DNA of 64,000 nt from Desulfurobacterium pacificum (lineage in GTDB: Bacteria; Aquificota; Aquificia; Desulfurobacteriales; Desulfurobacteriaceae): the NCBI RefSeq assembly GCF_900182835.1, contig NZ_FXUB01000004.1, forward strand, positions 1-64,000, given 5' to 3'. How positions within the stretch are numbered: the first letter of the stretch is position 1; the number at the start of each line of letters is the position of its first letter. The position numbers were made by a program, and so were the translations under genes. Of this stretch, positions 1 through 64,000 are shown piece by piece. The notes beneath the pieces are model-generated. The model made no database searches and was not told the origin of the DNA. It saw only the letters and a program-made list of their open reading frames with translations.

Positions 1-122
1 ATTCCTTTGAGTGCTAAGCAGTGGGTGATGGCTGCTGTTAGTGTGGTCTTGCCGTGGTCTACGTGCCCTATGGTTCCCACGTTCTTGTGGGGCTTGGTCC
101 TTTCAAATTTCTGCTTCGCCAT
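1..122 (-). CDS. tuf: Elongation factor Tu, N-terminal fragment
   Basis: The first 40 codons of EF-Tu, the GTPase that carries aminoacyl-tRNA to the ribosome; the rest lies left of the window. The translation begins [20 protein letters not shown] and continues through the P-loop motif GHVDHGKTT. The ATG at 120-122 has a strong ribosome binding site (AGGAGG) 7-8 bases upstream. In many bacteria tuf follows fusA in the str operon. Here fusA (51.7 kb) ends in its own terminator and this tuf copy stands apart with its own promoter-like sequence. Confidence 0.95.
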
Positions 123-186
123 GGTTCTATCCTCCTAAAATTCCTTATTGGTTTGTAAAAGAGCAAAGAGAAGCTTGCAGGCTGGA

Positions 187-214
187 ATTATATGCAAACT
201 TTTGAAAAAGTAAA
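187..214 (-). promoter_or_regulatory. Candidate promoter for tuf
   Basis: On the minus strand a perfect -10 hexamer TATAAT (187-192) follows a -35-like TTTACT (209-214) with a 16-base spacer. It lies in the gap between the pyrimidine nucleoside phosphorylase stop and the tuf start, pointing into tuf. The -35 matches the consensus at 4 of 6 positions. Confidence 0.5.
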
Positions 215-218
215 GAGG

Positions 219-1487
219 TTAAACGATACTTTTCTTAATTAAATTGGGAGAATCAACAGGACTTGATGAGAATTCGTAAGCTGACAGAAAACTATTGATA
301 TATTCGTGCTTAATTTCACTGCAGTAAATTTCTCCTATTACCTCCCCTTTCTTAACAAAATCCCCAATTTTCTTAAAGAAACGTAAACCGACAGAGTAAT
401 CTATAGCGTCGTCAGCTTTCTTTCTGCCACCGCCCATCTCTATTATCAAATAGCCCAAACGCTCTCCGTTTATGTTTGAAATCCAACCCTCCTTTTCCGA
501 TTTTACCTTTATAATATTTTTAGCAGTCGGAAGATTTAATGAACCTCCCCAGAACTCAATCCAGTTTACAAACCTTTCGTAAGCCTTTCCCGAAAGTATT
601 ACCTCTTTTGCTAAGTTCTTACCACATTCAAAAGTCCCCAAATCACTCAGCTGGTATAAGCTTCCACAAAGGGAAGTAACAATTTCTAAAAGGTCAGGAG
701 AGATTTCGCCTGAAAGGGCTGAAAGTGTTTCCTTAACCTCTAAAGCGTTACCTGCGTATTCGCCTAAGGGCTGAGACATTTCCGTTATAAGAGCAGCAGC
801 TTTTTTTCCGTAGAGTTTAGAAACGTTAACAAGTCCTTGAGCTAACTTTTCTGCATCTTTTAGTGTTTTCATAAAGGCACCGGTTCCGACTTTGACGTCA
901 AACACGATTGATTCTGTGTTTATTGCAAGCTTTTTACTCAGGATACTCGCCACTATCAGAGGAATGCTTTCAACGGTAGCTGTCGCATCTCTCAAAGCGT
1001 AAATTTTCCTATCCGCCGGCGCTACGTTCTCCGTCTGAGTGGATATTGAAAAGCCAAAGCGCTTAACCGATTCTTCAATCTCTTCAGGAGTGAGTTCTAC
1101 CTTCATTCCTGTACTTTCTAACTTATCTGCTGTTCCGCCAGTGAAACCTAAAGCTCTGCCTGAAAGCATTGCTACGTTGAGCCCCATCTCTGCTAAAACG
1201 GGAGATAAAATTAGAGAAACCTTGTCGCCTATCCCCCCTGTGCTGTGTTTATCCACTAAAGGTAAATCGGAAGGTATAGTTATGGTCTCTCCACTTTCAA
1301 GCATACTCTTTGTAAGGGCAAGGGTTTCCTGGTCGTCCAACCCCTGAAAGTAGATAGCCATTAGAAAAGCGGACATCTGGTAGGAGGGGATTTTTCCTGA
1401 AGTAAATTCTTTAACTATCCAGTCTATCTCTTCCGATGAAAGTTTCTGCCCGTCCCTTTTTCTTTTTATAAGTTCCTTGAAAATCAC
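219..1487 (-). CDS. Pyrimidine-nucleoside / thymidine phosphorylase
   Basis: A 422-aa enzyme of the thymidine/pyrimidine nucleoside phosphorylase family, which splits pyrimidine (deoxy)nucleosides with phosphate to give base and (deoxy)ribose 1-phosphate. Family hallmarks are visible: the phosphate-binding stretch DKHSTGGIGDK near residues 80-90 and the signature SGRALGFTGGTADKLES near 109-125. Length is usual for the family. It is the last gene of a minus-strand operon (mtnP, AMMECR1, M50 protease, this gene) and its ATG overlaps the protease stop by 4 bases. With mtnP this suggests a nucleoside salvage cluster. Thymidine-specific and broad pyrimidine enzymes cannot be told apart by eye, so no symbol is given. 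Confidence 0.93.
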   Translation of the reverse strand: MIFKELIKRKRDGQKLSSEEIDWIVKEFTSGKIPSYQMSAFLMAIYFQGLDDQETLALTKSMLESGETITIPSDLPLVDKHSTGGIGDKVSLILSPVLAEMGLNVAMLSGRALGFTGGTADKLESTGMKVELTPEEIEESVKRFGFSISTQTENVAPADRKIYALRDATATVESIPLIVASILSKKLAINTESIVFDVKVGTGAFMKTLKDAEKLAQGLVNVSKLYGKKAAALITEMSQPLGEYAGNALEVKETLSALSGEISPDLLEIVTSLCGSLYQLSDLGTFECGKNLAKEVILSGKAYERFVNWIEFWGGSLNLPTAKNIIKVKSEKEGWISNINGERLGYLIIEMGGGRKKADDAIDYSVGLRFFKKIGDFVKKGEVIGEIYCSEIKHEYINSFLSAYEFSSSPVDSPNLIKKSIV

Positions 1488-2107
1488 GCTACCGCCAGCA
1501 TTACGTTAATTACAGCGTTAACAAGAGGAACTAAAATCCAGTTAAGTATTGGGCTTATAACCAGTATTATAAGAATAATAAAACCGTAAGGCTCTATCTG
1601 TTTATAAGTTGCGTAAAGTCTTGGAGGCAGAAAAGCTTCAAGGATTTTTGAACCATCAAGCGGAGGAATTGGAAGCAGGTTAAAAACGCCGAAAGCAACG
1701 TTAATAAAAACGTTGTATTTAAGCATCAGATACAAAGGCTGGGCAATCTGAGGCGGCAGGGAAGAAAATGGCAAATACTTAATCAGCAAAATACTTAGAA
1801 AAGCACTTACAAAGTTGGCAAATGGACCTGCAAAAGCAACTACAACTTCGCCCCATTTCCTGCCAAGTTTTCTGAAGTTTGCAGGATTTATCATTACAGG
1901 TTTTGCCCATCCAAAGTGAGCAATAACCAAAGCAACAAAACCTAAAATATCAATGTGAGCTAAAGGGTTAAGGGTCAACCTTCCCGTAATTTTAGGCGTC
2001 GGGTCACCTAATTTATACGCTACGTAACCGTGAGCGAATTCGTGAACCGTAATAGCCCAGAGAATCGCTGGCAGAGATATTAAAAATGACATAATCCACT
2101 CTTGCAA
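1484..2107 (-). CDS. Site-2 protease family (M50) membrane metalloprotease
   Basis: A 207-aa integral membrane zinc protease of the short M50 / site-2 protease type, which cleaves substrates within the membrane. The zinc motif HEFAH (HExxH) sits in the first hydrophobic segment near residues 22-26, and the second motif, in NLLPIPPLDGSKIL, lies in the C-terminal half. There are about five hydrophobic segments. No PDZ or CBS domain is attached, so this is a minimal form. The start is a TTG: GGAGG lies 6 bases upstream, and the only nearby ATG is five codons in without its own site. It overlaps the next gene by 4 bases. The substrate is unknown. Confidence 0.88.
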   Translation of the reverse strand: MQEWIMSFLISLPAILWAITVHEFAHGYVAYKLGDPTPKITGRLTLNPLAHIDILGFVALVIAHFGWAKPVMINPANFRKLGRKWGEVVVAFAGPFANFVSAFLSILLIKYLPFSSLPPQIAQPLYLMLKYNVFINVAFGVFNLLPIPPLDGSKILEAFLPPRLYATYKQIEPYGFIILIILVISPILNWILVPLVNAVINVMLAVA

Positions 2108-2117
2108 CTGTTTCCTC

Positions 2118-2720
2118 CTAAAGTTTCTCTTCTACAACTTCTCCGTAAGGTTCCACTTCTGTAAAAATCTGTCCCTGAAACCTGTAAAACTGACATTCAG
2201 GTCTTAACCAGCAGTCTGCCGGAAGACCAGCCTTTAAACAGGTATGGCTGAGAAACTCCTCTTCGTTCCAGCCCCACTCAACCGGAACCTGGGGAAGCAG
2301 AAGTCCCGAAGCGTATCCGCAACGGACGATAAGCCCATCTCTTCCTATTTTAATTGCCTTAGGTCTTTCAGCAGGAGGAACGGTAATAGGTTCTGGAGGA
2401 GTAAGGACGGTCACTTCAAAAATTAGAGAATCAAATTCTTCCGGTTGAACAGGAAGAAAACGGGGGTCTTTTACTGCTGCTGAGATTGCAGCATCTATAG
2501 TGGCTAAAACCAAAGGCATTATAGGTTCTGGATAGCCTATACAACCTCTCAAATCTTTTTCCGGATAGGTTTTTATAGTTACAAAAACGCCTCTCTTTTC
2601 AAAGAGTTCCTCCGGCGTTTCTACCGGAGGGTCTATCTTTATTCCATATTTAACGAAGTTTTCCGCTGCTTCTCTGGCAAGTTTTACTAAAAATCTTCCA
2701 CTATTTAAGTCTAAGAGCAT
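2118..2720 (-). CDS. AMMECR1 domain protein (AmmeMemoRadiSam system protein A)
   Basis: A 200-aa single-domain AMMECR1 protein. The conserved core is present: FVTIKTYPEKDLRGCIGYPE at about residues 49-68 contains the family hallmark LRGCIG, followed by DPRFLPV and the EVTVLTPPEPI segment. In prokaryotes the domain is known in the AmmeMemoRadiSam set, with a MEMO protein and a radical SAM protein, whose function is unclear. Neither partner is nearby. It lies in an operon 13 bases after mtnP and 10 bases before the M50 protease. The ATG is preceded by GGAGG at 4 bases. The molecular role is unknown. Confidence 0.9.
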   Translation of the reverse strand: MLLDLNSGRFLVKLAREAAENFVKYGIKIDPPVETPEELFEKRGVFVTIKTYPEKDLRGCIGYPEPIMPLVLATIDAAISAAVKDPRFLPVQPEEFDSLIFEVTVLTPPEPITVPPAERPKAIKIGRDGLIVRCGYASGLLLPQVPVEWGWNEEEFLSHTCLKAGLPADCWLRPECQFYRFQGQIFTEVEPYGEVVEEKL

Positions 2721-2733
2721 AGCTCCTCCGGGA

Positions 2734-3588
2734 TTATATTCGCCCTTCCAGCAAGAGTTTCAATCTTTCTTTTACCTCATCTGTAATATACTCCGGCTTC
2801 GTTTGAATTGCACCGGCGAGAGCGTTCTTAGCAGGAGAGTCCGCTATATCCTCTTCCTTTATCACGCTGATAACTCTTTTAAGCATCTTTTTAGCATTTT
2901 CAATGTTTTTAGCCATAGTTGCCAGAACCTTTTCTACGTTAACCTCTTCACCCTCTTTCCAGACGTCGTAGTCTGTCGCAAGGGCAACTGCTGAATAAGG
3001 TATTTCTGCTTCTCTGGCAAGCTTGGCTTCTGGAATATTGGTCATTCCTATAACGTCAACGCCCCAGCTTCTGTAAATCTTGGATTCAGCTTTCGTAGAA
3101 AACTGAGGTCCTTCAATGCAGATGTAAGTTCCTTCCTTATGGACAGGAATACCCTCTTCAACGCATGCATCGTAAATGATTTTGTTGAGCAAAGGACAGG
3201 TGGGCGTATCAAAAGGAATGTGCGCAACTATTCCGTTTCCGAAAAACGTTGAAGGACGGTTTTTCGTTCTATCAAAATACTGGGTAACTATAACGAAATC
3301 ACCTGGCTTGATTTCTTCCTTCATTGAACCTACAGCGCTAACAGAGATTATGCAGTCAACGCCGAGCATTTTGAAACCGTAAATGTTTGCCCTGTACGGA
3401 ACTTCTGAGGGGAGGAATACGTGTCCTCTGCCGTGCCTTGGAAGGAAATAAACGTCCTTGCCTTCAAGTTTTCCGTGAATGTAAGCGTCGGAAGGTTTGC
3501 CAAAAGGCGTTTCAAGGTAGATTTCTTCAACGTCTGTAAGTCCTTCAATATCGTAAAGTCCGCTTCCACCGATGATTCCTATTTTCAT
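2734..3588 (-). CDS. mtnP: S-methyl-5'-thioadenosine phosphorylase
   Basis: A 284-aa purine nucleoside phosphorylase of the MTAP type. It splits 5'-methylthioadenosine, a by-product of polyamine and SAM metabolism, into adenine and methylthioribose 1-phosphate. The N-terminal phosphate-binding [14 protein letters not shown], the PRHGRGH loop near residues 50-57 and the substrate-pocket stretch [13 protein letters not shown] near 154-166 are typical, as is [14 protein letters not shown] near 185-198. It is first in a four-gene minus-strand operon. The ATG follows AGGAGG. A methylthioinosine-specific variant cannot be excluded by eye. Confidence 0.92.
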
Positions 3589-3623
3589 CGTTTCCTCCTT
3601 TTAAGGATTGTTGGGATTGGGGG

Positions 3624-3650
3624 GATTTTATCACGAAAGCTGATAAAATC
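3624..3650. promoter_or_regulatory. Perfect inverted repeat between divergent mtnP and lemA
   Basis: GATTTTATCA (3624-3633), seven bases, then its exact complement TGATAAAATC (3641-3650). It sits mid-way in the 90-base gap between the divergent mtnP and lemA genes. Each arm contains TAAAAT, a -10-like hexamer, one on each strand. It could be an operator shared by two promoters or a hairpin in a transcript. One GGGGATTTT copy overlaps its left arm. Confidence 0.55.
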
Positions 3651-3678
3651 TTACTTGGAACTAACTTCGGGGGAAGAT

Positions 3679-4239
3679 ATGCTTTATTTCTTTATTTTCG
3701 CTATTGCGGTTATTGTTTTACTATTCTTTTATTCCGTATCAGTTTATAACAGGTTTCAACAGCTTAAAAACGGTGCAGAAGCTACTTTTGGACAGATTAA
3801 AGTAGCGTTAAAAAAGAGACTTGACCTTATATCTCAGCTTTTAGAGTCTGTAAAAAGCTATGCATCTTTTGAAAAGGAAACGTTAGAAAAAGTTACTGAG
3901 ATGAGAGCTTCTGTTTTAAAAGCTAATTCTCCGCAAGAAATCAAAGATGTTGAAAGGGAAACAAGGGGATTGTTGGGAAATATTTTAGTTACGGTAGAAA
4001 GTTATCCTGAGCTTAAAACTTCAAGTCTCGTTCAGGAATTGATGGATGCGGTTAAAAACGTTGAATCTGAAATAGCAAGGTTTAGATATACCTACAATAA
4101 TATTGCTCAAGAGTTTAACACGATGTTAGATACGTTTCCGACGAATGTGGTGGGGGGGATTTTTGGTTTTAAGAAAATGGAATACCTTGAATTTGAAGAG
4201 GAAATTGAAAAGAGACCCAACCTTAACTGGAACATTTGA
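3679..4239 (+). CDS. LemA family protein
   Basis: A 186-aa LemA family protein: one N-terminal membrane helix (residues 2-18) followed by a long helical bundle. Typical elements are [20 protein letters not shown] at about 23-42, [15 protein letters not shown], and [20 protein letters not shown] near 141-160. The open frame extends further upstream, but the ATG at 3679 is chosen because GGGGGAAG lies just before it and upstream residues run antisense into mtnP. LemA is usually next to a glycine-rich-tailed DUF2207/TPM membrane protein, as here. The pair is thought to act at the envelope, but the function is not established. Confidence 0.93.
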
Positions 4240-6125
4240 TGAATGAAATCAAAAATTTAATTAAATACCTGTTAACTATCTTCATTATTGGAATAATCGG
4301 TATTTGGACTTCTAACTTATCACCTTTACTATTTCTCTATTCTCTTTATTGCTCTAAAGCAGAATTTACGTTGAAATTGGACAATAAAACGTACTTCTCG
4401 GAAGAATACGTCTACAAAGTCAAGTCAAACAATAGCTACAGAATGCTTTATAGATTCTGGAAAATCCCCCTCTTACCTTCCCCTTCCTTCTCCTCCTTCT
4501 CTTCCCTCTCCCCTCTCACCTCATTCCACTCTCCATCTTCCACCCATTCTAACCAGCAACCAACCCCAAATTCGCCTTACATAGAAGTAACCAACGTAAA
4601 ATCCAAGTATGACTGGTACATCAAAGACTACAAAGGCAAAATCTACGGAAAGTTCAAAAACCCCCGTAGTGTCTTTTTAGTTAAATCCCTTGCCCAGAAA
4701 AATGAAGTGGGAACGGTAAACCCTTCCTTCTTCAAAAAAGGAACTTACACGCTAAAAGCCTCCTACCTCCTCTTCCTCCCAGCTCACACAGACGGCAAGC
4801 TCTACCATATGAACTTTAAAATCGCTGACAAGCACGTTCCATACAAAGAAATAACGCTAACAATCTTAGACCCAAACAACGCCGTAGAGCAGGTATTCCC
4901 TCACTTCCCCGTATCATCACTCAAAAAAGAAAAAGGAAAGATAACGCTCACAGGAACAGCGTTTGAAAACCAATTGGTAGAAGTAGAACTACTCCTAAAG
5001 AAAAATCCCGGCTCCCCCTTCCTCCAAAAAGTGAACAACGTAAAAGAACTAACTCTTATGATGAGTAACCGCTGGGTATATCCCACTGTTTATATCTCAA
5101 TCTATACACAAAAAATCCTCACCCTCACCATCCTCCTTCTTCCACTACTCATCTTTCTATCCTACTTAAAGTTAGGAACAGAAAAATACTTCCTCATTCC
5201 CAAATACCTTTCATTCATCCCCAACAAAAACAGAAAGCCCTACCTCGTAAACCTGATTTTTCAGGGAGATGCAGCAGAAGCAGATGAAAACGCCTTCTAC
5301 GCAACCCTCTTAGACCTTCAAGAAAGAGGCTTAATAAAGCTCAAAGAAAACGGCAAAGTTGAAATCTACAGCACAAACACAAACGACCCATACGAAAAAT
5401 CCGCCCTCTCCTTCATGCTCAAATTTTCAAAAAAAGAGAACGGCAAAGCAGTATTCTCTCCTTCCCTCATAGAAAGAACAATAAGTATTGCCGAAGCAAC
5501 AAAAGATGTAGAAACCCTAAAATCCCTCAAAGAAGAGTGGGAAAAAGTATTCAAATACACAGACCTTAAAACCACAGAAGAATTCATAGACATGAGACTA
5601 CCCAAACTCTTGCGAAAAATCATATTCATCCTGTTCCTTCTCTTCATACCAATCGTATTCTTAATAGCCATACACAGCCAAATCACCTGGGTAAACTCAG
5701 TCAAAATCTTCATACTCTTTATGACCTTAACGCTGCAGATAACGATAATCGCAGCCTCTCCCACCCAACTATTGGGAAGGTGGAAGAAAAATTACTACAG
5801 AGAGAAACTGAAATGGGAAGCGTTCAAAAATTTCCTATCAAACTTTGCAATGATACAGAAGTACACTCCCGAAGACATCGTAATCTGGAAAGAATGGCTA
5901 ACCTACGGCACAGCCTTAGGAGTAGCAGACAAAGTTGAAGAAAGCCTCAAAAAACTCAAAATAGAAATACCGGAAGTCAAAAACTTAAGAACGCTCAGAA
6001 CCCACCTTGCGATAACCCATACTAATTTAAATACTGCCATCTCCAATGTGGCTCCATCATCAGGAGGAGGCGGAGGATTCGGCGTAGGTGGAGGCGCAGG
6101 AGGCGGAGGCGCAGGAGGAAGGTAG
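4239..6125 (+). CDS. DUF2207 domain membrane protein, Gly-rich tail
   Basis: A 628-aa membrane protein of the DUF2207 type: one N-terminal membrane helix (about 10-30), an extracytoplasmic beta-rich domain, a membrane segment near residues 288-305 (LTLTILLLPLLIFLSYL), a cytoplasmic helical region, further membrane segments near 460-505, and a C-terminal glycine-rich tail GGGGGFGVGGGAGGGGAGGR. The ATG overlaps the lemA stop (TGATG); a TTG one codon earlier is also possible. Odd feature: residues about 80-112 are a Ser/Pro-rich insert encoded by a nearly pure C/T stretch (about 4470-4550). The end abuts the convergent hisF stop. The function is unknown, probably with LemA at the envelope. Confidence 0.85.
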   Translation: MNEIKNLIKYLLTIFIIGIIGIWTSNLSPLLFLYSLYCSKAEFTLKLDNKTYFSEEYVYKVKSNNSYRMLYRFWKIPLLPSPSFSSFSSLSPLTSFHSPSSTHSNQQPTPNSPYIEVTNVKSKYDWYIKDYKGKIYGKFKNPRSVFLVKSLAQKNEVGTVNPSFFKKGTYTLKASYLLFLPAHTDGKLYHMNFKIADKHVPYKEITLTILDPNNAVEQVFPHFPVSSLKKEKGKITLTGTAFENQLVEVELLLKKNPGSPFLQKVNNVKELTLMMSNRWVYPTVYISIYTQKILTLTILLLPLLIFLSYLKLGTEKYFLIPKYLSFIPNKNRKPYLVNLIFQGDAAEADENAFYATLLDLQERGLIKLKENGKVEIYSTNTNDPYEKSALSFMLKFSKKENGKAVFSPSLIERTISIAEATKDVETLKSLKEEWEKVFKYTDLKTTEEFIDMRLPKLLRKIIFILFLLFIPIVFLIAIHSQITWVNSVKIFILFMTLTLQITIIAASPTQLLGRWKKNYYREKLKWEAFKNFLSNFAMIQKYTPEDIVIWKEWLTYGTALGVADKVEESLKKLKIEIPEVKNLRTLRTHLAITHTNLNTAISNVAPSSGGGGGFGVGGGAGGGGAGGR

Positions 6126-6881
6126 TTAAATCCTCACCCAAACGCCCCTTTCCTTCAAATATCTTTTAAGTTCAGGAATAGAAATCTCTCTAAAGTGGAA
6201 AACGGAAGCCGCCAGAACAGCGTCAGCCTTACCTTCAACAAGTCCTTCGTAAAAATGCTCTTTCTTTCCAGCACCGCCAGAAGCGATAACCGGAACAGAA
6301 ACAGCTTCAGAAATCGCTCTCGTCAGCTCTATATCGTAACCTGCCTTCGTTCCGTCTCTATCCATAGAAGTTAAAAGAATCTCTCCGGCTCCCCTGTCCA
6401 CCACTTCCTTCGCCCACTCAACAGCATCTATCCCGGTAGGCGTTCTACCGCCGTGAATAAAAACTTCCCAGTGGTCTCCAACCCTTTTTGCATCTATCGC
6501 AACAACTATACACTGGGAGCCGAAAAGCTTCGCCCCTTCCGTAATAAGCTCCGGATTTTTAACGGCAGCAGTGTTTATGGAAACCTTGTCCGCTCCAGCA
6601 TGAAGAAGATTTCTTATATCTTCAACCGTTCTCACACCACCGCCAACAGTTAAAGGCATAAAAACTTCTTCAGCAGTTCTCTTTACAACATCAATCATTA
6701 TGGAACGCTTCTCGTAACTTGCCGTAATATCAAGGAACACAAGCTCATCAGCGCCCTGCTCATCGTAAACTTTGGCATTTTCAACAGGGTCACCTGCATC
6801 TATAAGGTTAACGAAGTTCACACCCTTAACCACTCTACCTTCTTTAACATCAAGACAGGGAATAATCCTCTTAGCAAGCAT
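6126..6881 (-). CDS. hisF: Imidazole glycerol phosphate synthase cyclase subunit
   Basis: A 251-aa TIM barrel that takes ammonia from HisH and cyclises PRFAR to imidazole glycerol phosphate and AICAR in histidine synthesis. The N-terminus [20 protein letters not shown] has catalytic Asp11; the second catalytic Asp lies in VVAIDAKR near residue 130. Phosphate loops are the VGGGVR and ASGGAG segments. The open frame extends 35 codons upstream, but the ATG at 6879-6881 fits the universal N-terminus and has GGAGAG before it; the longer frame would run into the groES control region. It stands alone with no other his genes nearby. Confidence 0.95.
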
Positions 6882-6934
6882 TCTACTCTCCAGAAAACTT
6901 TTTACCGCAACAATTTTACCTGCATACTTCCCCC

Positions 6935-6962
6935 TTGACAATTCTCTCCTTCTCTTTAAATT
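6935..6962 (+). promoter_or_regulatory. Promoter of groES-groEL
   Basis: Perfect -35 TTGACA (6935-6940) and -10 TAAATT (6957-6962) with a 16-base spacer. The predicted start falls just before or at the CIRCE element, the classic layout in which HrcA binding blocks the promoter. Confidence 0.8.
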
Positions 6963-6975
6963 TAAGTGCAGACAA

Positions 6976-7002
6976 TTAGCACTCACCTTAGGTGAGTGCT
7001 AA
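6976..7002 (+). promoter_or_regulatory. CIRCE operator (HrcA binding site)
   Basis: Perfect arms TTAGCACTC (6976-6984) and GAGTGCTAA (6994-7002) separated by 9 bases match the CIRCE consensus exactly. HrcA bound here represses heat-shock chaperone genes and is released on heat shock. It lies 24 bases upstream of the groES ATG. hrcA itself is not in this window. Confidence 0.97.
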
Positions 7003-7026
7003 AAACCAGATAAGGAGGGTGACGGG

Positions 7027-7317
7027 ATGAAGCTCAAGCCACTCTACGACAGAGTTGTAGTAAAGAAGATTGAAATGGAGCAGAAAACTGCAGGGGGTAT
7101 TATCCTTCCAGATACTGCTAAGGAAGAATCTCAGCTCGGAGAAGTTATTGCAGTAGGTGAAGGAAAACTCCTTGAGAATGGCGAAATAAGACCTCTCAAG
7201 GTTAAAGAAGGCGACAAGGTTCTCTATAGCAAGTACGCAGGAAACGAAGTGAAGATTGACGGCGAAGAACTCCTCATCCTAAGAGAAGAGGACATCCTCG
7301 CAATCGTTGAAGAGTAA
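7027..7317 (+). CDS. groES: Co-chaperonin GroES
   Basis: A 96-aa, 10-kDa chaperonin that caps the GroEL ring. It begins [20 protein letters not shown] and has the mobile-loop region [17 protein letters not shown] at about 21-37 and the C-terminal [18 protein letters not shown]. Preceded by AAGGAGGGTG; first gene of the CIRCE-controlled groESL operon, 27 bases before groEL. Confidence 0.98.
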
Positions 7318-7344
7318 TCCAAAACCCAATGGAGGAGGTGAGCA

Positions 7345-8988
<1,644 letters not shown>

Positions 8989-9006
8989 GAGATAGTTGAA
9001 CGTAAT

Positions 9007-9036
9007 AAAAAAGGGCGCCTCTCGGCGCCCTTTTTT
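9007..9036. terminator. Bidirectional terminator after groEL
   Basis: Stem GGGCGCC (9013-9019), loop TCTC, stem GGCGCCC (9024-9030), flanked by six A on the left and six T on the right. It can end transcription of groEL and of the convergent FG-GAP gene. Confidence 0.93.
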
Positions 9037-9038
9037 AT

Positions 9039-11129
9039 TTACAGCTTTAAACGAAAGTTTAAAGGCTTACCAGATTTAGGATTCAGCAACAACGGAACCG
9101 GTGGAAGATTCAATTTAGGGAGCGGTTTGTAATAACTTCCCCTCTCAGGTACGTAGTAATCAATTATAAGGTGCCCATCTTCACTATCTGTGTATATCAC
9201 AACTCCAACCGTGTACCTTTTATCCTGTTCAGAACACCAGCTCCAGTTACCAAGAGATTTCACAGCTATTGCGTTGACGTCGGTCAGATATAAATCGTGA
9301 CTTTCCACTTTAAAGGAGTAATACTCCTTCTTACTGGAACGCTTATTTGAAGGATTAACAGGCAATAGCTTCTTAACAGTACTGTAAAGAGGAATTCTCA
9401 GCTGTCCATTCTCCTCCTTCACAGTAGAACTTCCAATTGAAGACTGGGAAGACATTCCAGTTTCTTTAACTTTCGTGTAGCCTATCCTCGTTTCTCCGCA
9501 AGAGATAACCATCTCTCCCCTGGCTATAACGTTATCGGGTGAATAGTGATAAAGCTCATCTTCGTGCTGCGGATAACTACCAACAAAGCCAGTAAGGTGA
9601 ACTGGTGATTTATATATCACCCCTATCCTTTTAACCGTAGCTTTTGGAACAGTTACAAGAAGATATTGCTGTTTTCCATTAACATAAGCCAACTCTTTAG
9701 GCGAGAGGATAGGATAAAAGAAAGCGTAGTAACTGCTTATCAAAACTACAGCTTTATCTTGATAACCATCAGCACTTAACCCTTCTTCAACAGTTTCCAC
9801 TATTCTCTTATAGTTACCTTCTTCAATACTTTTACTAACCGTTCTTTCAATGTTGTACTTAACTTTCCTTAAAAACAAAGAAGTTAGCGGACGTTTTTCC
9901 CCTTTTATAGTATGGGAAAAAGAAACAGACGATTTCAACTCCACTTTAGTAGTAGAATCGGTACTTTTTGAATGCTCATAAGTAGCAAAAAACTTACCCA
10001 AAGCTTCATTAGGAGGTCCAAAAAGGCTTTTCTCCTTAGGCGGGTCATTAATTACAACAACAGGTATCTGTTTTAACGTTATCGTTTTAACAAAAGGTTC
10101 ACCTAAAACCAACTTGGTATTTCTGAAATCACCTGTAACCAGAACATCATCTTCTCCAGCTTTTACGCCCTTAACTGTGAAATATTTCCACTTCAATCCT
10201 CTGTAAGTGGGAACAAGATGTCCTCCCTCTATTTTCTCTCTTTTTGGATTTATCCAGAAAACTTCTGCAAACCCATCACCATCAAGGTCGCCGCTGGTTA
10301 AGGCAACGGCATCTTTTGCCGCCCTAACGACCCTTTTAACTTTTCCTCTTTCATCCAGAAAGAAAATCCTCCCCCTCTTCCCATTCAAGTAAATAATCTC
10401 CTCTTTCCCGTCTCCATCTACATCTCCACAGGCTAACCTGTCCTCCCTATCTATTAAACCTATCTTCCTGTTTGAGATAAACCTCTTGGAAAGGAGCTTA
10501 TTCTTAACAATCTCGTAAACAACCAAACGGTTTTTATTGGCATCACCGAAGATAACCTCATCAGCCCCATCACCATCAACATCACCAGCAGCAAGTCTAT
10601 CGTGCCTTTCAAAGCCGACGTTAATTTTTGAAAGTAAATACCTATCAAGGTCGTAAACTTCAAGCGTATCCTTCTTAGCATTCCCTCTAATAACCAAAGT
10701 TTTAAACCTCTTTGAAGTCGGGTAAGCCATAACTATTGCATCATACTTTGAGATTCCGTAGGCGTAAGAAGCGATTCTCTTGAACGTATCCCCTTTATTC
10801 TCAATAACTTGAAGACTACCCTTGTAGAAATCCCAATGTTTCGCCTCTTTAGGAACTCCCACTAAAAGCTCCTCATAATCAAAACCTTCAACGTTACCTG
10901 CAGCCAACTTACTACCCTTAACAAAAGGAACTCCACTAAAACTCCCGTAAGAAACCACTTCCCCTTCCTTCATAGTAAAGAAGAAAACTTTTCCAGTTTC
11001 GGTACTCCCAAAAGCAAGGTCAACCTTCTCAACTACTCTCTTTCCCATTAAAGGGTCAGGAGGTACCCCAAAAGCAGCAGAAAAAGAAAAAAACAACGTA
11101 AGACTGGTTAAAAGTAGATTTTTTCTCAT
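9039..11129 (-). CDS. Secreted FG-GAP/VCBS repeat protein
   Basis: A 696-aa exported protein. A signal peptide (MRKNLLLTSLTLFFSFSAAFG) is followed by a beta-propeller-like region with at least three FG-GAP repeats carrying the calcium-type motif DxDxDG: AAGDVDGDGADEVIFGD (about 190-206), ACGDVDGDGKEEIIYLNG and TSGDLDGDGFAEVFWIN (to about 300). The C-terminal 350 residues are not recognised and are rich in beta-prone segments. The ATG at 11127-11129 is chosen because AAGGGGGA precedes it and the signal peptide then starts cleanly; an upstream start would add nine residues. It is a single gene with its own promoter. The ligand and role are unknown; surface binding or envelope maintenance are possible. 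Confidence 0.82.
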   Translation of the reverse strand: MRKNLLLTSLTLFFSFSAAFGVPPDPLMGKRVVEKVDLAFGSTETGKVFFFTMKEGEVVSYGSFSGVPFVKGSKLAAGNVEGFDYEELLVGVPKEAKHWDFYKGSLQVIENKGDTFKRIASYAYGISKYDAIVMAYPTSKRFKTLVIRGNAKKDTLEVYDLDRYLLSKINVGFERHDRLAAGDVDGDGADEVIFGDANKNRLVVYEIVKNKLLSKRFISNRKIGLIDREDRLACGDVDGDGKEEIIYLNGKRGRIFFLDERGKVKRVVRAAKDAVALTSGDLDGDGFAEVFWINPKREKIEGGHLVPTYRGLKWKYFTVKGVKAGEDDVLVTGDFRNTKLVLGEPFVKTITLKQIPVVVINDPPKEKSLFGPPNEALGKFFATYEHSKSTDSTTKVELKSSVSFSHTIKGEKRPLTSLFLRKVKYNIERTVSKSIEEGNYKRIVETVEEGLSADGYQDKAVVLISSYYAFFYPILSPKELAYVNGKQQYLLVTVPKATVKRIGVIYKSPVHLTGFVGSYPQHEDELYHYSPDNVIARGEMVISCGETRIGYTKVKETGMSSQSSIGSSTVKEENGQLRIPLYSTVKKLLPVNPSNKRSSKKEYYSFKVESHDLYLTDVNAIAVKSLGNWSWCSEQDKRYTVGVVIYTDSEDGHLIIDYYVPERGSYYKPLPKLNLPPVPLLLNPKSGKPLNFRLKL

Positions 11130-11167
11130 AGATTCCCCCTTAAAAGATTTGACCACCCTTGTTTGTT

Positions 11168-11196
11168 AATTTATCGTTATATTAGGGGAATTGCAA
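11168..11196 (-). promoter_or_regulatory. Promoter of the FG-GAP protein gene
   Basis: Minus-strand -35 TTGCAA (11191-11196) and -10 TAAATT (11168-11173), spacer 17 bases, about 40 bases upstream of the chosen ATG. Confidence 0.55.
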
Positions 11197-11201
11197 CAAA
11201 A

Positions 11202-11783
11202 CTACAGATTTGAAAGGTCAATTTCGTTGTCTATTATCGTGTACCTTTTACCGCCAAGCCTTCCAACGATGCCTTTTGAAGTTTCAAGAAGCTCTTCTTC
11301 AAAGTGAATAGCAACCACTTCTCCAAAAATCAAAGACATAGGCGTATCGCCGATTTCCACTATCTCTTTAAGCTTACACTCTAAAGCCGCAGGAACGCCT
11401 TTCACTTTAGGCGGTAAAACGATTTTAGAAGGTTCGGTCGGAACGTTTAAAATTTCTGCTTCACTTTCGTTAGGGGGATAGTCCTTTCCGGATAGGTGCA
11501 TCTTTTCTAAAAATTCTTTACTAACGAAGTTAACGACAAATTCGCCGGTTTCTCTTATGTTTCTGTCGGTATCCTTCAAAGTACCGTCCTTTCTCTTTCC
11601 GATGGAAACCATTATTATCGGCGGTTTTGTGGTAACGGCGTTAAAGAAGGAAAAAGGCGCAAGGTTAACGACACCCTCTTTAGAAACTGTTGATATCCAG
11701 GCGATAGGTCTTGGAACAACGATAGAGAAAATGGCTTTGCTGATTTCTTTCTGCTCATCCTTTCCGGGAAGAAGGGTTTTCAT
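11202..11783 (-). CDS. Flavin reductase-like (FMN-binding split barrel) protein
   Basis: A 193-aa protein of the flavin reductase / DIM6-NTAB family, which binds FMN in a split beta-barrel. Family features: the N-terminal VVPRPIAWISTVSKEGVVNL (about 23-42), APFSFFNAVTTKPPIIMVSI (about 43-62), the GTLKDTDRNIRETGEFVVNF region, and the GEVVAIHF strand near 154-161. Members include flavin reductases and uncharacterised flavoproteins, so the substrate is open. It is last in a minus-strand series after slyD and the class V aminotransferase. The ATG follows GGAGGG. A hairpin separates it from slyD. Confidence 0.85.
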   Translation of the reverse strand: MKTLLPGKDEQKEISKAIFSIVVPRPIAWISTVSKEGVVNLAPFSFFNAVTTKPPIIMVSIGKRKDGTLKDTDRNIRETGEFVVNFVSKEFLEKMHLSGKDYPPNESEAEILNVPTEPSKIVLPPKVKGVPAALECKLKEIVEIGDTPMSLIFGEVVAIHFEEELLETSKGIVGRLGGKRYTIIDNEIDLSNL

Positions 11784-11803
11784 ATGCCCTCCTTGAAGAG
11801 AAA

Positions 11804-11821
11804 GGCTGCCGAAAGGCAGCC
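11804..11821 (-). terminator. Weak intrinsic terminator or attenuator after slyD
   Basis: A 7-bp hairpin, GGCTGCC and GGCAGCC around a four-base loop, lies between the slyD stop and the flavin reductase start. On the minus strand it is followed by TTTCTCTTC, a poor U-tract, so read-through into the flavin reductase gene is likely. Confidence 0.5.
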
Positions 11822-11827
11822 ACCTGT

Positions 11828-12247
11828 TTATTCTGTAGGCTCTTTTTTGAGCATTTTAACCGTAAAGGTAAGAGTCTGTCCTGCAAGTGGGTGGTTATGG
11901 TCAAGAACCGCCTTTTCGTCGTCAAAGTCAACAACTCTTACCAAAAAGGTCTGTCCGTCCGGAGTTTGCCCTTGAAGAACCATTCCCTTTTGAAGGTCTA
12001 TACCTTCTAAAGCAGCTCTTGGAACAGTTTCAAGGAGTTCTTCTCTGTATTCGCCGTAGGCTTCTTCTGGTGGAAGGGAAAAAGTTTTCTCCTCACCTTC
12101 TTCCATAGGCGCAACTTCTCTTTCAAAGCCAGGAATTACTTCGTTCCTGCCTGTAGTAAAGGTGAACGCTCCTCTACCTTCTGTAGAGTCAATAACGTTC
12201 CCGTTCTGGTCTTTTAAGGTGTACTCAACGGTGCAAACGTAGTTCAT
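11828..12247 (-). CDS. FKBP-type peptidyl-prolyl isomerase, SlyD-like
   Basis: A 139-aa FKBP-fold prolyl isomerase/chaperone of the SlyD type. The N-terminal half has VEYTLKDQNGNVIDSTEG and the pocket stretch GRNEVIPGFEREVAPMEEGE (about 42-61). The IF chaperone domain insert follows (EEAYGEYREELLETVPRAAL), and the frame closes with the strand DHNHPLAGQTLTFTVKML, diagnostic for SlyD/FKBP. The His-rich metal-binding tail of enterobacterial SlyD is absent. The ATG at 12245-12247 has AAGGAGATG before it; an in-frame start nine codons upstream has none. It lies 31 bases after the class V aminotransferase gene and probably shares its transcript. Confidence 0.92.
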   Translation of the reverse strand: MNYVCTVEYTLKDQNGNVIDSTEGRGAFTFTTGRNEVIPGFEREVAPMEEGEEKTFSLPPEEAYGEYREELLETVPRAALEGIDLQKGMVLQGQTPDGQTFLVRVVDFDDEKAVLDHNHPLAGQTLTFTVKMLKKEPTE

Positions 12248-12278
12248 AACATCTCCTTTTAGTGTTTTTGCCACTATA

Positions 12279-13430
12279 CTACAAAGTTTCCTTTTCGTAA
12301 ACCTCCATTGCAGCTTTTACAGAATCGCCAAAGTTAAACCTGTTATAACCTAACTTTTTAAGTGCAAATTCGGTTACCTCAAGTCCTGTAAGAATGTCAA
12401 AGATGTCAACGTATCCCATGTGGGAAAGGCGGAAAATTTTTCCTTTAAGGTGCTCCTGCCCGCCGGCTATCGTAATTCCGAAGGTTTCTCTCGCTATCTT
12501 CACAACGTCCTGTCCGTTAATGCCTTCCGGTGAAATGACAGCCGTAACGCCGTTGGCGGGATTTTCAGATAGCAGTTCAAGCCCCAAAGCTTTAACGCCG
12601 GCTCTTGTTGCCTTTGCGAGCATCTCGTGCCTTTTAGCAACGTTCTCAAGTCCTTCTTCTTCTATCATTTTGAGGGCTTCGTTGAGGGCTATAACCAAGT
12701 TTGTAGCGGTAGTGTAGGCAGTTTGACCTTTGGGCTGCTGTTTTAACTCTTTTTTCAGGTTGAAGTAATAAGCAGTTGGATTGTCGTTTAATCTGTTAAC
12801 GGCTTTCTCATTTAAGGAAATCACGGCTAAACCGGGCGGCGTCATAAGAGCTTTTTGCGAACCGGTTATTGCTACGTCTATGTGCCAATCGTCTGTTGGA
12901 ATGTCGTAAACGCCGTAAGCTGTTATACCGTCTGCTATGAGGAGGCAATCGGGAAGCTCTTTCGTTATCTTACCTATAGCCTTTACGTCGTGAATAGTTC
13001 CTGTTGAAGTTTCGCAGATTTGAACTAAAACGCCTTTGACGTCGGGGGTGGTGGTGAGGATTTTTCCTATCTCCTCAACGGAAACGCTTTTACCCCACTC
13101 CACCTCTACCGTTATAGGCTTAACGCCAAAAGCCCTGCAGAGTTCTTCCCACCTCTGACCGAACTTTCCGCCAGCAACGACTACAGCGCTGTCTCCCGGC
13201 TTAAAGAGGTTGGCAACGGCAGCTTCCATGGCGCCGGTTCCTGAAGATGTGAGAATTAACACTTCCCCTTCAGTTTTAAAAAGGCGCCTAAGCCTCTCTC
13301 TGGTGTCAAGGAAGATTTCCTTAAACTCAGGTGAACGGTGGTAGAGCGTTGGTCTTGAAAGTGCTTCAAGAACTCTCTCTGGAACCATTGTAGGTCCTGG
13401 GGTCAGCAGTCTTTTCTTTAAAGGTTTCAT
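12279..13430 (-). CDS. Class V aminotransferase (alanine-glyoxylate / serine-pyruvate type)
   Basis: A 383-aa PLP enzyme of the small class V branch that includes alanine-glyoxylate and serine-glyoxylate/pyruvate aminotransferases. It begins with the typical LLTPGPTMVPERVLEALS and LYHRSPEFKEIF. PLP contacts include the SSGTGAMEAAVANLF loop (about 62-76), the Asp in LLIADGITAYG and the Schiff-base lysine in TGSQKALMTPPGLA (near residue 193). The C-terminal domain has FRLSHMGYVDIFDI. It may feed glycine/serine metabolism. The ATG has AAGGAG upstream. The exact amino donor cannot be read from sequence. Confidence 0.9.
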   Translation of the reverse strand: MKPLKKRLLTPGPTMVPERVLEALSRPTLYHRSPEFKEIFLDTRERLRRLFKTEGEVLILTSSGTGAMEAAVANLFKPGDSAVVVAGGKFGQRWEELCRAFGVKPITVEVEWGKSVSVEEIGKILTTTPDVKGVLVQICETSTGTIHDVKAIGKITKELPDCLLIADGITAYGVYDIPTDDWHIDVAITGSQKALMTPPGLAVISLNEKAVNRLNDNPTAYYFNLKKELKQQPKGQTAYTTATNLVIALNEALKMIEEEGLENVAKRHEMLAKATRAGVKALGLELLSENPANGVTAVISPEGINGQDVVKIARETFGITIAGGQEHLKGKIFRLSHMGYVDIFDILTGLEVTEFALKKLGYNRFNFGDSVKAAMEVYEKETL

Positions 13431-13452
13431 ATCGCAACTCCTTTAATGGTTT

Positions 13453-15564
13453 TCAGGCTAAAACTTTTAAAAACTTCATAATAACGGTTTTTTCTCCGTA
13501 GTTGGCAAAAAAAGCCGTAACTTTGGCGTTGTCTCCAGAACCTTCCACTCTTTTTACAACGCCTTTGCCGAACTTTTTATGGAAAACAATTTTAGGCTTT
13601 TTGTCAGAAGTTGAGGAAGTTTTCTGTAATGCAGGCTGCCCTGACCTTTCTTTCTTTTTCACTTCTTTTATAAGGTGAGAGGGGATTTCATCCAAAAAGC
13701 GGGATTTTTGCGACGACTTGTAAGTTCCAAAGAACCTGCGCCTTTTAGCGTAGGAAAGAGAAAGAAGTTTTTTTGCTCTCGTCACAGCTACGTAGAAAAG
13801 TCTCCTCTCTTCTTCTACGCCGTCTGCCGAGTCAAGACTTCTGACGTGGGGAAAAATCCCCTCCTCCAACCCCGCAATAAACACAACGGGAAACTCAAGA
13901 CCTTTTGAAGCGTGAACGGTCATCAGCGTAACTTTTTCGCCCTCTTCCATTTCGTCCTGGTCGGAAGAAAGGGTAATTGTGCTTAAAAACTCAACGTAAA
14001 GCTCTTCGCCTTCTAACTTTTCTCTTTCTGCAAAGTCCTGAATGGTATTCCCCAGTTCCTCTATGTTTTCATATCTCGATTCCCAGTCTTCTCTGTATTC
14101 CTTCTGTAAGTATTCCTTATATCCGCTGACGGTGGTTATGAACTTTATGAGGTCGTAGGGGGGAAGGGTGGGGATTTTTTCTCTTATAGCTCTTATAATC
14201 TCAATCAAATCTTCTACTGCTTTTCTTTGCCTTGCAGAACTCACGCTCTCAGCAAGTTTTTCAAGCGCTTTTAAATTGCCCTTTTCAACCTTTAAAATCT
14301 CCTTCAACTTCTTTTCAGCCGCATCACCAAGCCCTCGTTTGGGAACGTTCAAAATTCTCAAAAGCGAAACAACGTCGCTATCAAACAGAGCAACCCTCAA
14401 ATAAGCAATAACATCTTTTATCTCTTTTCTCTCATAGAACTTAACGCCACCAACTATCTGATAGGCTATTCCTTCCTTCCTCAAAGCATCTTCTAAAATA
14501 CGGGATTGTGCGTTCGTCCTATAAAAGACAGCAATGTCAGAAGGCTTAACTCCCTTTTTCAAGAACTGCTTTATCGTAGAAGAGATAAACTGAGATTCTT
14601 CAACGTCACTTTCCGCAGCGAAAAGTCTTATAGGCTCCCCGTCAGGATTCTCCGTAAACAGCGTTTTTCCTTTTCTCTTTCTGTTGTTAGCTATAACGGC
14701 GTTTGCTGCCTTCAGTATCGTTCCAGAACATCTGTAATTTTTTTCAAGCTTAATAACCTTGGCGTTGGGAAAGTCCCTTTCAAAAGAAAGAATGTTCTCT
14801 ATGTTAGCACCTCTCCAGGTGTAAATGCACTGGTCTTCATCACCAACAACGCAGATGTTTCCCTTTTCCTTCGTCAAAGAAAGCGCTATCTCGTATTGAA
14901 TCCTGTTCGTATCCTGATACTCATCTATCAAAACGTACCTAAAATAGTCCGAATACCGCCTCTTTAGGTCTTCCTGCGCTAAAAGGTCTCTTCCACATAT
15001 AAGCAGGTCGTCAAAGTCAAGGGCGTTACTCTCTTTTAGCCTTTTATTATAAAGCTCAAAAATCTGACCTATGTTCTCGTAATAAAGGTTCATAGAATCA
15101 AGCGAATAAGTACCGTTCTTCACGTTACTTATAACCGAGGCAATCGTAGAAGGGCTGTAAAGGTCTGGGTCAAGATTTAAATCTTTAATAATTTCCTTTA
15201 TCAATCTTTTTTTATCGTCAGAGTCAAAAATTACAAAGTTCGGCTTATACCCCAACCTTACGCTGTGAGCCCTCAAGAGTCTGACGCAAAAAGAGTGAAA
15301 AGTCATAACCCAGACGGGAACTTCTCTTTTCAATAAACCCTCAAGACGCTCTTTCATCTCGTTGGCAGCTTTATTTGTAAACGTAACAGCCAAAATCCTT
15401 TCAGGTTCAAATCCCAATTCTTCTATCATGTATGCAATCTTGTAAGTAATAACCCGTGTCTTTCCTGAACCTGCACCCGCAAGTATTAAAAGTGGAGAGT
15501 CAAAATAAAGAACAGCCTCTCTTTGTTGCTGATTAAGCTCCCTTATAAGTTCTTTCAACGCCAT
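13453..15564 (-). CDS. pcrA: UvrD/PcrA-type superfamily 1 DNA helicase
   Basis: A 703-aa 3'-5' helicase used in repair and replication restart. Motifs in order: Q-motif LNQQQREAV, Walker A ILAGAGSGKTRVI (about 25-37), motif Ib VTFTNKAANEM, Walker B YVLIDEYQDTN (about 215), motif III VVGDEDQCIYTWRGA, motif IV FYRTNAQSR, motif V VTLMTVHASKGLEFPVVF, motif VI RRLFYVAVTRAKK. The C-terminal segment KIVFHKKFGKGVVKRVEGSG is the PcrA-type RNA polymerase-binding Tudor-like tail, so the symbol pcrA is used although rep/uvrD would fit. The start is uncertain: the ATG at 15562-15564 has AAGGGG directly adjacent; a TTG three codons upstream is the alternative. Confidence 0.93.
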   Translation of the reverse strand: MALKELIRELNQQQREAVLYFDSPLLILAGAGSGKTRVITYKIAYMIEELGFEPERILAVTFTNKAANEMKERLEGLLKREVPVWVMTFHSFCVRLLRAHSVRLGYKPNFVIFDSDDKKRLIKEIIKDLNLDPDLYSPSTIASVISNVKNGTYSLDSMNLYYENIGQIFELYNKRLKESNALDFDDLLICGRDLLAQEDLKRRYSDYFRYVLIDEYQDTNRIQYEIALSLTKEKGNICVVGDEDQCIYTWRGANIENILSFERDFPNAKVIKLEKNYRCSGTILKAANAVIANNRKRKGKTLFTENPDGEPIRLFAAESDVEESQFISSTIKQFLKKGVKPSDIAVFYRTNAQSRILEDALRKEGIAYQIVGGVKFYERKEIKDVIAYLRVALFDSDVVSLLRILNVPKRGLGDAAEKKLKEILKVEKGNLKALEKLAESVSSARQRKAVEDLIEIIRAIREKIPTLPPYDLIKFITTVSGYKEYLQKEYREDWESRYENIEELGNTIQDFAEREKLEGEELYVEFLSTITLSSDQDEMEEGEKVTLMTVHASKGLEFPVVFIAGLEEGIFPHVRSLDSADGVEEERRLFYVAVTRAKKLLSLSYAKRRRFFGTYKSSQKSRFLDEIPSHLIKEVKKKERSGQPALQKTSSTSDKKPKIVFHKKFGKGVVKRVEGSGDNAKVTAFFANYGEKTVIMKFLKVLA

Positions 15565-15649
15565 CCCCTTCAAAGCGCAGTAGAATAAGAAAAAAGTGAG
15601 ATTATATTTAAAAACAGAGAGAGGAAAAAAACAACTTTAAAGGTGAGAG

Positions 15650-16789
15650 ATGAGAACGAAAGTTATTTCCTCCAACAATCCCGTTTTACAGTTAGCATTA
15701 GAAGAAATTGAAGAAAACCTATTCCAAACCCCTGATTTTGCCATGATATCCGTTTGCCCCTGCTATCCTTACGAAGACGTTCCATCATGCATTGAATCTA
15801 TTTTAGGAATAGAAAACTACGTTGCATTCAACGCAATTGATTCTTTCTGCAACACTAAAATAATGAACAAAGGCGTTAGTGGCATGTTCTTTTTCTTTGA
15901 AAGGAACGCCTCCGTTGAAATTTTCTGTTGCGAAAACCTGCCAAGTAGCAACCTTGAAGAAACTATTAGAGAAACAGTTTCCTTTCTAAAAGAAAAAAGC
16001 CATAACTTAAACTTGATAATCGGAGATTACTCAAGTGGAGTATTTCCCGTATTCCTATGCGAATTAGGAAAACAGCTTAAAAAAGAAAACATAAACGCTG
16101 AAAACATCTGCGGAGGAATAGTCTCTACCCCTATAAAGAACGGAAGACCCGAATCTGGCTACGTATTCGCAAATGGAAGAGTGATTTCAGAAGGCTTTGT
16201 AATAGTATCCTTCAGTAACTTAACGTTTGAAATAGCTCTATCCACAGGTATATTTAGGAGAGGTCCTGTCTACACTGTAACTTCAGGAAGCATGTTTGAC
16301 ATTTACGAACTTGATGGAGAACCGGCACATTACCTTCCCGAAAGGCTCCTTAAAAACATTGAGAACTATAAAAAAGAACACCTCTGGTACACACCTTTAG
16401 CCGTTCTTAACGAAAAAGAAGAGATAACAACGGTCAGAACCTTCAAAGACTTCTCTCCAGGAAAAATAGAAGTATGGGCTCCCATTGAAGAAGGGCAAAA
16501 ACTCAAGCTGGCTTTCGTAGTACCAGAAGAAATCCTAAAAGACACTGAAAGTTCTGCCAAAAGGGTCAAAGCAAAACTTTCCTGTGTAGAAGCTATCTTT
16601 AACTTCTCCTGCGTTGCAAGGCAATATACCTTAGAAAAAAAAGCAGAATTAGAACCCAAGATTTACGCCCAGATTTTAAACGCCCCCCTTTTCGGATTTT
16701 TCACTCACGGAGAAATAGCCCCATCTGAAGGAACGTTAAAGCTACACAACCAAACCTCCGTATTAGTAGCAATGAAGGAGGCGTTATGA
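15650..16789 (+). CDS. FIST domain sensory protein
   Basis: A 379-aa FIST protein (FIST N followed by FIST C), a domain proposed to sense small ligands such as amino acids. FIST N includes LNLIIGDYSSGVFPVFLCEL near 121-140 and the glycine-rich ICGGIVSTPIKNGRPESGYV near 153-172. FIST C includes YTVTSGSMFDIYELDGEPA, FSPGKIEVW near 270, and FNFSCVARQYTLEKKAELEP near 316-335. There is no membrane segment, so it is cytoplasmic. The ATG follows AAAGGTGAG. It overlaps the GGDEF gene by 4 bases (ATGA), so the two are translationally coupled and the FIST protein is probably the input for the cyclase. Confidence 0.88.
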   Translation: MRTKVISSNNPVLQLALEEIEENLFQTPDFAMISVCPCYPYEDVPSCIESILGIENYVAFNAIDSFCNTKIMNKGVSGMFFFFERNASVEIFCCENLPSSNLEETIRETVSFLKEKSHNLNLIIGDYSSGVFPVFLCELGKQLKKENINAENICGGIVSTPIKNGRPESGYVFANGRVISEGFVIVSFSNLTFEIALSTGIFRRGPVYTVTSGSMFDIYELDGEPAHYLPERLLKNIENYKKEHLWYTPLAVLNEKEEITTVRTFKDFSPGKIEVWAPIEEGQKLKLAFVVPEEILKDTESSAKRVKAKLSCVEAIFNFSCVARQYTLEKKAELEPKIYAQILNAPLFGFFTHGEIAPSEGTLKLHNQTSVLVAMKEAL

Positions 16790-17376
16790 GAGAAAAAGTA
16801 AAACTCCAACTTTTAGTCAATTACTTAGACGAACTGACCAGAAAGTACGATGAAATTTTTCACATTAAAGAACAATTATTGAAAGAGTTAGAATATCAAG
16901 CTTTGTTTGATAGTCTAACAGGACTATACAACCGAAACGCTCTTTTTTCCTTCCTTGAGAGAGAAACAGCCAAAGTAGAAAGAGGAGAAAACAGGCTACT
17001 TATAATATTCCTTGACCTTGACAATTTTAAAAGAGTAAATGATATATACGGGCACAAAAAAGGTGACGAAGTTTTAAGGCACGTCGCCCAAATGCTAAAA
17101 GAACACTTTAGAAAGTACGACATATTGGCAAGATTCGGTGGCGATGAATTTATTCTTGGAATAATACTGCCCCCATCTTCCAACCGAAAAGAGATAGAAA
17201 AAATCTTAAAAAGAGTAGAAAACGACATTGAAAAGGAATTTCAAGAATTTGGTTTATCCATAAGTTATGGAATAGCAGTTTCTCCCGATGAAGGAAAGGA
17301 CGTACAAAAACTTATCCAGTTAGCAGATAAAAGAATGTATGAAATGAAAAAAGTTAAGAAGCAGCGGCAAAACTAA
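16786..17376 (+). CDS. Diguanylate cyclase (GGDEF domain)
   Basis: A 196-aa protein with a short N-terminal helix and a full GGDEF domain that makes cyclic di-GMP from GTP. Conserved elements: DSLTGLYNRNALFSFLERE (about 43-61), IIFLDLDNFKRVNDIYGH, the active site ARFGGDEFILGI and the C-terminal SISYGIAVSPDE. The product-inhibition site RxxD is present as RKYD five residues before GGDEF, so feedback control by c-di-GMP is expected. No sensor domain of its own; coupled to the FIST gene. It ends 5 bases before the convergent cheY stop. Confidence 0.93.
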   Translation: MREKVKLQLLVNYLDELTRKYDEIFHIKEQLLKELEYQALFDSLTGLYNRNALFSFLERETAKVERGENRLLIIFLDLDNFKRVNDIYGHKKGDEVLRHVAQMLKEHFRKYDILARFGGDEFILGIILPPSSNRKEIEKILKRVENDIEKEFQEFGLSISYGIAVSPDEGKDVQKLIQLADKRMYEMKKVKKQRQN

Positions 17377-17380
17377 CCGC

Positions 17381-17782
17381 TTACTTCTTCAGGGATGAGA
17401 AAATTTTCTCTATTTTTTCCTTCAAAGTTTCAGCAGTAAAAGGTTTGACAATATAGTTATTTACACCTGCCTTTATAGCCATTAAAACGTTTTCCTTTTT
17501 AGCCTCTGCCGTAACCATAAGAATAGGCAAATGCTTTAATTCTGGGTCTTTCCTTATTTCCTGAACCAGCTCAATACCCGTCATATTCGGCATATTCCAG
17601 TCGGTGATAACCAAGCCATACTTATTGGGATTCTTCTTTAAAATCTCTAAAGCCTGTTTACCATCTTCGGCTTCATCCACGTTTTTATAACCAAGCTGTG
17701 CTAACAACGTTTTAAGTATCTTTCTCATAGCTGCCATATCGTCAACAACCAAGATATTAATGTTCGTATCAGGCATTCCCAT
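17381..17782 (-). CDS. cheY: Chemotaxis response regulator CheY
   Basis: A 133-aa single receiver domain. Acidic pair Asp14/Asp15 in LVVDDMAAMR, phosphoacceptor Asp61 in LVITDWNMPNMTG, Thr91 in PILMVTAEA and Lys113 in YIVKPFTAE are all in place. Phospho-CheY binds the flagellar motor switch. It is the last gene of a six-gene minus-strand chemotaxis operon, 5 bases after cheV. The first ATG has GGAGG 9 bases upstream; a second ATG two codons on is a less likely start. Confidence 0.93.
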   Translation of the reverse strand: MGMPDTNINILVVDDMAAMRKILKTLLAQLGYKNVDEAEDGKQALEILKKNPNKYGLVITDWNMPNMTGIELVQEIRKDPELKHLPILMVTAEAKKENVLMAIKAGVNNYIVKPFTAETLKEKIEKIFSSLKK

Positions 17783-17787
17783 TTTGT

Positions 17788-18762
17788 TTAACCTCCACTT
17801 TTTGTAACAGCGTACTGATGAACAAGCTTAATTAAATCTGGAGCGTCAAATTTTACAAGATGTGCATCGGCACCTACAAACCTACTCTTATCCACGTTTG
17901 CTCTATCACTAAGAGATGTATTAATAATAATAGGAATTTTGGACAATTCGGGGTCTTCCTTCACCTTTCTCGTAAACGTTAAACCGTCCATACCCGGCAT
18001 TTCAATATCAGAGATGATAAGCTGAACGTAATCTGTAATATCTCTACCCGTAGCTTTCGCTTCTTCAAGCCACTTATGAAGCATTTGCAATCCTTCTATA
18101 CCGTTCTGGGCTTCAAATACTGTATGCCCGTCAGCCTCTAATATTCTCCTAATAATCTTTCTGGCAACTGGACTATCATCTAATATAAGAATTCTAAAGT
18201 GTCCTCTTTTCTCTATACCTTCTATCTTCTTAACTTCTTCTACACCAAATATTTTTATCATTCCCAACTCATCTAAGATACCTTCAAAGTCAAGAAGTAA
18301 AAGAAGTTTATTGTCTTCTATTTCAACAACTCCAATAACTTTACCACCTAACTTTTCATCAATACTCTTAGGCGGTCTTTTAATATCAGCCCACCTTATC
18401 CTTCTTATCCTTTTAGCCTCGTGAACTATAACACCAACAATCTCCCTTAAAAATTCCATAACAATAACGTACTTACCCGCATTAGGCGGCTCTTTTATCT
18501 TCATCCATCTGGCAAGATTGATTATCGGGACCATCTGTCCCCTTATTTTCGCAAGTCCCTCCGCCTCCGGCGGTAATCCAGGTGCCTTAATAATATCTTT
18601 TGGTCGGAATATTACCTCTTTTACCTTCGCAACGTTAACACCGAGTATCCATTCATACAAGCTACCGTCATCCTGGACTTCAAACATACGGAAATCTATT
18701 ATCTCTAATTCGTTGGCACCTGTTTCAAGTATTTTAGGTAATAGCTCTTTTTTTCTCGCCAT
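17788..18762 (-). CDS. cheV: Chemotaxis coupling protein CheV (CheW-REC)
   Basis: A 324-aa fusion of a CheW-like coupling domain (about 10-180, with GLAKIRGQMVPIINLARWM) and a response receiver domain (about 190-318). The receiver has ILILDDSPVARKII, the phosphoacceptor in LIISDIEMPGMDGLTF and the lysine in HLVKFDAPD. CheV links receptors to CheA and its phosphorylation tunes coupling, which may supply adaptation here because no cheR/cheB is in the cluster. It overlaps the upstream receptor gene by one base. Confidence 0.93.
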   Translation of the reverse strand: MARKKELLPKILETGANELEIIDFRMFEVQDDGSLYEWILGVNVAKVKEVIFRPKDIIKAPGLPPEAEGLAKIRGQMVPIINLARWMKIKEPPNAGKYVIVMEFLREIVGVIVHEAKRIRRIRWADIKRPPKSIDEKLGGKVIGVVEIEDNKLLLLLDFEGILDELGMIKIFGVEEVKKIEGIEKRGHFRILILDDSPVARKIIRRILEADGHTVFEAQNGIEGLQMLHKWLEEAKATGRDITDYVQLIISDIEMPGMDGLTFTRKVKEDPELSKIPIIINTSLSDRANVDKSRFVGADAHLVKFDAPDLIKLVHQYAVTKSGG

Positions 18763-20651
18763 TACTGCTTCCTTTCTCTCGTTTTCTCAGAGTGAGACAG
18801 AACAAAAGCAATAGCTTCTATCAAGTTTTCGGCTATCTTGTTAGTAATCTCTGTTATCTCTCTTTCCTTATTCTTAATTTCTTCTATATCTTCATTATTA
18901 ATGGCAAGGAACAGCTCTTTCAGAAGTAGCTTAACATCAAAGAACATATCTTCAAGAGTAGAGAAGTACTTCTCAATTTCTGGATATTTCTGAATCAAAG
19001 CAGCTATTTCCTTATCCTGTGGACTCATAATTCTGGTTAAAGTCTCAACATCAGCAATCAGAGAAATATCAGGATTGAATCCATCTATGAACTTACCTTT
19101 AATAACGTCGTTAACTTTGTTCGTAAACTCACCCAACTTAGCAAGTCTATCAAGAATCACAGCAGCATCGCCTATATCAACAAGGTAGAACGTCTCCCAT
19201 ATCTTATGGAGGCTCGCATCCGTTCTTTCTGCAATCTTAATTATCTTATTAGCTTGTTCCCTAACAGAGTTAATTAGCTTATTTGACTGATGTATGTTGC
19301 TAACAATATCACTTATGGTGTTCTTCTGAACAGTCACAACTTCAGAGAGATTATTTATAACAGAGAGGACTTCTTTGGAGGAATTCTTCAGGGAAGCGTA
19401 AGTGGATTGATTTTCCTTAAATATGTTCATACCTTCCTCTACAGCCTTAACGCTTCTATCTGTAATTTCTGCAGTCCTGCTCATCTGTTCTCTCATGTTC
19501 TTCACCACTTCTCTAATCTCAATAGCTGACTTGTTCGTCCTCTCCGCCAGCTTTCTTACTTCATCTGCAACGACGGCAAATCCTCTACCTGCTTCACCTG
19601 CTCTTGCAGCCTCAATGGCAGCGTTGAGCGCAAGTAGGTTTGTCTGTTCCGTAATAGAGGTAATAACCTCTACTACTCTATCAATTTGTTCTGTTTGAAC
19701 TTGGAGAGATTTAACAACTTCTTCCATTTCTCTTGTAATCTCTCTTATGTACTGCATCTGGTCAATAGACTCAACCGTTTTCTTCTCTGCTGTTTCAAGT
19801 TCTTTTAGAACAAAGCGATAGTTTTCTAAAAGCCTATCCGAAACTTCCACAAGCTTTTTAACCGTTTTCTCTATTTCATCAGTAGCCTCTATTTGCTTCT
19901 CAGAAAGCTTCAAAGTTTCCTGCAACTCTTTTATGGCAATAGAAACAGCCACTATAGTAGCCAAGTTGTTAACAAGAGATTGCTTCGTAGCTCTTAAGTT
20001 CTGTAAGAACATCTTTTGAGCATTTTCAAGCTGCTTCTCAATTTCTCTTTCAGCAGTTGCATCCTTCCAGGTAGCCATGTAATAACGTACAGAACCATCT
20101 TTATTAGCTATCGCATGCCTATAGGATGCCATTATATAAGGACCTACTGGAATATCGGCATTTTTCTTATGTTCTCCGGGTTTAGTCTCTTTGAGAAGCT
20201 GTTTCACCCTTTCGGGGTCTTTATGGAAAAGGTGAATACTCGTTCCAATAAGTTTATCCGGGTCTATACCAAACTCTGAAATAAAGACGTCTCTCCATTT
20301 ATTTGCAATCTCTAAAGCTTTCCTGTTAGCGTATATAATTTCATTCCCCGCTCTTCCGGGCTTAAAGTCAGGAGTCGCTATGAAAATAGCTTCTTCCATT
20401 AGAGAATCCAATATTTGTTGATACATGTAAACGTCGTTGTCCTTTTCCTCAACTTCCTTTTTCATCAATTCAATTTCTTTTTGCAACTCAGTAGTTCTCT
20501 TAGAAAAACGGGTAAGCTCTTCCTTCAAAGAGTTTCTCTCCTCTTCAAGAGCTTCACACTTCTCCTTTAACTTTGAATTTTCAGACCTCAGTAACTCTAT
20601 TTCCTTCTTTAATTTCTTAATCTCCTCCCTCTCCTGTGAACAAAACATCAC
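18762..20651 (-). CDS. Soluble PAS-domain methyl-accepting chemotaxis protein
   Basis: A 629-aa cytoplasmic receptor without membrane segments. Residues 1-70 form a coiled coil, about 70-200 a PAS-like domain ([45 protein letters not shown]), and about 215-500 a receptor signalling domain with the conserved hairpin tip [20 protein letters not shown] and [17 protein letters not shown]. The C-terminal 130 residues are an unassigned helical region ending in a charged tail. Being soluble and inside the che operon, it probably senses an internal signal such as redox or energy state. It overlaps cheW by 4 bases. The PAS ligand is unknown. Confidence 0.92.
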
Positions 20652-21151
20652 TGTTCCTCCTGATTAAAGATAGATTCTATGTTAAGAATTATTAATAAAT
20701 CTTTCTCCAACTGAACAACACCTGAGATAAACTTAACATCTATACCGATTGTTCCTATAGGTTCAGGTAGAATATCCCCTTCAAGGAACTTAATGGAACC
20801 AACTATTTCATCAACTATAACCCCTACCTCCCCTTTCGGCGTATCAAGTATAACTATACGGTTATTCGTATATATATCCTCAGGAATCACTCCAGGAATA
20901 CCTAAATGCTCTTTAAGATTTATAACTGGAACAATTTTTCCTCTCAAATTCATCACACCAATAACGAAACTGGGAGCTTTGGGAACAGGCGTAATATCTC
21001 TATCATTTGTTATTTCAACAACCTTTTCTATGGGAACACTAATTAGCTCTTCCCCTAATTTAAAAGCAATAACCTGTATCTCCTTTTCGTGTACTTCTCC
21101 TATTAATTCTTCAACTCCCAAAATATTCATCTCTTTCTGGTCATTGCTCAT
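20648..21151 (-). CDS. cheW: Chemotaxis coupling protein CheW
   Basis: A 167-aa CheW scaffold that joins receptors to CheA. Core motifs: [20 protein letters not shown] (about 28-47), [20 protein letters not shown] (about 60-79), and [20 protein letters not shown]. It is somewhat longer at the N-terminus than E. coli CheW. The start overlaps the cheA stop by 4 bases, and the end overlaps the soluble receptor gene. Confidence 0.95.
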
Positions 21152-23130
21152 TTTTTCACCCCAGCTGTTCCTATCAATTTCGTCTTATAATCGGAAAGCA
21201 ACGAGTTAAGGTCAATTATCAGAACTACCTTACCATCACCAGCTATCGTAGCACCTGCTATTCCAGGAATATCGGAAAGAAGTTCTCCTAAAGACTTAAT
21301 AACTATCTCTTCTTCTCCAAACAGGTTCTCTATAGAAACAGCAATAAGACGCTCTCCGACTTTTACAATAACAACAAAATGTTTTTCATCCTCATCTGAA
21401 AGTTCTAACAGCTCGTTGAGAGAAAAGAGAGGAAGCACATCGTCTCTCAACATAAAGCTTTTAAAACTACCAACTTCTTTAACTAAAGAATCATCGTATC
21501 TTACAACCTCTACAACAGAATGTAGAGGAACAGCAAATACCTGTCCATTAACGCCTATCATTAAAGTTCTAATTATGGCAACAGTAAGCGGTAGCTTGAG
21601 AAGTATAGTTGTTCCCTTACCCAACTCACTATCTATTTCTATAGAACCTCTAAGAGCATGAATCGTGCTTGCAACAACGTCCATTCCAACACCACGACCT
21701 GAAACATCACTGACCTTATCAGCAGTGGAAAATCCAGGAAGGAAAATAAGCTCATAAGCTTCTTTATCTGACATTTGAGCAGCCTGCTCGGGAGTTATTA
21801 ATCCCTTTTCAAGAGCCTTCTTTTTGACTTTTTCTGGGTCTATACCTCTACCATCATCCTGAATACCAACAACTATATGGTCTCCTTCGTGATAAGCAAA
21901 AAGACGAACTGTACCTACTTCCGGTTTACCCATCATTACTCTTTCTTCAGGTGGCTCTATACCGTGGTCAAGGGCATTCCTGACAAGGTGAATAAGAGGG
22001 TCTTCAAGTTTATCAAGGATAGACCTATCAAGCTCTGTGTCTTCACCTTCTATAATTAGCTGAACTTTCTTGTTTAATTTCCTTGCTAAGTCTCTAACAA
22101 GTCGCGGGAACTTACTAAATATCTTTTTAATCGGTTGCATCCTTAGTTTCATAACAGCAACTTGAAGGTCACTAACCGTTCTATCAAGGCTCGTAACAGC
22201 TTCTATCAGCTTTTCAACAGCTTCTGTTCTACACTCCTTTTCAACATCTGAAGTAACTCTTAGAATTCTATTTCTATCAAGAACTATCTCTCCAACTAAG
22301 TTCATCAGATTTTCAACTCTTTCAACATCAACTCTGATAGTTTCTGAGGTTTTCTTCTCCTGTTTCTTCTGAGTAGACTTATCTTTCTGTTTAGGAGAAG
22401 GACTAACCGATGTAGCTTTCTCCTCTTTCACAGGTTCAGACTTCTGTTCCTCTTTCGTGGATGATTTCTTCTTAATTAAATCTTTTACATCTTTACCTTC
22501 TTCAATAAGTTTTTCTATCTCCGGAATAACCTCCATAGGTCTTTCATCTGGAGGCATAAGAATTATTTCTTCAAGAATACCGGCAAGGTCTTTATCTGGA
22601 TATTTGAGTATCAACTCTTTTAGTTTATCCGAGATACCTTCAACAAACTCTATCTCCTCACCCTTTGCCTCTTCTTTTCCATTCCCTTCTTCTTTTCTCT
22701 CTTTCTCAGAAGATTCTTTTACCGATTCTCCCTTAAGAATAACGTCTAACTTTTGAAGAATTTCCGCAATTTCATCCATATCCGGTAGTTCTTCACTTTC
22801 CTTAAGCATCTGAAGTGCGTTCTTTAAGTGGTCTATACCCTCTAAAATAACATCCATTATTTCAGGAGTTAGGGACATCTCATCGTTACGGAGCTTATTG
22901 AAAATGTCTTCTATTCTATGAGCTATCTCAACAATAGGAGTAAGATTTAAGAAGCCCGCTCCCCCTTTAAGGGTATGCATCCCTCTAAATATTTTATTTA
23001 AGAGTTCCTTATCGTCAGGATTATTCTCTAAATCTACCAAATCTTGGTCTAAGTTCTCTAAAATCTCCTCTGCTTCAACCAAAAACTCTTCAAGAATCTC
23101 TTTTAGTTCTTCAGGAATATTCACTTTCAT
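21148..23130 (-). CDS. cheA: Chemotaxis histidine kinase CheA
   Basis: A 660-aa kinase. P1/Hpt domain at 1-115 with the phosphorylated His52 in FRGMHTLKGGAGF; a charged linker (about 130-260) with no clear CheY-binding P2 domain; P3 dimerisation helices (about 262-325, VERVENLMNLVGEIVLDRNR); P4 ATPase with the N box LIHLVRNALDHGIEP, G1 DDGRGIDPEK and G2 GRGVGMDVV; and P5 CheW-like domain (about 515-655). It phosphorylates CheY and CheV. It is coupled by overlap to cheW and lies 8 bases after cheZ. A missing or degenerate P2 is the only unusual point. Confidence 0.96.
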   Translation of the reverse strand: MKVNIPEELKEILEEFLVEAEEILENLDQDLVDLENNPDDKELLNKIFRGMHTLKGGAGFLNLTPIVEIAHRIEDIFNKLRNDEMSLTPEIMDVILEGIDHLKNALQMLKESEELPDMDEIAEILQKLDVILKGESVKESSEKERKEEGNGKEEAKGEEIEFVEGISDKLKELILKYPDKDLAGILEEIILMPPDERPMEVIPEIEKLIEEGKDVKDLIKKKSSTKEEQKSEPVKEEKATSVSPSPKQKDKSTQKKQEKKTSETIRVDVERVENLMNLVGEIVLDRNRILRVTSDVEKECRTEAVEKLIEAVTSLDRTVSDLQVAVMKLRMQPIKKIFSKFPRLVRDLARKLNKKVQLIIEGEDTELDRSILDKLEDPLIHLVRNALDHGIEPPEERVMMGKPEVGTVRLFAYHEGDHIVVGIQDDGRGIDPEKVKKKALEKGLITPEQAAQMSDKEAYELIFLPGFSTADKVSDVSGRGVGMDVVASTIHALRGSIEIDSELGKGTTILLKLPLTVAIIRTLMIGVNGQVFAVPLHSVVEVVRYDDSLVKEVGSFKSFMLRDDVLPLFSLNELLELSDEDEKHFVVIVKVGERLIAVSIENLFGEEEIVIKSLGELLSDIPGIAGATIAGDGKVVLIIDLNSLLSDYKTKLIGTAGVKK

Positions 23131-23138
23131 GACTTCCC

Positions 23139-23657
23139 CTACATCCCAAATTGCTTCATGATTTCATCAACTTCATCTTGGGAAACTTCTTTTTTCCACT
23201 CCAACTCTTCAAGTTTCTTCTTTAACTCCTGCTTTTCAGACTCTTGAGCGGTTTCTTCTATTCCAGCTAAAAGAGCAATTTTTACTATACTTTTTTCAAT
23301 ATCGGACAGAAACTGCTTTACTTTAAGTAAACGCTGAGCAAGAATATCCTGAAACTCAAGAAGCGTTAAAGCCATAGTAAGATTATTAAGAATGTTATTT
23401 AACGCCTTTAAGACCTTCTCCTTTTCAATGCCATTAAGTTTTTCTACCTCTGAAATAACTTCCTGAACAGAGTCCAAAGAGTTACCTATAAGGTCTATTA
23501 TCTTCTTAGCTGCTTCTTCGCTCTCCGATATAGCAGTATCTATATGCTGATTAACTGCTTTAAATCCTTCTTTTGCAGGAATTTTAGAAAGCTCTTGTTT
23601 GAAAGACTCTACCAGTCCAAGAAGTTCTTTAATTTCTTTGATGAGATTTGTCTCCAT
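23139..23657 (-). CDS. cheZ: Chemotaxis phosphatase CheZ
   Basis: A 172-aa all-helical protein. It contains the CheZ catalytic helix signature in ALTLLEFQDILAQRLLKVKQ: the Asp and Gln of FQDxxxQ match the acidic/glutamine pair that dephosphorylates CheY. It ends with SQDEVDEIMKQFGM, matching the CheZ C-terminal amphipathic peptide that docks on phospho-CheY. The ATG at 23655-23657 is preceded by TAGGAGGA; an upstream start would add 21 residues. It heads the chemotaxis operon. CheZ is best known in Proteobacteria and related motile lineages. Confidence 0.88.
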   Translation of the reverse strand: METNLIKEIKELLGLVESFKQELSKIPAKEGFKAVNQHIDTAISESEEAAKKIIDLIGNSLDSVQEVISEVEKLNGIEKEKVLKALNNILNNLTMALTLLEFQDILAQRLLKVKQFLSDIEKSIVKIALLAGIEETAQESEKQELKKKLEELEWKKEVSQDEVDEIMKQFGM

Positions 23658-23700
23658 ACTTTTCCTCCTACCCTCCTCAAGTAGTTTAATCAAGTATATA

Positions 23701-23710
23701 TTGTATACAA
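23701..23710. promoter_or_regulatory. Palindrome TTGTATACAA between cheZ and exporter gene
   Basis: A perfect 10-base palindrome inside the A/T-rich 75-base gap between the divergent cheZ and TauE/SafE genes. TATACA/TATATT hexamers on both strands could be -10 elements of divergent promoters. No clear sigma-28 flagellar promoter was found upstream of cheZ. Confidence 0.35.
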
Positions 23711-23732
23711 TTTTTTCCATTTGGAGGCAAAC

Positions 23733-24527
23733 TTGGGAATCTGGAATATTCCTATCTTCATAACCACAGGTTTAATATCTGGATTCTTAGCAGGGCTTTT
23801 TGGTATTGGCGGTGGAGTTATATTAGTACCTGCATTTTGGATAATATTCTCTCATTTAGGAATTCCAGAAAGCGAAGCTATAAAACTTTCAATAGGAACA
23901 AGCTTAGCAATAATCACAATAATTACGCTGTTTACTTCCGGTACCCACCTCTTAAAAGGCAATTTAAACCTTAAAGAAATAGGTTGGTTACTCATATGGA
24001 TATTAGGAGGAGTTGGCATAGGTATATATCTATCCCACGTTTTGCCAGGGAAACTTTTGAAAAAATTTTTCGCTTTACTTTTAATTATTACCTCCATAAA
24101 ACACTTTAAAAAGAACGAACTTACAAAAAAGAAAAACTTATTAAATGAAAACTTAATCCTTCCTCTAACCGTATTTTCCTCCGCCTTACTTAGCGCTCTC
24201 TTAGGTATTGGAGGGGGAGTAATAGTAAACTCCTCTCTCTTCTCTTTTACAAACAGAGATGTAACAAAAATCGTCGCTCTTTCTTCTACTGTTTCATTTT
24301 TAAACGCCCTATTTGGTTCCATTGGTTATCTATTAGTAAAACCGGAAACTCAAATTCCTTACCAGATAGGTTACGTATACGTACCTGCAGCCATCTTTGT
24401 TTCACTGGGAGCTTTAGTCGGAAGTAAGATAGGTCTAAACGTCTTATATCGTGTAGAAGGGAAAAATTTAAAAAGATGGTTTGCCCTATTACTACTGGTA
24501 ATAGCTATAAGAATTTTGATTTCATAG
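23733..24527 (+). CDS. TauE/SafE family membrane anion exporter
   Basis: A 264-aa polytopic membrane protein (about eight hydrophobic segments) of the TauE/SafE (DUF81) family, linked in other bacteria to export of sulfite or organosulfonates. The two internally repeated glycine signatures are present: LFGIGGGVILVPAFW near 24-38 and LLGIGGGVIVNSSLF near 155-169. The start is probably the TTG at 23733, because GGAGG lies 5-6 bases before it. The longer frame starts at another TTG at 23721, inside the ribosome site. The substrate is unknown; sulfur oxyanions are plausible in a sulfur-reducing thermophile. Confidence 0.87.
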   Translation: MGIWNIPIFITTGLISGFLAGLFGIGGGVILVPAFWIIFSHLGIPESEAIKLSIGTSLAIITIITLFTSGTHLLKGNLNLKEIGWLLIWILGGVGIGIYLSHVLPGKLLKKFFALLLIITSIKHFKKNELTKKKNLLNENLILPLTVFSSALLSALLGIGGGVIVNSSLFSFTNRDVTKIVALSSTVSFLNALFGSIGYLLVKPETQIPYQIGYVYVPAAIFVSLGALVGSKIGLNVLYRVEGKNLKRWFALLLLVIAIRILIS

Positions 24528-24553
24528 ATAAACAGATTTAAACTTAATTAAGG

Positions 24554-24583
24554 TAGACTAATCAAAATTTTATTTACTATAAT
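24554..24583 (+). promoter_or_regulatory. Promoter of the NIT receptor gene
   Basis: A perfect -10 TATAAT (24578-24583) with a -35-like TAGACT (24554-24559) at an 18-base spacing, about 33 bases upstream of the receptor ATG. Two copies of AATCAAAATT flank the -10 box. Confidence 0.55.
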
Positions 24584-24616
24584 CAAAATTCAAAATTTCT
24601 TCAGGGGGAAGGGTGT

Positions 24617-27322
24617 ATGAGCTTAATGAAATTTCTAAAAATGGAAAAAATTTCCAACCAGATAGTATTCCTTATTCTGCTTCCCTTAATCTTCTGCATT
24701 TTCAACATGGCACAAGAAGTTAGAAAAATCCACCACACCACCTACCTCCCCGCCGAAACAATGATTAAACAAATCCCCGTAATAGAACACGTTTCTTCTT
24801 TAGTTCACGACCTCGCCGTTGAAAGAGGACTATCTTCAGTATTCACAGCAAAAGGAAAAGACAAACACAGCAAGGTATATGAAAAACTTCTCAAACAAAG
24901 AGAAAAAGTCAACAGAGACATAAGCTCGTTCCCCCCTTTTTCTCAAGATTATCAGATAAAAAACCTCCTCTCATCATTGAGAAACTCCGTTGATGAAGAC
25001 CCAAACCTCACTCCCATAGCCGTTTTAAAGAACTACACAAAACTAATTGATTACATAATATCTAACTACGTAGAAAAACCTGCTTACACAAACCTTTCAG
25101 GAACAATCTTTAAAGAACCTATAACAGCCATCGTTTCATTCTTGATATACAAAGACAGAATGGGAATAGAAAGAGCTTTGGCATCAAGTATCAACGCTTA
25201 CGCACAAAAAGGTGAAAATCCCCCCCTTCAACTCCTCAACTGGCTATCAAAGATAAAAGGTGAAGAAAACTCTATGCTACGCACTCTTAAACTAACTCTT
25301 TGGGAAGAGGAACTCAGAAACTTTGAAAAACTAAGAGAAGATGGAAGTTACGCCCAGATAGAAAACATAGAAAACCTCATCTTCTCCAACAACTTTAAAT
25401 CTTTTGCCGAAAAATATAAGCCCCTCCAGGTATTTCAGATATACACAGACTTTTTAGGAAAGCTAAAGAGATTTCAGGATAAGTTCGTAAACGACTTAAC
25501 CGCAAAAGAGCTTAAAATCTATCAAGACGCAAAATGGGAAATGATTTTACTTTCACTAATACTAATCGGTCTCATCGTTGCTTCCGCATTTCTAATAATT
25601 CTAAGAAGGAAACTTACCTCTTCGCTTAAATCCATTCACCAAACAATCACAGAATTAGAGAAAGGAAACCTCAACGTCAAAATAGACACAAAAGGCAGCG
25701 ATGAATTTGCAGAAATAAAGAGAGGCATAAATGAAATAATCAGCACGTTCAAAAAGATAGTAGAAGAAATCATCCACATAACCGGCAACATATCCAACGG
25801 AAACTTCAGGAACATAGAAATCAACAAAGAAATCTTCGTTGGAGACTTTGAAAAACTTGAGAAGCACCTATCTCAAATCATCAACACCTTAAAAGACTTC
25901 GTGGAAGAACTCAACACCGTTGCCACTCAATTAGCAAACGGTAACGTAGATATAGAAATAAAAGACCACAAAGAATTCAAAGGAGAATTTAAAGAAATCA
26001 ACGAAAAACTTATAGACATCGTCAACAACTTCAAAAACCTTGCAGAAATAATGGAAAAAATCGCCGAAGACCTTTCAAACGGCGAATTTAAAGTATACGA
26101 CGAAAGCCTACTACCAGGCAAATTACAGAACATAATAATAAACATCAATCAGGCTTCAATAAAAACCAAAACGGCAATTGATTCTCTGATAAAGATTCTC
26201 CAAGAAGGAAACATAAACGAAACGATAGATACAACCGGACTTTCTGGAGAGCTAAAGAGAATTGCGGAAGCTGCAAACGAATTTACCCTTTCCATACGCA
26301 ACGTTATAAATGAAATTGATAGATTTGTAGAAAACCTAAACAAAGGAAACTTCCACGTTGACGTTGATGAAAGTAAGTTTCCAGAAGCCTTATCAGCGCT
26401 CAAAGAAGCCCTGAGAAGCATAAGAAACACGTTCGCTTCATTCAAAAACAGCATCTTAGCTGCCATAAAGAGACTGGCAAAAGGAGACTTAACGGTTAGA
26501 CTGCCAGAAGATGCGTTTGAAGGAGAACTTAAAGAGATTGCCACATCGTTTAACTGCGGTATAAACGCTTTAAGACAATCCATAGGAGAATCGGTAGAAA
26601 CGCTCAAACAGGCAGTAAAACTCTTGGAAGAAAAAGTAAACAGCCTATATGAAGTTATGGAAAGTATTTCCTCTCAAACGGAGAAAACGGAAGTTGCTTC
26701 ACAATCGGTAGAAAAAGTTGCAGAAGGGATAACCTCTCTTGCAGAGGAGATAAAAGAACTCTCCAACCTATCTGAAAAAAACCTTGAAGTGATAACAGAA
26801 TCCACCGAATCCCTTGAACAGATTAAAAAGACTTTAAACAAGAGAATGAAGGAACTCTACTCCATAATAGATTTAATCCTTCAAATCGCAGAACAGACAA
26901 ACCTTTTAGCCCTCAACGCTGCCATTGAAGCTGCAAGGGCAGGTGAAGCAGGTAGAGGTTTCGCCGTCGTCGCAGATGAAGTAAGAAAGTTGGCACAGAA
27001 GGTAGTTTCTGCAACCGACCAGATAAAAGAAACTATAGAAAACATCAACTCCGACGTTAAAGAAAAGATTATGGAGAACGTTTCCGGTACGTTCCAGAAC
27101 ATTGAAACATCAATGAAGAAATTAGAAGAGATAGTCATAAAGGTATCTTCAAAGGCAATGGAAGAATCGGAATCTGTTAAAGAAGTTGAAAACATAGTCA
27201 AAGAAGTTGCCGAAGTTGCAGTGAAAAATATTGAAGAGCTGAAGGACGTTGCTGAAAACATAAAGAGAATTTCAGATAAAATCAAAGAACTTGAGGAGCA
27301 GTTAGATAAGTTCAGAACGTAA
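24617..27322 (+). CDS. Membrane chemoreceptor with NIT-like sensor and HAMP array
   Basis: A 901-aa receptor. First membrane helix near 16-33; an extracytoplasmic helical domain (about 35-300) with the NIT-type signature [13 protein letters not shown] near 64-76, seen in nitrate/nitrite sensors; second membrane helix near 308-328; then a HAMP domain ([12 protein letters not shown]). Several more HAMP-like units follow to about 660, each with an (A/L)xGN/D-x-(N/D)(V/F) turn. The signalling domain has the tip [20 protein letters not shown] and [17 protein letters not shown]. It is encoded outside the che operon, on the other strand. The ligand is inferred from the NIT signature only. Confidence 0.9.
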
Positions 27323-27354
27323 AAATCCCCCTTCCATTTACGAATAGGTTTTAC

Positions 27355-27360
27355 TATATT
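27355..27360 (+). promoter_or_regulatory. Candidate -10 box for rpsB-tsf
   Basis: TATATT 17 bases upstream of the structured rpsB leader. The matching -35 position (27332-27337, TTCCAT) is poor. It would give a leader of about 100 bases before the rpsB ATG. Confidence 0.35.
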
Positions 27361-27376
27361 TCCACCTGAAAACTCA

Positions 27377-27439
27377 CCGGGTTTGACTTCGGGAGGGGTG
27401 CTTCCCGCAGGGAAGTTCTTCCGAAGGACGATAACCCGG
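27377..27439 (+). ncRNA. Structured rpsB mRNA leader
   Basis: Three nested helices can be drawn by eye: CCGGGTT (27377-27383) with AACCCGG (27433-27439); CTTCGG (27387-27392) with CCGAAG (27421-27426); and a hairpin CTTCCC-GCA-GGGAAG (27401-27415). All pairs are canonical. The element lies in the 5' untranslated region, 27 bases before the rpsB ATG. Ribosomal protein operons are often autoregulated through such leaders, so binding of S2 is a reasonable inference. Confidence 0.65.
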
Positions 27440-27466
27440 GAGGCTAAACCCAAATAGGAGGAGAAG

Positions 27467-28324
27467 ATGTCTGAAGAAATCAAAGAAACGCAACAACCTC
27501 AGGAAGAGGTGAAGGAAGAAGCTAAAGAAACTCAAGAAGTAGCTGAACAGGAAACGTTCAAGCCAAGACCTCCAGGTCAAAGAGTAACGATGAAAGAACT
27601 GTTAGAAGCAGGGGTTCACTTCGGTCATCAGAAGGAACGCTGGAACCCCAAAATGAAAAGATTTATCTTCACAGAGCGTAACGGCATTCACATCATTGAC
27701 CTTCAGCAAACGCTCAAGTATTTTGAACAAGCTTACGACTACATCGCAGACTTAGTTGCAAACGGCGGAACAGTTCTTTTTGTCTGCACAAAGAAGCAGG
27801 GACAGGATATCGTAGAGGAAGAAGCCAAGCGCTGCGGAATGTTCTACGTTAACAAGCGCTGGCTCGGTGGAACGCTCACGAACTTCCAGACAATCAGAAA
27901 GTCCATCTTCAAGTTAAAGATGCTCAAGAAGATGGAAGAGGAAGGAATTTTTGAAAGGCTTCCTAAAAAAGAAGCAATGAAGCTCCGCAGAAAGAAGGAA
28001 AAGCTTGAAAAGTACATCGGCGGAATAGAAAATATGAACAGAATCCCGGATGCTCTCTTCATAGTTGACATAGTAAGAGAAGAAAACGCTGTAAGAGAAG
28101 CAAGAAGAGCGGGCGTTCCAATAGTTGCATTGGTTGACACCAACGCAGACCCTGACCTTGTTGATATTCCAATCCCCGCAAACGATGACGCTATAAGAGC
28201 AATCAAACTCTTAACCTCAAGAATTGCTGATGCGGTTTTAGAAGGAAAGATGAGAAGAGATGCCATCAAATTAGCTGAAGGCGAAGAAGTTGAAGAAGTA
28301 GATTTCATTCCTGAAGAAGAGTAA
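27467..28324 (+). CDS. rpsB: 30S ribosomal protein S2
   Basis: A 285-aa S2. The conserved body begins at [20 protein letters not shown] (about 42-61) and contains [32 protein letters not shown] and [20 protein letters not shown]. It has an unusual 40-residue Glu/Gln/Lys-rich N-terminal extension and an acidic C-terminus. The ATG follows AGGAGGAGA, and the extension is open from there, so it appears real. It is the first gene of rpsB-tsf. Confidence 0.98.
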
Positions 28325-28336
28325 TGGAGGAGAAAA

Positions 28337-28933
28337 ATGGCTGAAATAACAGCTCAAATGATAAAAGAGTTAAGAGAAAAAACAGGTGCAGGAATTGTTG
28401 ACTGCAAGAAGGCGCTTCAGGAAGCAAACGGCGATATGGAAAAAGCCGTTGAAATCCTAAGAAAGAAAGGTGCTGCAAAAGCTGCTAAGAAAGCCGACAG
28501 GGCAACGGCTGAAGGTTTGGTTGTTTCATACATTCACGCAGGCGGTAAAGTTGGAGTTCTTTTAGAGCTTAACTGCGAAACGGACTTCGTTGCAAGAACA
28601 GAAGACTTTAAAACTCTCGGACACGAAATAGCTATGCAGATTGCTGCTATGTCTCCAGAGTATGTGAGCAAAGAAGACGTTCCTGCTGAAGTTATTGAAA
28701 AGGAAAAAGAAATTCTCAAAGAGCAGGCACTTGCAGAAGGAAAGCCTGAACACATAGTTGAGAAAATCGTAGAAGGAAGACTGAATAAGTTCTACTCTGA
28801 AAAGTGTTTGCTTGAACAACCTTGGATTAAAGATGACAGCAAGACAATTGCTGACCTTGTTAGAGAATACATCACCAAGTTAGGTGAGAACATCAAAGTC
28901 AAGAGATTTTGCAGGTTTGAAGTCGGAAAGTAA
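28337..28933 (+). CDS. tsf: Elongation factor Ts
   Basis: A 198-aa nucleotide exchange factor for EF-Tu. N-terminal [20 protein letters not shown]-type helix (residues 6-24), [18 protein letters not shown], and the core contact motif [14 protein letters not shown] near 78-91. This is the short EF-Ts form with one main core subdomain, common in thermophiles. It lies 12 bases after rpsB and ends at a strong terminator. Confidence 0.97.
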
Positions 28934-28940
28934 ATCCCTA

Positions 28941-28967
28941 AAGCCCCGCTTCAAGCGGGGCTTTTTT
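28941..28967 (+). terminator. Terminator of rpsB-tsf
   Basis: Stem GCCCCGCT (28943-28950), loop TCA, stem AGCGGGGC (28954-28961), then six T. Confidence 0.93.
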
Positions 28968-28970
28968 GTT

Positions 28971-28976
28971 TATAAT
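28971..28976 (+). promoter_or_regulatory. Candidate -10 box for pyrH-frr
   Basis: A perfect TATAAT right after the tsf terminator and 30 bases upstream of the pyrH ATG. No good -35 is visible because the upstream position is occupied by the terminator stem. Confidence 0.4.
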
Positions 28977-28985
28977 TCTTTTTGA

Positions 28986-30283
<1,298 letters not shown>

Positions 30284-30294
30284 GGAGGTGAAAA

Positions 30295-30471
30295 ATGGCA
30301 CACAAAATTGACGCTGAACTTTGTATTGGATGCGGCGCTTGCGCTTCCGTATGCCCAACAAACTGCATCCACCCAACTGACGACGGAAAGTATGAAATCG
30401 TTGCAGAAGAATGTATTGACTGCGGTGCCTGCGTAGAGGTTTGCCCAACAGATGCAATTTCTGCAGAGTAA
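30295..30471 (+). CDS. Small 2[4Fe-4S] ferredoxin
   Basis: A 58-aa electron carrier, MAHKIDAELCIGCGACASVC and onward. Two complete clusters: CIGCGACASVCP and CIDCGACVEVCP, both CxxCxxCxxxCP, plus one extra Cys at PTNCIHP. The ATG is preceded by AAGGAGGTG. It lies 11 bases after frr and probably shares its transcript, an unusual partner for a translation gene. This is the clostridial-type low-potential ferredoxin used with oxidoreductases such as pyruvate or 2-oxoglutarate synthases. Confidence 0.95.
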   Translation: MAHKIDAELCIGCGACASVCPTNCIHPTDDGKYEIVAEECIDCGACVEVCPTDAISAE

Positions 30472-30479
30472 TGCAGCAA

Positions 30480-30546
30480 AAAATCCCCTCCCTTCCCCCA
30501 ACCACTTTCTAAACCTTCGGCGGGAAGTGGAGGGGTTAAATTTTTT
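30480..30546 (+). terminator. Imperfect terminator after the ferredoxin gene
   Basis: CCCCTCC near 30485 can pair with GGAGGGG near 30530, and CACTT with AAGTG inside, with a bulged loop. A TTAAATTTTTT tail follows. The left arm begins with a copy of AAAATCCCC. Confidence 0.55.
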
Positions 30547-30557
30547 CGGAGGTAGTT

Positions 30558-30920
30558 ATGTCAGCAGAAGTAATTAAAAAAGCATCAGAATTAGCGCAGG
30601 CTATAGCTCAGTCGGAAGAGCTAAAAGCCTTAAGAGAAGCAGAGGCTAAACTCCAAAAAGACCCTGAAGCTATGAAGCTTTTAAATGAAGTTCAAAGACT
30701 CCAGCAGATGGCGCAGATGTCTGGAACGCCAGAAGCTTTAAAAGAGTTAGAGGAAGCTTTTAAAAAGTTCTCCGAAAACGAAGTGGCAAAAGCTTACTTA
30801 GAAGCAAACGAAAAGTTTGCTCATATGATTCAAACGGTTAACTCTCTCCTTCAGGAAGCTATTGAAGGACCTAAACCGCACGGGCATCAGTGTTCCGGCT
30901 GTTCTGGATGTAGCCTGTAA
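30558..30920 (+). CDS. YlbF/YmcA family protein with Cys-rich tail
   Basis: A 120-aa helical protein of the YlbF/YmcA (DUF964, Com_YlbF) family. Typical: helices ELAQAIAQSEELKALREAEA (about 11-30) and KAYLEANEKFAHMIQTVNSL. The C-terminus ends HGHQCSGCSGCSL, a short His/Cys cluster fit for a metal or Fe-S centre. In Bacillus subtilis, YlbF and YmcA (with YaaT) act in RNA maturation and carry Fe-S clusters; whether that applies here is an inference. It follows the ferredoxin gene. The ATG has GGAGG upstream. Confidence 0.83.
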   Translation: MSAEVIKKASELAQAIAQSEELKALREAEAKLQKDPEAMKLLNEVQRLQQMAQMSGTPEALKELEEAFKKFSENEVAKAYLEANEKFAHMIQTVNSLLQEAIEGPKPHGHQCSGCSGCSL

Positions 30921-30925
30921 ATTCT

Positions 30926-30946
30926 CCCTCCCTTTCGGGAGGGTTT
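30926..30946. terminator. Hairpin between convergent ylbF-like and zinc-ribbon genes
   Basis: CCCTCCC (30926-30932), loop TTTC, GGGAGGG (30937-30943), then TTT. The T-tract is short, so it is a modest terminator for the plus-strand gene. It ends just before the convergent stop. Confidence 0.6.
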
Positions 30947-30948
30947 AA

Positions 30949-31668
30949 CTAACATTTAACAATAGACTTTTTAGCGTATATAAATCTCCCACAATAGGGA
31001 CATCTCGTTTTCCCAGGTTTTATGTTCTTTAAAAGTTCTCTGTACTCAACGCTTGAGTAGGTCATTCCGCAACCTTCGCAAGAACCGGAAGAGATATCGG
31101 CAAAAACAAGCCCGTTAAACTTGTTCTTATACTCTTCAAACTTTCTCAGTTCCTCCTCAGGTACTTGACTCTTTATCTCTTCTATCTCAGAAAGAACCCT
31201 CTCTCTCTTCTTGTTAACCGCCTCTATCTCTTTTTCAATATCCTCTATCTCTTCTATTAATCTTTCTCTTTCAGTAGAAAATTGAGTTTTCACCTTTTCG
31301 TAAGCGTCTTTTAAAGCTTCAACTTCCGTTTCCACACCTGTAATCTGTTGCTTCGTCTTGATTATTTCGTCTTCATTCTTGGCGATGAGGCGGAGGATTT
31401 TCTTGAACTCATCCCTGCTTCTAACGCTTTCTTTCTGCTTTTTTAACTCTTCTATCCTCTCTTTCTTATACTCTATAAAGCTCTCAAGCTCTCTGAGTTT
31501 ATTCTCTTTCTCTTCCAATTTCTTTTTAGCTGAAAGAATCTTGTTTTCTATGGAATTAAGCTTTTCCATCAACTTTTTCTTCTTCTCTTCAAGCTCTTTT
31601 ATCTTGGTGTTCAACCTTAAAAGCTCAACTTCCTTCTTCTGCAGGTCTAACAGCTCTTCTCTCAACAT
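30949..31668 (-). CDS. Zinc-ribbon coiled-coil protein (C4-type, COG1579-like)
   Basis: A 239-aa protein: a long antiparallel coiled coil (about 5-175, very Lys/Glu-rich) and a C-terminal zinc ribbon made of CEGCGMTYSS and TRCPYCGRFIY (about 199-230). This matches the C4-type zinc-ribbon family found next to Nif3-like genes in many bacteria. The role is unknown; nucleic-acid binding has been proposed for the family. It overlaps the upstream Nif3 gene by 7 bases, so the two are one operon. Confidence 0.88.
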   Translation of the reverse strand: MLREELLDLQKKEVELLRLNTKIKELEEKKKKLMEKLNSIENKILSAKKKLEEKENKLRELESFIEYKKERIEELKKQKESVRSRDEFKKILRLIAKNEDEIIKTKQQITGVETEVEALKDAYEKVKTQFSTERERLIEEIEDIEKEIEAVNKKRERVLSEIEEIKSQVPEEELRKFEEYKNKFNGLVFADISSGSCEGCGMTYSSVEYRELLKNIKPGKTRCPYCGRFIYAKKSIVKC

Positions 31669-32438
31669 CGGTTGATTACCTCAAAGGGAGATTTTTCGTG
31701 AAGCAATATAAAGATAACGTCAGGAAAGTTTTTAGCAAGAAGTGGATTGAGTTTTTCGTAGAAAAGTCTTTCGGTGCCGAAGTGTCCCATGTCAAAAACG
31801 GTAAGCCCGCAGTCAACGGCTTTTAAGGCGTCGTGATACTTTACGTCCCCCGTTACGTAAACGTCAACCTTGCCGATAACTGCGTCCATCAGCGACGCTC
31901 CGCTGCCAGAACAGATGGCTATTCTCTCAACTAAAGAATCGGCAGAGTAGTTGATAACTCTGAAAACGTCTTCTGGCAGTAAAGAGGAAAGCTTTTCAAA
32001 AAGCTCTTTTTGAGTAACAGGCTCTGGTAGAGGGGCGACGGCGCCGTAGGGGGGATTTTCAACTATCGGAGAATAACTTTCTATTCCCAGCTTTTCAGCT
32101 ATTATAGCCGTTGGACCCAAAGGTGAAACGTCAAGGTTGGTGTGCATAGAATAAACGGCAATATCCTTTTTAAGTAACTGAAAGAACAACTTTTCAGGAT
32201 AAAACGAAGGAGTTATAGACTTTATACCGCTTATCGTAACTGGATGGTGAGCTACGATTAAATCCACACTTTCTCTCTCTGCCTGCTCTACAACGTCAAG
32301 ACTCACAGAAAGGGCAAAACCTACCTTTTTTATCTCCTTTTCAGGGTCACCTATCTGAAGCTTTGAGTTATCCCAGCTATCCTGAGCTTCCGGTGGAACC
32401 AAAGATTCAAGGAATGCAACTATTTCTTTAAGTTTCAT
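31662..32438 (-). CDS. Nif3-like dinuclear metal-centre protein
   Basis: A 258-aa Nif3/YbgI (DUF34) protein, which forms a toroidal hexamer with two metals per subunit. Metal ligands are visible in VDLIVAHHPVTISGIKSI (about 59-76), YSMHTNLDVSPLG near 95-107 and the C-terminal DMGHFGTERLFYEKL. This form lacks the long central insert seen in some Gram-positive members. It is sometimes annotated as GTP cyclohydrolase I type 2, which is not well supported. The biochemical role is still open. It runs divergently from the UbiD gene. Confidence 0.93.
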   Translation of the reverse strand: MKLKEIVAFLESLVPPEAQDSWDNSKLQIGDPEKEIKKVGFALSVSLDVVEQAERESVDLIVAHHPVTISGIKSITPSFYPEKLFFQLLKKDIAVYSMHTNLDVSPLGPTAIIAEKLGIESYSPIVENPPYGAVAPLPEPVTQKELFEKLSSLLPEDVFRVINYSADSLVERIAICSGSGASLMDAVIGKVDVYVTGDVKYHDALKAVDCGLTVFDMGHFGTERLFYEKLNPLLAKNFPDVIFILLHEKSPFEVINRC

Positions 32439-32492
32439 TATCTTCCTCCGTCAAGGGTGGTAGAATTCTACAAAAATTTGAAAGGAGCGGTA

Positions 32493-33977
32493 ATGGCTTA
32501 CAAAGATTTAAGAGACTTCATTGAAAAACTCAAAAAAGAAGGTGAGCTAAAAGAAATTGACCACCCGGTAAGTTCCTACCTTGAAATCACAGAAATTGCC
32601 GATAGAGTGGTAAAGGCAGGCGGTCCAGCCCTCCTTTTCAAAAACGTTGACGGCAGAGATGTTCCGGTAGCGATAAACTTCTTTGCCAGCTACAAAAGGA
32701 TGGTTTTAGCGCTTGAAGACGACCCGGATTCAATAGGGAAGAGAGCTGCAAAACTCTTAAAGCCAGAAAAGCCTTCAGGATTTTTAGATAAACTGAAAAA
32801 GTTAGTTGAGCTGAAGAAACTTTCAGACATCTTCCCGAAAGAGGTTGACAGAAAAAAAGCTCCTTGTAAGGAAGTAATTGAAGAGCCAGACCTTTCAAAG
32901 TTTCCAATACTTTTCTGCTGGCCCCACGACGGCGGAAGGTTTATCACGCTGCCTTTAGTTTTTACCAAAGACCCGGAAACGGGCGAGAGAAACTGCGGAA
33001 TGTATCGCCTCCACGTTTACGATAAAAAAACCACAGGAATGCACTGGCACTGGCACAAAGTTGGCGCAAAGCACTTTCTAAAAGCAAAAAGAATGGGAAT
33101 AAAAAAGTTCCCCGTTGCCGTAGCAATCGGCTCAGACCCGGCGGTAATCTACTCTGCAACTGCACCACTGCCAGAAGACGTTGATGAAATGGTTTTCGCC
33201 GGATTTTTGAGGGGCAAACCTGTTGAAATGGTGAAGTGCGAAACAGTTGACCTTGAAGTGCCGGCAAACGCGGAAATCGTTCTTGAAGGTTACGTTGATA
33301 CGACAGAGTTAAAGTTTGAAGGACCTTTCGGCGACCACACGGGCTACTACTCTTTGCCTGACTTCTATCCCGTTTTTCACGTAACCTGCGTTACGAGAAG
33401 GAAAAATCCCATCTACCCAGCAACAATTGTAGGAAAGCCGCCGATGGAAGACTGCTACATAGGAAAGGCAACAGAGAGAATATTCCTTCACCTGCTAAAA
33501 ACACAGCTTCCCGAAATAGTTGACATGTGCCTGCCCATTGAAGGGGTCTTTCACAACTTCGCATTTGTCTCCATAGATAAAAGATATCCGGGGCATGCAA
33601 GGAAAGTCATATCTGCCCTCTGGGGAATGGGGCAGATGAGCTTCACCAAAAACATAATTATCTTTGATAAAGACACAAACGTCCACGACATAGGAGAGGT
33701 TCTGTGGCGGTGGGGTAACAACGTTGACCCGGAAAGAGATGTTATCTTTTCCACAGGACCAGTTGACGCCCTTGACCACACTTCACCTTTGCCGTTCTTT
33801 GGAAGCAAAATGGGCATTGATGCAACAAGAAAGTGGAGAAGCGAAGGATTCAACAGAGACTGGCCACCAGATATTGAAATGGACGAAAACGTTAAGAAAA
33901 AGGTTGACGAAATCTGGGATAAGCTTGGCTTGCCCTCCCCTCCAGAAAAGAAAAATCCCTGGAGCTGGGGCGTTTAA
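32493..33977 (+). CDS. UbiD family prenylated-FMN decarboxylase
   Basis: A 494-aa UbiD-family enzyme, which uses prenylated FMN to remove a carboxylate from aromatic or conjugated acids. Conserved segments: GPALLFKNVDG (about 43-53), MYRLHVYDKKTTGMHWHWHK near 170-190, PFGDHTGYYSLPDFYPVFHV near 278-297, and the C-terminal TGPVDALDHTSPLPFFGSKM and KWRSEGFNRDWPPDI. A likely role is menaquinone synthesis, where a UbiD-like step is known in the futalosine pathway, but this is inference. The ATG at 32493 follows AAAGGAG; the frame is open 12 codons further upstream. It overlaps rarA by one base (TAATGG). Confidence 0.92.
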   Translation: MAYKDLRDFIEKLKKEGELKEIDHPVSSYLEITEIADRVVKAGGPALLFKNVDGRDVPVAINFFASYKRMVLALEDDPDSIGKRAAKLLKPEKPSGFLDKLKKLVELKKLSDIFPKEVDRKKAPCKEVIEEPDLSKFPILFCWPHDGGRFITLPLVFTKDPETGERNCGMYRLHVYDKKTTGMHWHWHKVGAKHFLKAKRMGIKKFPVAVAIGSDPAVIYSATAPLPEDVDEMVFAGFLRGKPVEMVKCETVDLEVPANAEIVLEGYVDTTELKFEGPFGDHTGYYSLPDFYPVFHVTCVTRRKNPIYPATIVGKPPMEDCYIGKATERIFLHLLKTQLPEIVDMCLPIEGVFHNFAFVSIDKRYPGHARKVISALWGMGQMSFTKNIIIFDKDTNVHDIGEVLWRWGNNVDPERDVIFSTGPVDALDHTSPLPFFGSKMGIDATRKWRSEGFNRDWPPDIEMDENVKKKVDEIWDKLGLPSPPEKKNPWSWGV

Positions 33978-35251
33978 TGGAAACGCTCTTTTCAAAAAAC
34001 TTTGACAGACCCCTGCCCTACAGGTTATCTCCTGAAAACTTTGAAGAGTTCGTAGGGCAGGAGCACATATTAGGGAAGGGAAAACCGTTAAGAAAGTTAA
34101 TTGAAAGAAACAAGCTCTTTTCTTCCATTTTCTTCGGACCTCCCGGAACGGGAAAAACAGCTTTAGCCCGCCTAATTTCCAGGCTGACAAACGCAGAATT
34201 CATTGAGATAAACGCAGTAACGTCAACAGTTCAGGATATAAGAGAAGCTTTAGAAAAAGGAAGGAAAAACACTGAATTCGGAAAGAAAACAATCCTATTT
34301 ATAGACGAGATTCACAGGTTTAACAAAGCTCAGCAGGACGCACTCCTTCCCGACGTTGAAGCAGGAAACGTAATTTTAATAGGTGCTTCAACCGAAAATC
34401 CTTTCTTTTCCCTAACGCCAGCACTCCGCTCAAGAACGAAAATATACGAGTTCAAACCTCTAACAGAAAAAAACCTTAAAAAGCTTTACGAATTAGCAGT
34501 AAACGATGAAAGAGGTATAAAAGGTTTTTCCGTTCCCGAAGAAGTTTTAAAACACCTGATAGAGTCTTCAGCCGGCGACGGCAGAAAGTTTCTTACCTAC
34601 CTGGAAGAGCTATACGTTTTATCTGAAGGGAAAACGCCAAACCTAAAGTTAGCAGAGGAAGTAACAGGAAGAACTGCCGTAGTTTACGATAAAGGGGATA
34701 ACCGCTACGACATCATATCGGCGTTTATAAAGTCCATACGAGGTAGCGACCCGGACGCAGCCATCTACTACTTAGCAAGAATGATAAAAGGCGGAGAAGA
34801 CCCTCTTTTTATCGCAAGAAGGCTCGTAATTTCTGCATCTGAAGACATCGGCAACGCAAACCCTTTAGGTTTGTTAGTGGCAACTGCTGCTCTTGAAGCG
34901 GTTAAAAATGTGGGGATGCCGGAAGCCGCCATAAACTTGGCCCACGCAACGGTGTTTTTAGCCTGCTCCCCTAAAAGCGATTCCTCTTACAGGGCGCTAA
35001 AAAAAGCTTTAAAAGAGGTAGAAGAAGGATTAAACCTGCCCGTTCCTCAACATCTTAAATCCGGCTTTAAAAATAAAGGCTATAAAAATCCCCACCGCTT
35101 CCCCCGCCACTGGGTAAAACAGGAATACCTGACGGAAAAAAGAAAGTACTATGAAAGTTCTCACATCGGATACGAAAAGATTTTAGACTTTTATATGAAG
35201 TGGATGAAGTCCCGCCTCAGCGAGCAAGGCGGGAAAGAAGATAAGCAATAA
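33977..35251 (+). CDS. rarA: Replication-associated recombination protein RarA (MgsA)
   Basis: A 424-aa AAA+ ATPase acting at stalled replication forks. N-terminal RPLPYRLSPENFEEFVGQEH, Walker A FGPPGTGKTALARL (about 53-66), Walker B ILFIDEIHRFNKAQQD, sensor IGASTENPFFSL, and the RarA-specific C-terminal IIKSIRGSDPDAAIYYLARM-type region with GGEDPLFIARRLVI and ASEDIGNANP. It is coupled to ubiD by overlapping stop/start. Its last 35 bases overlap the convergent DEAD helicase gene. Confidence 0.95.
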   Translation: METLFSKNFDRPLPYRLSPENFEEFVGQEHILGKGKPLRKLIERNKLFSSIFFGPPGTGKTALARLISRLTNAEFIEINAVTSTVQDIREALEKGRKNTEFGKKTILFIDEIHRFNKAQQDALLPDVEAGNVILIGASTENPFFSLTPALRSRTKIYEFKPLTEKNLKKLYELAVNDERGIKGFSVPEEVLKHLIESSAGDGRKFLTYLEELYVLSEGKTPNLKLAEEVTGRTAVVYDKGDNRYDIISAFIKSIRGSDPDAAIYYLARMIKGGEDPLFIARRLVISASEDIGNANPLGLLVATAALEAVKNVGMPEAAINLAHATVFLACSPKSDSSYRALKKALKEVEEGLNLPVPQHLKSGFKNKGYKNPHRFPRHWVKQEYLTEKRKYYESSHIGYEKILDFYMKWMKSRLSEQGGKEDKQ

Positions 35252-36467
35252 CCTCTTCTGGATTTTTCTCTTTTGCAAGCTTTTGGGCCAAAGATTTAAG
35301 CTCTTTAGGAACTCTTGAAGTATCAGCGTTAACTATCTCTTTTTCAATTTCTTTCAAGGTGTTGTGCTTAAATTTGGTTCCCCTAACGCCCTTCAAGCTC
35401 TTTATCTTGTACATTCTTCTCTTTTCAGAATCCGTAACCAGACTAATTGCCGTTCCTTCTTTTCCAGCTCTTCCCGTCCTGCCTATGCGGTGAACGTAGC
35501 TTTCAGGATTTTCGGGAAGCTCGTAGTTAACGACAAGCCCGACGTCTTTAATATCAATTCCTCTTGCTGCAACATCGGTAGCCACCAAAACGTCAGTCCT
35601 TCCTTTTCTGAAGGAATTCATTACAAATTCTCTCTGTCTTTGAGAAAGGTCACCGTGAATGGCTTTGGCGTTTATGCCTCTTTCTTGAAGCTTTTTCTCA
35701 ACTTCGGCGGCATCTCTTTTTGTTTTAACAAAAACAATTGCTGGAACGCCCTTATATTCCTTAAGAATTTTTTCGAGCGCCTTAAGTCTGTCCTCGTTCC
35801 TTACGAAAATTATCTTCTGCTTCACCTTTGGCGTAACAAGTTGCTTTCCAACCTTTATAGTCTTGTAACCTTTCTTAAGGTATCTATCTATAAGCCTTCT
35901 TATCTCGTAAGGCATGGTAGCCGAAAAAAGCATCGTTTGCTTACTTTTTGGCGTTTCAGATAGGATATCCTCTATGTCTTCTATAAATCCCATATCAAGC
36001 ATCTGGTCGGCTTCATCAAGAACTGCAAACTTAACGTTTTTAAGGTTCAAAACGCCTCTGTTTATAAGGTCCTTAATTCTGCCGGGCGTTCCAACTATTA
36101 CCTGATTTCTACCCCTTTTTAACGTAGATATCTGCCTCTCTATTGAGACGCCGCCGTATATGGGGTAGGCAGAAATCCCTTTATTCTTCCCGATAAGAGA
36201 AATCTCGTGAGCAACCTGTATTGCTAATTCTCTTGTAGGAGTAAGGATTATCGCTTTAACGCCTCTTTCTTTTGGCGATAGTTTCTCCACTAAAGGAATC
36301 CCAAAGGCCGCCGTCTTACCGGTTCCCGTTTGAGCCTGACCTACTATGTCATGTCCTTCCAAAGCAACAGGAATGGCTTCTTTTTGTATCGGTGTAGGCT
36401 CCATAAATCCCATTTCTTCAAGGGACTTTTGCGTTTCTGGTGATAATTGTGAAAAAGAAAATTCCAT
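35217..36467 (-). CDS. DEAD-box RNA helicase
   Basis: A 416-aa DEAD-box RNA helicase (RhlE/CshA/DeaD group). All motifs are present: Q motif EPTPIQKEAIPVAL (about 22-35), motif I AQTGTGKTAAFG, Ia PTRELAIQVA, II VLDEADQMLD, III FSATMP, IV IVFVKTKRDA, V VATDVAARGIDIKDV, VI YVHRIGRTGRAG. A short C-terminus of about 60 residues has no RGG tail. It lies downstream of the cold-shock gene on the same strand, separated by a terminator; both gene types help unwind RNA at low temperature. It overlaps rarA tail to tail. Confidence 0.95.
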   Translation of the reverse strand: MEFSFSQLSPETQKSLEEMGFMEPTPIQKEAIPVALEGHDIVGQAQTGTGKTAAFGIPLVEKLSPKERGVKAIILTPTRELAIQVAHEISLIGKNKGISAYPIYGGVSIERQISTLKRGRNQVIVGTPGRIKDLINRGVLNLKNVKFAVLDEADQMLDMGFIEDIEDILSETPKSKQTMLFSATMPYEIRRLIDRYLKKGYKTIKVGKQLVTPKVKQKIIFVRNEDRLKALEKILKEYKGVPAIVFVKTKRDAAEVEKKLQERGINAKAIHGDLSQRQREFVMNSFRKGRTDVLVATDVAARGIDIKDVGLVVNYELPENPESYVHRIGRTGRAGKEGTAISLVTDSEKRRMYKIKSLKGVRGTKFKHNTLKEIEKEIVNADTSRVPKELKSLAQKLAKEKNPEEVIAYLLSRLAR

Positions 36468-36511
36468 TATTTATTCTCCTCATTGGTTATTATTGTTATT
36501 TTTTCTTAGGT

Positions 36512-36565
36512 CAAAATAAAAACTGCCCCGGCAACCGCCGCCGTTTCAGACGGCCACCGAGGCAG
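36512..36565 (-). terminator. Terminator of the cold-shock gene
   Basis: On the minus strand a long GC-rich hairpin: CTGCC (complement of 36561-36565) pairs with GGCAG (complement of 36523-36527), with CGG/CCG and GGCCGT/ACGGC pairs inside, followed by TTTTTATTTT. Confidence 0.8.
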
Positions 36566-36583
36566 CACTATTTGTTTGTTCCG

Positions 36584-36790
36584 TTATAGTCTTTCAACGT
36601 CAACAGCTTTGAGACCCTTGTCGCTCTCTGTTACGTTAAAGCTTACTCTTTCACCTTCTTCAAGGGTTCTAAAACCGTTTCCAGAAATACCTGTGTAGTG
36701 AACGAATACGTCCTGTCCGTTGTCGGCTGTAATAAAGCCGTAACCTTTCTTAGAATCAAACCACTTTACTGTTCCTGTGAGCTTCTCCAT
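36584..36790 (-). CDS. Cold-shock domain protein
   Basis: A 68-aa single cold-shock domain. RNP1 KGYGFITAD and RNP2 VFVHYTGI are present after the N-terminal TGTVKWFDSKK. Such proteins bind single-stranded RNA and melt hairpins, including terminators. The gene has a long leader with an attenuator-like hairpin, followed by its own terminator and the DEAD helicase gene. The ribosome site is AGAGGTAAGG. Confidence 0.97.
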   Translation of the reverse strand: MEKLTGTVKWFDSKKGYGFITADNGQDVFVHYTGISGNGFRTLEEGERVSFNVTESDKGLKAVDVERL

Positions 36791-36820
36791 GTGTCCTTAC
36801 CTCTCTTAAAAGTTTCTCTT

Positions 36821-36889
36821 AAAATTTAAAAGCCCCAGAAGGCAGAAACGGCATGCCTTCCGGGGCTAATCTGTTTCCGTGCTGCCTTC
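36821..36889 (-). promoter_or_regulatory. Attenuator-like leader of the cold-shock gene
   Basis: On the minus strand, AGCCCCGGAAGGCA (complement of 36854-36867) pairs over 14 positions (one G-U) with TGCCTTCTGGGGCT (complement of 36831-36844), loop 9 bases, followed by TTTTAAATTTT. This is a terminator-shaped hairpin 30 bases before the coding start. An upstream segment GAAGGCAG (complement of 36882-36889) can pair with CTGCCTTC of the hairpin's descending arm, giving a possible alternative fold. It could instead simply be the thiC terminator, although it lies about 90 bases past the thiC stop. Confidence 0.5.
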
Positions 36890-36910
36890 GCTACTTAATC
36901 AGCAAATCTG

Positions 36911-36938
36911 AACTTATAACTTTATTCTACCCTGTCAA
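36911..36938 (-). promoter_or_regulatory. Candidate promoter for the cold-shock gene
   Basis: Minus-strand -35 TTGACA (36933-36938) and a -10-like TAAGTT (36911-36916) with a 16-base spacer; TATAAG overlaps but at a short 14-base spacing. It lies just past the thiC stop and would place the attenuator-like hairpin in the leader. Confidence 0.4.
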
Positions 36939-36953
36939 GAGGGAAGGGTCAAA

Positions 36954-38255
36954 TTATTTACCTTTAAGGTAATCTTCTACTCTTTTTATTGAACAGAGTT
37001 TACCGCACATGGTACAAGTCTTCTCATCTTCTTGAGGTTTCCTCTCTTCACGATACTTCTTTGCAATGTCAGGGTCAATGGCAAGCTCAAACTGTCTTTC
37101 CCAGTCAAGAGCTTCTCTTGCTTTAGCCATTTCAATGTCCCACTCAATTGCACCGGGAACGCCCTTCACGATGTCTGCAGCGTGCCCTGCAATTCTTGCA
37201 GCTATAACGCCAACTCTAACGTCTTCTACGTCCGGTAGAGCAAGGTGTTCAGCAGGCGTAAGGTAACAGAGAAAATCCGCCCCCGCCTTCGCCGCAATCG
37301 CTCCACCAATGGCACCTGTTATGTGGTCATAACCCGGGGCGATGTCTGTAACAATTGGTCCTAAAACGTAGAACGGCGCTTCGTGGCATAGCCTCTTTTG
37401 CAAAACTATATTAGCTTCTACCTGGTCAAGGGGAACGTGCCCGGGACCTTCAACCATAACCTGAACGTCCGCTTCCCTTGCCCTATCAACAAGCTCACCT
37501 AAAGTTATTAATTCTTCTATTTGACACCTATCTGTGGCGTCTGCTATACAGCCCGGCCTCATTCCGTCGCCTAAAGAGAGCGTAACATCGTACTTTTTGG
37601 CAATTTCTAAGAGGCGGTCGTAGTGGGTGTAGAGAGGATTTTCCTGCTCGTTGTAAACCATCCACTCAGCTATTAAAGCACCGCCCCTTGAAACGATGTT
37701 CATAATTCTCCCTTCGTTCCTGAGCCTCTCAAGGGAAGAAAGCGTAACGCCGCAGTGAACGGTAATAAAATCCACCCCATCCCTACAATGCTTTTCAATG
37801 GCAGCAAATATATCGTCAACGGTCATCTTACCGATAAACCCGTACTTTTCAGCCGCCTCTTTCGCTGCCTGATAGATAGGAACGGTTCCTACCATCACCG
37901 GAGAGTTCTCAACTATCGCTTTTCTTGTTTCATCAATAAATTTCCCGGTTGAAAGGTCCATTACAGCGTCCGTGCCATACTTTAAGGCAACTCTCAGCTT
38001 CTCAAGCTCAAGGTCTATACTTTCAATATCTCCGGATGTTCCTATGTTAACGTTAACTTTCGTCTTTAATCCTTTTCCTATCGCCCTCGGCGAAAAATCC
38101 CCCCTCTCCCTGTGAAAAACGTTAGCCGGGATAACAATCGTTCCCTTTATAAGCCCTTCCACTATATAGTCAACGTCCCTTTTTTCATACTCAGCGCAAA
38201 ATTTCATTTCCTTCGTGACAACGCCTTTTTTGGCAAGTTCAACGAGTGTAGCCAT
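36954..38255 (-). CDS. thiC: Phosphomethylpyrimidine synthase ThiC (short form)
   Basis: A 433-aa radical SAM enzyme that turns aminoimidazole ribotide into HMP phosphate for thiamine. Conserved stretches: GTIVIPANV, NVNIGTSGD, TVHCGVTLSSLERLRNEGR, GDGMRPGCIADATDRCQ and VEGPGHVPLDQVEANI. The C-terminal cluster-binding motif reads CTMCGKLC, CX2CX3C, one residue tighter than the CX2CX4C of E. coli-type ThiC. It lacks the long N-terminal region of the proteobacterial form. It is coupled to thi4 by TAATG and lies under the TPP riboswitch. Confidence 0.97.
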   Translation of the reverse strand: MATLVELAKKGVVTKEMKFCAEYEKRDVDYIVEGLIKGTIVIPANVFHRERGDFSPRAIGKGLKTKVNVNIGTSGDIESIDLELEKLRVALKYGTDAVMDLSTGKFIDETRKAIVENSPVMVGTVPIYQAAKEAAEKYGFIGKMTVDDIFAAIEKHCRDGVDFITVHCGVTLSSLERLRNEGRIMNIVSRGGALIAEWMVYNEQENPLYTHYDRLLEIAKKYDVTLSLGDGMRPGCIADATDRCQIEELITLGELVDRAREADVQVMVEGPGHVPLDQVEANIVLQKRLCHEAPFYVLGPIVTDIAPGYDHITGAIGGAIAAKAGADFLCYLTPAEHLALPDVEDVRVGVIAARIAGHAADIVKGVPGAIEWDIEMAKAREALDWERQFELAIDPDIAKKYREERKPQEDEKTCTMCGKLCSIKRVEDYLKGK

Positions 38256-39055
38256 TACACCTCCTTCATTAACTTTTCCGCTATCTCTTCCGCAACCTTT
38301 TTACCAGACATGAGCATTCCGCCAAAGACTGGTCCCATCCTGTGGCTTCCGCACGTAGCGTTTGCTGCCATACCGCTCACGTAAATACCTGGGAATACTT
38401 CTCTGCTGTTCTTAACCGTATCTTCTTCTCCAACAGAAGCCCACAGAGGTTTCTCTCCAACAACACAGCCCGTTTCGGTGTTAAGTCTTATACCCGCTTT
38501 TCTCTGCAGTGTAGAAACAACCGTCGCATCGTGACCAGTAGCATCAATAACGTATTTAGCAGTAATAACAAGAGGGTCAACCATTAAGTGGTTCATATCA
38601 ACCGTTGACCAGTTTATAACGAGCCCGCAAACCCTGTAATTACCGTCAACTTTTTTAAGAACAACGTCTTCAGCCGTTACGCCGTTAAAAACGACAGCGC
38701 CTGCCTTAACAGCCTTTGAAGCTATCGTGGTAACAGCTTCAACCGCGTCGGTAACGTAATAACCCGGTTCAAACTCCCTGTAAGAAACGCCGAATTCGTC
38801 TAAAATGCTTTTTCCCATTTCTTGAACAACAATCTGATTGAAAAACATAGCACCAGCCCACATTCCACCGCCGATGGAGAGCTTTCTCTCAAAGAGAGAA
38901 ACTTTGAATCCCTTTCTGGCAAGGTAATAAGCTGCCACAAGTCCGGAAGGTCCTCCCCCTACAATGGCAACGTCCGTTTCAAGATGTTCTTCCAACTTTT
39001 CCATAAACGTCTTGATGATAGCTTTAGAAATGGTAATTTCGTTTAGGTTTTGCAT
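38255..39055 (-). CDS. Thiazole synthase Thi4 (sulfide-dependent type)
   Basis: A 266-aa FAD/NAD-fold enzyme of the Thi4/THI4 family making the ADP-thiazole moiety of thiamine from NAD and glycine. [17 protein letters not shown] (about 33-49), the [20 protein letters not shown] stretch and the C-terminal [19 protein letters not shown] are diagnostic. The segment after VIDATGHDA, where the yeast suicide enzyme has its sulfur-donating Cys, has no Cys here. A catalytic, sulfide-using enzyme is therefore likely, as known for archaeal and anaerobe Thi4. It is the first gene of thi4-thiC. ATG with GGAGG. Confidence 0.93.
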
Positions 39056-39094
39056 TTTTACCTCCGGGGATTTTTTGCCGTGGGGGGAGTGAGT

Positions 39095-39180
39095 GCCGCT
39101 CCCTACGCCGGTATTACCCGGTTCAGGTTCAAAGGGTTCCCTGCTCGGGTCTCAGGAGCCAACGCTCCACCCCTGCGGCT
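39095..39180 (-). promoter_or_regulatory. TPP riboswitch (THI element)
   Basis: Read on the minus strand it begins AGCCGCAGGGG, has the core CTGAGA, then ACCCTTTGAACCTGA and the CCGGGTAATACCGGCGTAGG segment, and closes with GAGCGGC pairing back to GCCGC. These are the conserved TPP-binding core elements in the correct order. It lies 40 bases upstream of thi4 and should switch off thi4-thiC when thiamine pyrophosphate is plentiful. Confidence 0.97.
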
Positions 39181-39477
39181 AATAGAATTTTATGCTGTTT
39201 TCGGGAAGGCGCAAATCTTATTTTTGAATGCAAAGAGCTGTGAACTGTGTCAACATCGGATTTTTTTAATGTTTTTGATGCTAAAATTTTTGCGGTAGAA
39301 AAAGGGTTTACTTCCAAACATCTCGGAAAGCATCAGTAGTTGAGTAGGAGTAAATATTAAGGCGCTTATCTATTTCGTGCCGAGTTTTAGCTTTGTGTTT
39401 GCTCTGTCCTAATTTGTGCTATTCCTGAAAGTCTATAGAGAGAGCTTGGACTTGACCAACGATGCTACCGCGCAAAT
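39181..39477. other. Intergenic stretch between riboswitch and nuclease-like gene
   Basis: About 300 bases without a convincing gene. A minus-strand TTGACA (39248-39253) could be a -35 for the thiamine operon, but the -10 position is poor. The left edge of the accessory region probably falls here. Confidence 0.4.
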
Positions 39478-40491
39478 TTATCTCTTTTTCTTTTTAGGAA
39501 ACAGTTTATAGTAATAATCATTCTCATTTATATCATTATTAGTATAATCAGCAAACGTATAAAAGAATTCTTTAAGCAATGAATCATCATACCTATGAAA
39601 AGCTACTGTTTCTTTTTTTCCATCCAATTGAACTATTAGAAATACTACTCCGTCTATTTCTTTGTGAGTTTTCATAATGCCATCTTTTTCTAATCTTCTA
39701 TCAATATTGCTTCTATCTTCAAATTCCGGCGGTTTAAAAATTAAATCACCTCTTTCACCAAAGCAGGTATACCATAGTTCTCCACTTATACATGCACATG
39801 AATAAGAAAAGTCAGGATACACTGGAACAGAAACTTTCTTACCTTCATTAAAGAGAGGAAGTTGCTCCAAAACTACCCATAAAATTCTCCTATCAAAGGA
39901 ACTTGGATGTTGCCCAAGTTTTAAATTATGTTCAATCTTACTTATTAAAGTTTCTATTACAAGAGCTACCGATGAATCGTTGTAGTTTTCATCTCTACCT
40001 TTGTAAGGTTGAATAATATTAACAGCAGAAGCTATTTTTTCCTCCCGAAGTTTCTCCTCCAACTTTACCTTTGTTTCTAAAAATTCTTCCTGCTCCTCCT
40101 TATATCTTAGATTTGGATAGACTCGATTTAAGGTTTTTACCTCCAAACTAAACCGTTTATCATTAAAAGTAACTTGAAAGTCCGGCGTTTTACTCGAGGT
40201 TTCCTTTATCCTATCTATGCAAATCCTTTTTTCATACTTTAGAAAGTGGTAAGTGAATAATTCCCAGTATTTTTTGTGAAAATTATTATGAGTCTCGTCA
40301 TAATCCAACTTCATAGAGTCAATAACTTTCTCAAGCTCCAATAAAGCCGAGCCTATAAAATCATCATGACCAGCTTTTTCACAAATCCTTTTACAATCTT
40401 CATAGTCGATATTTTTAAATAAAGAACTTCCAGATATCGAGTATAACTCTCTCTTAAATTTTTCTAGCTTCTCACACAAACTATTTTTCAC
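39478..40491 (-). CDS. Orphan PD-(D/E)XK nuclease-like protein
   Basis: A 337-aa protein not recognised as a named family. Residues about 100-126 contain the nuclease-type pair SSKTPDFQVTFNDKRFSLEV followed by K: PD, a 12-residue spacer, then EVK, as in restriction enzymes and other PD-(D/E)XK nucleases. The region before it (KYWELFTYHFLKYEKRI) is helical, as usual for this fold. The rest is mixed, ending in a basic PKKKKR. The start is GTG with AAGG upstream. A/T-rich, no methylase or partner gene beside it. It could be an orphan restriction-like enzyme or a defence nuclease. Confidence 0.6.
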   Translation of the reverse strand: MKNSLCEKLEKFKRELYSISGSSLFKNIDYEDCKRICEKAGHDDFIGSALLELEKVIDSMKLDYDETHNNFHKKYWELFTYHFLKYEKRICIDRIKETSSKTPDFQVTFNDKRFSLEVKTLNRVYPNLRYKEEQEEFLETKVKLEEKLREEKIASAVNIIQPYKGRDENYNDSSVALVIETLISKIEHNLKLGQHPSSFDRRILWVVLEQLPLFNEGKKVSVPVYPDFSYSCACISGELWYTCFGERGDLIFKPPEFEDRSNIDRRLEKDGIMKTHKEIDGVVFLIVQLDGKKETVAFHRYDDSLLKEFFYTFADYTNNDINENDYYYKLFPKKKKR

Positions 40492-40854
40492 AGTAACCTT
40501 CCTTTAATCCTCGTGTCCACCTTGGTAGAGTGTTCATCCTCCATTAGATAGCTGGACAATCGCTGGGAATACTTACCTGCCCCTTCTGTTTTCCGTGTCC
40601 CCGCTGGAGGCACAAGAGGCTGAACAGAAAAAACTTGTCTGTGCTTTTTCCTGCTCCACTTTAGAAGACAAGAATAGTCCATGGGAGCTACGCTTTGCAA
40701 TCTCAGCATACAAAGAAAAACACACACCAACCAAGTTATGTCAGAAGTCCCCCAGCTGGACTACCAGCTGGAACAGAACAGCTAACTTGGAAAGATTTTA
40801 TCAAATCACTTAGGATACTTTGGAAGCATCAGCAGGTTATTGTCGACAAACTTC
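40492..40854. other. Gene-poor stretch, possible degenerate mobile-element remnant
   Basis: No convincing gene. It is somewhat more GC-rich than its A/T-rich left neighbour. A minus-strand frame (about 40488-40730) encodes a low-similarity, basic, Pro/Gly-containing peptide. Two copies of the palindrome CCAGCTGG lie 4 bases apart (40752-40759 and 40764-40771). These traits could fit the end of a decayed IS200/IS605-type element, but no transposase could be recognised and no terminal repeats were found. Confidence 0.25.
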
Positions 40855-42438
40855 TCATTTTAGGTTACCCCAACCGCCACCACCAGGAGTTTTTATCGTT
40901 AGGATGTCGCCGGCAGAAAGTTTTTCTGTAAACTTTCCTCCTCTCTTTTCTCTCTTGCCACCTTTTACAACTTCGTTTTCCCCTTCGAGCCCCGGTTCTC
41001 CGCCGAATAAGCCGTAAGGGGGAATCCTTCTCCTTTCGGAAATTACCGTTACTTCAACATCTGTAAGGAAGAGAAATTCTCTTTCTATCCCGTCTCCCCC
41101 CTTGTGCAGACCTTTACCGCCAGAACCTTTCCTTATCCTGTATTTCAAAACTCTCACCGGATACTCAAACTCAATAGCTTCTACCGGCGTATTTAGAGTG
41201 TTAGTCATATGAGAGTGAACAGCACTTTCACCGTCGCCACCTGCCCAGGCACCCATTCCACCGCCAATCGTTTCGTAGTAAGTAAAAGGCTTCCTTGTTT
41301 CAGGATTAATTCCGCCAAACGTAACGTTGTTCATCGTCCCTTGACTGGCAGCAGGAATAAAATCTGGAAGAGCTTTAGATAGAGCGCCCAACAGAACATC
41401 CACTATCCTTTGCGATGTCTCAACGTTACCTGCTGATACAGCAGCCGGAAATTCTGCATCAACTATCGTCCCTTTTTTCGTTATAACCGTAATAGGTCTC
41501 ATGCAACCTGCATTTACGGGGATATCCTCTTTTACAAGACATCTGAAAACGTAAAGAACCGCAGAAAGAGTTATGGCTCTAACGCTGTTTATACTGCCTT
41601 CAACCTGCAGGTCAGATTCAGAAAAGTCAACAACAGCTTTATCCCCTTTAATAACAATTTTTACTTTGATTTTAACGTCTTTTGCCCCAAGCCCATCGTC
41701 TTCCATGAAATCTTCAAACTCGTAAACGCCGTCTGGTATGTTTTCTATTGTCTTTCTCATTATCTTTTCAGAATAATCCATTAAAGCAGCGCTGTATCTT
41801 TTCACTTCCTCAAGCGAATACTTCTCAATGATTTCTTTGAGCCTCTTTATTCCCGTTCTGTTAGCCATTATTTGAGAAGCAAAATCCCCCCGCCTCTCTT
41901 CCGGCGTCCTCACGTTGGCACATATAAAGTTCATAACTTCTTCGTTAATCTCACCACTTTTCACAATCTTCAGCGGCGGAATTCTCAAACCTTCCTGAAA
42001 GATGGAATTTGAAAGAGGCATGGAACCGGGCGAAAATCCCCCTATATCTGCGTGGTGTGCTCTATTCGCAACGTAAAAGGCAACTTTTCCACCAACATAA
42101 ACAGGCGCAACAACCGTAACGTCCGGAAGATGCGTCCCTCCCATAAACGGGTCGTTCAAAACTGCCATGTCACCTTCTTTAAGGTCAAGGTTTTCTATAA
42201 CCGATTTAACAGAGAGGGGCATGGAACCAAGATGGACGGGAATATGTGCAGCCTGCGCCACTAATTCTCCATTCTCATCAAAGACAGCACAGGAAAAATC
42301 CCGCCTCTCCTTTATGTTTGGTGAAAACGCCGTCCTTTGAAGCACAACGCCCATCTCTTCAGCAACAGAAGAAAACCTATTTCTAAAAATTTCAAGAAGT
42401 ATGGGGTTAACTTTTTGCAACTTAGAATCCTCCGTCAC
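40855..42438 (-). CDS. Hydantoinase B / oxoprolinase family protein HyuB
   Basis: A 527-aa HyuB-type subunit. Typical: NRFSSVAEEMGVVLQRTAFS (about 15-34), LNDPFMGGTHLPDVTVV near 90-106, NRAHHADIGGFSPGSMP near 119-135 and the C-terminal TPGGGGWG. With HyuA such proteins form ATP-dependent hydantoinases, 5-oxoprolinases or acetone/acetophenone carboxylase-like enzymes. The substrate cannot be read from sequence. It lies 30 bases after the 91-aa ORF, downstream of hyuA. It contains two copies of the AAAATCCCC word. Confidence 0.9.
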   Translation of the reverse strand: MTEDSKLQKVNPILLEIFRNRFSSVAEEMGVVLQRTAFSPNIKERRDFSCAVFDENGELVAQAAHIPVHLGSMPLSVKSVIENLDLKEGDMAVLNDPFMGGTHLPDVTVVAPVYVGGKVAFYVANRAHHADIGGFSPGSMPLSNSIFQEGLRIPPLKIVKSGEINEEVMNFICANVRTPEERRGDFASQIMANRTGIKRLKEIIEKYSLEEVKRYSAALMDYSEKIMRKTIENIPDGVYEFEDFMEDDGLGAKDVKIKVKIVIKGDKAVVDFSESDLQVEGSINSVRAITLSAVLYVFRCLVKEDIPVNAGCMRPITVITKKGTIVDAEFPAAVSAGNVETSQRIVDVLLGALSKALPDFIPAASQGTMNNVTFGGINPETRKPFTYYETIGGGMGAWAGGDGESAVHSHMTNTLNTPVEAIEFEYPVRVLKYRIRKGSGGKGLHKGGDGIEREFLFLTDVEVTVISERRRIPPYGLFGGEPGLEGENEVVKGGKREKRGGKFTEKLSAGDILTIKTPGGGGWGNLK

Positions 42439-42468
42439 AACGCTGTTCCACCAGCAAGATAAAATCCT

Positions 42469-42744
42469 TCAGTAATTCCAGATTTTACAAGCGTTTCTAA
42501 AACTTCCCTTTGTTTTTTCTTCAATTTCTTCATCGGAAATTCCCAAAATCGTTTTCCAGAAAACTCTGTTAACATCGTTAAATAAGTTGTAGTGCCTTAA
42601 GAAAACCTCCTTCAAATACTCTTCGCCGTATTCTCTGTAAACATCCCTCGGGTTGTCATACATCATTCTCCTTGCAACCAAAACGCTCTTCGTTCTGTTG
42701 CCGTCCCAGGAATACTTCAGTTCTTCTTTCTTCAAATCCATCAA
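42469..42744 (-). CDS. Small protein between hyuA and hyuB
   Basis: A 91-aa protein not recognised. It is charged and aromatic-rich (for example REYGEEYLKEVFLRHYNLFN), with no membrane segment or Cys motif. It overlaps the hyuA stop by 4 bases and precedes hyuB by 30 bases. By position it could be a third subunit of the HyuA/HyuB enzyme. Some acetone/acetophenone carboxylases do have small extra subunits; similarity to them was not seen. Confidence 0.6.
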   Translation of the reverse strand: MMDLKKEELKYSWDGNRTKSVLVARRMMYDNPRDVYREYGEEYLKEVFLRHYNLFNDVNRVFWKTILGISDEEIEEKTKGSFRNACKIWNY

Positions 42745-44708
42745 ACACCAACTATTAAGTTTTTATACTCATCTACAAAAACTTCTGCAAAGGGTGGAAC
42801 AACCGTCGTTGAGCTGTATTCAACAATTATCGCTGCACCTTTTATTCTATTACCTGGAAGAAGTTTACTTCTGTCGTAAACGGGAACTTCCATCCAATCA
42901 TCAAAGAACGCTTTTCTTCTGCACAGAACAGCCTCATCAGGGACTTTCTCTGAAGCTAAAGAAAATTTCTCCAGTTTTGGCTTTTCAACTCTTCCAGTTG
43001 CCCTTAACCTTACATTAACTACTTCAACTTCCCTTTCTGGCGAGGAATATCCGTAAACCTTTTCATGTTCTCTGTGGAAGTCATCTACAAAGTTTTCTGA
43101 AAAGGGAACTATCAGTTCGAAAGACTGTCCCCTATAACGGACATCAACAAACCTTTCTAAAAAAATATTTTCCTCTTCAATCCCTTCACTTATAAGCTCT
43201 TCAAAAGCCCTATCTTCAAGAACCTTAAAGAATTCATCAAGCGTCTGCAAGGATAATTCTTCATCCCTGACCATAACCGTAAGGGAATAGTCCTTAACCA
43301 CATCCGACAAAAGCATACCCATAGCAGAAAGTATCCCGGGATTCAGCGGAACGATAACCTGGGGAATGTTAAGCGCTTTTGCAAGAAACGCGGCGTGAAG
43401 CCCGCCTGCTCCGCCGAAAGAAAAGAGAGAAAACTCTCTCGTATCGTATCCTCTTTCTATAGAAATTACCCTTATAGCCTTTTCCATCTTTGCGTTGGCA
43501 ACGTCAATAATGCCTTTAGCAAGCTCTACGGGTGAAAGCCCCGCCTCTTCTGCCATTTTCTCAAAGTAAGGAATAATCCTTTCCGGATAGAGTTTCATTT
43601 TTCCGCCTAAAAAGTAGTCAGGAACGAGTCGCCCTAAAAAGAGGTTTGCATCGGTAACGGTTATCTTTTCGCCTTTTCCGTAGCATATAGGTCCCGGGTC
43701 TGCACCTGCACTTTCTGGTCCAACGGATAAAGCCCCGCCAGCGTCTATCTTTGCTATTGAACCGCCACCTGCTCCAACTGTGTGAATGTCTATAACGGGA
43801 ACTTTTATCGGATAGCCTTCTATCTTTGCTTCTGTCGTTATTGTCGGCTTTCCGTCTATAAGGGAAACGTCCGTAGAAGTTCCGCCCATGTCAAAGGTTA
43901 TCAGTTTATCGTATCCTGCTGCGCTGCCGATTTTCCAGGCGCCGGTAACGCCACCTGCCGGACCTGAAAGTATCGTTCTTACAGGTTGCTCTTTTGCAGT
44001 TGTAGAAGAAATAATCCCACCGTTTGACTGCATGATGGAAAGTCTGTCTTCATTACCAAGATGGCTTTCAAGAAATGAAATGTATTTCTTCATTTTCGGC
44101 ATAACGTAGGCGTTAATTAGCGTAGTAGAACTCCTTTCAAACTCTCTAAACTCTGGAACTATTCTGCTGGATATAGAAACATCAAAACCATAAGAGTTTA
44201 AAATTTCAAAAGCTTTTTCTTCGTGGGAAGGATTGAGAAAAGAAAAAAGGAAAGAAACGGCAACAGATTCAACTTTTTCTTTTTTTAGAGCTTCAGCAAT
44301 GCGTTGTAACTCTTCAACATCTAACGGTTCTATCTCTTCGCCTTTTGAAGTTATTCTTCCCTTAACGCCAAAAACCAAAGAGGAAGGAATAAGAGGAACA
44401 GGCTTTCGGTAGTGAAGGTCGTAAAGTTTTTCTCTGTTCTGCCTTCCTATAAAAAGGATGTCTTCAAAACCTCTATTTGTGATAAAAGCAGTTTTTGCCC
44501 CTTTCCTTTCAAGAACGGCATTTGTGGCAACGGTTGAACCGTGAACGACGTTTTTCTTTTCACTTTCGGCAATGAGTTGAATACCTTTGAGGACTGCTTC
44601 GGCAGGGTTGTGAGGGGTGGAGGGGATTTTTAAAACGCCCCATTCATTGTCCTTTTTATATATAAAATCTGTAAACGTTCCGCCAGTATCAACACCAATG
44701 ATAATCAT
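42741..44708 (-). CDS. Hydantoinase A / oxoprolinase family protein HyuA
   Basis: A 655-aa ATP-binding subunit of the actin/hsp70-like fold. N-terminal phosphate loop GVDTGGTFTDFIYK (about 5-18), VVHGSTVATNAVLERKGAKT near 54-73, LSGPAGGVTGAWKIG, the second phosphate loop FDMGGTSTDVSLIDG and AGADPGPICYGKG. With HyuB it would open a cyclic amide or carboxylate substrate using ATP. Its ATG overlaps the stop of the large helicase gene by 4 bases, so it is co-transcribed with the putative defence genes, which is unexpected for a metabolic enzyme. Confidence 0.92.
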   Translation of the reverse strand: MIIIGVDTGGTFTDFIYKKDNEWGVLKIPSTPHNPAEAVLKGIQLIAESEKKNVVHGSTVATNAVLERKGAKTAFITNRGFEDILFIGRQNREKLYDLHYRKPVPLIPSSLVFGVKGRITSKGEEIEPLDVEELQRIAEALKKEKVESVAVSFLFSFLNPSHEEKAFEILNSYGFDVSISSRIVPEFREFERSSTTLINAYVMPKMKKYISFLESHLGNEDRLSIMQSNGGIISSTTAKEQPVRTILSGPAGGVTGAWKIGSAAGYDKLITFDMGGTSTDVSLIDGKPTITTEAKIEGYPIKVPVIDIHTVGAGGGSIAKIDAGGALSVGPESAGADPGPICYGKGEKITVTDANLFLGRLVPDYFLGGKMKLYPERIIPYFEKMAEEAGLSPVELAKGIIDVANAKMEKAIRVISIERGYDTREFSLFSFGGAGGLHAAFLAKALNIPQVIVPLNPGILSAMGMLLSDVVKDYSLTVMVRDEELSLQTLDEFFKVLEDRAFEELISEGIEEENIFLERFVDVRYRGQSFELIVPFSENFVDDFHREHEKVYGYSSPEREVEVVNVRLRATGRVEKPKLEKFSLASEKVPDEAVLCRRKAFFDDWMEVPVYDRSKLLPGNRIKGAAIIVEYSSTTVVPPFAEVFVDEYKNLIVGV

Positions 44709-47700
44709 CCTCTAACTCCTGCCTTTCCAATTTCAATCAAATCTCTGGCAAAACGTCTCTGCAGTAGATCTGCAAAGTACTGGTTTGAATAGCTAAGAAG
44801 GCATGAAGGACAGCACGAATCTTCTCCGCAACTGCAATTTGAAACAATTTCTAACGCTTTATCAAGAACATCTTCAAAGTTTTCATAGATCTCTGTTATA
44901 AAACCGGCTCCAGCTGGAACGTTGTCATAAATGATCAACCTGCTTTCGTTATCCTCTGTTCTATAAATTGTTCCATCTATATCTTCCCTCTTTATGTCAA
45001 GAGCTTCAGAAGCTCCTTCCAAAATAGCGTAGAGGAGGGAGTAGTAAGCTTCTTGCTTATAGCTTGTAAGTTGTGGTGTAACTGGAGGAGGATTGATTAC
45101 AAGGATATCAGTGTAGAACTGGTAACCAAGATAACAGCTGTTCTCATCTTTCTTTTTTCTTCCTTCTTTAAGAACTATGCTCAGGAGACCGGTATTTCTA
45201 TCTACACGCCTATCTTCATGAAAGTTTATAACAGTTATTCTATTTCTCATAAAGCGAGATATTTCAAATTTTCCAACCGTTTTCTTATCCACTTTTCTGT
45301 TATTTTCTATGTTTCCACTAACAAAACTTCTAACTACGGCTCTTGGGATAGGTTTATAGAAAACATCTTTTGAAATAGGAAGTTTTTTCTTATTTTTGCT
45401 CTTAAAATTGACTATATCAAAAACTTCTTTGAGCTTTTTCTCGTTGAACTCAACTTTATCAAAAAAATGTCTTATATCTTTTACTTCAAAGCCAAAAGAA
45501 GGAACAAGATATTTATTAATTTCTACCTTATCTCCCCCACATGCTGGACAAGTTGTAAATTCTATCTTGTCTTTATCCCATGCATCTTTAAAATACAAAC
45601 ACTTCCGGCATACGAAGAAATAACGAATCTCCGGTTCTTTCTTAGGGAGAATCCTAACGTTAGTTGGCATGATCATGTGTTTTCTAACAACTACTTTTTC
45701 CCCGGGAGCATACTCTCTAATGGCGATTTTCAAATCTCTATCTAGTTGTATTTTCTTTGATAGTTTATGTCCAACTATTTTTAAAGGAACTACATCAACG
45801 GGAAAACCATATTTCGGAATGAAAACTTTTCTACTGAAAAAACTAATGATATCCTGCCTTTTGATTTGTTCAAGATAGGTTTCATACGCTTTTCCTATGG
45901 TAGATAAATAACCTACTTTTCCAAAGTCTCCAAACGATTTTTGAATCTCCAACTTAATTTTCTTTATAACTTCTTCCAGCTCTGAAATATCCTCTTTCAG
46001 TTCCTCTTCTATAGTTTCCCATAAAGTTTTAGAATTACTTCCGTAATCTTCTGGTAGTTTTCCATTCCACCATTTCCAATTCTCTAAATCGACTTCATTT
46101 CCTATAAGTTTTACCTCCTTTTCCTTCATATTTAAACTGGAAAGGATATTTCTTAGCTCCTCCTTAACTTCAACAGGTTTTGTTTCCATAAACTCTTCAA
46201 ACTTTTTAAAGGCGTCATTGTCTCTGAAATCTTTAACAAAGACTCTACGACCAGTGAATTCTTTTCTAAGAAAGTAGGACAAAGCGACAGCGTTAAAGTG
46301 TCTTAAGAGAATTCTCCTGTTATTCAACTTGATTGCTGGAGGTTTTATTTCTCCTTTTATCATTTTGATAGGATTCTCAAAAACTTTTGAATCGTGAGGT
46401 CTGTTGAGAACGTAGGTTAAAATGTAAGCGTTTGTTCCCCTTCTTCCGGCTCTACCTGCTCTCTGGACATAGTTATCGGGTCTCGGTGGAACGTTGTGGA
46501 GAAAGACCATTTGAAGAGCTCCTATGTCCACTCCTAACTCAAATGTAGTAGAACAACTTAAGATATTTACATCTCCATTTGTGAATTTTCTCTGAATTTC
46601 CTCAGCTTCTTCCTTAGACAACTGAGCAGTGTGTTCTTCAACTATTGCTTTGTAATTCTTTGCTTTTCCTTTCTCCACATCTGAGAAGAAATTTAGGTAA
46701 AACTTAGAAACGGGAACACCGTCAATACTCTTCTCAATTAGATTCCCACTACACCCTGAATTTGTGCAGGCATTTTTAACATTCCAAGTATGGATTCTTC
46801 CACATTTATTACAGACATAAACTTTTCTGTTTTTCTGAACTCTCCACCTATGCGGTTCGATGACAAATCCTTCATATTCATCATCATGATGAACCAGAAC
46901 CCTTTCGCTTTTTAAAATTTCCCATATTTCCTTGAGTAGTTCCACAATTTCACCGTCATTCAGAGTGGTTTCTGAAAACACTCTTTTCAAGAGGTGAAAT
47001 CTTTTATTAGTAGAAAAAGAATCATCTTTTCTTCGGTATGGTATCCAAGAAGCAAGACCTCCCTTTCTTCTTCCGCCTTTATCTTCAAACTCTATTATCC
47101 CTCGATAGTCTAATACTTCATTGTCATCTCTAATAATTCTATTTTCTCTCAAACCTGCAAGGAGGTTATAGATAAGAGACTTAATCTCCTCCTTATTTAG
47201 ATTAGATATTGGATAACCTCTCAAAGCTCTAATTCGTTCCAGAATTTTTTCTTCTTTATCTTTCGGTAAAAGAAACTTAACAAGACCTATCCTTTCCAAA
47301 GAATCATAAATAAGAGCAAATTCTCTCATAAAAACAGTGTCTATATCTTCCTGGTCCTCTAAATATTTTTTAAGTTTTTTCTCAAGAAACCTCTTGTCTA
47401 CCGGTTCATAACTTAGATTCCTGTAAAATAACCATTTTTTCCACATTTCATTGTTAAAATCCTGATAGCCAGTAGCAAAGAAAGCGGCATCTCTCCTACT
47501 GTCCGAGAAAGCTATTATTTTCCTATCCTCTTTCTTTTTCGATTTTTCGACCAAGTGTCTAAATAAAACCTCCATGAGAACGGTCTGAGGTCTTTCCTGA
47601 GGAGGAGTAAAATAACTGAGCCACATTCCTTTTCTGTGCTTCTTCCCTTCAACTCCACAAGAGGGACATTTTTTAGGCTGAGGAAATACACTGTTTTCTT

Positions 47701-49213
47701 CTTCTTTAAGTTCGAAAACTTCAAGCCAGTTTTTTCCTTCTTTCTTTTTACGGGAAAGTTCACCAGTCTCTACATTAAGATAACATTTTGATGCTGATTT
47801 TCTTTTTTCTTTCGTCATCAGCTCAAGGGTATCTCTCGTTACTTCGTTCGGTATTGCAAGAAAGATTTTTTTCACTTTGTCAAGACCGACTGGATCGCCG
47901 GAGTATAGTTCTAATTTCTTTTCGTTCTTTTTGTTATTTATATAGCCTGTTATAAAGACTTCCCCGCAATAGCGGCATGTAGCCAATTGAAAAACTTTCT
48001 TTCCATTTCTCGTTCTTTCCATTTTGAAACTAAGATTTTCTATCTTCCCATCGTTACTTAAAGTAACGAAAACTCCATCAGGTGCTTTGACAAAAAAGTG
48101 ATATCTTGCTTGAAGTTTTCTTAGCTGTGGAAGCAGTTCTTTATCCGATGGAAAGATATTGGAGAATTTCTTTTGAACTTCGGAAAATTCTCTTGGTTTA
48201 GAAATAAATTCTTTAATCTTCCCCAAGATATCCTTCTCATTTTCATCTTCAAACTGAGCTCTAACTACGTCTTCTTTATCAAAATTCTCACCAAATATTG
48301 CAGTGGCAAATTTTGCAGCTTTCTCGTTAACTTTTTCTTCGTCTTTTCCTCCCAGAGTAGCACTTGCTCCAATGCATATTGGAGATTCAAAACAAGCCCT
48401 CTGTTTCAATCTACGAAGGAGACAACCTATTTCTGCTCCTTTAGCTCCATCGTAAACATGAATTTCATCAAGCACGAGGAATTTTAAAGCTTTATCCTCA
48501 AAAAGAGGAGACTCCTTTGGTCTCAGAAGTAGATATTCCAGCATGGAGTAGTTGGTTATTAATATATCTGGTGGATTTGAAAGTATATCTTCACGGACTA
48601 AAAGTTCTTCTCTACACTCTTTCTTACGTTCCTTATAACTTTTCTCTCCTTCTTTTCTCTTTTTATCAAACTCTTCTTTAGTGTAATAAGTATCACCCGT
48701 ATATCTTGCAAAAGTTATATCTGTACCTGCAAGAAATTTACGAAGTTCCTCTATTTGATCATTTGCAAGTGCATTCATCGGATAGATGAATATCGCTTTA
48801 ACTCCGCTTTCCCTTTTACCGCTTCTGACTATGTAGTCAACAACCGGAATTAAGAAACTCAAAGTTTTTCCACTTCCAGTTCCGGTAGAAACAAGCACGT
48901 TCTTTTCTTGTCGAACTTTTCTTATAACTTCTTCTTGGTGTTTATAGAGAGAATGCTTAAATTCTTTTTTGAATATTTCCTTCGTTTCTTGTTCTAAAAT
49001 CCCTTCAGAAACGAGATCTTCCAAGTTTGCACCTTGTTTATAGTTGGGAGTAGCTTGAACATATGGCCCCTTAAAAAACTTTTCTTTCTCTTCATCCATT
49101 TTTTCTCTTAGTTTGTCGTTTATATAGGAATATTTTGTTCTACAAATGGTATCAAGATAAAGATTAAATACTTTTTTTATTTCTTCCGTAAGTTTAAGGG
49201 GATCGATCTGCAT
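44705..49213 (-). CDS. Giant DExH helicase with zinc clusters and DUF1998-like C-terminus
   Basis: A 1502-aa superfamily 2 helicase. Walker A VSTGTGSGKT (about 108-117), YPMNALANDQ (Ia), DEIH box at about 249-252 in LVLDEIHVYDG, motif III GASATLGG; second RecA domain with STTFELGVDIGALQMV and VQRAGRAGRRG near 915-925. Four internal Cys pairs suggest zinc ribbons: TCRYCGEVF (about 408), KKCPSCGVEG (about 512), VCNKCGRIH with CTNSGCSG (about 796-826), and CRKC with CPACGG (about 1197-1228). The C-terminus has a DUF1998-like segment with CSCGEDSCCPSCLLSYSNQ (about 1455-1475). DUF1998 helicases include MrfA/YprA (repair) and Druantia DruE or DISARM components (phage defence). The size favours the defence type. 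One base separates it from the 640-aa gene. Confidence 0.85.
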   Translation of the reverse strand: MQIDPLKLTEEIKKVFNLYLDTICRTKYSYINDKLREKMDEEKEKFFKGPYVQATPNYKQGANLEDLVSEGILEQETKEIFKKEFKHSLYKHQEEVIRKVRQEKNVLVSTGTGSGKTLSFLIPVVDYIVRSGKRESGVKAIFIYPMNALANDQIEELRKFLAGTDITFARYTGDTYYTKEEFDKKRKEGEKSYKERKKECREELLVREDILSNPPDILITNYSMLEYLLLRPKESPLFEDKALKFLVLDEIHVYDGAKGAEIGCLLRRLKQRACFESPICIGASATLGGKDEEKVNEKAAKFATAIFGENFDKEDVVRAQFEDENEKDILGKIKEFISKPREFSEVQKKFSNIFPSDKELLPQLRKLQARYHFFVKAPDGVFVTLSNDGKIENLSFKMERTRNGKKVFQLATCRYCGEVFITGYINNKKNEKKLELYSGDPVGLDKVKKIFLAIPNEVTRDTLELMTKEKRKSASKCYLNVETGELSRKKKEGKNWLEVFELKEEENSVFPQPKKCPSCGVEGKKHRKGMWLSYFTPPQERPQTVLMEVLFRHLVEKSKKKEDRKIIAFSDSRRDAAFFATGYQDFNNEMWKKWLFYRNLSYEPVDKRFLEKKLKKYLEDQEDIDTVFMREFALIYDSLERIGLVKFLLPKDKEEKILERIRALRGYPISNLNKEEIKSLIYNLLAGLRENRIIRDDNEVLDYRGIIEFEDKGGRRKGGLASWIPYRRKDDSFSTNKRFHLLKRVFSETTLNDGEIVELLKEIWEILKSERVLVHHDDEYEGFVIEPHRWRVQKNRKVYVCNKCGRIHTWNVKNACTNSGCSGNLIEKSIDGVPVSKFYLNFFSDVEKGKAKNYKAIVEEHTAQLSKEEAEEIQRKFTNGDVNILSCSTTFELGVDIGALQMVFLHNVPPRPDNYVQRAGRAGRRGTNAYILTYVLNRPHDSKVFENPIKMIKGEIKPPAIKLNNRRILLRHFNAVALSYFLRKEFTGRRVFVKDFRDNDAFKKFEEFMETKPVEVKEELRNILSSLNMKEKEVKLIGNEVDLENWKWWNGKLPEDYGSNSKTLWETIEEELKEDISELEEVIKKIKLEIQKSFGDFGKVGYLSTIGKAYETYLEQIKRQDIISFFSRKVFIPKYGFPVDVVPLKIVGHKLSKKIQLDRDLKIAIREYAPGEKVVVRKHMIMPTNVRILPKKEPEIRYFFVCRKCLYFKDAWDKDKIEFTTCPACGGDKVEINKYLVPSFGFEVKDIRHFFDKVEFNEKKLKEVFDIVNFKSKNKKKLPISKDVFYKPIPRAVVRSFVSGNIENNRKVDKKTVGKFEISRFMRNRITVINFHEDRRVDRNTGLLSIVLKEGRKKKDENSCYLGYQFYTDILVINPPPVTPQLTSYKQEAYYSLLYAILEGASEALDIKREDIDGTIYRTEDNESRLIIYDNVPAGAGFITEIYENFEDVLDKALEIVSNCSCGEDSCCPSCLLSYSNQYFADLLQRRFARDLIEIGKAGVRG

Positions 49214-51136
49214 CTATTCCTCCTCAATAGTCAAATATTTATTAACGATTCTGCGAAGGTATATATTTCTTTTTATCTGCTTCAAAATTTTTAAAGAAAG
49301 TTCTCTATCTCCTTTCATTTCTCTATCAACGATTTTTATACATTTAATGACAAACTCAATAAATCGTTTCCCCAACTCATCGGTTTCTGAAAGAGAAAGG
49401 TATAGAAACTCGCGAATTTTCTGTTTTTCTATTTCTTTAAGTTCTCTTGGAATTTTATATTTTAGTCTCCTAGAAACAAATCCATTATTTCTAACCATGC
49501 TGCTTTTCAACAAAAGTTCAAGAATTCTTTGTAATGAACATTTTCTCTTTCTACTCTTTCTACCAATAGTAAGGGTTTTTACATGCCTATTTTCGGAATA
49601 TAACACGAGAGACAAAGGATAAACAAGTTTCTTGGGAGATAGTTGAGACAGATCCAATTCTTTTTCCCCAGAAAACTTATAAATCTCTTCTCCACATCTG
49701 TTGTAGAGATAAGCATATATTCCTTTTGGAAGCTTGGGAAGGAGAATCTTTTTCTTAACATCATCGTAAATTTCTCCAGATTGGAGTTTCTCAATGGCAG
49801 GATGAGAAACCTTGAAACTTCCAAACTCTTCCTCTATCTTTTCGCCAAGTTGATAAAAATTTCCTTTATAGGAGATGTTAAAGTTTTTTTCTAACTTTGG
49901 TCTTTCTGGAAGAAGGTAAATTTTCTGGGTTATTCTCTTCTTGCTACGGTAGGAAACTTTGTAAATTCCTGCTCTGGAAAAATGGGAAGGAAGATCATCT
50001 AAGGTATAGATTCCTTCCGGTGTTTCCAATAGAAGATCCTTTACAGCAGGAGAAACTTTTATAAAGAATTTTTTAGAGAATACTTTTCCCTTACCTCCAA
50101 CTGGGACAAGAAAGTCTATATCTTCTCCCTCAAATTCAATAAGTCTTCCTAAATCTTCAACCTGAATTTTTAGACCATCAATTTCTAAACCTTCAACAGA
50201 ATCCTCGATTCTTACAAGTTTACATCCATTTACCTCTTTTTCCTCTGGAAAATACCAGTCATTAAGCCAATTTTCATCAAGTTCCTCATAAAGCTCTTTC
50301 TTAATCAATAGGTAGGACGGTTCTTCTGAAAGATACAGTATTTCTTCTTTTTCATCCTTCCAACTTCTTATTCCTTTTTTATCTATAGATAGGAATAAGA
50401 AATCTTCCTTTTTTAACAAATTAGATAGATTATCTTTTGTCTGGTCTTTAACAGTTTTAAGCTTTTGGAGCTTGTAATCATGTAAAGCTTTTATTAACCA
50501 ATCTGGAAGATCATAGTTGTTGCTATCTCCATTAAAAAAGGAAAAGACTTCACGTAAAACCTTCTTTAAAGGAACAAAGGTTTCTTCAAACTGGCAGGCA
50601 TAGATAAATGTTTGTATCTTGTATTGGGATTTTTTGATCAGTTCCTCAAGCTTATCTTTTTCTAAAACATAGAGATGTTCTTCATCACCTTTTAACCTAC
50701 TATAAATGAAGTAAGCCATTCTAACGAATTTATTTTTTAACCTTGGAGGAACTAAAACATGGAGAAGGATTAGGTTTACTTTTCCGTTTCCAGGTACTTT
50801 TTCTGGACAGAATAGATTTGCCTTGTCCAGTATTTTCTTAAAAGACTCAAAAAATTCGTTTTGTTCTTTTAATGATAGACCTTTCCAAAATTCTCGACCG
50901 TCTTCCCCGTATTGTTCACCTAAGAAGAGTAGATATACAAACCTATTTAAATCCTTTATACAACTATTAGCAATTCTCTCATTCATTCCTAAATATTCCT
51001 TAGCAAAAGCAACCATCTTTTCAACTGTTCTTCCGCGTAAACTCCTCGACTCTCGATAAATTTCAGACTTCAGTTTTTTAAGCTTTTCTAGTTCTCTCCA
51101 TATACCTGGAATCTCCCACAGTAGCTGATAACCCAA
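49214..51136 (-). CDS. Unrecognised 640-aa partner of the giant helicase
   Basis: Not recognised. Three zones can be seen. Residues 1-270 are helical and charged (GYQLLWEIPGIWRELEKLKK at the start, then LNRFVYLLFLGEQYG). About 270-500 is strand-rich with Gly/Pro turns, including TPEGIYTLDDLPSHFSRAGI and PKLPKGIYAYLYNRCGEEIY, perhaps one or more beta-sandwich domains. About 520-640 is basic and helical (GRKSRKRKCSLQRIL, FVSRRLKYKIPRELKEIEKQ). There is no signal peptide or membrane helix. The stop is directly next to the helicase start, so the two are surely co-expressed. A role as substrate recognition or regulatory subunit of the helicase is inference from position. Confidence 0.8.
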   Translation of the reverse strand: MGYQLLWEIPGIWRELEKLKKLKSEIYRESRSLRGRTVEKMVAFAKEYLGMNERIANSCIKDLNRFVYLLFLGEQYGEDGREFWKGLSLKEQNEFFESFKKILDKANLFCPEKVPGNGKVNLILLHVLVPPRLKNKFVRMAYFIYSRLKGDEEHLYVLEKDKLEELIKKSQYKIQTFIYACQFEETFVPLKKVLREVFSFFNGDSNNYDLPDWLIKALHDYKLQKLKTVKDQTKDNLSNLLKKEDFLFLSIDKKGIRSWKDEKEEILYLSEEPSYLLIKKELYEELDENWLNDWYFPEEKEVNGCKLVRIEDSVEGLEIDGLKIQVEDLGRLIEFEGEDIDFLVPVGGKGKVFSKKFFIKVSPAVKDLLLETPEGIYTLDDLPSHFSRAGIYKVSYRSKKRITQKIYLLPERPKLEKNFNISYKGNFYQLGEKIEEEFGSFKVSHPAIEKLQSGEIYDDVKKKILLPKLPKGIYAYLYNRCGEEIYKFSGEKELDLSQLSPKKLVYPLSLVLYSENRHVKTLTIGRKSRKRKCSLQRILELLLKSSMVRNNGFVSRRLKYKIPRELKEIEKQKIREFLYLSLSETDELGKRFIEFVIKCIKIVDREMKGDRELSLKILKQIKRNIYLRRIVNKYLTIEEE

Positions 51137-51194
51137 ATCTCCCTCCCTAATATTGAGTTATAATTTTTTTGTTTCAATTTCTTTTAGTGCCTCG

Positions 51195-51404
51195 TCAAAA
51201 ACAAGTTTTTTTCTCTTCAATCAACTTTAAAACACCATGCCTTCTTCTTTCCCTATCTATAAGCCATTTCTGGAGAGAATCTCTGATAAGCTTACAGAAA
51301 CTCTCTCTTTTGTCCTTTGCTATTCTTTTCAGTTCTTCTGCGAACTTCTTATCAATAATAATGGTTATTTTCTCTATTGCTATATGGTATGTGGTTATAA
51401 ACAT
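51195..51404 (-). CDS. Small ribbon-helix-helix DNA-binding protein
   Basis: A 69-aa protein containing a ribbon-helix-helix pattern: strand EKITIIIDKKFAEELKRIAK, then RESFCKLIRDSLQKWLIDRE. Such domains occur in antitoxins and small repressors. The start is unclear. The ATG at 51402-51404 has no good ribosome site; the family's usual first residue would fall just before Glu-Lys-Ile-Thr, where the codon is ATA. It lies 58 bases before the 640-aa gene on the same strand. No toxin gene is next to it, so it may regulate the helicase operon. Confidence 0.55.
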   Translation of the reverse strand: MFITTYHIAIEKITIIIDKKFAEELKRIAKDKRESFCKLIRDSLQKWLIDRERRRHGVLKLIEEKKTCF

Positions 51405-51650
51405 AAAGTCAATATTATTAAAATTGTATATAGAATCTCTTGAAGAAAATATGGTCTATAACCAAGGAACCGTGACGGAAGTATTCCCCCCTCAGAAGCT
51501 AAAAGAAGGCTATGACTGCCGTCGTTAATAAGCTTGTCCATATTTCACTCGCTATGCTTTCTAAAGGTTAGTGTTTCTGGTATCCTTTCCAATCCCTGTT
51601 TCAATTTCTGGTAGTTGACTTCCTGAAGCAGAATGACAGAAATAATTTCA
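51405..51650. other. Intergenic stretch at the right edge of the accessory region
   Basis: About 245 bases without a gene I can support. A/T-rich sequence with TTGACT on the minus strand close to the ribbon-helix-helix start could form its promoter, possibly for a leaderless transcript. A single GTTTCAATTTC (51598-51608) resembles the start of many CRISPR repeats, but there is no second copy. Confidence 0.4.
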
Positions 51651-51698
51651 TCCAAAAACAAAATCCCCCCGCACCTTCCTACTCGGCACGGGGGGATT
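51651..51698 (-). terminator. Terminator of the str operon (after fusA)
   Basis: On the minus strand AATCCCCCCG (complement of 51689-51698) pairs with CGGGGGGATT (complement of 51662-51671), with a partly paired GTGCC/GGTGC loop region, followed by TTGTTTTTGG. It contains a copy of the AAAATCCCC word. Confidence 0.88.
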
Positions 51699-51719
51699 AT
51701 AACGCTTTTTAAAAACTAC

Positions 51720-53822
51720 TTACTTACTTCTTTCACCAATAATCTGCTCTGCAACGTTTGGCGGAACTTCCTCATAGTGGCTGAACTTCATGATGTAGGT
51801 AGCTCTACCCTGCGTCATAGAACGAAGGTCTGTAGCGTAACCAAACATCTCAGCAAGTGGAACGAGCGCTCTAATTACCTGAGCGTTACCGCGGGCTTCC
51901 ATTCCTTGAACGCGACCACGCCTCTTGTTAAGGTCACCAATAACGTCACCCATAAACTCTTCAGGCGTAGTAACTTCAACTTCCATTATAGGCTCAAGGA
52001 GAACAGGATTAGCCTTCTTAGCACCTTCCTTAAACGCCATAGAACCGGCAATCTTAAACGCCATTTCAGAAGAGTCAACCTCGTGGTATGAACCGTCAAA
52101 CAGCGTAACCTTGATATCAACCATAGGATATCCGGCAACAACGCCAGTTTCCATAGCTTCTCTTACACCAGCCTCAACGGCAGGAATGTATTCTTTAGGA
52201 ACAACACCACCCTTAATTGTTTCGTGGAATTCAAATCCCTTACCAGGCTCAAGAGGCTCTATCTTAAGCCATACGTGACCGTATTGACCTCTACCACCTG
52301 TCTGCTTGATGAATTTACCTTCAGAAGTAACCTCTTTTCTAATTGTTTCTCTGTAAGCAACCTGAGGCTTACCAACGTTAACGTCAACGCCGAATTCTCT
52401 CTTCAATCTATCAACGATAATCTCAAGGTGAAGCTCACCCATTCCGGAAATAATCGTCTGTCCGGTCTCATGATCCATAGAAACGCGGAAAGATGGGTCT
52501 TCCTTGGCAAGCTTCTGTAATGCAAGAGAAAGCTTCTCCTGGTCAGCTTTTGTCTTAGGCTCAACCGCAACAGAGATAACCGGCTCTGGGAACTCCATAG
52601 CTTCAAGAAGAATTGGATGGTCAGGGTCACAAAGAGTATCACCTGTGTAAGTCTCTCTCAAACCAACAGCAGCGGCGATATCACCGGCACCAAGAACCGG
52701 AATTTCCTCTCTCTTGTTCGCGTGCATACGGAGAATTCTTGCAAGTCTTTCTTTTTTATCTCTTGTAGCGTTGTAAACGTAGGAACCGGACTCCATCAAA
52801 CCGGAATAAACTCTCACGAACGTAAGCTGTCCAACGTAGGGGTCTGTAAGAATCTTAAACGCGAGAGCTGCGAACGGAGCGTCGTAAGAAGCAGGTCTCT
52901 CTTCCTCTTCGCCAGTTTTCGGATTAATACCCTTAATAGGAGGAATATCAAGCGGAGAAGGAAGATAATCAACTACTGCATCAAGAAGTGGCTGAACGCC
53001 CTTGTTCTTGAACGCGGAACCGCAAAGCATCGGGAAGAACTTAAGCTCAATAGTTCCTTTTCTGATAGCGGCTTTTATCTCATCTTCAGTAATCTCTTCA
53101 CCTTCAAGGTACTTCATCATTATCTCTTCATCTACGTCAGCAATCGCCTCAAGCATCTTCTCGCGCCACTCTTCAGCAACAGGTACAAGGTCTTCAGGAA
53201 TATCCTCGTAGTGGAACTTCGCACCAAGAGTTTCTTCTTCCCAAATAATTGCTTTCATAGTAATAAGGTCAACCACACCTTTAAATTCATCTTCAGCACC
53301 AACAGGTATTTGAAGAGGAACAGGCTTAGCACCAAGTTTTTCTTCAACTTCTCCAACAACCTTGAAGAAGTCAGCACCAATTCTGTCCATCTTGTTAACA
53401 AAGATTATTCTTGGAACGCGGTATTTGTCCGCCTGTCTCCAGACAGTTTCCGTCTGAGGCTGAACACCGCCAACGGAACAGAGAATAGTTACCGCACCGT
53501 CAAGAACCCTCAAAGAACGCTCAACTTCAATGGTAAAGTCAACGTGACCCGGCGTGTCAACGATGTTAATTCTGTGGTCACGCCAGAAGCAGGTAGTTGT
53601 AGCAGAGGTAATGGTAATACCTCTTTCCTTTTCCTGCTCCATCCAGTCCATTTCGGCGGCGCCTTCGTGAACTTCACCAATCTTGTGAATACGACCGGTA
53701 TAGTAAAGAATACGCTCGGTAGTTGTAGTTTTACCGGCGTCTATGTGAGCGATAATTCCAATGTTCCTCACCTTTTCAAGAGGAACTTTAATCTGCTTAA
53801 TAAGTGCTTGATTCTTACTCAA
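51720..53822 (-). CDS. fusA: Elongation factor G
   Basis: A 700-aa translocation GTPase. G1 [19 protein letters not shown] (about 24-42), G2 around RGITITSA, G3 DTPGHVDF, G4 [11 protein letters not shown], and the domain IV stretch [15 protein letters not shown] are all present. The start is the TTG at 53820-53822: GGGAGG lies about 6 bases upstream, while the longer frame starts at another TTG before that site. It follows rpsG by 21 bases. tuf is not downstream; a terminator follows instead. Confidence 0.98.
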
Positions 53823-53843
53823 CTTAGCCTCCCGCAATAAGTG

Positions 53844-54326
<483 letters not shown>

Positions 54327-54330
54327 CTAA

Positions 54331-54711
54331 TTATTTTTTCTCCTTAGGTCTTTTTGTTCCATACTTGGAACGGGATTGTCTTCTACCTTCAACCCCTGCT
54401 GCATCAAGGGCACCACGAATAATCTTGTAACGAACACCTGGAAGGTCCTTTACCCTTCCACCTCTCACAAGAACAACCGAGTGCTCCTGCAGGTTGTGTC
54501 CGATTCCTGGAATGTAAGCAGTTACTTCAATACCGTTAGAAAGCCTTACCCTCGCAACCTTACGAAGAGCAGAGTTCGGCTTTTTAGGGGTTGTTGTAAA
54601 TACCCTTACACAAACACCTCTCTTTTGCGGATTCCCCTGCAGAGCAGGTGCTTTGGAACGCTTTACCTTCTTCTCGCGCCCCTTCCTCACCAGTTGGTTA
54701 ATTGTGGGCAT
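54331..54711 (-). CDS. rpsL: 30S ribosomal protein S12
   Basis: A 126-aa S12, decoding-centre protein. [20 protein letters not shown] at the start, then [20 protein letters not shown] (about 41-60) around the streptomycin-sensitive Lys, and [17 protein letters not shown]. The Lys at the position linked to streptomycin resistance is the wild type. The ATG at 54709-54711 with TAGGAGGAG is chosen over a longer frame of 14 extra codons. It is the first gene of the str operon. Confidence 0.98.
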
Positions 54712-54743
54712 ATTACTCCTCCTATTGTAGTTTGACAGGCTGA

Positions 54744-54772
54744 ATATAAGCAAAGGCGTAAGATTTTGTCAA
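54744..54772 (-). promoter_or_regulatory. Promoter of the str operon
   Basis: Minus-strand -35 TTGACA (54767-54772), 17-base spacer, -10 TTATAT (54744-54749), about 33 bases upstream of the rpsL ATG. A strong sigma-70-type promoter, as expected for ribosomal genes. Confidence 0.82.
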
Positions 54773-54841
54773 GGAATGATATGCAAAGGGAAGGAAAAAT
54801 CAAGGTGGGGAAGTAAGAAGAAGGGGAGAAGAGGGGGGATT

Positions 54842-55270
54842 TTACCCCCTACCTTTCTTTTTAAGCAACTCTTTAGAAATAAGCAAACTATTTCTCAATC
54901 TTTCTAAAGCTTCCTTTATCTTTATCAAATCTACATCAGCCAAACTGCTTAGCTTTACTTCATTTTTATCTAAATTACCTTTTGACAACGACTCTGCAAA
55001 GTTAGTTATTTTCTCATAATCCTCTGAAACAATTCGGGAATAAACATACGTAACTACAAAGAAAAACAAACCAACGACAATTATTGCCACAAGAAGCTTC
55101 TCAAAAACCAACTTTGCAAGAGCAGGCTCTTTAACAGTATCAGCTACCACAAAATAAGCAACTACGAGAAAAATAAACGCAGTCGTGTAGTAGAACAGCC
55201 CCATTCTAACAGGATACGCTAACCTTATAGGCAAATCCGACATAAAAAAAGCTCTTAATATTTTTTTCAC
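54842..55270 (-). CDS. Two-helix membrane protein with HAMP-like tail
   Basis: A 142-aa protein with two membrane helices (about 23-45, LFYYTTAFIFLVVAYFVV; about 58-78, LLVAIIVVGLFFFVVTYVY) followed by a HAMP-like helix-turn-helix (SEDYEKITNFAESLSKGNLD and LIKIKEALERLRNSLLISKE). It looks like the membrane anchor of a sensor without an output domain. The GTG start is preceded by GGAGGTGAGG. Single gene, no partner nearby. It might work with the chemoreceptors in trans, but nothing in the sequence proves it. Confidence 0.7.
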   Translation of the reverse strand: MKKILRAFFMSDLPIRLAYPVRMGLFYYTTAFIFLVVAYFVVADTVKEPALAKLVFEKLLVAIIVVGLFFFVVTYVYSRIVSEDYEKITNFAESLSKGNLDKNEVKLSSLADVDLIKIKEALERLRNSLLISKELLKKKGRG

Positions 55271-55385
55271 GCCTCACCTCCTGCTTTAATAATTTCTTTG
55301 AAAATAGAATTTTAACTCTATTTTTAGAAATATCAACACCATTAGATATTTATTAAGATGCTTAAAAGAATAAAAACAACCTTAT

Positions 55386-55417
55386 ATAAAACAAAAAGCC
55401 CCCTTTACAAGGGGGCT
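55386..55417 (-). terminator. Terminator of leuA
   Basis: On the minus strand AGCCCCC (complement of 55411-55417) pairs with GGGGGCT (complement of 55397-55403) around a seven-base loop, with TTTTTGTTTT after it. Confidence 0.92.
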
Positions 55418-55440
55418 CTAAACATCTTCTATCTATCCTT

Positions 55441-56979
55441 CTACTTTTTTCGCTTTCTTTTTACCAACCTATCAAGAGCTTCCAAGAAAGCCAAAGCTGA
55501 GGCTCTAACTATATCTGGGTCTACTCCCCTACCACTAACCCTTATACCTTCATTCTCCACTGTTACGTAAACCTCAGCAAGAGCATCCGTTCCTGCAGTC
55601 AAAGCCCTTATCTTAAAATCTCTAAGGACAACTTCGTCTCCAACAGAAAGAGCATTCTTTATAGCTTTATACGTAGCATCTACAGGACCATTCCCTACAG
55701 CCAATCCTAATTTTTCACCATCTGGTGTTCTAACCTTAACTGTAGCAGAAGGGATAACTCCCTCACCACTTATAGCCTGGTTGGACGCAAGCTCGTAAAC
55801 TTTTTCCTTTTTCTCACCTTCCAATCCCTCTATTATTAACTCTATATCTACATCGTAAATTTCTTTTTTCCTTGAAGCCAACTCTTTAAAACGTCTAAAC
55901 GCTTCCTCTAATTTCTCTTCTTCTAACTCAATACCCATTTCTTCTAACTTTTTCCTGAAAGCGTGACGTCCAGAGTGTTTGCCCAAAACTATCTTTGATT
56001 CTTTTAAGCCTATATCCTCTGGCTTCATAATTTCATACGTTTCTCTGCATTCCAAAACACCGTGCTGATGGATACCAGATTCATGAGCGAAAGCGTTATC
56101 TCCAACTATAGGTTTCGTTCTGGAAATCAACACTCCCGTCAATCTACTAACTAACTGAGAAGTCTTGTATATCTGTTTTGTATCTATATCTGTATAAACA
56201 GGAAATTGGTCGGGACGTACCTTTATCGCCATAACTATCTCTTCCATTGCAGCGTTACCCGCTCTTTCACCTATACCATTGATGGTACATTCAACCTGTC
56301 TTGCCCCTGCCTTTACAGCCATCAGTGAGTTCGCTGTTGCCAAACCTAAGTCGTTATGACAATGAACACTTACAATAGCCTTGTCTATATTTGGAACGTT
56401 CTCTTTAATAGCCAAAATTCTCTCATACCATTCATCAGGTACAGCGTATCCAACAGTATCAGGTATATTTACAACTTTCGCACCTGCCTCTATTACTGCT
56501 TCTAAAACCTCAAATAGATATTTTAAATCTGTCCTCCCAGCATCCTCAGCAGAAAACTCTACTTCTGCCTTACCTTCACTTACATCCTGAATAAGCTTAA
56601 CAGCTTCTACAGCTCTTTTTAGAGCTTCATCTCTACTCATTTTCAATTTGTATTTAAGATGAATATCTGAAGTAGCTATAAAGGTATGAATTCTTACTCT
56701 ATTACCTTCCTTTAGTGCTTCCCAGGCTGTTTTTATATCGGCTTCAACTGCACGAGCAAGAGAACATACGGTAGAGTTTTTAACTTCCTTTGCTATTCTT
56801 TTAACAGCTTCAAAATCAGCCGGAGAACTAATGGCAAAACCTGCTTCTATTACATCAACTCCTAACTTTTCTAACTGCTTTGCTATCTGAACTTTTTCAT
56901 CTACCGTTAAGTTAACGCCCGGCGTTTGTTCTCCATCCCTCAATGTAGTATCAAAAATGAATAATTTTTCCCTTTCCAA
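55441..56979 (-). CDS. leuA: 2-isopropylmalate synthase
   Basis: A 512-aa enzyme that condenses acetyl-CoA with 2-oxoisovalerate, the first step of leucine synthesis. TIM barrel with [17 protein letters not shown] (about 9-25), metal-binding [17 protein letters not shown] near 206-222 and [18 protein letters not shown]. The C-terminal LeuA dimer/regulatory domain (about 370-505) is present, so leucine feedback inhibition is expected. Citramalate synthase is the main alternative; the start with [20 protein letters not shown] and the length fit LeuA. The start is TTG, 8 bases after GGAGG. Confidence 0.92.
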
Positions 56980-57075
56980 TGACCTAACCTCCGAATAAGG
57001 ATAATACTTCTTATGATAAGCAAAAGGAGGGATATTTCAAGAGAAGAATGGAATTTTATTGCCCAAAAATAAAAA

Positions 57076-57151
57076 TGGCTCCCCGGGCCGGGCTCGAACC
57101 AGCGACCTGGTGGTTAACAGCCACCCGCTCTACCAGCTGAGCTACCGGGGA
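57076..57151 (-). tRNA. tRNA-Asn (GTT)
   Basis: A 76-base cloverleaf. Acceptor TCCCCGG (5' end at 57151) pairs with CCGGGGA, discriminator G, and CCA is encoded (57076-57078). D arm GCTC...GAGC, anticodon stem GGTGG/CCACC with loop CTGTTAA (anticodon GTT), T arm GCTGG-TTCGAGC-CCGGC. A T-rich tail follows. Confidence 0.97.
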
Positions 57152-57166
57152 GCTTTGCTATGCAGA

Positions 57167-57195
57167 AATATAGGACACATCACAAACAGTGTCAA
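57167..57195 (-). promoter_or_regulatory. Promoter of tRNA-Asn
   Basis: Minus-strand -35 TTGACA (57190-57195), 17-base spacer, -10 TATATT (57167-57172), about 16 bases before the mature tRNA 5' end. Confidence 0.8.
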
Positions 57196-57229
57196 TACTC
57201 CCAAAGCAAATTTTCTATCTACAAGAATC

Positions 57230-58318
57230 CTACAGCAAAGCCTTGATTATCTTAGATATAACGTAATTAGAAACAAAACAAGCTTTTTCTGTAAGTTTGA
57301 GAATAGGAAAGTCATATTCAATATATCCAGCTTCTTCTAAAACTTGCAGTTCTTCCTTTTCTAATTTTTCCTTAATTCCTAAAGACTTTAGATTAACTCC
57401 TGACATCAATCTAAGTCCCATTGCAAGTTTCATTTCTTTAAGCTCTTTTACTGAAAATGCAACAGCTTCTTCAATCGGTGTAAGATTAGACTCTAAAGAA
57501 AGAAAGTATCTATTCAAATTTGCGTAGTTTTTTCTATAAACATTACCAACAAACGAAGCCGCTGAGGGTCCTAATCCTTCATAATTGTCCAACCGCCAGT
57601 AATGGATATTGTGTCTACATTCAAAACCAGCTTTTGCAAAGTTAGATATTTCGTAATGCAAAAACCCTTCTGCTTTTAAAAGATCCCTTATCAAATCATA
57701 CATTTTTTTAGTTTCTTCGTCTCCAACCAAATCGTTTTCAGATAACTGATGGAAGAACGGAGTATTCTCATATATCGTCAGCGCATAAGCAGAAACGTGC
57801 TTTATAGGAAACTCCAGAATCTGTTTTAATTCCTTTTCTATTGACCAAACAGTTTGCCCCGGTATTCCAAACATAATATCAACTGAAACATTCTTAAACA
57901 CTGAAACTGCGTTCTCCAAAGCTCTTAAAGCCTGCTTTGAAGAATGTCTTCTCCCCAAAAACTTTAATAGTTTTTCAGAAAGCGTTTGAATCCCTATGCT
58001 AATTCTATTAATTCCTGCATCCTTCAATTCTCTCAAGTAAGAAAGCGTTGCGCTTTCTGGATTAACCTCTACAGTAACTTCGCTATACTGTGATACTCTT
58101 GATAAAAAAGAGTAGAAAAATTCTGGAGGCATAAGAGAAGGGGTTCCGCCTCCAAAATATATAGTTGGGAAAGCTTCCAGTACCGGCTGCTTGAGAGAAA
58201 ATTCTTTGTGTAAAAACTTTTCATATTCCTTAACGTACTCTAAGTGAGAAACTGAGAAGAAATCGCAGTAAGGACATTTAGATTTGCAAAAAGGAACATG
58301 AACGTAAAGGGCTTTTAT
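57230..58318 (-). CDS. hemW: HemW-type radical SAM protein, apparent AUA start
   Basis: A 362-aa radical SAM protein related to coproporphyrinogen dehydrogenase; HemW proteins act as heme chaperones. The cluster motif CKSKCPYC (CX3CX2C) lies at residues 11-18, FGGGTPSL at 55-62, then NPESATL, GINRISIGIQTLSEK and VSVDIMFGIPGQT. The reading frame starts IKALYVHVPFCK where relatives read MKALYVHVPFC. The first codon is ATA at 58316-58318, overlapping the TAA stop of the upstream TPR gene as ATAA. There is no ATG, GTG or TTG in frame between the upstream stop region and the Cys motif. The first in-frame ATG (58132) would delete the cluster motif. Either AUA initiation or a base error explains this. 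Confidence 0.85.
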   Translation of the reverse strand: MKALYVHVPFCKSKCPYCDFFSVSHLEYVKEYEKFLHKEFSLKQPVLEAFPTIYFGGGTPSLMPPEFFYSFLSRVSQYSEVTVEVNPESATLSYLRELKDAGINRISIGIQTLSEKLLKFLGRRHSSKQALRALENAVSVFKNVSVDIMFGIPGQTVWSIEKELKQILEFPIKHVSAYALTIYENTPFFHQLSENDLVGDEETKKMYDLIRDLLKAEGFLHYEISNFAKAGFECRHNIHYWRLDNYEGLGPSAASFVGNVYRKNYANLNRYFLSLESNLTPIEEAVAFSVKELKEMKLAMGLRLMSGVNLKSLGIKEKLEKEELQVLEEAGYIEYDFPILKLTEKACFVSNYVISKIIKALL

Positions 58319-59802
58319 CGGTTGGTGGAAAGTAGAGCAATTTTCCTTGATAGTTCCTCCTCGTGAAGGTCTTTATTTGCTTCTTTATACCATAAAAGAG
58401 CTCTATCCTTCTCGCCTAAAGCTTCATATATTTCTCCCATTAAAGCCTTGATTTTTGCCGCCTTATCCGAAGTTAAATCTTCTCTCTGAAGTATATCTGT
58501 TAAAAACTCTAATGCCTCGTTATACCTTCCAAGAGACTTTAACGATTGAACAATTATAGAAACCGCCTTGAGAAAATGCTTGGAATTTTTTAAAACCTTT
58601 TTAGCATTCTCTATCGCCTCTTGATACTTTTCAAGCCCTAACATAGCTTCAGCAAGTGATATGTATTTGGTTCCATCTTTCTCTATTTGTTCAACTTCCC
58701 TATCTACATCTCTAAACGTCTCTACACCCAAAGAAATATCATCAACGTAGTCCGATATTAAATCATTAACGTTCAACGCTTCATCAAATGCTTCAAGAAT
58801 GTCCTTAACTTCAGGCAACTCTTTCTCTACCTGCCTACTATCAATAGAGGAAATGTTAATATCATACCTGGAACTCGCAAAGGATAGCATGGAGTTATAG
58901 AAACCATCATCAACCAACTTCAGTCTCTGAAGATACTCTTTAGCGTCCTCTATCTCCCCTTCTTCAAAGGATATTCCCGAAAGCAGATAATATTTAGCCT
59001 TAGGAGATGAAATTACCGATGCAACCTTTCTAAGAGATTCCAAAGAACCTGAACTTCTAAACGTCTCTATGACAAACTTCAGAAACTCTGGATTGGAAGC
59101 ATTAGTTTCTAAAATTTTTAACAATATTGAAGAAACATCCTCTCCTTTCAAATGAGAAACTACTTCAACTAACTGTCTATCCATATTTTCAGTTCTTCTA
59201 ATGTTACGAGCTTTAAAAAGAGACCTTAAAGCTCCTTTATAATCTTTCAAATTTACGTACATATTTCCAGCTAACACATAATTCTTAAAAGCTTCCTCCA
59301 AACTTCCATTCCCAGCAAGTAAATCCGCATATTTTTCATAAAAGAAAGGATGAAACCTTTTTTCCAATAGTTCTTGAATAAGTTCTACTATTCGAGTCGT
59401 ATCTGAAGAAGCATCCATCATTGTTTTATAAGTGTTAATCAGAAGTTTAAATGCTTCATAATACAAACCCTTCTTTTCATAAGCATGCGCCAAGAGTCTT
59501 AAAACCTTAACATTAAATGGGTCTATACGAAGTGCTTTCTTTAATACAGCAATAGCAATATCGTAGTACTCTTCCCTTATCTTTTTTTCCGCAAACTCTA
59601 TTATTGACTGCAGAGCCTCTTTCTTTTTCCCTAATCTAACCAAGGCATCAACGTAGAAGTTAAGAATAGATAATGAATTTGGATTACGTTTTATGATTTT
59701 TTTCCCTATTTCAGCTATTTTAAAATAATCTTTGGAAGCAACAGCTTCCTGAAATTGTTCTTCTTCAGATTTTGGTTTTTTAAAAAAATCAAATAACCCC
59801 AA
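58315..59802 (-). CDS. TPR-repeat protein
   Basis: A 495-aa soluble protein built of tetratricopeptide-like helical repeats. N-terminal MGLFDFFKKPKSEEEQFQEA, repeats through about 60-250 (for example ALRIDPFNVKVLRLLAHAYE, YEKYADLLAGNGSLEEAFKN) and again at 390-490 (AEAMLGLEKYQEAIENAKKV, LMGEIYEALGEKDRALLWYK). A less regular middle part lies at 250-390. The start is the TTG at 59800-59802, four bases after GGGAGG; the longer frame has no ribosome site. It overlaps hemW by 4 bases. It may be a scaffold protein; partner unknown. Confidence 0.82.
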   Translation of the reverse strand: MGLFDFFKKPKSEEEQFQEAVASKDYFKIAEIGKKIIKRNPNSLSILNFYVDALVRLGKKKEALQSIIEFAEKKIREEYYDIAIAVLKKALRIDPFNVKVLRLLAHAYEKKGLYYEAFKLLINTYKTMMDASSDTTRIVELIQELLEKRFHPFFYEKYADLLAGNGSLEEAFKNYVLAGNMYVNLKDYKGALRSLFKARNIRRTENMDRQLVEVVSHLKGEDVSSILLKILETNASNPEFLKFVIETFRSSGSLESLRKVASVISSPKAKYYLLSGISFEEGEIEDAKEYLQRLKLVDDGFYNSMLSFASSRYDINISSIDSRQVEKELPEVKDILEAFDEALNVNDLISDYVDDISLGVETFRDVDREVEQIEKDGTKYISLAEAMLGLEKYQEAIENAKKVLKNSKHFLKAVSIIVQSLKSLGRYNEALEFLTDILQREDLTSDKAAKIKALMGEIYEALGEKDRALLWYKEANKDLHEEELSRKIALLSTNR

Positions 59803-59873
59803 CTTTCCTCCCTTTGAGGTGACCAACAGGTTCTCAAGTATAATTATACTCAAGAGACTTTTAGAGGGTAGTC

Positions 59874-60755
59874 ATGAAAAAAATAGACCTCCAACTCAAT
59901 ATAGAAAGAGCAAGAGAAGTGGCTTTTACCTTACTTAAAGCTCTAAAGGAAGAAGGTATCTTTGGTGAAAAAGACTTACCGGATGATGTCGCCCAAAAAA
60001 TAATGAATGAGATAGATGAAGAGGCTTTTCTATCTATGGTAACTCTTACAACATCTTTAGATTACATGAGGAACGCGAACAAGTTGTGGGAAAGCTCCAT
60101 AAATACGTTAAAAGATGAAGAGGTAAACTGGGTTTTCTCACCTAAAGAGGTAACGAAAAGAGGAAAGGAGAAACTCAAAAAAGCTTTAATGAAACATGGT
60201 CTTGCAGCGAAAAAAGACAAAGACACAGAAATATGGTATCGGATATCGGAAACGTTAACTAAAGAGTTTAATGGCAGTATAAAGAAGTTTTTTGAAAGGT
60301 TTAACTACGATGTAAAGGAGATGTTTGAAACTCTACACAAAAAAGAAAAAGAGAATTTTCCGAGTTTATCAGGTATAAAGATTTTTCCACACTGGATAAG
60401 GAGCTTGAAAGATAAAAAAAACCTACCCTTTAAGAATGTAGAAAAACTGCCCATACCTGTTGACGTTCACGTAGCAAGAGCAACTTTTACAACCGGCTGC
60501 ATTACAGGAAAGTATAAGGCAAAAGGTATAACTGAAACACTCAGAAAAAAGGTAATAGAAGTATGGGAAAAGGGACTTGAAGGAACGGGAATTTCACCGA
60601 TAGAGATGTTTCGCCCACTATGGCTACTCAGCAAGCACGGATGCCATTACAGAAAGAACGGAGAAAGACCAAAATTAGAAGAGTGTCCTGTTAAAGATTT
60701 CTGCGTTGACGGAAAAGTCATAGTAACTTCTAAAAAGGTGGAAATAGAAACGTGA
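59874..60755 (+). CDS. Possible HhH/Fe-S DNA glycosylase-like protein
   Basis: A 293-aa protein with no confident family. The C-terminal part recalls helix-hairpin-helix Fe-S glycosylases: LPIPVDVHVARATFTTGC (about 197-214) is like the VDTHV segment, and a Cys set GC, CPVKDFC (about 262-283, C-x13-C-x5-C) resembles the iron-sulfur loop of EndoIII/MutY relatives, although the spacing differs. The N-terminal half is helical and charged. It overlaps the pseudopilin-like gene by 4 bases. Alternatives are an archaeal-type 8-oxoguanine glycosylase relative or another Fe-S protein. ATG, weak AGAGGG ribosome site. Confidence 0.6.
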   Translation: MKKIDLQLNIERAREVAFTLLKALKEEGIFGEKDLPDDVAQKIMNEIDEEAFLSMVTLTTSLDYMRNANKLWESSINTLKDEEVNWVFSPKEVTKRGKEKLKKALMKHGLAAKKDKDTEIWYRISETLTKEFNGSIKKFFERFNYDVKEMFETLHKKEKENFPSLSGIKIFPHWIRSLKDKKNLPFKNVEKLPIPVDVHVARATFTTGCITGKYKAKGITETLRKKVIEVWEKGLEGTGISPIEMFRPLWLLSKHGCHYRKNGERPKLEECPVKDFCVDGKVIVTSKKVEIET

Positions 60756-61243
60756 AAAAATTGGGATTTACTCTCTTAGAACTTCTTATAGTATTGGTAA
60801 TACTATCTCTAATTCTAACTTTAATACTACCTGCAGTAATAAACGAAAACCTCAGCGATATGGCGTCTTTTAAGAATAAGGTTAAAAGCGCAATGGACCA
60901 AATTTCTCTTCACTCTACGGAAGAAAGTATATGTGCGGATTTCAAGAATAACTCCATTTCTATTGGTAAAGCCAAAATCCCCCTTCCTACCCCCTTTCAA
61001 CTAACAACTTTTGTGAAACCTTATACTTTAATATCCGGTGAAAACCATAACTCTTTCTGTTTCACAGCTTCAAAACCAACAGTTGCCGGTTTTATTGCAA
61101 AAAGTAAAGACCATTATTTAATAATCGCTATGTTTTTACCGGTAGGAGAAGTAGAATTTTCCGAAACCGACCAAGCTGAAGCAGAAACGTTTAAGGATAA
61201 GGTAAGTAAGGGGAGGATTTTAGAATGGTTCAACTCCTATTAA
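60752..61243 (+). CDS. Type IV pilin-like / pseudopilin protein
   Basis: A 163-aa protein with a class III signal: MKKLGFTLLELLIVLVILSL. The prepilin peptidase site is G5-F6, with Glu at +5 and the hydrophobic helix behind it. The rest is a small globular domain with two Cys (SICADF, NSFCFTASK). It starts at a GTG overlapping the stop of the previous gene (GTGA). It is an isolated pilin-type gene with no assembly genes beside it, so it may be a minor pseudopilin of a type II secretion, competence or pilus machine encoded elsewhere. Confidence 0.83.
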   Translation: MKKLGFTLLELLIVLVILSLILTLILPAVINENLSDMASFKNKVKSAMDQISLHSTEESICADFKNNSISIGKAKIPLPTPFQLTTFVKPYTLISGENHNSFCFTASKPTVAGFIAKSKDHYLIIAMFLPVGEVEFSETDQAEAETFKDKVSKGRILEWFNSY

Positions 61244-61461
61244 TCATTTTACTCATAGCGGTAGGGGGACTTTTTATCTTTTCTATAAAACTTCTTTTCA
61301 CGCTCAAAGAAATTATTGGAAAGTGGGAAGAGACAGAAAGCGAAATTGTTAAAATTAAAAGGCAGATTTCAGACTTAGAAGTCAAAACCAGTGACCTTGA
61401 AGAAAGGCTAAAACTACTCTTATCTCAAATTCAAAACTTAACGAAAGAGAGGGAAGAATGA
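61225..61461 (+). CDS. Small membrane-anchored coiled-coil protein
   Basis: A 78-aa protein: one N-terminal membrane helix (about 3-25, LLLIILLIAVGGLFIF) and a coiled coil (about 35-75, KIKRQISDLEVKTSDLEERL). It is not recognised. It overlaps the pseudopilin-like gene by 19 bases and argF by 4 bases, so it belongs to the same operon. GGGAGG lies 8 bases before the ATG. Confidence 0.7.
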   Translation: MVQLLLIILLIAVGGLFIFSIKLLFTLKEIIGKWEETESEIVKIKRQISDLEVKTSDLEERLKLLLSQIQNLTKEREE

Positions 61462-62387
61462 AAGATTTTATATCAATGGTTCAAGCAGACACGCTGTTTA
61501 TAGAAAACATCATCTCACTATCTTCTTTCTTAAAAGAGAAGCAGAAAAAAGGCGAACTTTACAGACCTTTAAAAGGATTTACAGCAGCGCTCATTTTTGA
61601 AAAACCGTCAACGAGAACGAGAGTTTCCTTTGAAGTGGGCGTTTACCAATTGGGTGGACACGGCGTTTATATGGATACAAGAAGCTCTCAACTTGGAAGG
61701 GGAGAACCGATAAAGGACACAGCGAGAGTTCTTTCAAGATACGTTGACCTGATAGTAATAAGAACGTTCGGTCAGGGAAGAGTAGAAGAGTTAGCAAAGT
61801 ATTCAAACGTTCCAGTAATCAACGCTCTAACGGACGAAGAACACCCCTGTCAGGTTTTAGCAGACCTCTTTACCATTTGGGAATACAAGAGAAATCTGAA
61901 AGGATTAAAAGTTGCCTACTTAGGCGACGGAAACAACATGTGCAACTCCTGGCTGATAGGCGCAGCATACGCCGGAATGAAGTTTTACGCAGCAACGCCA
62001 GAAGGTTTTGAACCGCTAAAAGAATATGTGGAAAAAGCAAAAGAGATAGCAAAAGAAACAGGTGCGGAGATAGTATTAACTCACGACCCCGTAAAAGCGG
62101 TAAAAGATGCTGATGTAATATATACTGACGTCTGGGCATCTATGGGACAGGAAGAAGAAGCAGAAAAAAGGAAACAAATATTTATGCCTTATCAGGTAAA
62201 TGCCGAACTGGTAAAACACGCAAAGCCAGACTTTTTATTTATGCACTGCCTACCTGCTCACAGAGGAGAAGAGGTAACGAACGAAGTAATTGAAGGTGAA
62301 CGCTCCGTCGTTTGGGACCAGGCTGAAAACAGACTACACACTCAAAAAGCGCTGATGCTGAAATTGGTGAGGAAAACAACTTTTTAA
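61458..62387 (+). CDS. argF: Ornithine carbamoyltransferase
   Basis: A 309-aa enzyme that makes citrulline from ornithine and carbamoyl phosphate in arginine synthesis. Carbamoyl phosphate site EKPSTRTRVSFEVGVYQLGG (about 50-69), DEEHPCQVLADL near 127-138, ornithine/active Cys site FMHCLPAHRGEEVTNEV near 266-282, DVWASMGQEEE near 219. Its ATG overlaps the small coiled-coil gene by 4 bases (ATGA). It is separate from other arg genes. Confidence 0.97.
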   Translation: MKDFISMVQADTLFIENIISLSSFLKEKQKKGELYRPLKGFTAALIFEKPSTRTRVSFEVGVYQLGGHGVYMDTRSSQLGRGEPIKDTARVLSRYVDLIVIRTFGQGRVEELAKYSNVPVINALTDEEHPCQVLADLFTIWEYKRNLKGLKVAYLGDGNNMCNSWLIGAAYAGMKFYAATPEGFEPLKEYVEKAKEIAKETGAEIVLTHDPVKAVKDADVIYTDVWASMGQEEEAEKRKQIFMPYQVNAELVKHAKPDFLFMHCLPAHRGEEVTNEVIEGERSVVWDQAENRLHTQKALMLKLVRKTTF

Positions 62388-62393
62388 GATAAA

Positions 62394-62417
62394 TCCCCTC
62401 CGCGTCGGAGGGGAAAT
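62394..62417. terminator. Terminator after argF
   Basis: TCCCCTCCG (62394-62402), loop CGT, CGGAGGGGA (62406-62414), then AATTTATTT. Convergent genes end on both sides, so it may serve both. Confidence 0.85.
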
Positions 62418-62519
62418 TTATTTAACGTCAGTTTTAGGCTCAAGAGTTCTAATCATTGATAAGACGAATACAAAAAATACCACAAACACCGCTAACAAAA
62501 GTAAAATAGATATAAGCAT
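62418..62519 (-). CDS. Small 33-aa membrane peptide
   Basis: Codes for MLISILLLLAVFVVFFVFVL followed by SMIRTLEPKTDVK: one membrane helix with a basic-to-polar tail. The ATG at 62517-62519 has GGGGTG upstream. It overlaps, in another frame, the end of the 88-aa membrane frame, and only one of the two overlapping ends may be real. The tail looks more protein-like than the alternative frame. Confidence 0.45.
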   Translation of the reverse strand: MLISILLLLAVFVVFFVFVLSMIRTLEPKTDVK

Positions 62520-62715
62520 TCACACCCCCGCTAATGCACTTTACTCTCTTCGTCAACCAACTTAAAACGACAAAAACAAACACCCCCAGTAATTCTATCG
62601 ATAATTTCTCAAAACCATACTTAATAACAGTAACAGCAATACCAGAAATTAAGGCAATTTGCAGCGTTAACAACGCTTTATAAATTTCATATAACAGTTG
62701 AGCTCTTATGTTCAA
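62449..62715 (-). CDS. Small membrane protein after valS
   Basis: An 88-aa frame with two to three hydrophobic helices (TLQIALISGIAVTVIKYG, ELLGVFVFVVLSWLTKR, YIYFTFVSGVCGIF). It starts at a TTG directly after the valS stop (TAATTG), so it would be coupled to valS. Not recognised. The last third overlaps the 33-aa frame; a frameshift joining the two frames is possible. Confidence 0.45.
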   Translation of the reverse strand: MNIRAQLLYEIYKALLTLQIALISGIAVTVIKYGFEKLSIELLGVFVFVVLSWLTKRVKCISGGVNAYIYFTFVSGVCGIFCIRLIND

Positions 62716-64000
62716 TTAAACCAGCTCCTTTAACTGCTTTAGCGTTTCTGTAAATCTGTCGTAAACCTCTTTAAGCTCTGTCAACTCGCTTTTAGCCTTC
62801 TCAACTACGTCTGCTGGTGCTTTTTTCAGAAAGTTCTCGTTGGAAAGTTTCTTTTCAAGTTTGGAAATGTCTTTCTCTAAAGACTTTAGCTTTTTAGAAA
62901 TTCTGTCTATCTCTTTCTCAACATCTATAACGTCAGCAACCTGAACGTAAACCTCTGCTTCCGGCAGGAAGAAAGCAACAGAGTTAGAAGGTTTCTCCGC
63001 AACAATTTCTATTTTTGAAACCCTTGCAAGCTGCTTTATGGATTCCTCCATACTTTCTAAAACGCCGCGGAGCGCTTCCTCTTTCACGCGAACAAATACC
63101 GGCACTCTGGTAGAAGGAGGAATGTTAAGTTCAGCTTTGGCGTTTCTGATTCCCCTTACTATCTCTTTAATTACCTCTACTAATTTTGCATCTTCGGGGA
63201 AGTTCCAGCACGTAGCGCAGGGCCACGGGGCAATGACGATAGATTCCGCATCCTTGTTAGGAAGCTTCTGATAGATTTCTTCTGTAAGGAACGGCATTAT
63301 TGGGTGAAGAACTTTTAAAGCATCTCTTAAAACGGTAGCAAGAACGTAGGCAGCGGTTCTCTTTTCCTCTTCAGTCCCTTTGTAAAGCCTTTGTTTTGAA
63401 AACTCTATATACCAGTCTGCAAACTCGTTCCAGAGGAACTGGTAGATGGCTTTGGCAGCGTCGTTAAACCTGTAAGCTGTAAGTTCCCTGTCAACAGTTT
63501 CTATTGTTTCGGAAAGCTTCGTAAGAATCCACCTGTCTTCTGGTTTGTAGAACTTTTTTCCCTCAAGGTTTACACCTTCAAGAGCGTTGAGAACGAAGCG
63601 GGCAATGTTCCATACCTTGTTGGCAAAGTGTCTATAACCTTCAATGATTTTTTCTGAAAGCCTTATGTCCCTACCTTGAGCGGCAAGAGCAGCAAGGGTA
63701 AAGCGCAACGTATCTGCACCGTATTTTTCAACCATCTCAAGGGGGTCTATGACGTTCCCCTTCGTTTTTGACATCTTCTGACCTTTTTCGTCTCTAACCA
63801 AAGCGTGAACGTAAACGTCGGAAAACGGCTTTTCTTTCATAAAGTGGTATCCCATCATCATCATTCGGGACACCCAGAAGAAGATAATGTCAAAGCCGGT
63901 AACTAAAAGGTCTGTTGGGTAAAAAGCTTTGAGGTCGTCGGTTTCTTCAGGCCAGCCGAAAACGCCAAAGGGCCACATGGCGGAGCTGAACCAGGTGTCA
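62716..64000 (-). CDS. valS: Valyl-tRNA synthetase, C-terminal part
   Basis: The last 427 or so residues of a class I synthetase; the 5' part lies right of the window. DTWFSSAMWPF, VTGFDIIFFWVSRMMMMG and the KMSKTKGNVIDP signature (the KMSKS loop) identify ValRS. An anticodon-binding helical domain follows, and the C-terminal coiled coil typical of ValRS (EKEIDRISKKLKSLEKDISK, FLKKAPADVVEKAKSEL) ends the protein. The frame is open to the window end. Confidence 0.97.
   Translation of the reverse strand, partial: DTWFSSAMWPFGVFGWPEETDDLKAFYPTDLLVTGFDIIFFWVSRMMMMGYHFMKEKPFSDVYVHALVRDEKGQKMSKTKGNVIDPLEMVEKYGADTLRFTLAALAAQGRDIRLSEKIIEGYRHFANKVWNIARFVLNALEGVNLEGKKFYKPEDRWILTKLSETIETVDRELTAYRFNDAAKAIYQFLWNEFADWYIEFSKQRLYKGTEEEKRTAAYVLATVLRDALKVLHPIMPFLTEEIYQKLPNKDAESIVIAPWPCATCWNFPEDAKLVEVIKEIVRGIRNAKAELNIPPSTRVPVFVRVKEEALRGVLESMEESIKQLARVSKIEIVAEKPSNSVAFFLPEAEVYVQVADVIDVEKEIDRISKKLKSLEKDISKLEKKLSNENFLKKAPADVVEKAKSELTELKEVYDRFTETLKQLKELV

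Follow-up and report, generated by a model that had tools for sequence, protein, structure and literature searches.

A divergent, nuclease-less two-gene candidate Druantia variant with a new partner family in Desulfurobacterium pacificum

Locus organisation

The window analysed here is a stretch of 64,000 nucleotides from Desulfurobacterium pacificum (contig NZ_FXUB01000004.1), a member of Aquificota with a genome of 1.59 Mb. On its minus strand one ORF call (44705..49213) encodes a DruE-like SF2 helicase of 1502 aa. A second ORF call on the same strand (49214..51136, TTG start) encodes a 640-aa protein, from here on the partner, whose stop codon abuts the ATG of the helicase; this ATG is preceded by a good ribosome-binding site. 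Next to them lies a 69-aa ribbon-helix-helix (RHH) ORF (51195..51404, minus strand). A first-pass annotation of the window had grouped these three minus-strand genes, and all of them were recovered as ORFs at the coordinates given above.

Two genes outside the module flank it. The hydantoinase/oxoprolinase A-like gene hyuA (42741..44708, minus strand) overlaps the helicase gene by 4 bp, and the core gene fusA (elongation factor G, str operon; 51720..53837, minus strand) lies upstream. Despite the 4-bp overlap hyuA and hyuB were rejected as members of the operon, as a dozen relatives carry both genes but not the pair. Upstream of the RHH ORF a promoter-like site was detected (51384..51412, minus strand; TTGACT-17-TACCAT, 9/12), with the caveat that the count of such sites in the region is no higher than chance. 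No further defence genes were found beside the pair in the window.

Insertion site and accessory status

The RHH protein had been proposed as a regulator or component of the operon, and this role did not survive comparison of the site. Relative to its 84-aa homologue in a related genome, the window ORF lacks the usual start codon and carries a frameshift close to its 3' end, and for this reason it is regarded as the remnant of a previous occupant. In one family member (G013; contig 167, L130 2014-2644) the 84-aa RHH antitoxin is found upstream of hyuA together with a PIN-domain toxin, the PIN assignment having been made by eye from the sequence. The gene order is RHH-PIN-hyuA in that genome and RHH remnant-pair-hyuA in the window, and the helicase/partner pair sits exactly at the position of the toxin, a clean replacement of the toxin gene. 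The comparison rules out the RHH protein as the regulator of the pair and identifies the ORF as the putative decayed antitoxin of an RHH-PIN pair that the helicase and its partner replaced. It is a marker of the site and lies outside the module. A second RHH-PIN pair adjoins the str operon in another genome (G005; L131 5069-5687).

The pair was absent from all other genomes of the same family that were searched, including those of the same genus. Relatives with closed genomes have tuf and the ribosomal S10 operon after fusA. The absence of the pair from its family bears out the accessory location assumed at first pass, and the pair is not a syntenic core element of its relatives. Within the best explanation of the locus, the pair was acquired horizontally. 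The interval between hyuA and hyuB (window 40855-44708; L119, L120) varies in its own right: it holds a 91-aa ORF here, the homologue of this ORF and an AbiEii-like toxin in G003, and an AAA-ATPase in G005. It looks like an insertion hot spot.

The helicase is a DruE homologue

Pfam detects a DEAD/RecA1 domain (aa 91-293), a Helicase_C/RecA2 domain (aa 853-926), and a terminal MZB (DUF1998) domain (aa 1395-1472, E=6e-17) in the helicase, the last of these matching the DUF1998-like end that had been noticed by eye. The helicase motifs I, II, III, and VI are all preserved (TGTGSGKT 110-117, DEIH 249-252, SAT 284-286, QRAGRAGR 917-924). Where four to five Cys clusters had been noted at first pass, four were found (413/416 + 516/519; 801/804/816/821; 1202/1205/1222/1225; 1460/1462/1468/1471), and nearly all of their cysteines are invariant in an alignment with four full-length relatives.

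Among PADLOC models the best matches are DruE1 (7e-159), DruE3 (6e-145), and DruE2 (7e-125), in agreement with the comparison to Druantia (DruE) made at first pass, while other models are far weaker (DpdJ 4e-28, DrmA 5e-17). The top PDB match is 9tu7, a DEAD/DEAH box helicase of 2108 aa (2e-81); the structure of the repair helicase MrfA (PDB 6znp) matches at 6e-31. Judged by these matches, the 1502-aa protein is a homologue of DruE (Druantia). Only 30 residues follow the MZB domain in the window helicase (1472/1502) compared with 413 in E. coli DruE (1691/2104), whose C-terminal tail is described as a pair of PLD-like nuclease domains (PMC12458937). The window helicase therefore lacks the nuclease-bearing C-terminal extension of E. 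coli DruE.

In the phylogenetic trees the window helicase is found on the Druantia side of the family, apart from ARMADA and MrfA. It forms a clade with the Persephonella/Hydrogenothermaceae helicases (support 100), and the neighbours of this clade are the Aquificaceae helicase, the Ruminococcus phage helicase, and a viral contig. It falls outside a further group (support 95), to which Druantia I and E. coli III-A belong. The deep placement is provisional, since the support values are SH-aLRT obtained in short searches and several of the rows are long. A separate YprA branch, "Druantia III-like" (III-B), has been described, with helicases that are most often nuclease-free (PMC12458937). A position apart from Druantia I and E. 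coli III-A and the lack of a nuclease are compatible with this branch, and the window module is probably near it, judged from trees built without the III-B reference sequence GIH50614.1.

The partner represents a new family

The partner found no family match in Pfam, PADLOC, NCBIfam, PHROGs, or PDB. With DruH there was no PADLOC match even at E 10, and hhalign against an alignment of 7 DruH sequences found no relation (prob 0.2). PADLOC and profile comparison gave no overall match to DruB, DruC, or DruD, and no exonuclease family match was found. The impression that the partner is unlike known Druantia and DISARM subunits was thus upheld by profile searches, and the protein matched no housekeeping family either.

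Searches of 136 genomes of the phylum uncovered four relatives of the partner in three other Aquificota genomes, the named carriers being Persephonella and other Hydrogenothermaceae. All four are located directly upstream of a DruE-like helicase, with overlaps of 4, 4, and 29 bp at three junctions and a 2-bp gap at the remaining one. The pair therefore does recur elsewhere, a point raised at first pass, as a tight two-gene unit at non-syntenic places, once near toxin-antitoxin genes. No more homologues were detected in viral contigs or plasmids, and genome contigs gave already known loci only. The four relatives show 27-31% identity in the partner and 42-43% in the full-length helicases; counted over aligned columns the values are 27-32% for partners and 42-44% for helicases. 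The partner family sample comprises five sequences, including two that are almost the same. Divergence is thus faster in the partner than in the helicase, and DruH has likewise been reported to diverge faster than its helicase (PMC13192584).

AlphaFold2 models of the partner were built from the five sequences. Both models that were compared run from helices through tandem beta domains to helices, with the beta part predicted best; mean pLDDT was 47 for the window partner and 62 for the Persephonella partner. In the window protein the helical N-terminal part covers approximately aa 1-243, the tandem Ig-like/beta part aa 245-530, and the helical C-terminus aa 534-640. Foldseek matches were tandem Ig and FnIII proteins with TM-scores of ~0.1-0.3, and at these pLDDT values and TM-scores a fold class is suggested, no more. 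The models suggest that the centre of the partner consists of tandem Ig-like domains flanked by helices. DruH has helical N- and C-terminal regions and three Ig-like domains (PMC13192584), and the likeness in predicted layout is suggestive only.

The N-terminal domain and other DruE partners

A profile of the N-terminal 230 residues of the partner was compared by hhalign with 322 proteins from the loci examined, each represented by its first 260 residues. The three best matches are all encoded just upstream of genes of DruE operons: the ~916-926-aa protein before the Ruminococcus phage helicase (L039; E 0.0001 per comparison), a 952-aa protein on a viral contig (L066; E 0.0016 per comparison), and a 955-aa protein in the DruA-955-DruD-DruE operon of Nitrosococcus watsonii (L139; E 0.004 per comparison). 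These per-comparison E-values (0.0001-0.004) are weak. The family comparison is collinear across 145 columns, and none of 300 column shuffles reached its score. In addition, the motif H-x-h-h-P[KR] with its following aromatic positions occurs, among 2330 ORFs, solely in proteins upstream of genes of DruE operons; the window partner carries a relaxed form, HVLVP (H126; H-x-hydrophobic-hydrophobic-P). DruH gave nothing against the N-terminal profile. The N-terminal domain of the partner is probably, on this sequence evidence and short of proof, distantly homologous to those of other DruE partners in Druantia-I-like operons and the Ruminococcus phage. What is new here is this family of short partners and the connection that it has with the partners of other DruE helicases.

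Companion genes at related loci

The companions of the pair vary. At two loci (L028, 12146-12541; L029, 10209-10691) a gene for a small, single-HKD, DrmC-like PLD nuclease is found directly upstream of the partner, and L029 also has a nucleotidyltransferase-HEPN pair and a transposase. The PLD protein of these relatives has no homologue in the window (TBLASTN), and three PLD genes are present elsewhere in this genome. At L030, from a Hydrogenothermaceae MAG, a DruA-family gene (2984-4075; Pfam PF14236, 1e-68) lies 14 bp from the convergent DruE-like helicase gene, and a weakly Cas4-like protein and an AAA helicase (10845-14893) are encoded divergently from the partner; this is possibly a composite Druantia locus. 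DruA is otherwise rare, being present in 7 of the 136 genomes of the phylum. The variety of companions points to an invariant core of partner and helicase with exchangeable nucleases.

Other arrangements with DruE-like helicases were observed during the same searches. In Aquificaceae (L027, 5973-15418) a 1601-aa DruE-like helicase and a 767-aa protein, which shows no relation to the partner, lie between the two halves of an hsdM methyltransferase gene; it seems that a type I restriction locus was interrupted there by a putative defence cassette of two genes. In the Ruminococcus phage NatCom_28274 (L039, 3113-10536) the gene of the ~916-926-aa protein overlaps that of a 1558-aa nuclease-less DruE-like helicase by 4 bp, by sequence a phage-borne candidate for a two-gene Druantia-like pair. 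This pair, used as a query, found no match in viral contigs. On a haloarchaeal plasmid (L144, 1997-13039) DruA is divergent from genes for a 413-aa protein, a 608-aa weakly DruD-like protein, and a DruE-like helicase, and the locus looks like an archaeal variant of Druantia I.

Comparison with known systems

The helicase combines an SF2 core with DUF1998 and belongs to the Druantia clade of the YprA family, the features by which Druantia is recognised. Druantia III (DruH-DruE) has been studied in E. coli and mycobacteria (PMC13192584, PMC13316683; PDB 9tu7, 9tud), and an E. coli DruH-family protein matches PDB 9tud, "DruH". The window pair resembles it as a two-gene operon with the partner immediately upstream of, and coupled to, a DUF1998-bearing DruE, in the faster evolution of the partner, and in the helices/Ig-like/helices layout suggested by weak models. 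However, the partner has 640 aa, DruH has ~1120 aa, and no sequence homology is detectable between them; the helicase, at 1502 aa, differs from that of E. coli Druantia III by lacking the C-terminal extension with its nuclease domains, the hallmark of III-A. As the partner gave no match to DruH, the pair is better kept apart from Druantia III in the strict sense. The III-like/III-B branch is similar in having DruE-clade helicases on their own branch, mostly nuclease-free (PMC12458937); the main text of that paper names no partner family for it.

With Druantia I (DruABCDE) the window shares a DruE homologue, the partner N-terminus distantly matches that of the 955-aa N. watsonii protein, and DruA stands beside the helicase at L030. 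Unlike Druantia I, there is no DruA in this genome and no DruB, DruC, or DruD beside the pair, and the helicase lies outside the Druantia I clade. ARMADA, DISARM, and Dpd also employ YprA-family (DUF1998) defence helicases, but no BrxHII-like helicase, methyltransferase, or deazaguanine genes adjoin the pair. ARMADA was rejected, the helicase being outside its clade and the neighbours being hyuA/B and fusA. So was DISARM, which has DrmA and a separate DUF1998 protein (DrmB), while DUF1998 is here fused in one ORF and DrmA matches at only 5e-17. The repair helicase MrfA/YprA (~750 aa, repair clade) was set aside as well, since the window protein is 1502 aa long and apart from the MrfA outgroup.

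The first-pass annotation had suggested an undescribed two-gene variant. This is overstated in so far as two-gene Druantia III, the nuclease-less III-like/III-B branch, and defence by the M. smegmatis system were already known (PMC12458937, PMC13316683); the partner family is new.

Interpretation

The pair is very probably a defence module, as far as sequence and genomic context can tell. The module appears to comprise exactly the partner and the helicase and is likely an acquired anti-phage system that belongs to the Druantia lineage, with the nuclease-less III-like/III-B helicases as its nearest published counterparts. We take the pair to be a putative Druantia variant of two genes, divergent and without a nuclease, whose partner represents a new family.

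The strongest competitor is that the partner is a strongly diverged and shortened DruH and the locus an ordinary Druantia III(-B), which is possible but less likely than the main reading. Gene order is the same, the partner gene coming immediately before that of DruE and being coupled to it, the low-confidence models show helices-Ig-helices as in DruH (PMC13192584), and the helicase branch is compatible with III-like. On the other hand, neither PADLOC at E 10 nor hhalign against the seven DruH sequences found anything, the window partner is ~500 residues shorter, and its N-terminal similarity is to the partners of the Druantia-I side and phage, not to DruH. It is rather unlikely that the window copy is a reduced, maybe inactive form of a three-gene nuclease-dependent system of PLD nuclease, partner, and helicase. 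The DrmC-like PLD genes at L028 and L029, missing from the window by TBLASTN, would fit such a system, but the PLD gene is missing from L030 too, where other nuclease genes lie in the vicinity, both window genes are full length with intact motifs, and three PLD genes exist elsewhere in the genome. A DNA-repair or housekeeping pair of the MrfA/MrfB kind, outside defence altogether, is very improbable: MZB/DUF1998 helicases do include MrfA (PDB 6znp, 6e-31) and family searches left the function of the partner unassigned, yet the helicase is twice the size of MrfA and groups with DruE, the pair is absent from nearly all relatives and occupies the place of a toxin gene, and the partner has no exonuclease family match.

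The mechanism of the candidate Druantia variant can be outlined by analogy with DruH-DruE. The DruE of M. smegmatis (1667 aa), in which no nuclease domain is recognised, depends on its DruH for defence and prevents phage DNA from being circularised and replicated (PMC13316683). In Druantia III, sensing probably falls to DruH, and the intermediates on which DruE loads contain ssDNA (PMC13192584). By this analogy the partner may act as sensor and loader: its predicted Ig-like domains would recognise a phage component or its assembly, and the N-terminal helical domain, which it probably shares with other DruE partners, would contact DNA and/or the helicase. The helicase would then load on ssDNA-containing intermediates of phage replication or circularisation and translocate or unwind them, driven by ATP. 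As the helicase has no nuclease, the block on phage replication might come from the action of the helicase by itself, from a cryptic nuclease activity in the partner, such as has been reported for DruH, or from a nuclease encoded separately; two relatives have a PLD gene directly upstream.

Druantia systems are grouped by helicase, and their partners look unrelated between types. A more tentative idea, held at rather low confidence, is that the pair is a distinct minimal Druantia type whose partner is an evolutionary link between the accessory subunits of type I (through the N-terminal domain) and DruH (through the Ig-like core). If true, one partner scaffold, a DNA/helicase-binding helical domain plus an Ig-like sensor, would be common to all Druantia, while the nuclease would be an exchangeable extra (a fused tail, a separate PLD gene, or none). 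PADLOC models detect the helicase and miss the partner, and counts of these loci are probably too low, with the helicase recorded as a solitary DruE gene. The compact thermophile pair is an attractive minimal system for the role of the partner, for a phage block by helicase only, and for a scaffold that may be common to DruE partners.
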